From positions 1 through 50,988 of the forward strand of contig JACDZI010000015.1 in the NCBI GenBank assembly GCA_013426785.1: 50,988 nt of DNA, read 5' to 3'. Numbering within the stretch: position 1 is the first letter of the stretch; each line of letters opens with the position of its first letter. Shown one piece after another: positions 1 through 50,988 of this stretch. The notes below the pieces were generated by a model. That model made no database searches, was not told where the DNA came from, and saw only the letters and a list, made by a program, of their open reading frames with translations. The stretch comes from Rhodocyclaceae bacterium. GTDB lineage: Bacteria > Pseudomonadota > Gammaproteobacteria > Burkholderiales > Rhodocyclaceae. The position numbers and the translations under genes are program-made.

Positions 1-397
1 GCACGTGAGGCCTGCCTTGCAATCTGATTCCGTGGGGAAACCTCAGGGTCGGACCCTAATGCTAGGATTGAATTCCATCGGTTTGATCTGTGTCAACTTG
101 CGCACGAGGAGTATTCGGCATCTTACGAACCTTGTCTAGGATGTTGAATATTTCAAGTACCCGTGAAAAAGATTCAAGAATTCAAAACCGTTCCAGGAAC
201 GCTCTACTGCCGCGACTTAGATGAATACAGGACTCGTCTGGTCGTCTTGTCGTGGCACGGTTCGTCAGGTACTGCGGTTTGTGGAAGTTTGAAATCCGTG
301 GGATTCGTGGGTGATTGACATTACTAATAGCATGGTTAAAATCATCGATCGTGATTTTCCAGCCTCCCCTATTGCATGCCAAGAGACTGAGTCTGCG
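1..397. other. Non-coding stretch upstream of bchC
   Basis: No reading frame here looks like a real protein on either strand. The stretch is moderately AT-rich and carries a candidate sigma-70 promoter at 315-342. I searched by eye for the TGT-N12-ACA site of PpsR/CrtJ repressors and found only one near miss, at 89-106, ending ACG instead of ACA, so I do not call it. The end of the preceding gene is not visible. Confidence 0.6.
315..342 (+). promoter_or_regulatory. Candidate sigma-70 promoter for the bchCXYZ-puf operon
   Basis: A perfect -35 hexamer TTGACA (315-320) is followed after 16 bases by TAAAAT (337-342). It lies about 55 bases upstream of the chosen bchC start. Position and match make it plausible; there is no direct evidence of use. 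Confidence 0.4.
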
Positions 398-1345
398 ATG
401 ACCAGAATGAACACCATCGCTGTAGTATTTGAAAAGCCGGAGCATCTCTCGTTGAGCAATCTCGAGTTGTCCGAACCTGGGGGAGGGGATGTTGTTGTCG
501 ACATTGAGTGGAGCGGTATCAGCACTGGCACTGAACGCCTGCTCTGGTCTGGGAAAATGCCCCCGTTCCCCGGTATGGGGTACCCGTTGGTTCCCGGTTA
601 TGAGTCGGTCGGCCGTATCAGTGTGGCAGGGCCAAAGTCCGGTGGTCATGTTGGTGATCGTGTTTTCGTTCCCGGTGCTCGTTGTTTCGGTGAAGTTCGT
701 GGCCTTTTCGGTGGTGCGGCCTCTCGTCTTGTGGTTTCCGGTGAACGGGCGCTCCCGATTGAGGAAGATCTTGGTGAAAAGGGCGTATTGATGGCCCTTG
801 CCGCTACCGCCCAGCATGCAATAGCTGATGGTAGCGGACGACCTTTTGACCTTATCGTCGGCCATGGTGTACTGGGACGCCTGATTGCTCGTCTTTGTGT
901 GGCTGCTGGGGCTGCCCCTGTTGTATGGGAAACCAACCCGGAACGTGCGCTAGGCGCTGAAGGCTACCTGGTCATTGATCCGACTAGGGATTCCCGCTGT
1001 GATTATCGATCCATTTGTGACGTGAGCGGTGATTCGACGCTCCTAGACACCCTTATCGGCCGGCTAGCTCCGGGCGGCGAGATAGTTCTGGCAGGTTTTT
1101 ATAGTACCCCTCTGGCTTTTTCATTTCCACTGGCTTTCATGCGTGAGGCGAGGTTGCGTATTGCCGCTCAGTGGCAAGAAAATGATTTGGCGGCCGTCAA
1201 AGAGTTGATTGAGTCTGGATGCCTTTCCCTTGATGGTTTGATTACTCACAGGCTACCGGCGACCGAAGCCCCGACTGCTTATCGAACGGCCTTCAGCGAT
1301 CCATCCTGTCTCAAGATGGTTCTTGACTGGAGGGTGTGCACGTGA
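398..1345 (+). CDS. bchC: BchC, 3-hydroxyethyl bacteriochlorophyllide a dehydrogenase
   Basis: BchC oxidises the C3 hydroxyethyl group of the chlorin ring to acetyl, a late step of bacteriochlorophyll a synthesis. The 315-residue product is an alcohol-dehydrogenase-like protein with a nucleotide-binding GHGVLG motif near residue 155 and the segment ISTGTERLLWSG near residue 41, which I recognise from BchC. I chose ATG 398 because BchC proteins begin close to the conserved AVVFEKP segment and the usual length is about 310. An in-frame ATG at 407 is an alternative. The frame stays open upstream to 311, but that extension looks non-coding. The stop overlaps the bchX start, so the two genes are probably translationally coupled. 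Confidence 0.93.
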   Translation: MTRMNTIAVVFEKPEHLSLSNLELSEPGGGDVVVDIEWSGISTGTERLLWSGKMPPFPGMGYPLVPGYESVGRISVAGPKSGGHVGDRVFVPGARCFGEVRGLFGGAASRLVVSGERALPIEEDLGEKGVLMALAATAQHAIADGSGRPFDLIVGHGVLGRLIARLCVAAGAAPVVWETNPERALGAEGYLVIDPTRDSRCDYRSICDVSGDSTLLDTLIGRLAPGGEIVLAGFYSTPLAFSFPLAFMREARLRIAAQWQENDLAAVKELIESGCLSLDGLITHRLPATEAPTAYRTAFSDPSCLKMVLDWRVCT

Positions 1346-2361
1346 CCCAAACAAATGGGACCACAAGCACCGCCGCCATTCAGTTTTCAATGAATGATCG
1401 CTTGCGTACTGAAGCATCAATTGATCCGGTCTTGCCCTCTTCTGGTCTGGTGACAAAGGAAACCCAGATAATTGCGATTTATGGCAAGGGCGGCATTGGC
1501 AAGAGTTTCACGCTTGCGAACCTGTCTTACATGATGGCGCAGCAGGGTAAGAGAGTATTGCTCATAGGTTGTGATCCCAAGAGCGATACCACTTCGCTCC
1601 TGTTCGGCGGCAAGGCCTGTCCCACCATCATTGAAACTTCGTCGAAAAAGAGACTGGCTGGCGAGCAATTGACCGTTAGTGATGTCTGTTTCAAGCGTGA
1701 CGGCGTATTTGCAATGGAACTGGGAGGCCCGGAAGTCGGCCGTGGTTGTGGCGGTCGAGGCATTATTCATGGATTTGAAACACTAGAGAAACTCGGTTTC
1801 CACGACTGGGGCTTCGACTATATCCTGCTTGATTTTCTTGGCGATGTTGTCTGCGGCGGATTTGGTCTCCCCATTGCGCGCGATATGTGTCAGAAGGTCA
1901 TCGTGGTTGGTTCTAATGATTTGCAGTCACTCTACGTTGCCAACAATGTTTGTTCTGCAGTCGAGTATTTCCGTAATCTTGGAGGAAACGTCGGCGTAGC
2001 TGGACTCGTCATCAACAAGGATGACGGAAATGGGGAAGCTCAGGCTTTTGCAAAAACAGCAGGCATCCCGGTACTTGCTGAAATTCCGGCGAATGAGGAT
2101 ATCCGGCGCAAGAGTGCGAGTTACGAAATAGTCGGTCAGTCTGGTTCGCAATGGGCTTCAGTATTCGAACAATTAGCGCTTAATGTTGCCGAAGCCCCTC
2201 CCGTGCGCCCCAAGCCATTGTCACAGGATACTTTGCTGGGTCTCTTCTCTGGAGATGTTGTTGGTCGGCATGTTGTTCTCGAGCCTGCAACTCTGACTGA
2301 TATGTTGGGTCGGGAAGAGTCGGTCAGGCCGTCGCTGGAAGTCATCTATGACAGCGTTTGA
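1342..2361 (+). CDS. bchX: BchX, chlorophyllide a reductase iron protein
   Basis: BchX is the ATP-hydrolysing iron protein of chlorophyllide a oxidoreductase (BchXYZ), a relative of NifH. It passes electrons to BchYZ, which reduces ring B. The P-loop GKGGIGKS lies near residues 48-55. The two 4Fe-4S cysteines are in the segments GRGCGGRG and DVVCGGFG. About 40 unconserved residues precede the P-loop, as is usual for BchX. The start chosen is GTG 1342, with GGAGGG seven bases upstream and overlap with the bchC stop. Another GTG at 1336 is possible. The gene overlaps bchY by 14 bases. Confidence 0.95.
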   Translation: MTQTNGTTSTAAIQFSMNDRLRTEASIDPVLPSSGLVTKETQIIAIYGKGGIGKSFTLANLSYMMAQQGKRVLLIGCDPKSDTTSLLFGGKACPTIIETSSKKRLAGEQLTVSDVCFKRDGVFAMELGGPEVGRGCGGRGIIHGFETLEKLGFHDWGFDYILLDFLGDVVCGGFGLPIARDMCQKVIVVGSNDLQSLYVANNVCSAVEYFRNLGGNVGVAGLVINKDDGNGEAQAFAKTAGIPVLAEIPANEDIRRKSASYEIVGQSGSQWASVFEQLALNVAEAPPVRPKPLSQDTLLGLFSGDVVGRHVVLEPATLTDMLGREESVRPSLEVIYDSV

Positions 2362-3838
2362 TCGACCTGAACTCCTGTCCTTAGAGGCTGTTGCCGAAGC
2401 TGCGAGAAATCGTAGCCTCGGTGTTCCCTTGTCGGGTTGTCACTCAGAAATGCAGAGACCAAAGGGCCCGCATGATCAGCCCCAGACAATGTGTCCGGCA
2501 TTCGGCGCTTTGCGCGTGGGACTGCGCATGCGGCGTACCGCCACGATTCTTTCCGGATCGGCTTGTTGTGTCTATGGATTGACATTCATTTCACACTTTT
2601 ATGGTGCACGCCGCTCTGTGGGGTATGTTCCTTTCAATTCCGAAACGCTTGTTACTGGCAAACTGTTTGAGGATATCCGCGAGGCCGTTTATAAGCTGGC
2701 TGATCCGCTCCAATATGACTCAATCATCGTCGTGAACCTTTGCGTACCTACTGCTAGCGGAGTTCCCCTTCAGTTGTTGCCCAAAGAAATTAATGGCGTT
2801 CGCATCATTGGTATCGATGTCCCCGGTTTTGGTGTTCCAACCCATGCTGAGGCCAAAGATGTTCTCGCTGGGGCGATGCTTAAGTATGCTCGCAGTGAGG
2901 CAGAGCAAGGCCCTGTTGCAGCGCCACGGGGCGGTCGGAGTGAGAGGCCAACCGTAACGCTGCTTGGCGAAATGTTCCCTGCCGATCCGGTGGGGATCGG
3001 TGCGATGCTTGAGCCTCTTGGTCTTGCTGCTGGCCCAGTTGTTCCGACCCGTGAGTGGCGGGAACTCTATACCGCACTCGACTGCGGCTTGGTGGCCGCG
3101 ATACATCCTTTCTACACTTCTGCGATCCGCGAATTTACGACGGCTGGTCGAACTGTTGTAGGTTCGGCCCCGATAGGCTGTGATGGAACCGAGGTTTGGT
3201 TGCAAAATGTCGGCATGGCAGCCAACTTAAGTCAGGAAAAGATTGATGCCGCGAAGAACCGCATACTTCCCACGATCAGATCAGCTCTGGAGAAGATGCC
3301 GATCAAGGGGCGTATTACTCTGACAGGGTATGAGGGTTCAGAACTACTGGTTGCCCGTTTGCTGATTGAAAGTGGTGCTGATGTGCGCTACGTCGGCACT
3401 GCCTGCCCCCGTACTCCCTGGAGCGACACAGACAGGGAGTGGTTGCTGGCAAAGGGTGTCCATCTCCAGTATCGAGCTTCTCTGGAACAAGATTTGGCGG
3501 CTGTTGATGAATACCGTCCTGACTTGGCAATTGGTACGACGCCTGTGGTCCAGGCCGCTAAAGAAGCCAAGCTTCCGGCACTCTATTTCACAAACTTGAT
3601 TTCAGCGCGCCCCCTCATGGGACCGGCGGGCGCCGGTTCGCTCGCCAAGGTTGTCAATGCCGCCATGGGCAACAAGGCTCGTTTTGAATCCATGAAGAAC
3701 TTCTTTGCCGGGGTTGGCGAAGGATATAGCGCGGGTGTGTGGGATGCCTTACCGCAAGACAGGCCTGAATTCCGCCAGAAATATCAGCGTCAGGTCGTCA
3801 AATTGATGAAGCAGCGCAACTCGGTGGAGATGGGCTGA
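2348..3838 (+). CDS. bchY: BchY, chlorophyllide a reductase subunit Y
   Basis: BchY is one half of the BchYZ catalytic component of chlorophyllide a oxidoreductase, homologous to the NifD/NifK family. The 496-residue product carries cysteines in MCPAFG (near 49), SACCVYG (near 73) and NLCVPT, in the region where this family binds its 4Fe-4S cluster. Length is normal for BchY. The ATG at 2348 lies inside the end of bchX. The stop TGA overlaps the bchZ ATG (TGATG), so XYZ form a tightly coupled set. Confidence 0.95.
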
Positions 3839-5295
3839 TGTTCATCCTTGATCACGATCGGGCGGGAGGTTATTGGGGGGCGGTATATGTGTTTACTGCT
3901 ATCAAAGGCCTGCAGGTCATCATTGATGGCCCGGTGGGTTGCGAGAACCTGCCAGTGACCTCGGTGCTTCATTACACCGATGGTCTGCCGCCCCATGAGT
4001 TGCCAATTGTCGTTACAGGTTTATCCGAAGAACAGCTTGGCCGCGAGGGTACTGAAGGTACGATGAAGCGGGCTCATAGCGTCCTGGATCGCGACCTTCC
4101 CGCTGTTGTTGTGACAGGGTCCATTGCCGAAATGATTGGTGGTGGAGTAACTCCCGAAGGAACCAATATCCAGCGGTTCCTGCCACGCACGATTGATGAT
4201 GATCAGTGGCAAGCAGCCAATCGCGCCATGTACTGGTTGTGGAGCGAGTACGGCCCGAAGAAACATACACCCCACCCTGCATCCGTACGAAAGGTGGGTG
4301 ACAAGCCACGCGTCAATATCATTGGTCCGATGTATGGCACTTTCAACATGCCGAGTGACCTTGCGGAAATTCGTCGTCTGGTCGAGGGGATTGGTGCCGA
4401 AGTCAATATGGTTTTCCCGCTCGGCAGTCACTTGGCCGATGTTGGCAATCTTGCGGATGCCGATGTGAATATCTGCATGTACCGCGAATTTGGCAGAATG
4501 CTTTGCGAGGCGCTCGACAAACCTTACCTGCAGGCACCAATTGGCATGCACAGCACAACGCTGTTCCTGCGGAAACTTAGCGAACTAACCGGCCTTGATC
4601 CGGAGCCTTTCATCGAGTCCGAAAAGCACACGACTCTCAAGCCGGTGTGGGATCTGTGGCGTTCGGTAACGCAGGATTTCTTTAGTACGGCGAGTTTTGC
4701 CGTTGTCGCAACGGAGACCTATGCGCGCGGCCTAAGGCATTACCTTGAGGACGAATTGGGCATGCCCTGCAGTTTTGCGGTTGAACGTAAAGTGGGTGAA
4801 AAAACAGACAACGAGGCGATCCGCAGGCTCGTTAGCGAAGTTCCCCCTCTTGTGATGTTCGGAAGTTACAACGAGCGCATGTACATGGCTGAAGCAGGTA
4901 CTCGTGCCGCTTATATTCCCGCTTCGTTCCCCGGAACAATCATCCGGCGGCATACGGGTACGCCCTTCATGGGTTATGCCGGTGCGACCTATGTGTTGCA
5001 GGAATTCTGTAACGCGTTGTTTGATGCGTTGTTCAACATTCTTCCTTTGGCCAGCGAAATGGATCGTGTGGATCCGACCCCGTCGCGACTCCATAAGGAA
5101 TTGCCATGGGCTGAGACCGCTAAATCAGCTTTTGAGAAAATCTTGGAAACACAGCCTATTCTGATCCGTATTTCCGCAGCCAAGCGCCTGCGCGACCGGG
5201 CGGAGCGGGATGCGCGGCGGGCTGGAGAAGATCGAGTGACTGAGGAGCGTCTTAGCCGGTCACACAGCGCCCTCATGAGCGGGGAACTCGCATGA
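3838..5295 (+). CDS. bchZ: BchZ, chlorophyllide a reductase subunit Z
   Basis: BchZ is the partner of BchY in the catalytic component that reduces ring B of chlorophyllide a. The 485-residue product has the family signature [19 protein letters not shown] near residue 30 and a NifK-like segment [13 protein letters not shown] near residue 90. The start overlaps the bchY stop. The end overlaps a short reading frame (5292-5453) by four bases. It is the last bch gene before the puf genes, the arrangement of purple bacterial superoperons. Confidence 0.95.
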
Positions 5296-5453
5296 TGAAT
5301 ACTGGACTTTCGACCAATGCCGTGACGTTACTGTCGCGCCGCATGGCTGTAGGCGAATGTCTTGTCAAGAACTCGGCCCTGAGCATCGGGCGAGCAGTGC
5401 GTCGCAATACAGTTTGTTGCGGCGAAGTTGCTGCGCTGAAGTTGGCGCAGTAG
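5292..5453 (+). CDS. Possible 53-residue protein between bchZ and pufB
   Basis: An ATG overlapping the bchZ stop (ATGA) opens a 53-codon frame that ends in TAG about 30 bases before pufB. The product begins [17 protein letters not shown], is basic with two adjacent cysteines near its end, and has no clear membrane helix. In Rhodobacter this interval holds pufQ, but I see no similarity to PufQ, which is a membrane protein. It may be a small real protein, a leader whose translation affects pufB, or chance. No family recognised. Confidence 0.35.
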
Positions 5454-5486
5454 GTGCCGAAAGGCGTTATAGAAGGAGGTTTATCC

Positions 5487-5711
5487 ATGGCTGATGAAAA
5501 AGTAACCTCATCCGGTCTCACGGAAAAAGAGGCGAAGGAGTTTCATAGCATTTTTATGAGCAGCTTCTTCATGTTCGTTTTGGTCGCAATCTTCGCGCAT
5601 TTCCTCGTTTGGCAATGGCGGCCTTGGCTCCCAGGTGTTAACGGCTATGCTGCTGTGATTGACCAAGCGCAAGCTATTGCAGCTTACGTTCCTAACATCT
5701 TTACTGCATAA
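5487..5711 (+). CDS. pufB: PufB, light-harvesting 1 beta polypeptide
   Basis: PufB is the beta subunit of the LH1 antenna ring around the reaction centre. It binds bacteriochlorophyll through the histidine in AIFAHFLVW. The N-terminal segment [10 protein letters not shown], the single membrane helix and the WQWRPWLPG end are typical. The ATG at 5487 has a strong AGGAGG about seven bases upstream; the frame is open farther up but without a ribosome site. At 74 residues it is longer than the common LH1 beta of roughly 50. The extra 25 or so residues follow the WRPW segment and would face the periplasm. Confidence 0.95.
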
Positions 5712-5724
5712 GGGAGGAGAAGAT

Positions 5725-5904
5725 ATGTGGCGCATTTGGACTCTTTTCGATCCGCGCAGGGCGCTTGTCGCACTGTTTTCGTTCCTGTTCTCGTTGGCAA
5801 TCGTGATCCACTTCATCATACTTTCAACCGATCGGTTCAATTGGATGGATGGTTCGCAAAAGACCCGTGCGGTCGCGGCAGCAGTTCCACCGGCACAAAA
5901 GTAG
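5725..5904 (+). CDS. pufA: PufA, light-harvesting 1 alpha polypeptide
   Basis: PufA is the alpha subunit of LH1. The 59-residue product starts [13 protein letters not shown], the typical cytoplasmic end, and has one membrane helix with the bacteriochlorophyll-binding histidine in IVIHFIIL. An alanine/proline-rich tail follows. GGGAGGAGA lies about seven bases before ATG 5725. It is 13 bases downstream of pufB and is followed by a strong stem-loop before pufL, the arrangement that in other purple bacteria keeps pufBA mRNA more abundant than pufLM mRNA. Confidence 0.95.
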
Positions 5905-5924
5905 CAGCTTCATTCGTGGTGGCA

Positions 5925-5959
5925 GCGGACGAGTCCGGGCAATGCCCGGTTTCGTCCGC
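5925..5959 (+). promoter_or_regulatory. pufA-pufL intercistronic stem-loop
   Basis: GCGGACGA (5925-5932) pairs with TCGTCCGC (5952-5959), and CCGGGC (5935-5940) pairs with GCCCGG (5944-5949) across an AAT loop. No T-run follows, so it is not a simple terminator. In Rhodobacter a hairpin at this place protects pufBA mRNA from 3' decay; the same role is inferred here. Confidence 0.8.
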
Positions 5960-6017
5960 AACCGAAATATTTTCGTGGAGGCGGGCTCTGCTTGCCTCCT
6001 AATTGAAGGATCTAACA

Positions 6018-6842
6018 ATGTCCATGCTCAGTTTTGAACAGAAGTATCGCGTCCGGGGCGGCACATTGATCGGAGGGGATCTCTTCGACTTCTGGGTGGG
6101 GCCGTTCTATGTCGGCTTCTTCGGGGTCACGACAGTATTCTTCTCTTTTGTTGGTACCGCCATGATTATCTGGGGTGCAGCTCTCGGCCCGACATGGAAT
6201 CTCTGGCAGATCAATATTGCACCGCCCGACCTCTCCTATGGATTGGCGTTCGCCCCCCTCAAGGAAGGCGGTATCTGGCAGATCATTACCGGGTGTGCCC
6301 TTGGTGCCTTTGGCTCCTGGGCATTAAGAGAGGTTGAGATCTGTCGCAAACTGGGCATCGGCTATCATGTTCCCTTCGCTTTCAGTTTTGCGATTTTTGC
6401 CTATTTTACCTTGGTGATCATTCGCCCCATATTGCTTGGTGCATGGGGGCACGGTTTCCCTTACGGGATACTTAGCCATCTGGACTGGGTGTCGAACACC
6501 GGCTACCAGTACTTGCACTTTCACTATAACCCGGCACATATGCTGGCTATCAGCTTCTTTTTCACGACAACGCTGGCACTCTCTTTGCATGGCGCCCTGA
6601 TTTTGTCGGTAACGAATTCCGAGCCAGGCGATGCGGTCAAGACATCCGAGCATGAGAACTCGTTTTTCCGCGATGCCCTTGGGTATTCAATCGGTGCTCT
6701 TGCAATTCACCGAATGGGTTTGTTCCTTGCTCTCAGCGCGGTGTTCTGGAGTGCGGTATGCATCGTAATCAGTGGCCCGTTCTGGACTCGTGGGTGGCCC
6801 GAGTGGTGGAATTGGTGGCTCAACCTTCCAATCTGGGCATAG
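6018..6842 (+). CDS. pufL: PufL, photosynthetic reaction centre L subunit
   Basis: PufL is one of the two core membrane subunits of the type-II reaction centre. It carries bacteriochlorophylls, a bacteriopheophytin and the primary quinone-side cofactors. The 274-residue product starts [15 protein letters not shown] and shows five hydrophobic segments. [21 protein letters not shown] holds the special-pair and accessory histidines, and a later histidine (LSLHGA) fits the iron site. The ATG at 6018 has GAAGGA upstream. The gene is intact and lies 15 bases before pufM. Confidence 0.97.
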
Positions 6843-6857
6843 TTCAGGGGAATCATC

Positions 6858-7841
6858 ATGGCCGAATATCAAAATATGTTTACCCGGGTGCAGGTGCGTG
6901 GTCCCGCCTATGACGGCGTACCATTACCTACCCGGACTACCTGGAAACGCCAAGGGAAGCCTTTCTTTTCCTATTGGGTCGGTTGGTTTGCCGATGCACA
7001 AATAGGGCCGATTTACCTGGGCTCTGTCGGTGTCCTGTCTGTGATTTGCGGCTTTATCGCTTTATCGATCATGGGACTCAACCTGATGGCGCAGGTCAAT
7101 TGGGATGTCATCCAGTTCATCCGCCAACTGCCCTGGCTGGCGCTTGAACCTCCACCCCCGGAATATGGTCTTCACATACCGCCTCTCAATGAAGGTGGCT
7201 GGTGGTTGATGGCGGGCTTTTTTCTGACTGTGTCGATATTGCTCTGGTGGGTTCGCATGTTCCAGCGCGCGCGCGCGCTGAACCTTGGTACCCACGTGGC
7301 TTGGGCATTTGCCTCGGCAATATGGTTGTATCTCGTCATTGGCTTTATCCGTCCGGTCTTGATGGGAAGCTGGAGCGAAGCGGTCCCGTTCGGAATCTTT
7401 CCGCATCTGGACTGGACTTCAGCTTTCTCGATCCGTTATGGCAACCTCTACTACAACCCCTTCCACATGTTGTCGATTGCCTTCCTTTACGGCGCGACGC
7501 TGCTCTTTGCTATGCATGCCGCAACTGTTCTGTCCGTGAGCCGCTTCGGTGGTGACCGCGAAATTGAGCAGATCGTGGACAGAGGGACTGGATCCGAGAG
7601 AGCGGCACTCTTTTGGCGCTGGACCATGGGGTTTAACGCCAGCATGGAATCCATCCATCGCTGGTGCTGGTGGTTTGCCGTTCTGTGCCCGATCACGGGG
7701 GGTATCGGCATGCTTTTGACTGGAACGGTCGTCGATAACTGGTATCTGTGGGGCATCAAGCACGGACTCGTTCCCGAGTATCCGCAGGTGTTTTCGCCGG
7801 TAGTTGTTGATCCGGCTTTGCTTCCGAGGGTCACACCATGA
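6858..7841 (+). CDS. pufM: PufM, photosynthetic reaction centre M subunit
   Basis: PufM is the partner of PufL in the reaction-centre core. The 327-residue product has the M-type N-terminus ending in [14 protein letters not shown] and the cofactor region HLDWTSAF...[12 protein letters not shown], so the special-pair ligand histidines are retained. The tail beyond the fifth helix ([14 protein letters not shown]) is typical of species with a bound cytochrome subunit. ATG 6858 follows GGGGAA. The stop overlaps the pufC ATG (ATGA). Confidence 0.97.
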
Positions 7842-8866
7842 GCTCAAAGAAACATTGGTCCTGGTCTATATTACTGGTCGCCGCGTCGGTGCTTACTGCG
7901 GGTTGTGAGAGTCCGCTGATAGAAACCCCGCCGGTCCAGACTGTGCAACGTGGTTTCCGTGGGCTTGGCATGGTTGAGATTTACAACCCTGATACGCTCG
8001 CCGCGCAAGCTAAAATCAATGAACCTGCCGCCGTCCAGCCTCTCCCGGCGGGTGGGCCACCCGCTTCTTCGCAATTCAAGAACCTTAAAGTTTTGGGGAA
8101 CCTGAATGTGAGTGAGTTTACCGGGCTGATGCTGGCATTGACAGCTTGGGTTTCGCCGGAGCAAGGTTGCAACTATTGTCACGTCGAAGGCGACATGGCA
8201 TCCGATAACATCTACACAAAGGTTGTATCTCGTCGGATGTTGCAAATGACTCAGGAAATTAACCAGAACTGGAAGACTCACGTTGCTGCCACGGGCGTGA
8301 ACTGCTACACCTGTCACCGTGGACAACCCGTTCCTCCAAACATCTGGTTTACCAACCCAGGGCCAAGGACTGCAATGGGACCAATGGGTTGGCGGAATGG
8401 TCAAAACGCTCCTGAAAAAAACGTTGGTTTTACAGCCCTTCCTTACGATCCGCTGACGAAATTCCTGAAGAACACCAACGATTTACGGGTCGAGCCGAGA
8501 ACGGCTTTGCCTACCGGCGATAACCCGAAGTCGCTTGTTCAGACGGAAGAGACTTATGCCCTGATGGTTTATATGTCCAAGGCACTTGGTGTCAATTGCA
8601 CCTACTGTCATAACACCCAGGCATTCATGGACTGGACGTTGAGCCCGCCGCAAAGGACGACCGCGTGGCATGGCATCAATTTGACCAAAGAGTTAAATAA
8701 CAACTTCCTGGAGCCATTGCAGCCGGTATTCCCGGCAAACAGACTTGGCCCACTTGGGGATGCTCCTAAGGTTGGTTGTGCAACATGCCACCAGAATGCC
8801 TACAAGCCTTTCTATGGTGCCCTTGCAGTGAAAGATTTCCCTGTACTGGCTACGAAAAAACACTAA
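7838..8866 (+). CDS. pufC: PufC, reaction-centre tetraheme cytochrome c
   Basis: PufC is the periplasmic cytochrome that re-reduces the oxidised special pair. The 342-residue product has a lipoprotein signal peptide with lipobox LTAGC (Cys about 23). It has four CxxCH heme sites: CNYCH (about 111-115), CYTCH (156-160), CTYCH (254-258) and CATCH (314-318). The gene ends the operon and is followed by a hairpin terminator. Length and heme number are normal for a four-heme PufC. Confidence 0.96.
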
Positions 8867-8899
8867 TTAGCTCGTACGATCAGGGTCAAACAGTTCATG

Positions 8900-8924
8900 G
8901 CGCCTCTCAGGAGGCGCTTTTTTT
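8900..8924 (+). terminator. Rho-independent terminator after pufC
   Basis: GCGCCTC (8900-8906), loop TCAG, GAGGCGC (8911-8917), then seven T residues. It sits 34 bases after the pufC stop and would end the bchCXYZ-pufBALMC transcript. Confidence 0.92.
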
Positions 8925-9416
8925 CTGTCGAATTCTGATCCTGACAGTACGCGCAAATTGGTGTAAGCCTCCAGCCGGCCCACCTTTAGGGGTTGGGGGG
9001 TTGGGGGGATGGAGGGGTGTAAGGCTCCGGCCAAGCCATATTGAATGGTGAGGTGCGACTGCATAGTGTCCACTGATTTTAAGGTGGGCACATGGACACA
9101 AAGCTGGTGAAGGGAGTGGCGATGCATCGTAAGCGGCCAGCCCTACCTCGTCGACAGGCGATGGTCGAGGGTGTTATGTGGGGCTTCAAGCGACGGGAAA
9201 CCTCGTTGCGCTCCTGCGCATGAATCTCTTCACCCATCGCGAACTGATGGCTTGGCTCAATCAACCCTTCGCTACGCCACCTGATCCTCGGGACGACCCT
9301 CAGACCGTTCTGGCCTTCGGCTGATCTTGGACAGCAGACCGAGGCACAATCTTGAAAACTCGGCATATACCGTCCGTAATCCGCATCAGTTCAAGTCGCC
9401 ATCCGCTCAGGTTCAG
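8925..9416. other. Gene-poor junction between the photosynthesis block and the high-GC region
   Basis: No credible protein gene is visible in these roughly 490 bases. Short frames on both strands show no family features. The stretch holds a G-run tract (8989-9018) flanked by a pair of imperfect direct repeats (8960-8976 and 9016-9032). Base composition changes across it. I could not recognise a transposase remnant, an integrase or a tRNA. Confidence 0.6.
8960..9032 (+). repeat. Imperfect direct repeats flanking a G-run tract
   Basis: GGTGTAAGCCTCCAGCC at 8960-8976 and GGTGTAAGGCTCCGGCC at 9016-9032 match at 15 of 17 positions. Between them lie runs of four, six, six and (after ATGGA) four G residues separated by two to five bases (8989-9017), a pattern that fits intramolecular G-quadruplex formation on the plus strand. 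Confidence 0.6.
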
Positions 9417-9782
9417 CTATTTTGGACAGCAGTAGACTTTGCTGTGCAAATGGCGGCGGATGAGACTGAGGTTTTCGTCGCTGATGCTGACAAAACTCAT
9501 CCCGACGAGTTTTCCAGCCTTCAGCGGCAGGAGGCGGTCGATGGTTGCAAAGCACACGACGGGCTGCCGCCATGATGGGACGAGCAGGTGCAGCATGAAC
9601 ACCGTCGTATCCAGGTAGTTATCGAGCTGCGGACTGGTGAGCCGCACACCTACCCCCGTAACCGAGAGGTCGGCGATGACGCCTTTGACCAGAAGGTTGG
9701 CGAACGGGTCGGAAACGACCACGAGCCCCTTCACCGACTGGCGAGCCGCTTTGCGGCGATTGCCGAACTGTTTCGCTGGCAT
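9417..9782 (-). CDS. PilZ-domain protein
   Basis: The 121-residue product looks like a single PilZ domain, which usually binds cyclic di-GMP. The N-terminus has the basic box RRKAARQ, and DLSVTGVGVRL matches the D/N-x-S-x-x-G motif. The basic box differs from the ideal RxxxR only in spacing (R9-R10...R14). It is a stand-alone gene, convergent with pufC and divergent from kdpA, with no obvious functional tie to either. The start is ATG 9782, without a strong ribosome site. Confidence 0.75.
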   Translation of the reverse strand: MPAKQFGNRRKAARQSVKGLVVVSDPFANLLVKGVIADLSVTGVGVRLTSPQLDNYLDTTVFMLHLLVPSWRQPVVCFATIDRLLPLKAGKLVGMSFVSISDENLSLIRRHLHSKVYCCPK

Positions 9783-9841
9783 GGTGCTGTTTCGGGATAG
9801 CTGACGGCGATGCAGGATTGTAGCGCCCGGCCCCGCCCCTG

Positions 9842-9860
9842 TTTTTACGAAATCTTTACG
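9842..9860 (+). promoter_or_regulatory. Candidate KdpE-type site upstream of kdpA
   Basis: Two T-rich half-sites in direct repeat, TTTTTACG and TCTTTACG, lie about 80-100 bases before kdpA. The known KdpE target in E. coli is also a T-rich imperfect repeat ending TTTACA. The resemblance is suggestive only. Confidence 0.25.
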
Positions 9861-9940
9861 GCGCTGCCCAGCCTTTTACCAACATCCTGAAGGTCGGCTA
9901 CCTAACATGGGTAGCGTGGCAAACCCGATGGAGAACCCTC

Positions 9941-11652
9941 ATGACCCAACACGCCTGGCTGCTGCTCGGCCTCTACCTGGCCGCGCTGCTGCTGCTCGTC
10001 AAACCGCTCGGCGCTTACATCGTCCAGGTGACGGAGGGGCGTCTCGGATTTGCCGGCCGTATCGAGGGCACCGTGTTCCGCCTCTGCGGCATCCACCGCG
10101 ATGAAGAGATGGGCTGGCCCAGATACGCGCTGGCCATCATCCTGTTCAACGCCCTCGGCCTCGTCGCCGTCTATGCGCTGCAAAGCCTGCAACTGTGGCT
10201 GCCACTGAATCCGCAGGCGCTGGCCAACGTCACGCCCGACTCCGCGTTCAACACCGCGGTGAGCTTCGTCACCAACACCAACTGGCAGGGCTATGGCGGC
10301 GAAGCCACCATGAGCTACCTGACCCAGATGCTCGGCCTGACAGTGCAGAACTTCCTGTCCGCCGCCACCGGCATCGTCGTCGTGATCGCCCTGATCCGCG
10401 GCTTCGTCCGCCACACTGCGGCCGGCATCGGCAACGCCTGGATCGATCTGTTCCGCGTTACCGTCTGGCTCCTGCTGCCACTGTCTCTGGTGTTCGCACT
10501 GTTTCTCGCCAGCCAGGGCGTGATCCAGAACTTCGCCGCCTATCAGGAGGTAACAACGCTCGAAGGCAGCACGCAAACCCTCGCCATGGGCCCGGTTGCC
10601 TCGCAGGAAGCGATCAAGATGATCGGCACCAATGGCGGCGGTTTCTTCAATGCCAATTCGGCCCACCCCTACGAAAACCCGACGCCGCTGACCAACTTCC
10701 TGCAGATGTTGGCCATCTTCCTCATTCCCGGCGCGCTGTGTTTCGTCTTCGGCCGCCTGGTCGGCGACATGCGTCAGGGCTGGACAGTCTTCGCGGCGAT
10801 GGCCGTGCTGTTCGTTGCCTTCGAGGTGCCCGCCATGATCTTCGAGCAACAGGGCAACCCGCTAGTGGAAAAAGTCGGCGCTGGCGAGACGGCAATGTCC
10901 ACCACCGCTCTGCTCGACGGCAACCTGGAAGGCAAGGAAACCCGCTTCGGCATCGCCGACTCCGCCCTGTTCGCCACCATCACCACGGCCGCCTCCTGCG
11001 GCGCGGTGAATGCCATGCACGACTCTTTCACGCCACTCGGTGGCATGGTGCCGCTGGTGTTGATGCAGCTCGGCGAAGTGGTGTTCGGCGGCGTCGGCTC
11101 CGGCCTTTACGGCATTCTGGTGTTCGCCCTGCTGGCGGTGTTCATCGCCGGCCTGATGATCGGCCGCACGCCGGAATACCTCGGCAAGAAGATCGAGGCG
11201 CACGAGATGAAGATGACCTCCATCGCCATCCTCGTCACGCCGCTGCTGGTGCTGCTCGGCACCGCTGTCGCGGTGATGACGGAAGCCGGCCGCGCCGGCA
11301 TCGCCAACCCCGGCGCGCATGGCCTCACCGAAATCCTCTACGCCCTCTCCTCGGTCGCCAACAACAACGGCAGCGCCTTCGCCGGCCTGTCGGCCAACAC
11401 GCCCTTCTACAACGGCCTGCTCGCCGTGGCGATGTGGTTCGGTCGCTTCGGCGTGATCGTGCCGGTGCTGGCCATGGCCGGTTCGCTGGCGGCGAAGAAG
11501 CGCATCCCCGTCTCGGCCGGCACCCTGCCGACCCACGGCCCGCTGTTCGTCGCCCTGTTGATCGGCGTGGTACTGCTGGTCGGCCTGCTCAACTATGTGC
11601 CCGCGCTGGCGCTCGGCCCGGTGGTCGAACACCTGACGCTGTGGAGTACGAA

Positions 11653-11656
<4 letters not shown>
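9941..11656 (+). CDS. kdpA: KdpA, potassium-transporting ATPase channel subunit
   Basis: KdpA is the potassium-selective membrane subunit of the Kdp high-affinity pump. The 571-residue product begins with a hydrophobic helix and shows selectivity-filter segments such as [36 protein letters not shown] and [10 protein letters not shown] copy of the 23-base dispersed repeat at 10871-10893 encodes KVGAGETA in the loop before EGKETRFG, where it appears as added residues relative to E. coli KdpA as I remember it. I see no kdpF upstream. The stop overlaps kdpB (ATGA). Confidence 0.96.
10871..10893 (+). repeat. Dispersed repeat copy inside kdpA
   Basis: One difference from consensus (GAGAC for GGGAC). 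Read in frame as KVGAGETA in a loop of KdpA. Confidence 0.88.
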
Positions 11657-13719
<2,063 letters not shown>

Positions 13720-13730
13720 AGGAAAATTCC

Positions 13731-14303
13731 ATGCGTACGTTGATTCGCCCTGCAATTTCATTATTTCTGCTGCTGTCCGCCCTCATCGGCCTGCTCTACC
13801 CCGCCGTCGTGACCGGTGTGGCGCAAACGGTCTTTCCGGCTGCTGCCAACGGCAGCCTGATCGTCAAGGACGGCAAGCCGATCGGTTCGGAATTGATCGG
13901 CCAGAACTTCACCGCCCCGAAGTATTTCTGGGGCCGTCCGTCGGCCACCGCGCCGATGCCTTACAACGCTGCCGCCTCGTCCGGCTCCAACCTCGGGCCG
14001 CTGAATCCGGCGCTGGTAGATGCCGCCACCGACCGCGCGGCGGCCCTGCGCGCCGCCGACCCTGACAACACGCGACCGATTCCCGTCGAACTGCTGACCG
14101 CCTCGGCCAGCGGCCTCGATCCACACATCAGCCCGGCTGCCGCCGAATTTCAGGCAGAACGCATCGCCCGCGCCCGTCAGATCGACACCCAGCGCGTGCG
14201 CCAACTGGTCGCGCAGCACACCGTGGGGCGCGAACTCGGTATGCTTGGCGAACCGCGGGTAAATGTGCTCAAACTCAATTTGGAACTTGACGCCAGACCA
14301 TGA
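13731..14303 (+). CDS. kdpC: KdpC, potassium-transporting ATPase accessory subunit
   Basis: KdpC is a single-span subunit needed for assembly and ATP affinity of the Kdp complex. The 190-residue product has one N-terminal membrane helix and the family segments [26 protein letters not shown] and [17 protein letters not shown] lies before ATG 13731. The gene follows kdpB by 11 bases and overlaps kdpD by four bases. Confidence 0.95.
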
Positions 14304-17014
14304 CCATCGACGGTCGTCCCGATCCCGACCAGTTGCTCGCCCGTGTGCAGGCGGCCGAAGCGCGGGCCGCGCGCGGCAGGCTGAAGGTCTTCTTCGGCGC
14401 GTCGGCCGGCGTCGGCAAGACCTACGCCATGCTCGGAGCGGCGCAGCGGCAGAAGGAACTGGGCATCGACGTCGTGATCGGCGTGGTTGAGACGCATGGC
14501 CGCAAGGAAACCGAAGCCCTGGTCGCCGGCCTCGAACGCCTGCCGCCGCGCGAGATTCCCCATCGCGGCCAGCTGTTGAAGGAATTCGATCTCGACGCCG
14601 CGCTGGAACGTCATCCCGCGCTGATGTTGATGGACGAACTGGCGCATACCAACGCCCCCGGCTCGCGTCACCCGAAACGCTGGCAGGACGTGCATGAACT
14701 ACTCGATGCCGGCATCGACGTCTACACGACGGTGAATGTGCAGCACCTCGAAACGCTCAACGACGTGGTCAGCGGCATCGCCGGCATTCGCGTCTGGGAG
14801 ACGGTGCCCGACCATGTCTTCGACGCGGCCGACGAAGTGGTGCTGGTCGACCTGCCGCCGGACGACCTGCTGCAGCGCCTCAAGGAAGGCAAGGTTTACC
14901 TGCCACAGCAGGCCGAACGCGCGATCCGCAACTTCTTCCGCAAGGGCAACCTGATCGCCCTGCGCGAACTGGCCCTGCGCCGCACGGCGGACCGCGTTGA
15001 CCACGAGATGCTCGCCTATCGCCGCGAAACCTCGGCCGGCGCGGTGTGGCAAACCCGCGACGCGCTGCTGGTCTGCATCGGGCCGGGCGGTGGGGCCGAG
15101 CGGCTGGTGCGTACCGGCGCACGCATGGCCAGCCGGCTGGAGGCACCCTGGCACGCCATTCACGCGGAAACGGCTGCCCCCGGCCCGCAGGCCGATTCCG
15201 GGCACCTGCGCATCTTCCGGACGCTCGAACTGGCAGAATCGCTCGGTGCCCGCACCCTGTCGCTGACCGCCGAGGACCCCGTGGCCGCACTGGTCGGCTA
15301 TGCCCGCGAGCACAATCTCTCGCGCCTGCTGGTCGGCCGCGACCATCCGCGGCCCTGGCGGCCCTGGTATCGATCAATGGCCGACCGCATCGGCCATGCC
15401 GCCCCCGATCTCGATGTCATCCAGGTGGCCCGTGAGGATGCGCGTGAAGCGGCGACACCCGGAAGCGTCAACGTGCTGCGCGCGCCGTTCGACGGCATCG
15501 GCTATCTCAAGGCGGCAGCCATCTGCGCCGGCGTGACCCTGCTCGCCACGCCGCTGGTCAATGTCGTCGAAGTCACCAACATCGCGATGCTGTTCCTGCT
15601 GGCGGTGCTGATGGTCGCCATCCGGCTCGGGCGCGGCCCGGCGCTGGCAGCCGCCTTCATGGCCGTGGCCGCCTTCGACTTTTTCTTCGTGCCGCCGCGC
15701 TTCACCTTCGCTGTCAGTGACGCGAAGTTCGTGATGACCTTCGTCGTGATGTTCATCGTCGCCGTGATCGTCGGCCAGCTTACCGCCCGTTACAAGCAGA
15801 ACGCCGAAGTCGCCGCGCGGCGCGAGGGCCAGGCGCGCGCGCTCTACGAAATGGCGCGCGACCTGTCGGCGGCGTTGCTGCCGCTCCAGGTCGAGGAGGC
15901 CTGCAGCCGCTTCCTGCAAGCCGAATTCGATGCCGGGGCCGCCTTGCTGCTCACCGACGCGGACGATCGCCTGCAACTGGCCACACCAAAAGTCGGCGCT
16001 GGCAGGACGGCAAGCATCGACGCGGGGGTCGCCCGCTGGGCCTTCGATCACGGCGAAGCGGCCGGCCTGGGCACGGACACCCTGCCGGGCAGCGCCCTGC
16101 TCTACCTGCCGCTCAAGGCGCCGATGCGCACGCGCGGCGTGCTGGCCATCGCGCCGCGCGATCCCCTGCGTGTCCAGGAACCCGAGGCACGCCGCCAGTT
16201 GGAAACCTTCGCCAGCCTGGTCGCCATCGCCGTCGAGCGCATGCACTACGTCGAGGTCGCGCAGAACACGCTGGTGCAGATGGAATCGGAAGGTCTGCGC
16301 AACTCGCTGCTGGCGGCCATCTCCCACGACCTGCGCACCCCGCTGGCCGTGCTGGTCGGCCTGGCCGAGTCGATGGCACTGACCCAACCACCCCCCACCG
16401 GGGCGCAGGCCAGGATCGCCACCACGTTGCAGGAGGAAGCCCGCCGCATGAGCGCCCAGGTGAACAACCTGCTCGACATGGCGCGCCTGCAGGCCGGCAA
16501 GGTCAAGCTCAACCGCCAGTGGCAACCACTCGAAGAAGTGATCGGCAGCGCACTGCAAGCCAACCAGAACGCCCTGGCCGACCACGCAATCGAGATCGAC
16601 CTGCCCGAGGATCTGCCGCTGCTCGAATTCGACGCGGTACTGATCGAGCGCGTACTGGCGAACCTGCTGGAGAATGCCGCAAAATACACGCCGCGCGGCA
16701 CCCGCATCGACATTGGTGCCGCACTGAACGGGGGCGACGTCGAGGTTTGGGTGGAAGATAACGGGCCGGGGCTGCCCAAGGGGCGGGAGGAGACCTTGTT
16801 CCAGAAATTCGAGCGCGGCACGCGGGAAGGCACGACCTCCGGCGTCGGGCTCGGCCTGGCGATCTGCCAGGCCATCGTCAACGCGCATGGCGGAAAAATC
16901 CGCGCGGAGAACCGTGCGACCGGCGGTGCGCGTTTCGTCTTTTCCCTGCCGCGCGGCACCCCGCCGACCATCGGCGCGGAGGACCCGGGCGAAGAAAACG
17001 GGGAGCCGGCATGA
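14300..17014 (+). CDS. kdpD: KdpD, potassium/turgor sensor histidine kinase
   Basis: KdpD senses low potassium and phosphorylates KdpE. The 904-residue product has the cytosolic KdpD domain with P-loop [11 protein letters not shown] near residue 34, a universal-stress-protein-like domain, and four close membrane helices around residues 395-495. A GAF-like domain follows, then a histidine kinase core with phospho-acceptor SHDLRTPL, the N box ENAAKYTP and DNGPGLP. A dispersed repeat copy (15989-16011) encodes KVGAGRTA in the GAF-like domain. It overlaps kdpE by four bases. Confidence 0.95.
15989..16011 (+). repeat. Dispersed repeat copy inside kdpD
   Basis: One difference from consensus (GCAGGAC for GCGGGAC). 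Read in frame as KVGAGRTA in the region before the kinase core. Confidence 0.88.
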
Positions 17015-17709
17015 GCGAACCGCACGTCGGCATCATCGTGATCGAGGACGAAGCCAATATCCGTCGCTTCATCAAGCTGGCGCTGGAAACCGAGGGCTTC
17101 CAGGTGTTCGAGGCGGACAGCGTGCAGCGCGGACTGATCGAAGCGGCGACCCGCCGTCCCGACCTGGCGATCCTCGATCTCGGCCTGCCCGACCGTGACG
17201 GCAGTGAATTTATCAAGGACCTGCGCAGCTGGTCCGACCTGCCGATCATCGTGCTGTCGGCACGCACCGCCGAGACGGACAAGGTGGCGGCACTCGATGC
17301 CGGCGCCGACGATTACTTGACCAAGCCTTTCGGCGCCGCCGAATTGCTGGCACGGGTGCGTGCGCATCTGCGCCGCCGCCACCGTGGCGAGGGCGGCAGT
17401 TCCCTGGTGGAGTTCGGCCGGCTGAAAGTCGACCTGTCACGGCGCAGCATCGAACGTGAAGGTGTGCCGCTCCACCTGACGCCGATCGAGTACCGGCTGT
17501 TCGCCTACCTGATCAGCAACCCCGATTGCGTACTGACCCATCGGCAACTGCTGAAAAATGTCTGGGGCCCCTCGCATGTCGAGGATACCCATTACGTGCG
17601 GGTCTATATGGGGCAGCTCCGCAAGAAAATCGAGGACGATCCGTCCCGACCGCGACACATCCTCAACGAAGCGGGGGTCGGTTACCGCTTTGTTTTAGGG
17701 GCGCTTTGA
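17011..17709 (+). CDS. kdpE: KdpE, response regulator of the kdp operon
   Basis: KdpE is an OmpR-type regulator that activates kdpABC transcription when phosphorylated by KdpD. The 232-residue product has the receiver aspartate in AILDLGLPDRDG, the conserved lysine in YLTKPFG, and a C-terminal winged helix ending DDPSRPRHILNEAGVGYRF. The gene overlaps kdpD, so pump and regulators form one unit on the plus strand. Confidence 0.95.
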   Translation: MSEPHVGIIVIEDEANIRRFIKLALETEGFQVFEADSVQRGLIEAATRRPDLAILDLGLPDRDGSEFIKDLRSWSDLPIIVLSARTAETDKVAALDAGADDYLTKPFGAAELLARVRAHLRRRHRGEGGSSLVEFGRLKVDLSRRSIEREGVPLHLTPIEYRLFAYLISNPDCVLTHRQLLKNVWGPSHVEDTHYVRVYMGQLRKKIEDDPSRPRHILNEAGVGYRFVLGAL

Positions 17710-17766
17710 CAGCAGGTGCGGCACAAGCGAGAATCGCCCCACCTTCCCAACGCACAGGGCGAGACC

Positions 17767-19047
17767 ATGAGCCTCAAGCAACTGCCGTCCTATCTGCATG
17801 GCGAACACGTCGGTCCTTGGGCGGTTTTCCTTGAACAGATCAACCGCGTCACGCCGCATCTGGGTCAGTACGCCGCCTGGGCCGATACTCTGCGCCTCCC
17901 GAAACGCTGCCTGATCGTCGATGTGCCGATCCACATGGACGACGGCACGGTACGGCATTTCGAGGGCTACCGCGTCCAGCACAACATCTCGCGCGGCCCC
18001 GGCAAGGGAGGCGTGCGCTACCACCCGGAGGTCACGCTCTCCGAAGTTATGGCGCTGGCCGGCTGGATGACGATCAAGAATGCTGCGGTGAACCTGCCCT
18101 ACGGCGGTGCCAAGGGCGGCGTGCGCGTCGAGCCGCGCACCCTCTCGACCAATGAACTAGAGCGGATGACACGCCGCTACACAAGCGAAATCGGCATCAT
18201 CATCGGCCCCGACCGCGATATCCCCGCGCCAGACGTCAATACCAACGAGAAGATCATGGCCTGGATGATGGACACCTACTCGATGAACGTCGGCGCGACC
18301 ACCCCCCGCGTCGTCACCGGCAAGCCGGTGAGCCTGGGCGGCAGCCTCGGCCGGCGCGACGCCACCGGGCGCGGCTGCTACATCGTCGCACGCGAAGCGA
18401 TGGCGCGCCGCGGCATGGAGATGCGTGGCGCCCGCGTGGCAATCCAGGGTTTCGGCAATGTCGGCAACGCCGCCGCACGCGTGTTTCACGATGCCGGCGC
18501 GAAGCTAGTGGCGGTGCAGGACGTCGCCGGCACAATTTACGCGTCGGCCGGCATTGATCCGCATGCCCTGTGCCGGCATCTTGACGCCGGCGGAGCTCTC
18601 CTTGACTTTCCGGGGACCGCACGCATCCCGCCGGATGAATTCTGGGCCGTCGATTGCGAGGTCATGCTGCCCGCCGCGCTGGGCAACCAGATCACCGTGG
18701 ACAATGCCAGTGCCCTCCGCGCGCGCTTCGTCATCGAAGGCGCCAACGGCCCGACCACGCCGCAGGCCGAGGATATCCTGCTCGACAAGGGCATCCTTGT
18801 GGTGCCAGATGTGCTGGCCAACGCGGGCGGTGTTACCGTGAGCTACTTCGAGTGGGTGCAAAACTCGTCGTCGTATTTCTGGACCGAGAACGACATCAAT
18901 GATCGGCTCGACCGCGCCCTGACCGAGGCGTTCCGTGCGATCTGGAGCGTCGCCGCAGAGAAAGGGGTCGCGTTGCGCACGGCGGCATTCATCGTCGCCT
19001 GCACGCGCGTACTGGAAGCGCGCGCGATGCGCGGCCTTTATCCCTAG
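17767..19047 (+). CDS. Glu/Leu/Phe/Val dehydrogenase family, glutamate dehydrogenase
   Basis: The enzyme interconverts glutamate and 2-oxoglutarate plus ammonia. The 426-residue product has [12 protein letters not shown], the catalytic-lysine segment [11 protein letters not shown], the [13 protein letters not shown] segment and a Rossmann motif GFGNVG. Its size fits the smaller hexameric, mostly NAD-type class (gdhA/rocG-like); coenzyme preference is not certain. Start ATG 17767 is chosen because the family begins near this point; the frame is open to 17716. It stands between kdp and nif genes, and a link to ammonia metabolism is only inference. Confidence 0.9.
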
Positions 19048-19065
19048 CGCCCGCTGGCTTCCCGA

Positions 19066-19088
19066 ACTGTCGGCGCTAGCAGGACGCC
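19066..19088 (+). repeat. Diverged dispersed repeat copy after the glutamate dehydrogenase gene
   Basis: Contains GTCGGCGCTAGCAGGACG, two differences from the core. It lies in the short gap between two convergent genes. Confidence 0.65.
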
Positions 19089-19090
19089 GG

Positions 19091-19393
19091 CTACGCGGAG
19101 AATGACCAGTCTAGGTCAGGCATCCTGAGTCGCAACGCGCCGGTTGCTGTATCGCGCAGCACCATCAGCCCCTCGGCCGGCAGGGTGAGCACGATATCGA
19201 AACGGCCATGACGCAGATAGCCGACGTCGAGACGACCGGCCACCGGCAGCACTTCGAGATAGCCCTGGCAGTAAGGACAATGGCAGGCAAGGATGCCCAG
19301 TTCGCCCTCGATGACTTCCTCGCAGGCATCCAGCAGCTGTACTGCCTTCATCTTCGCACCGCACAGGGGGCAACGCGCTTCCTGTTTGACCAT
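19091..19393 (-). CDS. Small zinc-ribbon protein at the end of the nif run
   Basis: The 100-residue protein has CPLCGAK near residue 8 and CHCPYCQG near residue 38, the two cysteine pairs of a probable zinc ribbon. The rest is a compact beta-rich segment. It is the last gene of the minus-strand series that starts at nifH, and the gene before it ends only 14 bases away. I recognise no named family. A role linked to nitrogen fixation rests on position alone. Confidence 0.6.
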   Translation of the reverse strand: MVKQEARCPLCGAKMKAVQLLDACEEVIEGELGILACHCPYCQGYLEVLPVAGRLDVGYLRHGRFDIVLTLPAEGLMVLRDTATGALRLRMPDLDWSFSA

Positions 19394-19407
19394 TTCAATA
19401 ACCCACG

Positions 19408-20388
19408 TTAAAACCCATAAGGCCGGTGCAGCCAGTCGCGCACGACCTGTACATCGCGGTCGGGCAGATAACTGAAACCGCCTTGGGCATCCTCAATCAC
19501 CACGGTGGCAACGGCATGCGGGACGCCCTTGGTGGTAATCATGTGAAAAAACCATGCGAGCGGGTAACCGACCTGCTTGTCGAAACGATGGAGTGCGTCC
19601 GCCAGTCCCAGTCCACGCACACCAAAACTGCCTTCGAAGCGCGGCATGACGCCATTGAACGCCGCCACCGGCGTGGCGCTGCGAATCGGCTGACGATAAC
19701 GATCCAGGTGTTCGCGCACGGCGATCACCCAATGGTTGCTGAAATCGGTGGCACGGCTGGCACTGCTGGCCTCCCAGGCGGCGATGAAGCGATGCACCGG
19801 CTTGGGTTCGGCTTTCTGCTGGCGCATGCCGGCAAGGAAATCGGCCACGTCGGTCACGCGGCGCAGGGTGTAGAACGGCACGCCGATCGCTGCCAGATGG
19901 ACCGGACAGGCGTCGCGAGGATCTATCATTTCCTCGACGTTGGCCGGCACGCTGCCATCGGCGGCGAACAGGGCATGGCAGACCACCTCCTGCAACTCCT
20001 CGATTTCGAGCTGGATGAAGTCGGCCGCCCCGCTGCCGGTACGGGCCACCCAGTAATGGGTCTTGCCGGTCAGTCGCGTGGCGCGCAAGTGGCTGTCGGC
20101 AAAGTCAGCCACCAGCGCCCCCAGATCGTCGTCGCGGGTAGCGAGTTCCTCGCTGGCCCAGCGCTCAAGGTCGTCGGCGACATGCCGGCCTTGCGCATCG
20201 ACGACGCCGCCGAGGCGATACCAGCCACCCCGCGCCAGCACTTCACGAAAACTGTACTGCGGCGCGATTTTTGCCAGTTCGCGCGCCAGGGCGACCGGTC
20301 CCTGCGCGACCGCCACCTGCACGCAGGCTTCGGCCAGCGCATGGGTCAGATCGGTCAGTGGCGGCATTGTCGGCAAACTCGTCTGCAT
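19408..20388 (-). CDS. Unknown protein of the nif run
   Basis: The 326-residue product has no signal peptide, membrane helix or cofactor motif that I can recognise. It is mixed alpha/beta, with CPVHLAAIGVPFYTLRRV near the middle and GGFSYLPDRDVQVVRDW near the end. AGGAG lies about nine bases before ATG 20388, so the start is well supported. It follows the Fe-S LRV gene by 12 bases and so is probably co-transcribed with the nif genes. Confidence 0.65.
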   Translation of the reverse strand: MQTSLPTMPPLTDLTHALAEACVQVAVAQGPVALARELAKIAPQYSFREVLARGGWYRLGGVVDAQGRHVADDLERWASEELATRDDDLGALVADFADSHLRATRLTGKTHYWVARTGSGAADFIQLEIEELQEVVCHALFAADGSVPANVEEMIDPRDACPVHLAAIGVPFYTLRRVTDVADFLAGMRQQKAEPKPVHRFIAAWEASSASRATDFSNHWVIAVREHLDRYRQPIRSATPVAAFNGVMPRFEGSFGVRGLGLADALHRFDKQVGYPLAWFFHMITTKGVPHAVATVVIEDAQGGFSYLPDRDVQVVRDWLHRPYGF

Positions 20389-20400
20389 GTTGCGTTACTC

Positions 20401-21165
20401 CTAGGAAAAATCGGCCTCGGCCAGGCGTCTCCATGCCTGCCGGCGCACTTCGGGTTCGGGATCTGAGAGCAGCGTCCGCACGGCGGCGAGGGGTGCCCGG
20501 CCAACAGCGGAAAAGCGCACGGTCCAGTCCGGATCGGCCAGCAGTTGCGCGGCATCGTCGGGCAGCGCACGCTCGGCGACGATGCGGCGTACTTCAGGTT
20601 CGGGATCGGCGAGCAGCTTGACCAGAGCAAAGGCGGGCAGACGCTGTGCAACAGTCTTGCGCACTTCGCGTTCCGGATCGCCCACCAGGCGCGTCAAGCG
20701 GCCATGCGACATGCGCCGCGCCACGACGACGCGCACCACGTAGTCGGCATCGCCGGCCATGGAAATCAGATCATCGACCGGCAGACGCTGGGCGACGGCA
20801 ATGCGTACCTCGCGATCACGGTCGCGGCGCAGCCGCAGCAGTTCTTCCGGCGGCAGCCGGGTGGCGACCACGCGCCGCACCACTTCGTCACGATCGGCCA
20901 CCAGCGCACGCACCGCCTCCAGCGGCGCATGGCGGGCGGCAATGGCGCGACGCTCCCAATGAGCGTCAGCAAGATGCAGGGGCGCCGACTCGGGGTTCAG
21001 GCGAAAGAAATTGTCCATCTGACGGCCACTCATGGCCAGCGCACAGACTTCCCGCGGCTGGCAGCGACCGGCGGCCAGCAAACCGGCAGCATGCGGACAA
21101 ATGGAACAAAGGACATCGGGGACCTGAGCCTCGTCCGCCGCAACGAACTCAGTCGTCTTCACCAC
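20401..21165 (-). CDS. 4Fe-4S leucine-rich-variant (LRV) repeat protein
   Basis: The N-terminal region has a cysteine cluster (VLCSICPHA, then GRCQPREVCALAMSGRQMD near residues 20-50) that fits a 4Fe-4S site. About eight alpha-helical repeats of roughly 24 residues follow, each with the pattern DPEPEVRRxVAxRLP. This is the layout of the Azotobacter vinelandii LRV protein, also coded beside nif genes and of unknown role. Start GTG 21165 overlaps the upstream gene by 17 bases. Confidence 0.85.
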   Translation of the reverse strand: MVKTTEFVAADEAQVPDVLCSICPHAAGLLAAGRCQPREVCALAMSGRQMDNFFRLNPESAPLHLADAHWERRAIAARHAPLEAVRALVADRDEVVRRVVATRLPPEELLRLRRDRDREVRIAVAQRLPVDDLISMAGDADYVVRVVVARRMSHGRLTRLVGDPEREVRKTVAQRLPAFALVKLLADPEPEVRRIVAERALPDDAAQLLADPDWTVRFSAVGRAPLAAVRTLLSDPEPEVRRQAWRRLAEADFS

Positions 21166-21436
21166 GCAAGGCCACCACGAGTCCGGTAGCCGCAGCAGCG
21201 TCGCTGGTCAGGCTGAGGCAATGCTCGCCGCTCGCCACGTAATAGATCAGGCAGAGGTCGTTCTCTCCCGCCGGTTGCAGGCGCGGTGGTATGTCGTCTT
21301 CGCTGCACACCGACAGGTGACGGCCAGGAAAGCTCGTGCGCAATTCCTGCGCCAGCAGTTCGTGCACCGTGGAGGCTGCACCGGCGACCTTGGCCAGCAC
21401 CTGTTCGAGATAATCGGGCGTGATGCCGGTCATCAT
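21149..21436 (-). CDS. Small nif-associated protein of unknown function
   Basis: A 95-residue acidic protein starting MMTGITPDYLEQVLAKV, with one cysteine in HLSVCSEDD and one in SGEHCLSL. Proteins of this kind sit between nifX-like and LRV genes in other diazotrophs; I think of the DUF6129 family but cannot confirm it. Its ATG overlaps the stop of the nifX-like gene (ATGA), and its end overlaps the LRV gene, so it is embedded in the operon. Confidence 0.65.
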   Translation of the reverse strand: MMTGITPDYLEQVLAKVAGAASTVHELLAQELRTSFPGRHLSVCSEDDIPPRLQPAGENDLCLIYYVASGEHCLSLTSDAAAATGLVVALRGEDD

Positions 21437-21849
21437 TCCTCGACCATTTCGGCCAGTTCGCGGAATGGCGCGAGCGACGCTGCCTCGACCCCCATCACCT
21501 TGGCCAGCCAGGGCGGCGGACTGTTCAATGTCTGCTGCAGGCGCGTCAGTATGTCATCCATCCGTGTGTTCGGACGAACTTTGAGCGGATGCACGCCGAC
21601 ACGCACTACCTTGGCGGCGGCCGGCCCGCCGATCGACATGAAGCAACCGATCTGGCAGTCGGCGATCAGTTCGGCACGGGCGCGATTGCGATCTTCCGCT
21701 TCATCCGCCGCCAGGGTCGAGCGGGCATCGACGAACTCGACCGTTGCCGGCGTGACGGCGTAGATCACGAACGCCCGGCAACTGCCGAAATGTCCGTCGA
21801 TCAGTTCGCCGCTGTCTGTGGCGCAAGCCACGCGGATGGCGCGCTCCAT
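21433..21849 (-). CDS. NifX/NafY-family FeMo-cofactor-binding protein
   Basis: The 138-residue product is a single dinitrogenase iron-molybdenum cofactor-binding domain: RVACATDSGELIDGHFGSC at the N-terminus, then VEFVDAR and LIADCQIGCFMSIGGPAAAKVV. Such proteins carry FeMo-cofactor or its precursor during nitrogenase maturation. Whether it is NifX proper cannot be settled, because nifE and nifN are not in the window. It lies 12 bases after the ferredoxin gene. Confidence 0.8.
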   Translation of the reverse strand: MERAIRVACATDSGELIDGHFGSCRAFVIYAVTPATVEFVDARSTLAADEAEDRNRARAELIADCQIGCFMSIGGPAAAKVVRVGVHPLKVRPNTRMDDILTRLQQTLNSPPPWLAKVMGVEAASLAPFRELAEMVEE

Positions 21850-21861
21850 GATGGTGGCGGC

Positions 21862-22059
21862 CTAGATGTAGACGATGCAGGCATCGCCCGCGGGGCAGGC
21901 GATCACGCACTTGGGCGAATCGGACTCGCCGTCGCACTCGGTGCAGGTGTCCTTGTTGATCTTGAAGATACCGCCCTTGTCGGTAATCGATTTGGTCGGG
22001 CAGACCGGCACGCAGTCACCGCAGGAAGTGCATTCGGCCTGGACGATTTTCATTGCCAT
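21862..22059 (-). CDS. fdxN: FdxN-type 2[4Fe-4S] ferredoxin
   Basis: A 65-residue ferredoxin with CTSCGDCVPVCP and a second set CTECDGESDSPKCVIACP, where the wide spacing inside the second set is typical of nif-linked ferredoxins. Such proteins pass low-potential electrons to the nitrogenase iron protein or supply cofactor assembly. AAAGGAG lies before ATG 22059. It is the obvious soluble partner for the Rnf complex coded at 30519-36209. Confidence 0.9.
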   Translation of the reverse strand: MAMKIVQAECTSCGDCVPVCPTKSITDKGGIFKINKDTCTECDGESDSPKCVIACPAGDACIVYI

Positions 22060-22079
22060 GATGAAACTCCTTTCAATAT

Positions 22080-22301
22080 TTACTCGACGCCATCGATCCG
22101 ACTGGCCCGCACCGAATACGGCAGGCGTGCCGGCGCGGGTTGCGGGTCGATGAAATAGCAGCCGCCATTCTTCAACTTGATCTCGCCGCCCCACTTTTCC
22201 GGGGTATCGAATTCCATCGAGGTAATCTGGTCCTCGATATCGCGCTTGGGCATGTAGAACACGTAGCCTTCGGCGCCACGGCGGATCATGATGTTGGCCA
22301 T
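22080..22301 (-). CDS. nifT: NifT/FixU family protein
   Basis: A 73-residue protein with the family pattern MANIMIRRG...GYVFYMPKRDIED...WGGEIKLKNGGCYFIDP. NifT is regularly coded just after nifK; its role is unclear and it is not essential in the species tested. It sits nine bases after nifK, in the usual nifHDKT order. Confidence 0.92.
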   Translation of the reverse strand: MANIMIRRGAEGYVFYMPKRDIEDQITSMEFDTPEKWGGEIKLKNGGCYFIDPQPAPARLPYSVRASRIDGVE

Positions 22302-22310
22302 GACTTTCCC

Positions 22311-23879
22311 TTAACGAACCAGGTCGTGGTTGTAGTCGGTGGTCCCCATGCCGCGGGTCTGGTCGTCCAGGCGCTCCAGCACGGCGTTGGTCAGCGTGGT
22401 CAGCACCTGCATGGCGCCTTCGTAGCCGAGCGTGGTCTGACGATGCAGATGGTGACGGTCGAAGATCGGGAAGCCGATGCGGATCAACGGCACCTCGAAC
22501 TCCTCGCCCTTGTGCAACGTGTCGCGCTGGATGTACTTGCCGTAGCTGTTGCCGATGAGGAAATCCGGCTTGTCGGTGAAGCAGAGGCTGCGCAGGTGCC
22601 ACAGGTCGGCGCCGGGGTAGGCCTTGCCGTTCGCGCCGTAGGGGCTGGAAGCGAGCAGCTTTTCCATTGCCTTGGCCCAACGCTTGCTGCCGTTGTTGCA
22701 GACCACATGGGTGGGCTCGATGCCGAATTCCATCATCAGCTTGACCATGCCCATGGTGAAGTCCGGATCACCATACACGGCCATCTTCTTGCCGTGCAGC
22801 CAGGCGTGCGAGTCGGTCATCATGTCGACCAGGCGGCCGCGCTCGAGTTGCAGGGAAGCGGGGATCGGCTTGCCGGTGACTTCGGCGACCTTCATCAGGA
22901 ACTCGTCTGTCCACTCCACACCCATCGGGATGTTGAGTTTGGGCACGTCATGATGCCAGGTGTTCTCGACGAACTTCTTGGTCTTGTCGAGGCCGATCGG
23001 CTGGATCAGGAAGGTGGTGTAGGCGTTCGGCGCATCCTTCACTTCGTCCTGCGTGGTGCCACCGGCATACATGCGGAATTCGCCGTCGGCCGGGGTGTCG
23101 AGCACCTCTTCCGGATCGGAGAGCATCGTGTAATCGACGCCCATTTCCTTCATGTAACGCTTGATGACGCGGAAGTTGCCCAGATAGGTTTCGAAGCCGG
23201 GGATGAGGTTGATCTTGCCGTTCTTGCCCGGTTCCTTGCCTTCCATGGTGTTGAGCGTGAAGTAGCGCAGGATGCCCTCTTCCATGTTGTCCCAGCCGGT
23301 AACGTGCGAGCCAACGAAGCTCGGCGTGTGGGCGAAGGGAATCGGGAAGTCTTCCGGTACGTGGCCTTCCTTGCGGGCGTTGCCGATGAAGGCGTTCAGG
23401 TCGTCACCGATCACCTCGGCAATGCAGGTGGTCGACATGGCGATCATCTCGGCGCCGTAGAGGGCCTTGGCGTTGGCCAGGCCTTCGTGGATGTTCTTCT
23501 GCCCGCCGAACACGGCCGCGTCTTCCGTCATCGAGTCGGCGATGATGGCGATCGGTTCCTTGAAGTGACGGTTGAAGTAGGTGCGGAAGTAGGCGATGCA
23601 GCCCTGCGAACCATGGATGTACACCAGCGTCTTGTGGAAGCCGAGTGAGCACAGCGCCGAACCGAGCGGCTGGCAGGCCTTGGCCGGGTTGATGGTGAGG
23701 GCCTCGCGCTTGAAGTTGAGGTCCTGGTACTCCTTGGTCGTGGTCCAGTTGAAGACCTCATCCACCTTTTCCTTCGGGGAAATTTCCTCGAAGTGTTCGC
23801 GCTTGCGGGCAATCATGCCCTTGTAGTCGTCATCCCGGAACAACGGGAAACACGGCTTGATCTTTTCTGCTGCTTGCAT
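22311..23879 (-). CDS. nifK: NifK, nitrogenase molybdenum-iron protein beta chain
   Basis: NifK is the beta subunit of dinitrogenase and shares the P-cluster with NifD. The 522-residue product has the P-cluster cysteines in PAKACQPLGSALCSLGF and HGSQGCIAYFR and the segment STTCIAEVIGDD. Start ATG 23879 is supported by AGGAGATAAAG; the frame is open a little farther up but without a ribosome site. It lies 63 bases after nifD. Full length, with no sign of damage. Confidence 0.97.
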   Translation of the reverse strand: MQAAEKIKPCFPLFRDDDYKGMIARKREHFEEISPKEKVDEVFNWTTTKEYQDLNFKREALTINPAKACQPLGSALCSLGFHKTLVYIHGSQGCIAYFRTYFNRHFKEPIAIIADSMTEDAAVFGGQKNIHEGLANAKALYGAEMIAMSTTCIAEVIGDDLNAFIGNARKEGHVPEDFPIPFAHTPSFVGSHVTGWDNMEEGILRYFTLNTMEGKEPGKNGKINLIPGFETYLGNFRVIKRYMKEMGVDYTMLSDPEEVLDTPADGEFRMYAGGTTQDEVKDAPNAYTTFLIQPIGLDKTKKFVENTWHHDVPKLNIPMGVEWTDEFLMKVAEVTGKPIPASLQLERGRLVDMMTDSHAWLHGKKMAVYGDPDFTMGMVKLMMEFGIEPTHVVCNNGSKRWAKAMEKLLASSPYGANGKAYPGADLWHLRSLCFTDKPDFLIGNSYGKYIQRDTLHKGEEFEVPLIRIGFPIFDRHHLHRQTTLGYEGAMQVLTTLTNAVLERLDDQTRGMGTTDYNHDLVR

Positions 23880-23942
23880 CTTTATCTCCTTTGCCCGGCC
23901 AGCTATCTGTGGACGCGGGCACAAGATTGATCGAATGTTGCT

Positions 23943-25415
23943 TCAGGCGGCTTTCAACTCGGCAGTGGCTTCTTCCTTCAGCCACGGTGCCTTGAGCATT
24001 TTCCAGACCGGGTTGTTCAGCGTCAGGTCCATGTCCTTGGCGAACACCGCGAAGCCGTCGTAACCGTGGTAGGGGCCGGAGTAGTCCCACGAGTGCATCT
24101 GGCGGAAGGGATAGCCCATCTTGTGGAAGACGTACTTTTCCTTGATGCCGGAACCGATCAGGTCGGGCTTCATCGCCTTGACAAACTCGTCGAGTTCATG
24201 ACCGGTAGCGTCGTCGTAGATCAGCGTGGCATCGCCCATGTCCTTCATGGTGCGGTCGTAGTCGTCGTTGTGGGCGAATTCGTAGCCCGTACCGACCACC
24301 ACCATGCCCAGATCCTCGTACGCTCCCACGACGTGGCGCGGACGCAGGCCGCCGACGTAGAGCATCACCTTCTTGCCCTGCAGGCGCGGTTTGTACTTGG
24401 CAATGATCTCGTTCATCGGTGCGGTGTACTTCTCGATCACACGCTCGGCGCCTTCCTTGATCTTGTCGTCGAAGAAGGCAGCGATGGCGCGCAAGCTCTC
24501 GGCGATCTTGGTCGGGCCGAAGAAGTTGTACTCGAGCCAGGGAATGCCGTACTTCTCTTCCATGTGGCGGCTGATGTAGTTCATCGAACGGTAGCAGTGC
24601 AGCAGGTTGAGCTTGACGTTCGGGGTGTTCTCCATCTCGGCCAGGGTGCCGTCGCCGGACCACTGGGCCACCACGCGCAGGCCCATCTCTTCGAGCAGGA
24701 TGCGCGAGGACCAGGCGTCGCCGCCGATGTTGTAGTCGCCGAGGATCGCCACGTCATACGGGGTCTTCTCGAAAGCCTGGCCGTCGCGGTTGGAAATGAT
24801 CCAGTCGCGCACCGAGTCGTTGGCGATGTGGTGGCCGAGCGACTGGGACACGCCACGGAAGCCTTCACAACGCACCGGCACGACCGGCTTGTTGATCTGC
24901 GCGGCGACCTTCTTCGAGACCGCCTCGATGTCATCGCCGATCAGGCCGATCGGACACTCAGACTGCACCGAGATGCCCTTGTTGAGCGGGAAGAGCATTT
25001 CGATCTCTTCCATCAGCTTGGTCAGCTTCTTGTCGCCACCGAAGACGATGTCCTTCTCCTGGAAGTCGGAGGTGAAATTCATCTCGCAGAAGGTATCCAC
25101 GCCGGTGGTGCCGACGTAGTAGTTGCGGCGACCACCGCGGGCATACTGGCCGCAGCCGATCGGGCCGTGGGAGATCGAGATCATGTCCTTGATCGGGCCC
25201 CACACCACGCCCTTGGAACCGGCATAGGCGCAGCCGCGCATGGTCATCACGCCCGGCAGCGACTTGCGGTTGGAGGTGATGCACTTCTTCGACGATTCCA
25301 GCGCCTTGTCGTTGACCATCAAGTGCTTGGCCCGGTCCTTCTTGGCCTTTTCGGGATAAACCTCCAGCACCTCCTGGATGAGGGCCTGGGTTTCTTCACG
25401 CGTCAATGCAGACAT
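23943..25415 (-). CDS. nifD: NifD, nitrogenase molybdenum-iron protein alpha chain
   Basis: NifD is the alpha subunit of dinitrogenase and holds the FeMo-cofactor. The 490-residue product has the P-cluster segments MRGCAYAG and [12 protein letters not shown], the cofactor cysteine in [11 protein letters not shown], and the cofactor histidine in [15 protein letters not shown]. These mark it as a molybdenum enzyme. ATG 25415 is chosen because AGGAGA lies six bases upstream; a GTG at 25421 would lie inside that spacing. It follows nifH by 11 bases. Confidence 0.97.
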
Positions 25416-25426
25416 GTTCACTCTCC

Positions 25427-27374
<1,948 letters not shown>

Positions 27375-27380
27375 GGGCAA

Positions 27381-27403
27381 AAAGTCGGCGCTGGCGGGAC
27401 GGC
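27381..27403 (+). repeat. Dispersed 23-base repeat, intergenic copy
   Basis: Exact match to the consensus (AA, then AGTCGGCGCTGGCGGGAC, then GGC). It lies between draT and the thiopurine methyltransferase gene. Confidence 0.9.
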
Positions 27404-27440
27404 GCCCCCGTCAATCCACGTACTTTTCAATGGTGAGAAC

Positions 27441-28133
27441 ATGGCTCATCCGGACCTGGCGCTCTGGAAACAAGGGTGGCGCGCCAATCAGATTCCATTT
27501 CATCTCACTCACGTTCACCCGTTATTGGCAAAGTATTGGTCGATGCTTGGCCTCGCCAGCGATGCGCGTGTCTTCGTCCCGCTCTGTGGCAAAATCCTGG
27601 ACCTGATGTGGCTGCACAAGCGCGGCCATGATGTTGTCGGGATTGAACTCAGTCCGGTTGCCGTCAGGGATTTTTTCAAGGCGGCGCACTTGCTTCCGCG
27701 GCACAACTGCCAGGGTGACCTGACCCGCTGGACGCAAGAGCGTCTGGCAATCTATTGCGGAGAATTCCTTGCATTGACCCGCGACGAGTTGCTGGGGGTA
27801 AGCGCTGTCTACGACCGCGCTGCGCTGACGGCATTGCCGGAAAGTCTCCGCGCCGGCTATGTTTCCCATTTGCATGCCATTTTGCCTGGCGGTTGCCTTG
27901 TGTTGCTCATGACGATCGAGGACCTCGACGATGATGAGGAAGCCGCCGACAACATGAGCTCGGCAGAGAATATCCTGTCCCTGTACTGCGCTCATTTCTC
28001 CATCGAATTACTGCATGCCGAATACCATGAGGCCATGGTCGACCGGGCGGGCGAGCCAACCGACCCCCGTTGCATACACAAGGTTTATCGATTGCAGCAT
28101 TCCACCTCCGCACCGAACGAAGCAACACCGTAA
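27441..28133 (+). CDS. tpm: Thiopurine S-methyltransferase family protein
   Basis: The 230-residue product has the TPMT pattern: WKQGWRANQIPFH near the N-terminus, VFVPLCGKILDLMWL, the SAM-binding HDVVGIELSPVAV, and VYDRAALTALPESLR. Bacterial members methylate thiopurines and can detoxify selenium or tellurium compounds. Start ATG 27441 fits the family. Codon use looks less GC-rich than its neighbours. No functional tie to nif is apparent. Confidence 0.88.
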   Translation: MAHPDLALWKQGWRANQIPFHLTHVHPLLAKYWSMLGLASDARVFVPLCGKILDLMWLHKRGHDVVGIELSPVAVRDFFKAAHLLPRHNCQGDLTRWTQERLAIYCGEFLALTRDELLGVSAVYDRAALTALPESLRAGYVSHLHAILPGGCLVLLMTIEDLDDDEEAADNMSSAENILSLYCAHFSIELLHAEYHEAMVDRAGEPTDPRCIHKVYRLQHSTSAPNEATP

Positions 28134-28180
28134 TGTTCAAAGGTGCAGAATAGGGGGACCGTTGAAACCCGGAGCGCATC

Positions 28181-28378
28181 ATGCCCAATGCAGTGATAGA
28201 AAACCGGGACCTGTTTGCCGCCTTTCTTTCCGCTCAGCCGTTGTGCCAATGGTCAGCGGAGAAACAACGTGAGATGGCGGCAGGCAGGCATCCCCAGCGC
28301 GGATCCTCGCCGATCCACACGCCAGCCCCGAAGAACGACAACGCCGAACTGGCTGAAGCCATGTCGTCAATGGCCTGA
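28181..28378 (+). CDS. Small hypothetical protein (doubtful)
   Basis: A 65-codon frame starting MPNAVIENRDLFAAFL, preceded by GGAGCG eight bases before the ATG. It is polar, with a disordered-looking second half, and resembles no family I know. It lies alone between two well-supported genes, so it may be real or chance. Confidence 0.3.
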   Translation: MPNAVIENRDLFAAFLSAQPLCQWSAEKQREMAAGRHPQRGSSPIHTPAPKNDNAELAEAMSSMA

Positions 28379-28438
28379 TCGGCGCCGTGGCGCATCCGCT
28401 ATGATGCCCCCCGTTTTCCGCTCCCCGTCATTTCCACC

Positions 28439-29692
28439 ATGAGTACATTCGACACGATCATCGTCGGTGCCGGCCTGGCCGGCCTGAATTGCGCACGCAC
28501 CTTGACGCGCCAAGGCCAGCAAGTCTGCGTACTCGAGGCAGCCGAAACCATCGGCGGGCGAGTCCGTACCGAAATTTTCGAGGGTTTTCGCCTCGACCGC
28601 GGTTTCCAGGTGCTGCAAACCGCCTACCCCGAAGCGCAGCATGCGCTAGATTACGCTGCCCTCGACCTGCGGCCCTTCCTGCCCGGCGCGATGATCCGCT
28701 GCGGCAGAAGGTTCCAGACCCTCACCGACCCCTGGCGGCAGCCGCAGGCGAGCCTGGGCATGCTGTTCTCGCCGGTTGGCAGCATGCTCGACAAGCTGCG
28801 CATGGCCAGGCTGCGCAGCCAGCTCCTCCATGCGTCGATCGATCAGATCTACGAACGGCCCGAGACGACGGCCATCGCGCGCCTGCGGGAATACGGCTTC
28901 TCCAGCGGGATGATCAAGCGGTTTTTCCAGCCTTTCCTCGCCGGCGTGTTCTTCGACGCCAACCTGTCGGTCTCCAGCCGTGCCTTCGAGTTCATCTTCC
29001 GCGCTTTCGCCGGCGGTTACGCGGCCCTGCCCGCCGCCGGCATGGCGGCAATCCCCGCGCAACTAGCCGCCAGCCTGCCGCCGGACAGCCTGCGCACCAG
29101 CGCACGCGTGACGGCCGTCGATGCCACCGGGGTGACACTCACCTCGGGCGAACGCATCGCGGCCCGGGCCGTGGTCGTCGCCACCGACGGGGTCGCCGCC
29201 GCGCGCCTGCTGGGCGATGCCGTGCTGCCGGCCACCCGCAGCACCACCTGCCTCTATTACGCGGCCGACAGCTCACCGATTGACAGGCCCTACCTGGTGT
29301 TGAACGGCACCGGCGTCGGTCCGATCAACTGCCTGGTCGTGCCTACCCTGCTCGCGCCGGACTACGCGCCGGCCGGCCAGTCGCTGATCTGCGTGAATGT
29401 ACTCGGCATCCCCGCCGTGGCAGTCGAGGAACTGGAACAGGATGTGCGCTCACAGCTCGCGGAATGGTTCGGCCCGGACGTCGCGGCATGGCGGCACCTC
29501 AAGACCCTGCGCATTCCCGATGCCCTGCCGCTGCAAACGCCACCACTCGACAACCCGCTGCATCACCAGCCGCGGCGCGCCAACGGCATCTTTGTCTGCG
29601 GCGAATACGACAACGCCAGCTCGATCAACTGGGCGCTGCGCTCGGGGCGACGCGCGGCGGAAGCCTGGCTGGCCGAACTGAAACCAGCTTAA
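28439..29692 (+). CDS. FAD-dependent amine-oxidase/desaturase-type oxidoreductase
   Basis: The 417-residue product has the FAD-binding IVGAGLAGLNCARTL at the N-terminus, followed by LEAAETIGGRVRT, and a C-terminal FAD segment ICGEYDNASSINWALRSGRRAA with FVCGE just before it. This layout is shared by amine oxidases and phytoene-desaturase relatives. Substrate unknown; a carotenoid role is conceivable in this organism but not shown. Its TAA overlaps the TAA of the convergent methyltransferase gene, so the two stop codons share two base pairs. Confidence 0.85.
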   Translation: MSTFDTIIVGAGLAGLNCARTLTRQGQQVCVLEAAETIGGRVRTEIFEGFRLDRGFQVLQTAYPEAQHALDYAALDLRPFLPGAMIRCGRRFQTLTDPWRQPQASLGMLFSPVGSMLDKLRMARLRSQLLHASIDQIYERPETTAIARLREYGFSSGMIKRFFQPFLAGVFFDANLSVSSRAFEFIFRAFAGGYAALPAAGMAAIPAQLAASLPPDSLRTSARVTAVDATGVTLTSGERIAARAVVVATDGVAAARLLGDAVLPATRSTTCLYYAADSSPIDRPYLVLNGTGVGPINCLVVPTLLAPDYAPAGQSLICVNVLGIPAVAVEELEQDVRSQLAEWFGPDVAAWRHLKTLRIPDALPLQTPPLDNPLHHQPRRANGIFVCGEYDNASSINWALRSGRRAAEAWLAELKPA

Positions 29693-30435
29693 GAAGTCGG
29701 CGCTGGCGGGACGGCGGTTTCGACCCGGCCCGGTTTTTCCAGAAAATCGACACGCTGCGGATTCAGGAAACTGGCGCCCTGCGACGTCATGAAGGACATG
29801 AAGCGTTCCCTGACCTCTTCGTAGAGTGACGGGGAAAGCCGGTGGTTGCTGTGGGTAACGCGGATCATGCGGGCATCGAACTGTTCGAAATTCTCGAACT
29901 GGCTGCGCGCACTGAAAAAGAGCTGTTTCTTGAGTAAGAGGTGATTGTTGGCGACGGTACGGCACACCGCTGCAAACGCGGCTTCGCGCACTACCTTCTC
30001 ATCGTGGAACAGGCACAGGATGTCGTTGAAATTCCCCGCATAGACCGGCTCGGAAATCCAGGCCAACCCGCCCGGCTTGAGCACGCGAGCGATTTCGCCC
30101 AGCGCCCGATCCATCTGCGCGACAGGAACGTGGTGCAGCGACTTGAACATCACCACGAGGTCAAAACCCTCGTCGTCGGCCGGAATGGCCTCCGCGCCGC
30201 CATGCAGGAAGCTGACGTTCGGCAGGTCGGTCAGCAGCAGGTTTTGTTCATGCTGGATCGTATCGACCTCCAGGGCGACGATTTCCCTGACGCGCCCCGT
30301 GGCGGCCAGCGCACGGGTCTTTTCGGCCTTGCCGCAACCGAGTTCCAGTACGCTGGCGCCCGCCAGCGGCAGTTCGGCCAGCATCAGTTGCACTTCGTCC
30401 TGTGGCGCGGATTGGGCGGGGTCGGCGATTTTCAT
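29689..30435 (-). CDS. Class I SAM-dependent methyltransferase
   Basis: The 248-residue product has the SAM motif VLELGCGKAEKTRAL near residue 31, then FDLVVMFKSLHHVP and the post-motif VLKPGGLAWISEP. Substrate unknown. ATG 30435 is used; a GTG 12 bases upstream is possible. The last codons are provided by a copy of the dispersed repeat (29693-29715), giving the tail AVPPAPTS, so the repeat seems to have supplied a new C-terminus and stop. It follows the rnf genes on the same strand after 83 bases. Confidence 0.85.
   Translation of the reverse strand: MKIADPAQSAPQDEVQLMLAELPLAGASVLELGCGKAEKTRALAATGRVREIVALEVDTIQHEQNLLLTDLPNVSFLHGGAEAIPADDEGFDLVVMFKSLHHVPVAQMDRALGEIARVLKPGGLAWISEPVYAGNFNDILCLFHDEKVVREAAFAAVCRTVANNHLLLKKQLFFSARSQFENFEQFDARMIRVTHSNHRLSPSLYEEVRERFMSFMTSQGASFLNPQRVDFLEKPGRVETAVPPAPTS
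29693..29715 (+). repeat. Dispersed repeat copy at a convergent gene end
   Basis: Matches the consensus except that its first base is G. It starts directly after the FAD oxidoreductase stop and forms the C-terminal codons of the methyltransferase gene on the other strand. Confidence 0.9.
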
Positions 30436-30518
30436 GGGCAGGATCACTGGCTTCGGGAAGCCGGATATTAACGCGAACGACTCTTCCTGCCGACCGGGTG
30501 TTGCCGCTTGCGCTTGAA

Positions 30519-30923
30519 TCAGGCCGTAGTAGTCAGGCGCGGCATCAGGGGGCGGGCGCGGCGCACCAGCAACAGACCGAGCGCCAGCCCGACCAAAGCG
30601 CCCAATGCTGCCGTCTCGTCAGCGCCGACTTTTTCACCCAGCCAGGCACCCATCACCAGCAGCGAAGTCGGCAACAGGTAACCGCGCAGCGCGGCCTGCG
30701 TCAGCCGCGCTTCATCCAGTTCAAGGGTCACCGCATCGCCGGCTGCCAGGCCGGGCTGGGCCGGCAAGCTGATCAGCGCTTCGCGGCGACTGCCGGCCAG
30801 CTTGCCGATGCCGCAACCGCCGGCATGCCCGCAGGACGAGCAGCCGCTGGTCGCCACCGCGATGACGGCCTGTCCCGCCTCGATGCGGCGTATCTGGCCA
30901 CTCTGGATGAGCGACGCACTCAT
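30519..30923 (-). CDS. rseC: RseC/SoxR-reducing system family protein
   Basis: The 134-residue product has the family cysteines (GCSSCGHAGGCG, near residues 28-39), then two membrane helices in the C-terminal half. RseC-type proteins accompany rnf/rsx genes; a part in delivering electrons or assembling the complex is suspected. The loop between the two helices reads EKVGADETA and is made by a diverged copy of the dispersed repeat. The ATG overlaps the rnfH stop (ATGA). Confidence 0.85.
   Translation of the reverse strand: MSASLIQSGQIRRIEAGQAVIAVATSGCSSCGHAGGCGIGKLAGSRREALISLPAQPGLAAGDAVTLELDEARLTQAALRGYLLPTSLLVMGAWLGEKVGADETAALGALVGLALGLLLVRRARPLMPRLTTTA
30610..30632 (-). repeat. Dispersed repeat copy inside rseC
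   Basis: Minus-strand copy with two differences from consensus (GACGAGAC in place of GGCGGGAC). It is read in frame as KVGADETA in the loop between two membrane helices. Confidence 0.8.
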
Positions 30924-31195
30924 TCTTCCTCGCCTTCGATGTCGCGCCGCGGCACCGTCTGCGGGTCGGCGGTGATCGGCCGGTAGATTTCGACGCGGTC
31001 GCCCGGCCGCAGCGCGGCGTCGAGCTTGACCAGCCGGCCGAAGATGCCGACCTTCTGCTCTTCGAGGTCGATGTGCGGGAACTGCTTGAGGATGCCGGAA
31101 CGTTCGATGGCGTCGCGCACCGTCGCGCTGTCGGCCACGTCGAAGTTGAGCCAGATCTGCTGACCCGGTTCCGAATAGGTCACGCCGACTTGCAT
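30920..31195 (-). CDS. rnfH: RnfH family protein
   Basis: A 91-residue ubiquitin-fold protein with the family segments VGVTYSEPGQQ, TVRDAIERSGIL, VGIFGRLVKLD and LRPGDRVEIYRPI. It is coded in rnf operons and is thought to help the complex function, exact role unknown. It lies four bases after rnfE and overlaps the rseC-type gene. Confidence 0.9.
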   Translation of the reverse strand: MQVGVTYSEPGQQIWLNFDVADSATVRDAIERSGILKQFPHIDLEEQKVGIFGRLVKLDAALRPGDRVEIYRPITADPQTVPRRDIEGEEE

Positions 31196-31199
31196 GGCG

Positions 31200-31880
31200 T
31201 CAGGCTCCCTGCGGCGCGGTCACAACCGGCACGGCGCGGGCCTTGCGGCGGTTTTCCAGCACGCGCTTGCCAGCGAGGATGAAGCCCAGCACGGCGAAAC
31301 CGCCCGGCGGCAGGATCATCAGCAGCGCGCCGCCGTAGTCGGGCAGCGGCCGCATTTCGAGGAAGGCGAAGGCCGGCCCGAGCAACTGGCTGGCCTGATT
31401 GAACAGAGTGCCGCTGCCGAGGAATTCGCGGATCAGGCCGACGAAGGTCAGTGCGAAAGTAAAGCCCAGTCCCATTGCCAGGCCGTCAATCGTCGATGGC
31501 AGCACCGCGCTGCGGCTAGCGAAGGCCTCAGCGCGACCGAGGATGGCGCAGTTCACCACGATCAGCGCGATGAACAGGCCGAGCACCTTGTACAGGTCGT
31601 GTAACCAGGCATTCAGCACCATGTCGACCAGCGTCACCAACGTGGCGATCAGCACCACGAAGACGGGGATGCGTACCTGGGCGCTGACGAAGTTGCGAAT
31701 CGCGGCGACGAGGATGTTCGATACCACCAGCACCGCCGTCGTCGCCAGCCCCATGCCGAGGCCGTTGGTACCCGAGGTGGTCACCGCCATCGTCGGGCAG
31801 AGGGCGAGCATCTGCGCGAAGACGACGTTGTTGTCCCACAGGCCGTCACGGACGATGCCACCGTAGGATTCGTCGCTCAT
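31200..31880 (-). CDS. rnfE: RnfE, electron transport complex subunit E
   Basis: RnfE is a six-helix membrane subunit of the Rnf complex, paired with RnfA. The 226-residue product starts with GLWDNNVVFAQMLALCPTMAVTTS, whose cysteine is conserved, and has the mirror segment LIVVNCAILGRAEAFAS. These two cysteines are where RnfA/RnfE bind a membrane Fe-S centre. It overlaps rnfG by four bases. Confidence 0.95.
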   Translation of the reverse strand: MSDESYGGIVRDGLWDNNVVFAQMLALCPTMAVTTSGTNGLGMGLATTAVLVVSNILVAAIRNFVSAQVRIPVFVVLIATLVTLVDMVLNAWLHDLYKVLGLFIALIVVNCAILGRAEAFASRSAVLPSTIDGLAMGLGFTFALTFVGLIREFLGSGTLFNQASQLLGPAFAFLEMRPLPDYGGALLMILPPGGFAVLGFILAGKRVLENRRKARAVPVVTAPQGA

Positions 31881-32497
31881 GAGGTTTTCTCCCCGAGGAT
31901 TTCGGCGCGGTGTGCGGTAAAGAAGTCAAGGCCACCCTTCACCGCCTTCACCACCGCACGCGGTGTGATGGTGGCCCCGGCGAACTGGTCGAACACGCCG
32001 CTGTCCTTCTTGACGCCCCAGCGTTCCGGCGCGGGCTCAGCCAGCGACTTGCCGGCGAAACTCTCGATCCAGGGCGCCTTGGCGATATCGATCTTGTCGC
32101 CGAGGCCGGGCGTTTCGGTGTGCTTCAGCACCCGCGCGCCGAGCACCGTGCCCTGCGCATCGACGGCCATCAGCACCACGATGTCGCCGGCGTAGCCGCG
32201 CTCGGCCACCTGGAACACCGCGCCGGTGGCCGTGCCCGCCTTCTTGGCGACGTGGATCTTCAGCGGCTGGCCTTTCGGCCCGGTCAGTGTCAGCGTATCC
32301 GCCAGCAGGTCATTGTCGGTAAAGCCCGTGGGCAATACCTGCGCCAGCGACATCTGCATGTCGTGCAGTTCGGCGGCGGCGATGTGTTCCTTGGTCGCGC
32401 TATAGGCGACCGACAGCGCCGCGCTCGCCAGCAGGGCGACGATCCCCAGCGACAGCGGCTGGTAGGGCAGGCGGTCGCGCAGTTCGGCCAGGGTCAT
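31877..32497 (-). CDS. rnfG: RnfG, electron transport complex subunit G
   Basis: RnfG is a membrane-anchored, periplasm-facing flavoprotein with covalently bound FMN. The 206-residue product has one N-terminal helix and the flavinylation segment FAGATITPRAV, in which the second threonine-containing GAT motif is the usual FMN attachment site. It also has TETPGLGDKI. Start ATG 32497 overlaps the rnfD stop; the open frame extends far upstream but only in overlap with rnfD and rnfC. Confidence 0.93.
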   Translation of the reverse strand: MTLAELRDRLPYQPLSLGIVALLASAALSVAYSATKEHIAAAELHDMQMSLAQVLPTGFTDNDLLADTLTLTGPKGQPLKIHVAKKAGTATGAVFQVAERGYAGDIVVLMAVDAQGTVLGARVLKHTETPGLGDKIDIAKAPWIESFAGKSLAEPAPERWGVKKDSGVFDQFAGATITPRAVVKAVKGGLDFFTAHRAEILGEKTS

Positions 32498-33570
32498 GAT
32501 TGTGCCGGCTCCAGTTCGCGGCCGTCGCGGCGGCGACCGAGGATGCGCGGCTTGAGGTAGCGGTCGATCACCGGCGCCAGCGCATTCATCAGCAGCACGG
32601 CGAAGGCCATGCCTTCCGGATAGCCGCCCCAGGTGCGGATGATCCAAGTCAGCAAACCGACACCCAGGCCGAAAATGAGCTGGCCGGCGGCCGTATTCGG
32701 CGAGGTGACGTAGTCGGTGGCGATGAAGAAAGCGCCGAGGATCGCCGCCCCGGACAGCAGGTGTGCGCCGACGCCGAGATAATGCGTGGGGTCGAGGCCA
32801 TGGGCGATAGCCGCCGGTACGGCGATGCCGGCCAACACCGCCAGCGGCGTCTGCCAGCCGATCACCTTGACGAACAGGAGGTAGAGCCCGCCAGCCAGCA
32901 GCAGCAGCGAGGCGCTTTCGCCGAGGCTGCCGGCGCGCAGGCCAACCGGCGAGGTGACGGGCGCGGTGGGTGAAGCGAAGGCCTTGACCAGATCGACGCC
33001 GCGCGACTGTTCGGTCTTGGCGTGGCCGAGCAGCGAGGCCGAGGCGACGGCATCCGGCAACGGTGGTGCGGTCAGCGTGATGCGCACGCTCTCGACGAAG
33101 CCCGGCGCAGCCGGCGAACCCAGCGGCTGCGGGGCGACCCATTGCGTCATGACCACCGGGAAGGACACCAGCAGGGCAACGCGTGCCACCATCGCCGGGT
33201 TGAAGAGGTTTTGCCCCAAGCCGCCGAACACCTGCTTGCCGATGACAATGGCGATGAAACCGCCGACCACGCCGGTCCACCACGGCGCCCAGGGCGGCAG
33301 GGTCAGCGCCAGCAGCCAGCCGGTCAACAGCGCCGAGCCGTCGCCGAGGGTGGGGGACTTGCCCATCAGGAGCTGGCTGATCAGTTCGAACAGCAGGCAA
33401 CTGCCGAGGCTGATGACGAACAGGTTGATCGCCGGCCAACCGAACAGCCACAGGCCGAACAGTGTCGCCGGCGTCAGCGCGAACATCACGCGCCGCATGG
33501 TCATGCAAACCGAGCCACCGCCGTGGGCGTGGGGCGAGGCGATCACGTCGCCAGCTGAAATCGGGTTCAT
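32494..33570 (-). CDS. rnfD: RnfD, electron transport complex subunit D
   Basis: RnfD is a polytopic membrane subunit carrying covalent FMN. The 358-residue product shows about ten hydrophobic segments, GLGQNLFNPAMVARVAL, and the flavin threonine in TDYVTSPNTAAGQL. It overlaps rnfC by four bases and rnfG by four bases. Confidence 0.95.
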   Translation of the reverse strand: MNPISAGDVIASPHAHGGGSVCMTMRRVMFALTPATLFGLWLFGWPAINLFVISLGSCLLFELISQLLMGKSPTLGDGSALLTGWLLALTLPPWAPWWTGVVGGFIAIVIGKQVFGGLGQNLFNPAMVARVALLVSFPVVMTQWVAPQPLGSPAAPGFVESVRITLTAPPLPDAVASASLLGHAKTEQSRGVDLVKAFASPTAPVTSPVGLRAGSLGESASLLLLAGGLYLLFVKVIGWQTPLAVLAGIAVPAAIAHGLDPTHYLGVGAHLLSGAAILGAFFIATDYVTSPNTAAGQLIFGLGVGLLTWIIRTWGGYPEGMAFAVLLMNALAPVIDRYLKPRILGRRRDGRELEPAQS

Positions 33571-35081
33571 GCTGCGGTTTCCTCGCTCGGTGCAGCCGCT
33601 GCGGCCGCGGCGGCAGCGGCCTTCTTGGCGGCATCTCGGTCCGCCTTGCGCCTGGCGGCGGTTTCGGCCTTTTCGCGGGTTTCGCGTTCAATGCGTTCGG
33701 CCCGCGCGGCAACCAGCTTTTTGGTCGCCTCGGCACGCAGCTTGGCACGTTCCAGTGCTGCCAACTCGCCCTTGGTGTGATTGAAGTACTGCACCAGCGG
33801 GATACGCGCCGGGCAGACATAGGCACAGCAGCCGCAGGCGATGCAATCCTTGAGGCCGAAATCCACCGCCCCCGAAAAGTCGGCGCTGGCGATACGGCGT
33901 GCCATCTCCAGCGGCAACAGCCCGACCGGGCACGCACGTACGCAACTTCCACAACGGATACAGGGTTCCGGCCCACGCAGGTTCTGGCCGGCGGCCTCGG
34001 CAGCGGTCAGCGCAAGGATGCCGCTGGTGCTTTTGACGACGGGCACGCGCGCATGGGGCAACTGTATGCCCATCATCGGGCCGCCCAACACCAGGCGTGC
34101 CGGGGTTTCCTTGAATCCGTTGGCGAAGGCGATCACCTCCTCGGCGAGTGCGCCGATGGGTACCTCGATGTTGCCAGGTGCGCGCAGTGCACCGCCATTG
34201 AGGGTCACGAGCCGTGACACCAGCGGCTGACCGAAGCGGATCGCGGCACGCACGGCCGCCAAGGTGCCGACGTTATGCACCAGGATGCCGACATCAAACG
34301 CCCGGCTATCCGCCGGCACTTCGCAGCCGGTCAGCTCCATGATCAATTGCCGGTCTGACCCCATCGGGTAGCGCGTGGGTACCGGCCGCACCCTGACCTC
34401 TGGAAAAGCGGCGGCTACCTGTTGCATCGCCGCGATGGCTTCGGGCTTGTTGTCCTCGATGCCCACCAGCGCTTCCCTGGCCCCGGTGGCATGCAGCACG
34501 ATGCGGATGCCGTCGACGATGTCGGCGGCGCGGTCGCGCATCAGCCGGTCGTCGCAGGACAGGTAAGGTTCGCATTCGCCGCCGTTGGCAATCAGCGTGG
34601 AGATTTTTGCCCGCAGGCCACCGGCCAGCTTGACCGCTGACGGGAAGGTCGCCCCGCCCATCCCCACCACGCCGGCCTTCGCGACGCGCCGGGCAATTTC
34701 CTGCGGATCGAGAGCGAACGGATCGTTGCAGCCCACCAGGTCGGCCCAACGGTCTTCGCCGTCAGCCTCGATGGTGACTGCCACGAGCGGCAGACCGGAA
34801 GGATGTGGCGCGACGATCTCGCCGATGGCGACCACCGTGCCCGAGGTGGGGGCATGGATCGCCGCCGACACCATGCCCTGCGGTTCGGCGAGCAACTGGC
34901 CTTTGAATACATGCTGCCCGACCAGCACGATCGGCCGTGCCGGTGCACCGATGTGCTGCAGCAGCGGTACATAGAGCCGCGTCGGCATCGGCATGCGCCG
35001 CACCGGCGCATCGGCCGCCGGACGCTTACGGTCGTCCGGATGGACACCCCAGTGCGGTATCAGTCGTTCCATGAATCCCAT
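33567..35081 (-). CDS. rnfC: RnfC, electron transport complex NADH-binding subunit
   Basis: RnfC is the peripheral subunit that binds NADH and FMN and two 4Fe-4S clusters. The 504-residue product has GVVGMGGATFPSAVKL and NGGECEPYLSCDD, then CIRCGSCVRACP and CIACGCCAYVCP, then an alanine/lysine-rich tail. ATG 35081 is chosen over a TTG at 35099 because TGAGG precedes it. A dispersed repeat copy (33876-33898) lies between the two ferredoxin motifs and is read antisense as RIASADF. Confidence 0.94.
   Translation of the reverse strand: MGFMERLIPHWGVHPDDRKRPAADAPVRRMPMPTRLYVPLLQHIGAPARPIVLVGQHVFKGQLLAEPQGMVSAAIHAPTSGTVVAIGEIVAPHPSGLPLVAVTIEADGEDRWADLVGCNDPFALDPQEIARRVAKAGVVGMGGATFPSAVKLAGGLRAKISTLIANGGECEPYLSCDDRLMRDRAADIVDGIRIVLHATGAREALVGIEDNKPEAIAAMQQVAAAFPEVRVRPVPTRYPMGSDRQLIMELTGCEVPADSRAFDVGILVHNVGTLAAVRAAIRFGQPLVSRLVTLNGGALRAPGNIEVPIGALAEEVIAFANGFKETPARLVLGGPMMGIQLPHARVPVVKSTSGILALTAAEAAGQNLRGPEPCIRCGSCVRACPVGLLPLEMARRIASADFSGAVDFGLKDCIACGCCAYVCPARIPLVQYFNHTKGELAALERAKLRAEATKKLVAARAERIERETREKAETAARRKADRDAAKKAAAAAAAAAAPSEETAA
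33876..33898 (+). repeat. Dispersed repeat copy inside rnfC
   Basis: Plus-strand copy, antisense to the gene, with two differences from consensus (GATAC for GGGAC). It is read as RIASADF in the segment between the two Fe-S motifs of RnfC. Confidence 0.8.
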
Positions 35082-35091
35082 GGCCACAGCC

Positions 35092-35619
35092 TCAGGCAAA
35101 CACCGGTTTTGGCCACACCCAATGCTGCAGGGTGACCGGCACGGGATGCATCACCAGTGCCTCGGTGGGACAGCGATCGACGCAGGCCTCGCAGCCGGTA
35201 CACGCCTCGCGCAGAACATTGTGGATCTGCTTGGCCGCACCGACGATGGCGTCGGTCGGGCAGACCTTTAGGCAGCGACAGCAGCCGATGCAGATTTCCT
35301 CGTTCACCAGCGCGATTTGCGAGCCCTTGTCGGCCATGCCGGACAGGTCGAGCGCCAGGCCGAGCTTGGTGGCCACGGTCGCAGCAACTGCCTTGCCGCC
35401 GGGCGGGCAACAAGTGGCCGGCGCGGTGCCGTCGATGATCGCCGCCGCCGCGCCGGCACAGCCCGGAAAGCCGCACTGGCCACAGTTGGTGCCGGGCATC
35501 AATGCCTCGACCTCGGCGTTGAGCGGATTGGCCTCGACATGGAAATAACGGCCGGCGATGCCAAGCAGCAGGCCCAGCACAGCGCCGAGCACGGTGAGGC
35601 TGAGGATGGCAGCGAGCAT
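35092..35619 (-). CDS. rnfB: RnfB, electron transport complex ferredoxin-like subunit
   Basis: RnfB takes or gives electrons to soluble ferredoxin. The 175-residue product has one N-terminal membrane helix, then GTNCGQCGFPGCAG with further cysteines (ATCCPPGG) for one cluster. CIGCCRCLKVCP and CTGCEACVDRCP provide two 4Fe-4S clusters. GGAGG lies before ATG 35619. Its short C-terminus is typical of proteobacterial RnfB. Confidence 0.95.
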   Translation of the reverse strand: MLAAILSLTVLGAVLGLLLGIAGRYFHVEANPLNAEVEALMPGTNCGQCGFPGCAGAAAAIIDGTAPATCCPPGGKAVAATVATKLGLALDLSGMADKGSQIALVNEEICIGCCRCLKVCPTDAIVGAAKQIHNVLREACTGCEACVDRCPTEALVMHPVPVTLQHWVWPKPVFA

Positions 35620-35624
35620 GGTCG

Positions 35625-36209
35625 TCAGCCTCCGAGGTTCGTGCCTGAGAAGCCCATGAAAGCGAGCGACAACAGACTGATGGTGATGAAAGCAATCGGG
35701 GTGCCGTCGAAGGCGGCGGGCACGCGTACCAGGGCGAGGCGTTCGCGCAGGCCGGCGAAGATCAGCAGTACTAACGTAAAACCCGCAGCGGAGCCGAACC
35801 CGTAGAGGAGGCTCTTGAAGAAGCCGAAGCCCTGCTGGACATTGAGCAGTGCCACGCCGAGCACGGCGCAGTTAGTGGTGATCAGCGGCAGGTAAATCCC
35901 AAGGCTCTGGTAGAGGCCTGGACTGGTCTTCTTGACCACCATCTCGGTGAATTGCACTGTGGCGGCGATTACCAGGATGAAGGTGAGGATGCGCAGGAAG
36001 CCGAGGTCGAATGGCACCAGCAGCCAGTGTTCGAGCGCCCAACTGGCCCCGGCCGCCAGCGTGATGACGAAGGTAGTCGCCAGCCCCATGCCCAGCGCGG
36101 CGTCCATGCTCTTCGACACGCCCATCGCCGGGCACAGGCCGAGGAACTTAATCAGCACCACGTTATTGATCAGCGCGGTCGAGATGAGCAGCAAGAGGAT
36201 TTCACCCAT
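35625..36209 (-). CDS. rnfA: RnfA, electron transport complex subunit A
   Basis: RnfA is a six-helix membrane subunit and the structural partner of RnfE. The 194-residue product starts [19 protein letters not shown], as the family does, and has conserved cysteines in FLGLCPAMG and [12 protein letters not shown] 36209 is chosen on family length; the frame is open farther upstream. It heads the rnfABCDGEH run. A sigma-54-like motif lies unusually close to the start codon. Confidence 0.95.
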
Positions 36210-36222
36210 GATGTCCACTCTT

Positions 36223-36238
36223 CGCAGATAACGTGCCA
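36223..36238 (-). promoter_or_regulatory. Candidate sigma-54 promoter of rnfA
   Basis: The minus strand reads TGGCACGTTATCTGCG: perfect TGGCACG at -24, then GC after ten bases. The predicted start of transcription would be only about three bases before the rnfA ATG, leaving almost no leader. Either the transcript is nearly leaderless or the match is fortuitous. Confidence 0.4.
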
Positions 36239-36280
36239 GCGTTGCCAATACCTTGTCCCAACAGGGTTATTACCCGAAAT

Positions 36281-36303
36281 ACCGTCCTGCTGGCGCCGAT
36301 TTT
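36281..36303 (-). repeat. Diverged dispersed repeat copy in the rnfA-nifL control region
   Basis: The minus strand is close to the consensus with several differences (starts AAAATCGGCGCCAGCAGGAC). It abuts the NifA-type site at 36304. Confidence 0.55.
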
Positions 36304-36322
36304 TGTTGTAAAACCGACAACA
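36304..36322. promoter_or_regulatory. NifA upstream activator site between rnfA and nifL
   Basis: Two overlapping TGT-N10-ACA matches (36304-36319 and 36307-36322) lie within TTGTTGTAAAACCGACAACA. They sit 50-65 bases from both divergent -24 motifs, so one site could serve nifLA and the rnf operon. Confidence 0.7.
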
Positions 36323-36370
36323 CCCCGACCGGCTTTGTCGCAGACGCACCGTCAGCATATATCAGGGCAA

Positions 36371-36386
36371 TGGCGTGCTTATTGCT
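36371..36386 (+). promoter_or_regulatory. Sigma-54 promoter of nifLA
   Basis: TGGCGTGCTTATTGCT has GG and GC separated by exactly ten bases, with a good TTGC -12 part. It lies about 40 bases upstream of the nifL ATG, so nifLA may be positively autoregulated or driven by another sigma-54 activator such as NtrC. Confidence 0.75.
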
Positions 36387-36426
36387 TAGAGACTCATCAA
36401 CACCTCATTCGGACGGAGTCCAAGTC

Positions 36427-37950
36427 ATGTCGAAAGTTGCCAAGCTGCCCACCGCGCTGAACCCCGGCGAATTGCCGGCCGTCGTTTATCGGCAGGCGGT
36501 CGACCAAGCGGATATCGGCATTTCGATCACCGACACCGAGGCGAACATCCTCTACTGCAATGCCGCGTTTTCAAAGACTTCCGGCTACAGCACGGAGGAA
36601 ACGCTGGGGCGCAACCAGTCGCTGCTGTCCTACCAGACCACACCCCCGGCCCTCTATGAGGAGATGTGGAGCAACCTGCAACGCGGCCTGTCCTGGCATG
36701 GCCACCTGCTCAACCGCCGCAAGGATGGCACGCCCTACCTGGCCGAGTTGAACGTCACGCCGGTGCAGGAAACCAACGGCACGGTGCGCCACTACCTCGG
36801 CATGCACCGCGATGTGACAGCGATGCACCAACTTGAACAACGCGTCCTCAACCAGAAACAACTGATCGAATCGGTGATCGACGCAGCTCCGATGGCGATT
36901 GCCCTCCTCAACGACGAGGGCAAGATAGTTCTGGACAATCACGCCTACAAGAAGCTGGTCACCGACCTGGGCGTGCCGGAACCGGCCGAACTGCTGCTCG
37001 CCGGGCTGGCCAAGGCCAGCGCACCCGGTCGCAATGGCGGTATCGACGTGCGCATCGAGCGCACCGGCGGTCGCAAGCCACGCTGGTTCTGCTGCACCAC
37101 ACAGATGATCGAAATCCACGACGAAAGTGCCGACAGCTTCTTTTCCCATCCGCGCCAGCCCTCGCTGCTGCTGATCGCCAGCGACGTGACCGCCTTGCAC
37201 GAGGAACAGCAGAAGGTACGCGCCGCCGCGCTGCAGGCCATGCTGGCGGACGAGGAACACACCGCCACCCTGCGCGAAAGCCTGTCGGCGGCGCTCTACC
37301 AGATCGAGGAACCCATTAACGTGATCGCCTCGGCAGTGGCGCTGATGCGCGGACGGGGCGACACTGGAGTCTCGGCCGTCTTGGAGAATGCCGTCTCCGG
37401 TGCAAGGGCGCGCATCGAAGAACTGCGCGGCCTGCTGCCGAGCGAAAGTCGCGACGACGAATCTGCCGTCGGCATCAACCTGAATGAAGTGGTGCGCGAC
37501 GTACTCGACATCACCACGCCACGCCTGCTGGCCAGCGGCATCACCGTCGACTGGCGGCCCGAGCCAGTGCTGCCAGCCCTGCTCGGTAGCCCGTTGCGGC
37601 TGCGCAGTGCCGTCAAGATTCTCATCGACAATGCCATCGACGCCATCGTCGGCCAGCGCGGCCAGGGCAGGACCACGCGCCGCGAGATCACCCTGTTCAC
37701 TCAGGGCCGACGCGAGGCAGTCACGCTAGTAGTGGACGACGGTGGCCCTGGAATTCCGCTGGAACTGCGCCTCAAAGTGTTCGAGCCCTTCTTCAGCACC
37801 GGCAGCCAGGCCGGCCATCACCTCGGCACCGGTCTGTCGCGCGCTCAGCAGATCATCTCCGACCATGGCGGCATCATCGACATCCTTGATGCGCCGCACG
37901 GCGGCTGCCGCATGCGGATCGAACTGCCCACCGGACGGGATCGATCGTGA
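36427..37950 (+). CDS. nifL: NifL, redox- and nitrogen-sensing anti-activator of NifA
   Basis: NifL binds and inhibits NifA under oxygen or fixed-nitrogen excess. The 507-residue product has an N-terminal PAS domain (DIGISITDTEANILYCNAAF, near residue 32; this one holds FAD in Azotobacter) and a second PAS around 150-260. The C-terminal half is kinase-like, with an N-box-like segment (ILIDNAIDAIVG) and DDGGPGIP. The usual phospho-acceptor histidine region reads YQIEEPINVIASAV and has no histidine, as expected for a non-kinase NifL. GGAG precedes ATG 36427. It overlaps nifA by four bases. Confidence 0.92.
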   Translation: MSKVAKLPTALNPGELPAVVYRQAVDQADIGISITDTEANILYCNAAFSKTSGYSTEETLGRNQSLLSYQTTPPALYEEMWSNLQRGLSWHGHLLNRRKDGTPYLAELNVTPVQETNGTVRHYLGMHRDVTAMHQLEQRVLNQKQLIESVIDAAPMAIALLNDEGKIVLDNHAYKKLVTDLGVPEPAELLLAGLAKASAPGRNGGIDVRIERTGGRKPRWFCCTTQMIEIHDESADSFFSHPRQPSLLLIASDVTALHEEQQKVRAAALQAMLADEEHTATLRESLSAALYQIEEPINVIASAVALMRGRGDTGVSAVLENAVSGARARIEELRGLLPSESRDDESAVGINLNEVVRDVLDITTPRLLASGITVDWRPEPVLPALLGSPLRLRSAVKILIDNAIDAIVGQRGQGRTTRREITLFTQGRREAVTLVVDDGGPGIPLELRLKVFEPFFSTGSQAGHHLGTGLSRAQQIISDHGGIIDILDAPHGGCRMRIELPTGRDRS

Positions 37951-39572
37951 ACGCGCCACTCCAACATCATTCCGACCTCGCAACGGACAGCGGGGGAATG
38001 CGCTACAACGAGAGCCTCGAACTGCACCTGGTGCAGTTCGAGGCCTTGTATGCAGTGAGCCAGGTGCTGTCGCGCTCGCTCGATTACCGCGATACGCTGC
38101 GCGAGGTGCTCTCCATCCTCGACGATGTGGCCGGCCTGACCCACGGCATGGTCAGCGTCATCGACGCCGACAGCGGCGCATTGATGATCGAGGCGGTGCG
38201 CGGCCGCTCCCAGGAAGAATTCGCCCCGGTGCGTTACCAGCCGGGCGAAGGCGTACTCGGCCTGGTACTTGAAAAAAACCGCACCGTGACGCTGGCCAAT
38301 ATCGGCAGTGACGCCCGTTTCCTCAACCGGCTCGGCCTCTACGATCCCGATCTGCCCTTCATCGCGGTGCCAATCAAGGTGGCCGGTAGCCTGCGCGGCG
38401 TGCTGGCAGTGCAGCCGGGCGAACCGATCAGTGGTAAAACCGAGCTTCTGCTGGAAGACCGCGCGCGTTTCGTCGAGATGGTCGCCAACCTGATCGGCAG
38501 CAGCGTCGATCTGGCCCTGCGCGTCGCCGAGGAAAAAAACAGCCTCCTCGAAGAACGGGACCTGCTGCGCCGTACCGTGCGCCACCAGTTCGGCTTTGAC
38601 AACATCGTCGGCCGCTCGACCGCGATGCGCCGCATCTTCGACCAGGTGCGCCTGGTCGCCAAATGGAACACCACCGTGCTGATCCGGGGCGAGACCGGCA
38701 CCGGCAAGGAACTGATCGCCAACGCCATCCACTACAACTCGCCACGCGCCCGCGGCGCCTACATTAAGCTCAACTGCGCCGCCCTGCCGGAAAACCTGCT
38801 CGAATCGGAACTTTTCGGCCATGAAAAGGGCGCCTTCACCGGAGCCGTGGGAGCACGCAAAGGCCGCTTCGAGCAAGCCGACGGCGGCACGTTGTTCCTC
38901 GACGAGATCGGCGATATCTCTCCGGCCTTCCAGGCCAAGCTGCTGCGCGTGTTGCAGGAAGGCGAATTCGAGCGCGTCGGCGGCAGCCGTTCCCTCAAGG
39001 TGGATGTACGGATCATCGCCGCGACGCACCGTGACCTGGAGCGAGCCGTCGAGGCCGGCGAGTTCCGCGAAGACCTGTTCTACCGCCTGTCGGTCATGCC
39101 ACTTTATCTACCGCCGCTACGCGAACGGCTGGAGGACATTCCCGAGATCGCCCGCCATCTGCTGGGGAAGATTGGCAAGATGCAGGAGCGCAAGCTGACC
39201 CTTCAGGATGGCGCGCTACGCCGGCTGGCACACCACAACTGGCCGGGCAACGTGCGCGAACTGGAGAATTGTCTGGAACGCGCCGCGATCCTCGCCGAGG
39301 AAGGGGTGATCGACCCCGACCTGATCCGTTTCGCCAAGTCAAAAGTCGGCGCTGGCGGGACGGCGCCTGCTGCGGCTCCCGCCGCCCCAACCGGCATAAC
39401 ACCTGCAGCGGAAGTGGCGGCGGCCGAGCCGCTGGACGAGCGCGGTCGCGTCATTGCCGCCCTAGAACAGGCCGGCTGGGTGCAGGCACGCGCCGCCCGC
39501 CTGCTGGGCCTGACGCCACGCCAGATCGCCTATCGCATCCAGACCCTCAACATCGAGGTCAAACAGATTTAG
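37947..39572 (+). CDS. nifA: NifA, sigma-54-dependent activator of nif genes
   Basis: The 541-residue product has a GAF domain (about 40-190) and an AAA+ domain with Walker A GETGTGKE near 248 and the sigma-54 contact loop GAFTGA. A C-terminal helix-turn-helix (ARLLGLTPRQIAYRI) follows. The linker before it has no cysteine pair, so this is the NifL-controlled kind rather than the directly oxygen-sensitive kind. The linker begins with KVGAGGTA from a dispersed repeat copy (39342-39364) and continues alanine/proline-rich. Start is GTG 37947, overlapping the nifL stop. Confidence 0.95.
   Translation: MNAPLQHHSDLATDSGGMRYNESLELHLVQFEALYAVSQVLSRSLDYRDTLREVLSILDDVAGLTHGMVSVIDADSGALMIEAVRGRSQEEFAPVRYQPGEGVLGLVLEKNRTVTLANIGSDARFLNRLGLYDPDLPFIAVPIKVAGSLRGVLAVQPGEPISGKTELLLEDRARFVEMVANLIGSSVDLALRVAEEKNSLLEERDLLRRTVRHQFGFDNIVGRSTAMRRIFDQVRLVAKWNTTVLIRGETGTGKELIANAIHYNSPRARGAYIKLNCAALPENLLESELFGHEKGAFTGAVGARKGRFEQADGGTLFLDEIGDISPAFQAKLLRVLQEGEFERVGGSRSLKVDVRIIAATHRDLERAVEAGEFREDLFYRLSVMPLYLPPLRERLEDIPEIARHLLGKIGKMQERKLTLQDGALRRLAHHNWPGNVRELENCLERAAILAEEGVIDPDLIRFAKSKVGAGGTAPAAAPAAPTGITPAAEVAAAEPLDERGRVIAALEQAGWVQARAARLLGLTPRQIAYRIQTLNIEVKQI
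39342..39364 (+). repeat. Dispersed repeat copy in the NifA interdomain linker
   Basis: Exact consensus copy, read in frame as KVGAGGTA at the junction between the AAA+ domain and the DNA-binding domain. Confidence 0.9.
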
Positions 39573-39596
39573 CGCTGCCGGGTATTTCAGAAACGT

Positions 39597-39610
39597 TTGA
39601 TGCAAATCAA
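39597..39610. promoter_or_regulatory. FNR/Anr-type box upstream of the Mrp/complex I-like operon
   Basis: TTGATGCAAATCAA is a perfect TTGAT-N4-ATCAA palindrome, 25 bases after the nifA stop and 77 bases before the first gene of the operon. A TAGAAT at 39643-39648 could act as a -10 element. It suggests activation under low oxygen. Confidence 0.75.
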
Positions 39611-39686
39611 CTGTCTCAGGTTGCATTGGCGCATTGCAGCATTAGAATAAGTTAATTGACTTACACTTATACAGATTCAACGCAGC

Positions 39687-40175
39687 ATGCGCAGTTTCGC
39701 GTTGTTATTTTTGACCCTGTTCCTTTTCTGGGTCTTGCTAAATGGCTCACTGGCCCCGGATGTTCTAGTGGTTGGTGCAGCCGCCGCGCTGATTATTGCC
39801 GCGCTATTCCCCAAAGCTCTATCCGCGCTGACCGACCTGCGCCCGACCCCGCGCGCCCTACTGACGGCCGTGGCCTACGTCTTTTACTTCCTCAAAGAAC
39901 TGATCAAATCCAACCTCGCCGTCGCCGCCATCGTGCTGTCGCCGAACCTGCCGGTGAATCCGGGCATCGTCAAGGTCCGCACGAAACTCAAGAGCCAGAT
40001 GGGACGCATGCTGCTGGCCAACTCGATCACGCTGACGCCCGGCACACTGACGGTCGAACTGGCCGGCGAATGGCTCTACATCCACTGGGTAACCGTGGAT
40101 GCCCCCGATATCGATCATGCCACCGCCAGCATTGTCGCCGGCTTCGAGCGTTATCTCGAGGTGATGTATGGCTGA
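39687..40175 (+). CDS. MrpE/MbhA-like cation antiporter subunit
   Basis: The 162-residue product is an MnhE-family protein: two N-terminal hydrophobic helices, LKELIKSNLAVAAIVL, then the soluble domain with RTKLKSQMGRMLLANSITLTPGTLTVEL. It is the first gene of a 13-gene operon whose order (E, F, G, D, E/B, C, D) matches the membrane part of archaeal MBH/MBX complexes rather than a free-standing Mrp antiporter, which would start with a large MrpA. It overlaps the next gene by eight bases. Confidence 0.88.
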   Translation: MRSFALLFLTLFLFWVLLNGSLAPDVLVVGAAAALIIAALFPKALSALTDLRPTPRALLTAVAYVFYFLKELIKSNLAVAAIVLSPNLPVNPGIVKVRTKLKSQMGRMLLANSITLTPGTLTVELAGEWLYIHWVTVDAPDIDHATASIVAGFERYLEVMYG

Positions 40176-40428
40176 ACTGCTGATTAACCTCGCCGCCATG
40201 ATCACCGGGGTGGCCTTCCTGCTCGCACTGTGGCGCTTCTTCGCCGGTCCGGCGGATGCCGACCGTGTAGTGGCCTTCGACGTGCTGACCATCATCGGCA
40301 TCACCGGCATCGTCTTCGTCGCCTTCCTCGAAGGGCGCGGCATCTACCTCGATGTGGCACTGGTCTATGCGCTGCTGTCCTTCCTCGGCGTGATCGCCGT
40401 CGCCCGCTATCTGGAGCGTGGCCTGTGA
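40168..40428 (+). CDS. MrpF/MbhB-like subunit
   Basis: An 86-residue protein with three membrane helices and the family core GPADADRVVAFDVL, followed by an acidic break (AFLEGRGIYLDVALVYALLSFLG). In Mrp and MBH complexes this small subunit helps form the ion path. Its TGA overlaps the ATG of the next gene. Confidence 0.88.
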   Translation: MAELLINLAAMITGVAFLLALWRFFAGPADADRVVAFDVLTIIGITGIVFVAFLEGRGIYLDVALVYALLSFLGVIAVARYLERGL

Positions 40429-40748
40429 TGGACGTTTTGGGTGGTCTTCTGGTCGTCGCCGGTGCGGCCTTCCTGTTGCTCGGCGGGCTTGGGCTGGTAC
40501 GGATGCCGGACGTGTTCAACCGCATCCAGGCCGGCACCAAGGCCACCACGCTCGGCACCCTGCTGTCGCTGGCCGGCTTCGCCGGCCTGCAACCGGACTG
40601 GACGCTCAAGCTGTTCCTGATCGGCCTGTTCGTGCTGTTTACCAACCCGCTGTCCTCGCAGGTGCTGGCGCGTGCCGCGCACCGTGCCGGAGCCGAGGAA
40701 TCGCCGCTGACCACGGTTGACGTGCTCAACGACGAGCAGGGTAAATAG
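40428..40748 (+). CDS. MrpG/MbhC-like subunit
   Basis: A 106-residue protein with three membrane helices and the MnhG core LLLGGLGLVRMPDVFNRIQAGTKATTLGT. ATG 40428 overlaps the preceding stop (TGATG). The open frame extends upstream only as overlap with the mrpF-like gene. Confidence 0.88.
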   Translation: MDVLGGLLVVAGAAFLLLGGLGLVRMPDVFNRIQAGTKATTLGTLLSLAGFAGLQPDWTLKLFLIGLFVLFTNPLSSQVLARAAHRAGAEESPLTTVDVLNDEQGK

Positions 40749-40750
40749 CC

Positions 40751-41017
40751 ATGAGCCACCTGCTGCCCTGGCTAACCATCCTGCTGTGCATTGCCATGCT
40801 GGTGGCCGCGATCATCGCCATCCGCGGCCTCAGCTCGCCGATCGCCATCCTCGCCGCCGGACTGGTCAGCCTGCTGGCCTCGGTCCTGTTCCTGATCCTC
40901 GCTTCGCCCGATGTCGCCATGACCGAAGCGGCCATCGGCAGCGGCCTCACCACCTTCCTGTTCTTTTTTATCCTCGGCCGGGTGAGAAGCAGCGAAAACG
41001 ACGGGGGCCCGGCATGA
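40751..41017 (+). CDS. MbhD-like subunit (DUF4040, MrpA C-terminal type)
   Basis: An 88-residue protein with three membrane helices and the segment ASPDVAMTEAAIGSGLTTFLFF, which is the signature of MbhD and of the matching part of MrpA. Having it as a separate small gene, without the NuoL-like part of MrpA, is the MBH/MBX arrangement. It overlaps the next gene (ATGA). Confidence 0.85.
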   Translation: MSHLLPWLTILLCIAMLVAAIIAIRGLSSPIAILAAGLVSLLASVLFLILASPDVAMTEAAIGSGLTTFLFFFILGRVRSSENDGGPA

Positions 41018-41706
41018 TCAAGCGCGCCGTCGCCCTGGTTCTGCTCCTCATGCTCGGCGGCATCTTCGCCACGCTGATGCTTGGCTACACGCCCGACAGC
41101 GAACTGAACCTCACCGCCCGCTACTACGCCGAGCGCACCGCTGCCGACCTGGGCGCGGCCAACATCGTCACGGCCATCGTCGTTACCTACCGCGGCCTCG
41201 ACACGCTGGGCGAAGTGACCGTTCTATTCCTTTCCGCCTCGATTGTCGGGCTGGTGCTGGCAAGCAATCGCCGACCGGCCCTGCGGGTACGCACGCCGGT
41301 AGGCGAACTGCTGACCACCGGCGCGCGTTTCCTGGTGCCGCTGATCCTGCTGCTGGGCGTCTATGTCTTCGTCAATGGTCACCTCACCCCCGGTGGCGGT
41401 TTCCAGGGCGGAGCGATCATCGCCTCCGGCGTGCTGTTGCTGCTGCTGGCCGATCCGCTGAGACATTTCAGCCATCACGTCATCGCCACGGTCGAGTCGC
41501 TGGCCGGCCTCTTCTACGTGGCCATCGGCCTCGCCGGCCTGTTCCTGGCCGGCGGCTTCCTCGATAACCGGCTGTGGCCCATCGGCACGCTCGGCGAGCT
41601 GTTTTCCGCCGGCGCGATTCCGTTGATCTACTCGCTGATCGGCCTGAAGGTCGGTGCCGAGTTCTCCTCGATGCTCGCCAGCCTCTCGGAAACAGAGGAA
41701 CTGTGA
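41014..41706 (+). CDS. Fused MbhE-MrpB-like subunit
   Basis: The 230-residue product joins an MbhE-like N-terminal part (one helix, then LTARYYAERTAADLGAANIVTAIVVTYRGLDTLGEVTVLF) to an MnhB domain (LLGVYVFVNGHLTPGGGFQGGAI). In Pyrococcus MBH these are two proteins, MbhE and MbhF. Start ATG 41014 overlaps the preceding stop, and the end overlaps the mrpC-like gene. Confidence 0.87.
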   Translation: MIKRAVALVLLLMLGGIFATLMLGYTPDSELNLTARYYAERTAADLGAANIVTAIVVTYRGLDTLGEVTVLFLSASIVGLVLASNRRPALRVRTPVGELLTTGARFLVPLILLLGVYVFVNGHLTPGGGFQGGAIIASGVLLLLLADPLRHFSHHVIATVESLAGLFYVAIGLAGLFLAGGFLDNRLWPIGTLGELFSAGAIPLIYSLIGLKVGAEFSSMLASLSETEEL

Positions 41707-42062
41707 TGGCCTACATTGCCATGGCCACCGGCTTCCTGCTGGTCCTGATCGGCTTTTACGGCGCGCTGACGCAGCGCAATCTGCTGCGCATGATCGTCGC
41801 CTTCACCATTGCCGACAGCGGCGTCAACATCGTCATCGTCGCCATCGGTTACATGCGCGGCCGCACCGCGCCGATCCTCGATGCCACCGTCAGCGCGGCC
41901 GAGGCGGTGCAGCGCATCATCGATCCGGTGCCGCAGGCGCTGGTGCTCACCGCCATCGTCATCGGCGTCGGTATCACCGCGCTGATGCTGGCCTATGCCT
42001 ACCGGCTCTACGAGCGCAAGCACACGCTCGACATCGCCAAACTGACGGATTTGCAGGGGTGA
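41706..42062 (+). CDS. MrpC/MbhG (NuoK-like) subunit
   Basis: A 118-residue, three-helix protein of the NuoK/MrpC family, with TQRNLLRMIVAFTIADSGVNIVI and DPVPQALVLTAIVIGVGITALMLA. It would be one of the ion-path subunits. It overlaps both neighbours. Confidence 0.88.
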   Translation: MAYIAMATGFLLVLIGFYGALTQRNLLRMIVAFTIADSGVNIVIVAIGYMRGRTAPILDATVSAAEAVQRIIDPVPQALVLTAIVIGVGITALMLAYAYRLYERKHTLDIAKLTDLQG

Positions 42063-45000
42063 ACGCCCTCACCATCTTCGCCATCGGGCTCGGCACCGCC
42101 TTCCTGCTCGGCCTGCTGGGCGAACGCCAGAAGAGCCTCGGCTACATGCTGACGCTGGCAGCGCTGACCTTCATGAGCGCCGTATCCGCCAGCTGGCTGG
42201 TGGTGTTCGCCGCCACCGGGGCGGACAGCTTCGACATCTTCACGGCCGGCACCGCGCCACCCTTCGCCATCAACCTGCGCATGGGTCTGATTGAGGCGGC
42301 GTTAACGCTGCTGATCAACCTGACCGGCCTGTTCGCGGCCATGCACATGGGCGACGCCCTGCTGCGACTGGGCCAGCGAGCCATGGCAGTGCTGATCATC
42401 GCCATCATGGCCCTGTGCGGCATCGTGTTGACCCGCGACATCTTCAACCTGTTCGTCTTCTTCGAACTGATCGTCATCGCCACCGCCGGACTGGTGCTGC
42501 TCTCCGACGATGACAGCGCCCTCGCGGCCGGCTTCAAGTACCTGATCGTCTCGCAATTCATCTCCGCCCTGCTGCTGGTCGGCATCATCTTCGCCTACCA
42601 CGCCACCGGCACCCTCAACATCGACGGGATGGCCGAGGCGGCTGCGGCCATCGACCCGAGCGTGTCCGGCGCTTTCGCCATCGCCTTCTTCCTGATGTTC
42701 ATCGCCGTCGTCGCCGAGCTCAAGCCCTTCCCGGCCAATGGCTGGGCGCTCGACATGTACGAAGCCGCCCATCCCGGTTTCTCGGCGGTGTTCTCCGCCG
42801 CGTCGGGCACGGCCGCGCTCTATGCAGTCGACAAGCTGCTGCAGATCGGCGGCACGGACTGGTTGCCGGTCGCCACCGGCATCGGTATCGTCACCTTCGT
42901 CGGTGCCAACCTGCTGGCCCTGCCGCAGACCAACGACCGGCGCCTGCTCGGTTACTCCTCCATCGCCCAGACCGGCCTGATCCTCACCGTGCTCGGCCAG
43001 CAGGACATTTTCGGCGACGATTATTTCTTCATCGCCGGCGGCCTGCTGTTTGCCCATGCACTGGCCAAGGCCGGCCTCTACTGGTTGTCGGCTCTGGTCG
43101 CCGGCCGCACGCTGCCCGACTGGGCCGCCCTGCAGTCGCGGCCGCTACTGGTGTTCGCCTTCATCTCCTGCGTGGCCATGCTGTCTGGCCTGCCGCCTTT
43201 CCCCAGCTTCTACGCCAAGTGGGAACTGGCGCATCTCCTCGTCGCCGAAGGCCGCAGCGGCCTGCTGGCGCTGATCCTGTTCGGCGCACTGGTCGAAGCT
43301 GGCTACCTGTTCCGCTGGTTCGGCTACCTGATCAAGCGGGCGACACCGGCCGAGTCGATCGCCTGCCCGGCGCACCAGCTGCTGCCGATTGCCGCTGCCG
43401 TGCTGGGTGGCTGGGCGCTCGGTTTCGTCTGGGGCGAACTCTCCTCCAGCTACTTCGGCCGCACCAACCTGCTGCTGACCCTGCCGCTGTTCTTCGCGCT
43501 GACTTTCCTGCTGCTCGATTGGTTGCCGGCCTGGGTCAAGAACACGCTGGCCATCGGTGGCATGGTGGCCTTCTTCAGCCTGACCTATGCCGAATACGAT
43601 CCGCTGCGCCTGATCTTCGCGGTGATCTTCCTGATCGGCGGCGCCGTCACCCTGCTGGCGAGCTACCACGCCCATGGTCGCCGTATCGGCTTTTATCCGG
43701 CCGCGATGCTGATGTATGCCGGCATGATCATGCTGATCCGTGCCAGCGACAGCTTCGGCTTCTTCGCCGCCTGGGAACTGCTGACGGTCGGCTCCTACTT
43801 CCTGATCCTGCGTGGCAAGCATTCCGAGCCGCATGCGCTGTCCTACATCGTCTTCTCGCTGGGCGGCGCCTTCCTGATCCTCGCCGGCTTCGCACTGGCT
43901 GCCAGTGCCGTCCCGCCAGCGCCGACTTTTGAGATTGCGCAACTGGCCGACCTGGTGCAACCGGTTGCCCCGTGGGTGTTCCTGCTGCTCGCACTCGGCT
44001 TCATGACCAAGACGGCGGCCATCGGCGTGCATATCTGGCTACCCGGCGCCCATGCCGAAGCCGAAACCGACGTTTCACCGATGGTGTCGGGCATCCTGCT
44101 TAAAGCGGGTTTGTATGGCCTGTTCGTGCTGCTGATGAACATGGGCAAACAATCCCTGTATGGCGTCGAACTCACCTACGTCATGCTGTGGATCGGCGCC
44201 ATCACCGCCCTGCTCGGCAACCTGATGGCGATCTTCCAGGAAGACGCCAAGCGCCTGCTGGCCTACTCCTCTATCGGCCAGATGGGCTACGCGCTGTTCG
44301 GCTTGGCGCTGATGAACCACCTCGGCTGGCTGATGGCGCTGATGTTCGTCATCAACCACTACATCTACAAGTCGATGCTGTTCCTGTCGGTCGGTGGCGT
44401 GGCCAAGCGTACCGGCACGCGCGAGATGTTCAAGATGGGCGGCCTGATCACGCTAATGCCGCTGAGTTTCATCGCCACGCTGATCGGCATCATCGCCGTC
44501 TCGGGCGTACCGCCGCTATCCGGCTTCGGCGGCCGCTGGATCTTCTACAACGCCATCCTGACGGCCGACGCACGCCTGCCGATGGTGCTGATCTTCCTGT
44601 CCGGCCCGATCGCCTTCCTGTATCTGTTCCGCCTGATCCACACCATCTTCCTCGGCCAGTTGAAGGACGAGCATCGCCGCCTCAAGGAAGCGCCGTTCTG
44701 GATCATCCTGCCGCAGATGATCTATGTCGCACTATTGATGGTGGTCGCCGTGGTGCCGGGCATGGTGCTGCGCCATGTCGATGCCTACATCTCGCAATTC
44801 TTCCCCGATGGCGCACTGAACTGGGAAGGCAGCACCATCACCAGCCAGTTCGGTTACTGGAACCCGGTCGCCATCATGATCATCGTCGGCGTTATCTTCA
44901 TGCTGCTGTTCGGCTGGCTGCTGTTTGTCAATCGGCGCGCCCAGAAGGTCAAGCAGTTCAACTTCGTCTTTTCGGCCGAACGGCCGTTCCGCCCCGAGAC

Positions 45001-45214
45001 CACCCACTTCGCCTGGAACTTCTTCGCGCCCTACCGCAAGGCGATGGGCTTTCTGGTCCAGCCCTTCGTCACGCGCTTCTGGGCCGCGGTGACCGACCTG
45101 CTGCACACGGCCGCCGACATCACGCGCCGGTTGTACAACGGCAACGGCCAGACCTACGCCTTCCACTTCCTGCTGTTCGTGGTGGCCGTGTTCACTTTCA
45201 GGATGGGAATGTAG
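42059..45214 (+). CDS. Double antiporter subunit: two NuoM/MrpD-like modules in one protein
   Basis: The 1,051-residue product joins two complete proton/cation-translocating modules. In module 1 (about 1-500) the conserved glutamate is E136 (FFELIVIATAGL) and the later lysine is in HALAKAGLYWL. The central lysine is not seen: the segment reads FSAASGTAALYAV near 247. Module 2 (about 520-1050) has E573 (AAWELLTVGSY), K682 (GILLKAGLYGLFV) and NHYIYKSMLFLS. Separate H and H' subunits are known in archaeal MBX/MBS. Start GTG 42059 overlaps the mrpC-like stop. A dispersed repeat copy lies in a module 2 loop. Confidence 0.88.
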   Translation: MNALTIFAIGLGTAFLLGLLGERQKSLGYMLTLAALTFMSAVSASWLVVFAATGADSFDIFTAGTAPPFAINLRMGLIEAALTLLINLTGLFAAMHMGDALLRLGQRAMAVLIIAIMALCGIVLTRDIFNLFVFFELIVIATAGLVLLSDDDSALAAGFKYLIVSQFISALLLVGIIFAYHATGTLNIDGMAEAAAAIDPSVSGAFAIAFFLMFIAVVAELKPFPANGWALDMYEAAHPGFSAVFSAASGTAALYAVDKLLQIGGTDWLPVATGIGIVTFVGANLLALPQTNDRRLLGYSSIAQTGLILTVLGQQDIFGDDYFFIAGGLLFAHALAKAGLYWLSALVAGRTLPDWAALQSRPLLVFAFISCVAMLSGLPPFPSFYAKWELAHLLVAEGRSGLLALILFGALVEAGYLFRWFGYLIKRATPAESIACPAHQLLPIAAAVLGGWALGFVWGELSSSYFGRTNLLLTLPLFFALTFLLLDWLPAWVKNTLAIGGMVAFFSLTYAEYDPLRLIFAVIFLIGGAVTLLASYHAHGRRIGFYPAAMLMYAGMIMLIRASDSFGFFAAWELLTVGSYFLILRGKHSEPHALSYIVFSLGGAFLILAGFALAASAVPPAPTFEIAQLADLVQPVAPWVFLLLALGFMTKTAAIGVHIWLPGAHAEAETDVSPMVSGILLKAGLYGLFVLLMNMGKQSLYGVELTYVMLWIGAITALLGNLMAIFQEDAKRLLAYSSIGQMGYALFGLALMNHLGWLMALMFVINHYIYKSMLFLSVGGVAKRTGTREMFKMGGLITLMPLSFIATLIGIIAVSGVPPLSGFGGRWIFYNAILTADARLPMVLIFLSGPIAFLYLFRLIHTIFLGQLKDEHRRLKEAPFWIILPQMIYVALLMVVAVVPGMVLRHVDAYISQFFPDGALNWEGSTITSQFGYWNPVAIMIIVGVIFMLLFGWLLFVNRRAQKVKQFNFVFSAERPFRPETTHFAWNFFAPYRKAMGFLVQPFVTRFWAAVTDLLHTAADITRRLYNGNGQTYAFHFLLFVVAVFTFRMGM
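43907..43929 (-). repeat. Dispersed repeat copy inside the double antiporter gene
   Basis: Exact consensus on the minus strand, read by the gene as AVPPAPTF (about residues 617-624), in a loop between membrane helices of module 2. Confidence 0.9.
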
Positions 45215-46120
45215 ATGGACTTCGACTGGATGAAGATCCCCTATGCCTTCCTGACGGTGTTCATCGTTGTCAACTACGGCTTCCTGATGACGGCGCTGAT
45301 CCAGAAGATCGGCGCGCGCGTCGGCCGCCGCTATGGCATCCCGATCTGGCAGAACTACCTCGACATGATCAAGAACTACGGCCTAAGGAGTTCGATCACG
45401 CATGGCGCGATGTTCTACCTCGGCCCGGTGTTCCGCTTGTCGGGCGGCGTCGGCCTGCTGCTGTTCGTGCCGTCGATCTATGGCTCTTACATGTTCTCCA
45501 ACCTGTCGTTTGCCGGCGACCTGATCCTCGCGCTCTACTTCGTGTTCTTCGGCACGCTGGGCATGGCGCTGGGCGCGGCGGAAAGCGGCCATCCGCACGC
45601 CGCCATCGGCATTACGCGCGGCCTGTCGCAGGTGAGCATGGCCGAACTGCCGTTCGGCCTGGCGGTGTTCTCGGTGGCGCTGCAATACCAGACGCTGTCG
45701 GTCACCGACATCGTCGCCGCGCAGCAGGGCGGCATGCTGACTTGGACGCTGTTCACCAACCCGCTGGCGGTGTCTGCGGCGATGCTGTCCTTCCTCGGCT
45801 CGATGATGCGCCCGCCCTTCGACGTGGTGATCGCCCCGCAGGAAATCCCCATCGGCCCGCCCACCGAGTACCACTCCTCGTATCTTGCGCTGATGCAGAC
45901 CAACCGGGTGATCTTCCCGGTGGCTAAGATCGTCATCTACATGAACCTGTTCTTCGGCGGCGCGACCAGCTGGCCGGAGTTCTTTCTCAAGGTGTTCCTG
46001 ATCTATATGTGGTCGGCCTTCGTTGGCGTGGTGTTCCCGCGCTTCCGCGTCGAGCAGTCGATCCGCTGGTTCCTCGTCTGGGCGGTACCGCTCGGCGTGC
46101 TTTCGATCATGGTGGTGTAA
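45215..46120 (+). CDS. NuoH/MbhM-like membrane subunit
   Basis: The 301-residue product has about eight membrane helices and the family segments GAAESGHPHAAIGITRGLSQVSMAELPFGLAV and RPPFDVVIAPQEIPIGPPTEY, where acidic residues of the ion/quinone path lie. In complex I and group 4 hydrogenases this subunit links the peripheral arm to the antiporter arm. It starts directly at the end of the double antiporter gene. Confidence 0.88.
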   Translation: MDFDWMKIPYAFLTVFIVVNYGFLMTALIQKIGARVGRRYGIPIWQNYLDMIKNYGLRSSITHGAMFYLGPVFRLSGGVGLLLFVPSIYGSYMFSNLSFAGDLILALYFVFFGTLGMALGAAESGHPHAAIGITRGLSQVSMAELPFGLAVFSVALQYQTLSVTDIVAAQQGGMLTWTLFTNPLAVSAAMLSFLGSMMRPPFDVVIAPQEIPIGPPTEYHSSYLALMQTNRVIFPVAKIVIYMNLFFGGATSWPEFFLKVFLIYMWSAFVGVVFPRFRVEQSIRWFLVWAVPLGVLSIMVV

Positions 46121-46124
46121 GAGA

Positions 46125-46772
46125 ATGACGATGAAACCGGAACTGATGAAGCGCATGGTGAAAGGCCCGGACGGCGTCGAGTTCGAGGTCGAGCCGCTGC
46201 GCGACTACTTCTGCGAGGTGCCGCCGACGGTAATGCCGGCCGCCTACATCAAGATCGTCGAAGACCTGTTCAACTGGGCGCGGGCCGAATCGATCTGGAT
46301 TCTCGGCTTCGGCACCGGCTGCGGCGCCATCGAGATGCGCCCGCTGATGACGCCGCGCTTCGATGCCTATCGCTACGGCGTGCAGTGGCGGCCGACGCCG
46401 CGCCAGGCCAACCTGTTCATCATCTCCGGCTACCTGTCGACCAAAACCTTGAAACGGGCGATTCGCGCCTACGAGCAGATGCAGAACCCGAAGTATGTGA
46501 TCGGCCTCGGCTCCTGCACCATCAACGGCGGCATGTACTGGGATTCGTACAACACCATCAAGCGGCTCGACGACTACCTGCCGGTCGACCTCTACATCGC
46601 CGGCTGCATGCCGCGTCCCGAAGCGCTGCTGGCCGGCTTCATGGACCTCAAGAAGATCATCCGCGCCGGCAAGGGCGAAGGCGCCAACCAGTATGCGGAG
46701 AACTTCGCCTGGTACAAGGAAAATCAGAAACGCGTGATCCACGACTGGGACATGCCGGATTACAACTGGTGA
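46125..46772 (+). CDS. NuoB/MbhJ-like subunit with an altered cluster motif
   Basis: The 215-residue product belongs to the NuoB/hydrogenase small-subunit family and should hold the Fe-S cluster nearest the active site. Family members have four cysteine ligands. Here I see C66 in GFGTGCGAIEM, C131 in GLGSCTINGG and C161 in AGCMPRPEAL. The residue after C66, a cysteine in NuoB (CCxxE) and in hydrogenases (CxxCxxE), is glycine. ATG 46125 is used; another ATG follows two codons later. It lies between the NuoH- and NuoC-like genes. Confidence 0.87.
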   Translation: MTMKPELMKRMVKGPDGVEFEVEPLRDYFCEVPPTVMPAAYIKIVEDLFNWARAESIWILGFGTGCGAIEMRPLMTPRFDAYRYGVQWRPTPRQANLFIISGYLSTKTLKRAIRAYEQMQNPKYVIGLGSCTINGGMYWDSYNTIKRLDDYLPVDLYIAGCMPRPEALLAGFMDLKKIIRAGKGEGANQYAENFAWYKENQKRVIHDWDMPDYNW

Positions 46773-46785
46773 TGAGCAACTGGTA

Positions 46786-47346
46786 ATGACAATGCGTGAA
46801 CTGTATGACCGCACAAAGGCCCTCTTCCCGCTTGGCGAGCTGATCGAGCAGCGCTCAGGTGGCAATAATGATCTGGTCTTCGTCACCGTGCCGGCCGCGC
46901 ATCTGCGCGCGACCATCCTGCACCTGCGCGACAAGGAAGGCTTCAGCCACCTCGTGCTGCTCACCGCCGTCGATTGGCTGGAGGAAGGACAGTTTCAGCT
47001 CACCTACCTGCTCAACAACCGCCAGCAGGCCTATGACCTCGGCCTGCGCGTGATGATTTCGCGTGACAGCGCAACGATGGAAAGCATCCACGACGTCTGG
47101 CCGACGGCGGCGACCTACCAGCGCGAACTGCGCGAGATGTTCGGCATCGATTTCCCCGGCAGCCCGCGCATCGAGGAAGAATTCATCCTCGAAGGCTGGA
47201 ACGATATCCCGCCCTACCGGCGCGATTTCGATACGCTGAAATACGCCCAGGAGAAATTCAGCGAACGTCCCGGCCGCAAAACGCACGATCCGGAAACGCA
47301 CATGCGACAGCAACTGTATCCCGACATGAGTCCGACCGGGAAATGA
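46786..47346 (+). CDS. NuoC/MbhK-like subunit
   Basis: The 186-residue product is a 30-kDa-type subunit, with HLVLLTAVDWLEEGQFQLTYLL and the signature YQRELREMFGIDFPGSP. It normally docks the NuoD-like subunit. The C-terminus ends in a polar tail. Its stop overlaps the NuoD-like start (ATGA). Confidence 0.88.
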   Translation: MTMRELYDRTKALFPLGELIEQRSGGNNDLVFVTVPAAHLRATILHLRDKEGFSHLVLLTAVDWLEEGQFQLTYLLNNRQQAYDLGLRVMISRDSATMESIHDVWPTAATYQRELREMFGIDFPGSPRIEEEFILEGWNDIPPYRRDFDTLKYAQEKFSERPGRKTHDPETHMRQQLYPDMSPTGK

Positions 47347-48530
47347 CGATGTACCAACCCTTCCCACCCGACCGCAGCCAGTATCCGGCCAAAAAGGCCG
47401 ACGGCACGCTCGACATCGACCTGACGTCGGGCAAGTACCTCAAGCTCTGGCAAGGCCCGAACCACCCCGGCATCACCGGCAACATGTCGGTCGAGCTGAC
47501 CGTCTGCGGCGACGAGGTGGTCGAAGGCAAGACGCACGTCGGCTACCTGCACCGCGGCTTCGAGAAACTCATGGAGCGCCGCACCTTCATCCAGTGCTTC
47601 CCCATCGTCTGCCGCATCTGCGTGCCCGAACCGGACTTCAACGAATACTGCTACGCGGCGGCGGTCGAAGAACTCGCCGGCATCCAGGCCCCCGAACGGG
47701 CCCACTGGATCCGCACCCTGATCCTCGAAATGGGGCGCATCAACAGCTACATGATGTACCTCGGCGGCCAGGCCGGTTCGCTCGGCCAGGGCGTGATCGG
47801 CCAATGGACCACCTACGTGCGCGACCTGATGCTCGACCGCTTCGAGGAACTGACCGGCGCGCGGATTTATCACATGTTCATCCTGCCCGGCGGCGTGCGC
47901 GACGGCCTTCCCGACGGCTTCGCCGGGCGCATGGAGGAAACCCTGCGCGAAATCGAAAGCATCCTGAAGGATGTCTATGACGTGATGTTCTGCAACGCGG
48001 TGTTCAAGGCGCGCACGGTCGGCATGGGCGTCATCGACCCCGCCTGGCTGGACGAATACGGCGTCACCGGCCCCAACGCCCGCGCCGCCGGCGTGGCGAA
48101 GGACATGCGCAAGGACCACCCCTACCTCGTCTATCCCGAGCTCGCTTTCGAACCAGTCACGGGCAAGGATTCCGACATCTACACGCGCGCCGACGTGCGC
48201 CGCCGCGACGTGCTGGTATCGGTGGACCTGATCCGTCAGATCATGGCGAAGATGCCCATGGACGGCCCGCTGATGTGTGCGGTACCCAACGTGCTGCACT
48301 GGAAGATTCCGCGCGGCGAAACCTACATCCGTGGCGAATGCTCGCGCGGCGAATACGGCTACTACCTCGTCACCGACGGCTCCGGCTACCCGCGCCGCGT
48401 CAATGTGCGCGGTCCGAGCTACACGCACGCCATGGCGCTGCTGGAGCGCATGATCGTCAATATCAGCATTTCGGACGTCGCCGCGCTGATGGTGTCGCTG
48501 CACACCTACCCCCCCGAAATAGAAAGATGA
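47343..48530 (+). CDS. NuoD/MbhL-like subunit without a full NiFe site
   Basis: The 395-residue product is the catalytic-type 49-kDa/hydrogenase large-subunit homologue, with GPNHPGITGNMSVELTVCGD and VGYLHRGFEKLMERR. In NiFe hydrogenases four cysteines in two CxxC motifs bind the metals. The N-terminal place reads IVCRICVPEP (C90, C93), so the first pair survives but its following histidine is gone. The C-terminal place reads ISDVAALMVSLHTYPPE, without cysteine. It is therefore unlikely to be a hydrogenase. It resembles Ehr or MBX/MBS-type relatives. Start ATG 47343 or 47349. Confidence 0.87.
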   Translation: MTMYQPFPPDRSQYPAKKADGTLDIDLTSGKYLKLWQGPNHPGITGNMSVELTVCGDEVVEGKTHVGYLHRGFEKLMERRTFIQCFPIVCRICVPEPDFNEYCYAAAVEELAGIQAPERAHWIRTLILEMGRINSYMMYLGGQAGSLGQGVIGQWTTYVRDLMLDRFEELTGARIYHMFILPGGVRDGLPDGFAGRMEETLREIESILKDVYDVMFCNAVFKARTVGMGVIDPAWLDEYGVTGPNARAAGVAKDMRKDHPYLVYPELAFEPVTGKDSDIYTRADVRRRDVLVSVDLIRQIMAKMPMDGPLMCAVPNVLHWKIPRGETYIRGECSRGEYGYYLVTDGSGYPRRVNVRGPSYTHAMALLERMIVNISISDVAALMVSLHTYPPEIER

Positions 48531-48537
48531 GCGAGCG

Positions 48538-50337
48538 ATGAGCATCAAGGACGTTCTCTCTCCCTTCACCGCCTGGAAGAACCTGTTCCGCGATCCAGTC
48601 AGCATCCGCGACCCGCTCAACCGCGCGGCCGCGCCGCGCTACCGCGGCTTCCACCAGAACGATGTCGCGCAGTGCATCGGCTGCGGCACCTGCGAGGATA
48701 TCTGCCAGAACGGCGCCATCGACATGGTGCCGGTTGAGGGCATCGCCACCAAGCAGGGCGATTCCGGCCTCCGCCCGCGCATCGACTACGGTCGCTGTTG
48801 CTGGTGCGCGCTGTGCGTCGATGTCTGCATGACGCATTCGCTGTCCATGTCCAACGTCTACACCTGGGTGGATGGCGACCCGGATGCCTTCCGCTTCACA
48901 CCCGGTGTCGACAAGAAACCCTGGGACGACGCGGCGCTCGGCTATCGCCGGCCGGAAGAACACCGGCTGACCGGCCGCGTGCGCGCGCCCATGGGCGAAA
49001 TCGAACCCGCGGAGCGCATCGACTCCTTCGCAGAAATCGTGGACGGCTACGATGTGGCAGAGGCGCAGTTCGAAGCCGACCGCTGCGTCAGCTGCGGCCT
49101 GTGCGTCGCCACCTGCCCGACGCACATGGCGATCCCGCAGTACATCAAGGCGATCCGTGACGGCGACTACGATCTCGGCGTCAGCCTTCTCTACGAATCT
49201 AATCCGTTCTCCGGCATCTGCGGGCGCGTATGCACCCACAAGTGCGAGACCACCTGCGCTACACGCCACGAGGGTGAACCGATTGCGATCAGGTGGCTCA
49301 AGCGCCACATCATGGACCAGGTCTCGGTCGACCAAATCAAGCGTGTACTTGTAAAACCCACCGCGCCGACCGGCAGGAAGGTGGCGATCGTCGGCGCCGG
49401 CCCGGCCGGCCTGACCGCCGCCTTCGACCTGGCAAAACAGGGCCATCAGGTCACCGTCTATGAAGCGCTCGACCAGCCGGGCGGCATGACGCGCTGGGGT
49501 ATTCCCGAATACCGCCTGCCCTACGACATCATCGACCAGGATGTGGACATCATCCGCTCGGTCGGGGTCGACATCCGCTGCAATGCGCGCATCGGCACCG
49601 ACATCACACTCGACCAGCTCAAGGCCGACCACGACGCCGTGCTGCTGGGCCTCGGCCTGCAACTCGGCCGTGCCACGCGCATTCCCGGCAGCGAGCATGC
49701 GGATGTGAGGAAAGCGGTCGACCTGCTGCGGCTGGCCACGGCCGGCGAACCAATTGCTGGCGGCACGCCGCGTGAGGTAGTAGTCATCGGCGGTGGCAAC
49801 GTAGCGATGGACATCGCCCGCACGCTGGCGAGATTGCAGCAGCAGGCCTACGGCGAGGTCAAGGTCATCCTGACGGCGCTGGAAGACCGCGCCCACTTCC
49901 TGGCCGATCCTGAAGAAATCAAGGAGGCCGGCGAGGAAGGTGTGATCATCCTCGACGCGCGGGGCCCGCAGCAGGTCGTCGTCGAGAACGGTAGCGTGAC
50001 CGGCCTGAAGACCTGGCGCGTCAAGGCCATCTTCGATGAGCAGGGCCGCTTCGCCCCGAGCTACGACGAGGCCGACGCGCAGTTCCACCCCGGCAGCATG
50101 GTGGTCGAGGCCATTGGCCAGATGACCGACGCTTCCCTGCTGGGCGATGCCATGACCGAGCAGCTCGCCTGGCAGCGCGGGCGCCTGCAGGTCGATGTCG
50201 GCGGGCGCACCAGCGCAAGCTGGTTATGGGCGGCCGGCGACATGGTGCGCGGCCCGGATGTCGTGTCGGCCGTCGCCGATGGCCATCGCGTTGCGGCAAG
50301 CATTCATGCTGCGCTTCAAGAAGGGATCGCTAAATGA
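48538..50337 (+). CDS. NuoI-like ferredoxin fused to a GltD/NfnB-type NAD(P)H oxidoreductase
   Basis: The 599-residue product has three parts. A NuoI-like part has two 4Fe-4S motifs (C46, C49, C52, C56 and C87, C90, C93, C97). A GltD-type N-terminal Fe-S domain has C183, C186, C189, C193 plus CGRVCTHKCETTC. A flavin domain has the FAD motif GAGPAG near 286 and the NAD(P)H motif GGGNVAMD near 418. GltD and NfnB use this last unit to move electrons between NADPH and Fe-S centres. Here it would replace the NuoEFG input module. The gene starts 7 bases after the NuoD-like stop. Confidence 0.9.
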   Translation: MSIKDVLSPFTAWKNLFRDPVSIRDPLNRAAAPRYRGFHQNDVAQCIGCGTCEDICQNGAIDMVPVEGIATKQGDSGLRPRIDYGRCCWCALCVDVCMTHSLSMSNVYTWVDGDPDAFRFTPGVDKKPWDDAALGYRRPEEHRLTGRVRAPMGEIEPAERIDSFAEIVDGYDVAEAQFEADRCVSCGLCVATCPTHMAIPQYIKAIRDGDYDLGVSLLYESNPFSGICGRVCTHKCETTCATRHEGEPIAIRWLKRHIMDQVSVDQIKRVLVKPTAPTGRKVAIVGAGPAGLTAAFDLAKQGHQVTVYEALDQPGGMTRWGIPEYRLPYDIIDQDVDIIRSVGVDIRCNARIGTDITLDQLKADHDAVLLGLGLQLGRATRIPGSEHADVRKAVDLLRLATAGEPIAGGTPREVVVIGGGNVAMDIARTLARLQQQAYGEVKVILTALEDRAHFLADPEEIKEAGEEGVIILDARGPQQVVVENGSVTGLKTWRVKAIFDEQGRFAPSYDEADAQFHPGSMVVEAIGQMTDASLLGDAMTEQLAWQRGRLQVDVGGRTSASWLWAAGDMVRGPDVVSAVADGHRVAASIHAALQEGIAK

Positions 50338-50837
50338 CTGAAGGAACCCATGGTATCGAGCGGCTGCGCGACAAGACTTCGCTCAAGGAAGTCCTCGAGG
50401 TCGCCACTCATTTCGAGGAAAGTGCGCGCGACTTCTACACCGTGCTGATCCCGAAGGTGAGCAAGCGCATCCGCTATCTGGTCGAGGAACTGGCGACCGA
50501 AGAGCAGGCGCACTTCGACCTGTTCAGCGCCTTGGCGCAGCGTGCCGACATCGCCGCGCAGGTCAGGGAAGAAATTCAGCGGACGGCCAGCGACAGCAGG
50601 TTTTCCGATTGCATCCACCTGCCCGACCTCGGCGACCAGCCCGACGACCAGGCGGTGCTGCAATACGCGATGGGCCGTGAACATGCGGCGATGACGCACT
50701 ACGGAGAATTGGCCAATACCGCACCGGCCGGACCGATCCGCGATCTGTTTGCCTACCTGGCGAGCGAAGAAACCCGGCACAAACTGGAACTGGAAAAGCT
50801 CTACTACGAGACCATCCACCGCGGCGGCGGGGTGTAA
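50334..50837 (+). CDS. Ferritin-like diiron protein (rubrerythrin type, no rubredoxin domain)
   Basis: The 167-residue four-helix protein has the diiron ligand pattern: FEESARDFY near residue 27, ATEEQAHFDLF near 55, GREHAAMTHY near 117 and SEETRHKLELE near 146. No rubredoxin cysteines are seen. Such proteins often reduce peroxide or remove oxygen. The ATG overlaps the stop of the NuoI-GltD fusion (ATGA), so it belongs to the same operon and could protect an oxygen-sensitive complex. Confidence 0.85.
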   Translation: MTEGTHGIERLRDKTSLKEVLEVATHFEESARDFYTVLIPKVSKRIRYLVEELATEEQAHFDLFSALAQRADIAAQVREEIQRTASDSRFSDCIHLPDLGDQPDDQAVLQYAMGREHAAMTHYGELANTAPAGPIRDLFAYLASEETRHKLELEKLYYETIHRGGGV

Positions 50838-50849
50838 TCAAGCACTGAC

Positions 50850-50872
50850 AAAGCCGGCGCTGGCGGGACGAC
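50850..50872 (+). repeat. Dispersed repeat copy at the operon end
   Basis: Two differences from consensus (GCCGG near the start and ACGAC at the end). It lies between the ferritin-like gene and the toxin remnant. Confidence 0.75.
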
Positions 50873-50874
50873 GT

Positions 50875-50988
50875 TTAGCGATCTTCGCTCGTATGCCAGA
50901 TGCGCAAAATATAAATCGTGCTGTCCAGAATTTCGTATCGCATCTCATAATCCTAAGGAAACGCTGAACAAGGCGCCGAGATTTTCAT
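50875..50988 (-). pseudogene. Remnant of a RelE/ParE-family toxin gene
   Basis: Reading the minus strand toward 50875 gives DYEMRYEILDSTIYILRIWHTSEDR before the stop; split as DYEMRYEILDS and TIYILRIWHTSEDR, this is the usual C-terminal end of RelE/ParE toxins. An in-frame TAG (50953-50955) lies just upstream, and the likely continuation is in another frame, which points to a frameshift. The window ends here, so the rest cannot be seen. Confidence 0.55.

Follow-up and report, generated by a model that had tools for sequence, protein, structure and literature searches.

A recurrent thirteen-gene operon encoding an MBS/MBX-type complex with a fused NuoI-GltD arm, and its predicted function as an NAD(H):sulfane-sulfur oxidoreductase

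The operon and its recurrence

The window, which is the whole 50,988-nucleotide stretch of Rhodocyclaceae DNA analysed here, contains thirteen plus-strand open reading frames spanning 39687-50837 that, with the starts chosen, overlap or are separated by no more than 13 bases (Table 1). Gene parts were assigned with Pfam and NCBIfam profiles, and the coupling of the reading frames together with the matched subunit families confirms that the thirteen-gene operon of the preliminary description is real. Its layout is that of MBS/MBX complexes, with an Mrp-type arm, two antiporters and homologues of NuoH, B, C, D and I; no NuoEFG NADH module is found within the operon, a GltD-like arm standing in its stead. 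Both antiporter subunits occupy a single 1051-aa reading frame, which the preliminary description had left unnamed. Immediately upstream lie nifL and nifA, the opposite strand carries rnfA, rnfB, rnfC, rnfG and another Rnf-Nqr subunit, and nifK, nifD and nifH are found further out, past the rnf genes.

Table 1. Features of the operon and its upstream region in the window
Feature	Position	Strand	Length (aa)	Profile or remark
FNR/Anr-type box, perfect, TTGATGCAAATCAA	39597..39610	+		centre 83.5 bp before first start codon
MnhE/MrpE-like subunit	39687..40175	+	162	PF01899
MrpF-like subunit	40168..40428	+	86	PF04066
MrpG-like subunit	40425..40748	+	107	PF03334
MbhD-like subunit	40751..41017	+	88	PF13244
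MbhE+MnhB subunit	41014..41706	+	230	PF20501 + PF04039
MnhC/NuoK-like subunit	41703..42062	+	119	PF00420
Double antiporter, fused (equivalents of MBS H and H')	42059..45214	+	1051	PF00361 twice
NuoH/MbsM-like subunit	45215..46120	+	301	PF00146
NuoB/MbsJ-like subunit	46131..46772	+	213	best solved match 6U8Y_J
NuoC-like subunit	46786..47346	+	186	PF00329
NuoD/MbsL-like subunit	47343..48530	+	395	best solved match 6U8Y_L
NuoI-GltD/NfnL fusion	48538..50337	+	599	FAD and nucleotide sites
Rubrerythrin/ferritin-like di-iron protein	50334..50837	+	167	PF02915; two ExxH motifs

Of 181 relatives the 80 best-scoring were retained, and these show the same gene order and fusions across Alpha-, Beta- and Gammaproteobacteria and Magnetococcales. 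Contig ends truncate many of the 80 loci; in all of them, whichever of the 12 core genes are present stand in unbroken order, so the arrangement is more than a product of chance. Its unusual place beside nifA and rnf, by contrast, holds in the window and is not seen in nearly all relatives: among the 80 loci, L068 alone has NifD/NifK-type genes beside the operon and no locus has Rnf genes there, flanks being short or missing in many, while in genome G026 the operon shares its contig with nif and rnf at a distance of some 85-110 kb. Clustering of neighbours, from crude ORF calls on flanks of at least 1 kb upstream in 50 loci and at least 3 kb downstream in 52, returned no cluster present in more than 5 of the 80. 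A plasmid search with the fusion gave 235 records, 14 of them covering at least 80% of the query; the matches listed were of the GltD/AegA type.

Residue counts were made on rows with at least 85% coverage (of the 80 loci, 71 for NuoB, 80 for NuoD, 71 for the fusion, 57 for the double antiporter and 62 for the rubrerythrin-like protein), to which the window sequence was added. The double antiporter is one reading frame in all 57 sufficiently covered relatives, and the residues E136, K222, K337 and E573, K651, H665, K771, which we take to be functional, are invariant across the 58 rows, one X excepted. In the rubrerythrin-like protein, E57, H60, E146 and H149 are invariant (63/63).

NuoB, NuoD and the NuoI-GltD fusion

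Among solved structures searched with phmmer, the Pyrococcus MBS (6U8Y) gave the best matches to both NuoB (219 bits) and NuoD (309 bits), followed by NDH-1/complex I (135 and 207 bits) and MBH (95 and 140 bits), which supports the MBX kinship proposed beforehand; the proposed anatomy is likewise supported. NuoB aligns with 6U8Y_J without gaps at an offset of 36, placing C64, C129 and C159 at the MBS ligand positions in 72/72 rows, while position 61, corresponding to MbsJ C25, is Gly in 68 rows, including the window, and Ala in 4. In the passages of PMC7684303 used here, P. furiosus MBS reduces polysulfide, its catalytic cluster is ligated by C28, C93 and C123 with C25 too distant, and C25, C85 and C385 are dispensable for activity. 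Since NuoB has no equivalent of C25, exactly three ligands remain, as in the site-differentiated [4Fe-4S] cluster of MBS, and by sequence we predict a proximal cluster with three cysteine ligands. NuoB further carries an extra cysteine of its own, C28, invariant in 72/72.

In NuoD, C90 and C93, the N-terminal cysteine pair of the NiFe site, are retained in 81/81 rows and the C-terminal pair is lost. The expectation that a hydrogenase is unlikely is thereby borne out, and a group 4 [NiFe] hydrogenase was set aside, the four NiFe cysteines being reduced to the N-terminal two. C93 aligns with MbsL C85, and the position of MbsL C385 is Y389 in 81/81; because that cysteine is lost, and because C85 and C385 are dispensable in MBS, we claim kinship and a similar site rather than identity with MBS. 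NuoD C90/C93 or NuoB C28 could also complete the NuoB cluster and so close the site, which speaks against the sulfur function proposed below. The positions of Nqo4 His38 and Tyr87, which we take to be the quinone His/Tyr of complex I, are T45 and V94 in 81/81, and in NuoB the tandem cysteine pair of complex I has Gly65 in its second place in 72/72; on these residues, a complex I-like quinone reductase was set aside.

The fusion contains two NuoI-type and two NfnL-type [4Fe-4S] cysteine sets, and all 16 expected Fe-S cysteines are invariant (72/72). The top structural match of its GltD-type part is 5JCA_L, and an AlphaFold model is confident for the GltD half and of low confidence for the NuoI half. 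YRR is replaced in the alignment, with Glu449 in 71/72. According to the passages of PMC7596348 that concern it, NfnB uses this motif to bind the phosphate of NADP, and the motif also characterises DsrL-2, the NADP(H)-dependent type; its absence here makes NAD(H) the likelier cofactor, so that of the NAD(P)H module previously proposed the fusion to NuoI stands, whereas the site looks to be of NAD(H) type. NfnL/NfnB and DsrL share the GltD-type fold and two [4Fe-4S] sets, and differ in that the present fusion lacks YRR and is joined to the NuoI of a membrane pump, with no NfnS-like gene in the operon. The same NuoI-GltD architecture is shared by the 'putative oxidoreductase' family NF010590/PRK13984, to which no function is assigned and whose full-length match scores 850.7 bits in the window and 879.5 in G026, both below the cut-off of 946.

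Genomic associations and upstream sites

Co-occurrence was scored in 52 operon-bearing genomes, many of them incomplete MAGs, consisting of 49 from the 80 loci, chosen by eye for longer contigs, together with G000, G001 and G026 (the last two also belonging to the 80). The sulfur gene dsrA is present in 47 of the 52 at E<=1e-60, 45 being above the cut-off. Within three clades the operon and dsrA are associated with a stratified odds ratio of about 20 (p 6.5e-6, ignoring shared descent), the operon being called by NuoD alone or, in Rhodocyclaceae, by the NuoI-GltD fusion. At E<=1e-50, dsrA occurs in 5/7 Rhodoferax genomes with the operon against 22/82 without, and in the order of Magnetospirillum UT-4 in 9/9 against 79/239; four of these nine bearers were previously known, two (G199 and G203) are lower-scoring, and the five new bearers alone give p 0.0045. 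Rhodocyclaceae contribute 3/3 against 21/28 (p 1.0 for this contrast alone), and dsrA is near universal in the window's own genus (18/19). The gene is missing from 5/52 bearers and 2/7 Rhodoferax, one genome being counted in both, and most dsrA genomes are without the operon. No sulfur-gene neighbour of the operon was identified among neighbours that lack systematic annotation. Because its relatives occur in many sulfur-oxidising bacteria, the function of the operon is probably connected with sulfur rather than nitrogen.

The preliminary description had linked the complex to nitrogenase and Rnf. Of the 52 bearers, 24 have nifD above the family cut-off and 28 at E<=1e-60, including all three from Rhodocyclaceae; within the three clades the odds ratio is 2.2 (stratified p 0.19, ignoring shared descent, with nifD thresholds of 1e-60, 1e-100 and 1e-120 in different contrasts), and Rhodoferax shows 1/7 with the operon against 20/82 without. 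Nor does rnfC discriminate, occurring in 45/52 bearers and in 27/28 relatives without the operon. A link to nitrogenase as a general role is not supported, although one may exist in some lineages.

Upstream motifs were sought in 52 of the 80 loci. The FNR/Anr-type box before the operon (Table 1), scored against what we take to be the consensus, is the sole perfect match in the window, and imperfect boxes occur at about -90 in L038 (one mismatch) and about -88 in L058 (two mismatches). Boxes with at most one mismatch were found in 6/52 upstream regions, where 0.49 were expected from mononucleotide shuffles and 0.85 from a Markov model, against 6/208 coding stretches (p 0.017); at two mismatches, 18/52 is little above the 57/208 of coding DNA. 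We therefore rejected FNR control as a family-wide trait, and as the signal across loci is weak, weight was put on the perfect box in the window and on the similar positions in close relatives. The nifH gene of the window has a perfect -24/-12 site, whereas no sigma-54-like site within two mismatches precedes the operon in 39573-39686. A -24/-12-like site with one mismatch is found in 3/52 relatives (L046, L075 and L100; 0.63 expected, 0/208 coding stretches), the genomes of which all have nif hits, that of L100 only partial; at two mismatches the 52 regions show no excess (8 against 8.28 expected). A search of 39400-40200 for a sigma-70-like promoter gave none. The operon may be transcribed by read-through from nifLA.

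Candidate function and its alternatives

Of described systems, P. furiosus MBS (6U8Y; passages of PMC7684303) shares the layout of the complex, the top sequence scores and the three-ligand NuoB cluster pattern. It differs in that the antiporters are here fused, a GltD-like arm is joined to NuoI, a rubrerythrin-like gene is added, the C25 and C385 positions are lost while both N-terminal NuoD cysteines are kept, and the operon belongs to Pseudomonadota. Thermotoga maritima MBX is likewise a bacterial MBS homologue, and its mbxA is induced by S0 or thiosulfate (PMC9431562); in the passages used of that source and of PMC2246101 it is a predicted ferredoxin user, described as transferred from Thermococcales. 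The literature consulted gives no gene-level account of Thermotoga Mbx gene content. A 'putative Mrp-Mbx complex' has already been named for the Riftia symbiont, a sulfur oxidiser (PMC11636981), and, matched by description, is probably of the same family. It is known from co-expression data only, with its direction given as unknown, and the relevant passages describe no NAD(H) arm, site or distribution. Its co-expression neighbours overlap those of the rTCA genes, while rDsr and Sox group with the CBB cycle (PMC11636981). This rTCA-linked co-expression counts against a sulfane oxidoreductase.

From the parts and fusions observed, the ligand residues, the match to MBS and the co-occurrence with dsrA, we infer the substrate, cofactor and coupling of the complex: with about even confidence, we predict that this member of the complex I superfamily, from its MBS/MBX branch, is an NAD(H):sulfane-sulfur oxidoreductase that moves ions. 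Electron exchange would take place between NAD(H) and a sulfane-sulfur substrate, which may be polysulfide, persulfide or a small disulfide, and would be coupled to ion movement via two antiporter-type pumps. Electrons would pass between NAD(H), FAD, the two [4Fe-4S] clusters of the GltD-like arm and the two of NuoI, and thence to the site-differentiated NuoB [4Fe-4S] cluster at the NuoD/NuoH chamber, where the sulfur substrate would react. NADH and polysulfide have potentials of about -320 mV and -260 mV respectively, a gap too small to pump several ions, and we therefore lean towards the backward direction, with reduced sulfur as electron donor, NAD+ as acceptor and the ion gradient as driving force; in anoxic cells the complex might instead reduce stored sulfur.

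How lithotrophic and phototrophic sulfur oxidisers obtain low-potential reductant is an old question, to which the usual answer is reverse flow through complex I. This conserved, widespread and apparently uncharacterised complex, combining an MBS-type site with an NAD(H)-type arm, would be a direct alternative. MBS-like chemistry, familiar from hyperthermophiles, would then also occur in common Pseudomonadota and in symbionts among them. A more specific and only tentative possibility is that it performs quinone-independent reverse electron transport, the gradient driving electrons from sulfide or persulfide directly onto NAD+ via the MBS-type Fe-S site; if so, rDsr sulfur oxidisers and purple bacteria would obtain NADH at little energetic expense.

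An equally tentative possibility is that, when oxygen is absent, NADH is used to reduce polysulfide or stored sulfur, the complex then serving as an electron sink that pumps little or not at all. This possibility overlaps the preferred oxidoreductase function, from which it differs in direction. The reductive action of MBS (in the passages of PMC7684303), the FNR box of the window with similar boxes in some Beta relatives, and the co-expression neighbours that both Mrp-Mbx and sulfur-globule protein genes have in common with rTCA genes in the Riftia symbiont (passages of PMC11636981) speak for it, whereas the driving force is small for two antiporter pumps on the potentials above and the FNR signal is weak across loci. 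That the same complex acts on another thiol or disulfide, with NuoD C90/C93 and NuoB C28 as a relay, seems unlikely, although all three cysteines are invariant here and MBS C25, C85 and C385 are, by contrast, dispensable.

We consider it improbable that the operon encodes the ion-gradient-driven NAD(P)H:ferredoxin oxidoreductase, supplying nitrogenase, that was first proposed. Its place after nifLA and opposite rnf, the nif neighbours in L068 and the shared contig in G026, the nifD hits in bearers, the one-mismatch -24/-12-like sites, and the earlier assignment of P. furiosus Mbx as a ferredoxin:NADP+ oxidoreductase, restated in a passage of PMC6349859, all favour this proposal. Against it, 24/52 bearers have no nifD hit, association within clades is far stronger for dsrA than for nifD, the window operon has an FNR box and no sigma-54-like site, and NADH-to-ferredoxin transfer inside the arm would presumably bypass the pump-coupled NuoB/NuoD site. 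An alternative NADH:quinone oxidoreductase, as a complex I variant, is very doubtful: the complex has NuoH, B, C, D and I subunits and a nucleotide arm, and NuoB (204 over 116; 156 over 143) and NuoD (NF004739; 381 over 360) pass NCBIfam cut-offs, but the quinone His/Tyr and the second tandem cysteine are replaced in every row.

Operon architecture and distribution

The operon consists of 13 ORFs that overlap or are spaced by no more than 13 bases, and so is the tightly coupled set that a preliminary description had taken it to be. Family searches assign its products, in order, to MnhE, MrpF, MrpG, MbhD, MbhE+MnhB, a NuoK-like subunit, a 1051-aa protein with two antiporter domains, NuoH, NuoB, NuoC, NuoD, a 599-aa NuoI+GltD fusion and a rubrerythrin-like protein. 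Mrp-type subunits thus precede Nuo-like subunits, as had also been claimed, in the subunit order of MBX/MBS; the operon differs from MBX/MBS in that both antiporters are fused and NuoI is joined to GltD. Since bchCXYZ, pufLMC, kdp, nifHDK, rnf, nifL and nifA lie in the window as well, the host appears to be phototrophic and may be able to fix nitrogen.

Coordinates of features in the window
Feature	Position	Strand	Remarks
Photosynthesis gene cluster	311-8866		bchC, bchX, bchY, bchZ, then pufL, pufM, pufC; nifK ~13 kb off
kdpA, kdpB, kdpC, kdpD	9941-17709		with response regulator
Glu/Leu/Phe/Val dehydrogenase gene	17716-19047		next after the kdp/response regulator group
Leucine-rich-variant repeat protein	20401-21165		LRV Fe-S domain; near nifK
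-24/-12 sigma-54 site	26417-26431		perfect; upstream of nifH
Operon	39687-50837	+	13 ORFs
NuoB	46131-46772	+
Rubrerythrin-like gene	50334-50837	+

Two of 60 relatives (G001 and G026) carry the operon, in the same order as the window and with 71-96% identity per gene. A genome scan by NuoD alignment returned 181 relatives, and the best 80 of these (NuoD 79-89% identical) were used; all are Pseudomonadota where the lineage is named, and they include Chromatiaceae, Thiothrix, Sedimenticola, Gallionellaceae, Rhodoferax, Dechloromonas, Magnetovibrio, Magnetospirillum, Magnetococcales, Rhodobium and others. Gene order, which the preliminary description had proposed seeking in other genomes, recurs: the 12 core genes are unbroken in 80/80 loci, counting genes present. 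All 12 are found in 52 of the 80 loci, 49 of which also have the rubrerythrin-like gene; this gene stands first, not last, in three Chromatiaceae loci (L082, L087 and L094) and keeps its ExxH motifs in 63/63 rows. Where coverage suffices, both fusions are single ORFs (antiporter fusion, 57/57 loci; NuoI-GltD, 71/71). Three loci from Betaproteobacteria, L038, L058 and L074, fall together with the window (99/89) in a NuoD+NuoB tree that has no outgroups. No widely conserved neighbour gene was found among the 80 loci. Magnetospirillum sp. UT-4 (L068), alone among them, has NifD/NifK-type genes beside the operon, just downstream (15415-18018 of that locus; 32% and 27% identity), which are probably nifEN.

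Co-occurrence with dsrA, nifD and rnfC

Among 52 operon-bearing genomes, dsrA was matched at E<=1e-60 in 47 (45 over cut-off), nifD at the same threshold in 28 (24 over cut-off, the remainder NifE-like or fragments) and rnfC in 45 (43 over cut-off). In the genus Rhodoferax (89 genomes, 7 bearers), dsrA occurs in 5/7 genomes with the operon versus 22/82 without (p 0.025), and nifD in 1/7 versus 20/82 (p 1). Within the order of Magnetospirillum UT-4 (248 genomes, 9 bearers), the corresponding figures are 9/9 versus 79/239 for dsrA (p 6.8e-5) and 5/9 versus 70/239 for nifD (p 0.13), and for Rhodocyclaceae 3/3 versus 21/28 (p 1) and 3/3 versus 17/34 (p 0.23). Stratified over the three clades, with shared descent uncorrected and thresholds varying by clade, the odds ratio is ~20 for dsrA (p 6.5e-6) and 2.2 for nifD (p 0.19). 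The preliminary description had proposed scoring co-occurrence with nifHDK and rnf; rnfC is also present in 27/28 relatives without the operon and hence does not discriminate.

Active site, nucleotide arm and proposed mechanism

The alignment of window NuoB with MbsJ from the MBS structure 6U8Y needs no gaps (offset 36). According to PMC7684303, just three cysteines, C28, C93 and C123, bind the MBS proximal cluster, while C25 lies too far off to do so; the same paper reports that this cluster itself reduces polysulfide. The three equivalents in operon NuoB, C64, C129 and C159, are present in 72/72 sequences, whereas the fourth cysteine, merely out of reach in MBS, is absent altogether (Gly in 68 and Ala in 4 of the 72). 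NuoB's own C28, at no ligand position, is likewise invariant (72/72) and is possibly a relay or fourth ligand; either it or a NuoD cysteine could complete the cluster. NuoD retains C90 and C93 in 81/81 sequences, Tyr389 stands at the position of MbsL C385, and T45 and V94 occupy those of Nqo4 His38 and Tyr87, residues with quinone roles. This combination argues against both hydrogenase chemistry, already thought unlikely, and quinone chemistry, although operon NuoB and NuoD do pass the NCBI NuoB and NuoD cut-offs.

From ~residue 150 on, the fusion protein matches NfnL/NfnB, GltD and DPD in sequence, and in the predicted model, the NuoI half of which is unreliable, the GltD-like part matches the fold of 5JCA_L (TM 0.87 by target length). 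All 16 expected cluster cysteines are invariant. The YRR motif, which according to PMC7596348 binds the phosphate of NADP in NfnB and is characteristic of the NADP(H)-dependent DsrL-2 type, is replaced in the window protein, and Glu449 is found in 71/72 sequences; judged from this single motif, NAD(H) is a likelier partner than NADP(H). The nucleotide module described earlier is indeed fused to NuoI.

On the established view, relatives of complex I couple their pumping to reactions that take place in the NuoB/NuoD/NuoH chamber. The nucleotide arm on NuoI would make NAD(H) one substrate and a molecule in this chamber the other. Two observations, the ligand pattern of MBS type and the association with dsrA, suggest sulfane sulfur as that molecule. 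On the potentials involved, gradient-driven NAD+ reduction would be favoured over strong pumping from NADH, cellular concentrations being decisive.

Related systems in the literature are P. furiosus MBS (PMC7684303) and T. maritima MBX (PMC9431562), together with a single mention of a putative Mrp-Mbx complex, its direction given as unknown, in a Riftia symbiont (PMC11636981). The passages covered, from open-licence texts and with much Ehr literature outside their scope, contain no account of an NAD(H)-armed form or a dsrA link. The six-gene Hyf-like cluster of Ca. Symbiobacter and the Ehr complexes of Margulisbacteria (PMC6349859) appear to be something else; the latter source repeats the older view of Mbx as a ferredoxin:NADP+ oxidoreductase.

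Upstream control

The window has a single perfect copy of TTGAT-N4-ATCAA, 83.5 bp ahead of the operon. FNR-like sites occur at ~-88 and -90 in L058 and L038 respectively (1-2 mismatches), and four Rhodoferax loci carry them at ~-139 to -157 (0-2 mismatches); as a family-wide trait, FNR control is weakly indicated. Read-through from nifLA into the operon is possible, since the one terminator-like site near its start sits within the first codons and is no better than shuffles. The motif scan, for which the nifH site served as positive control, found no -24/-12 site in the nifA-operon gap with up to two mismatches allowed. One-mismatch -24/-12-like sites lie upstream of the operon in 3/52 relatives (L046, L075 and L100), whose genomes have nifD matches (for L100 only fragments and a NifE-range match); these sites speak against a purely anaerobic picture, and sigma-54 may control the operon in some lineages.
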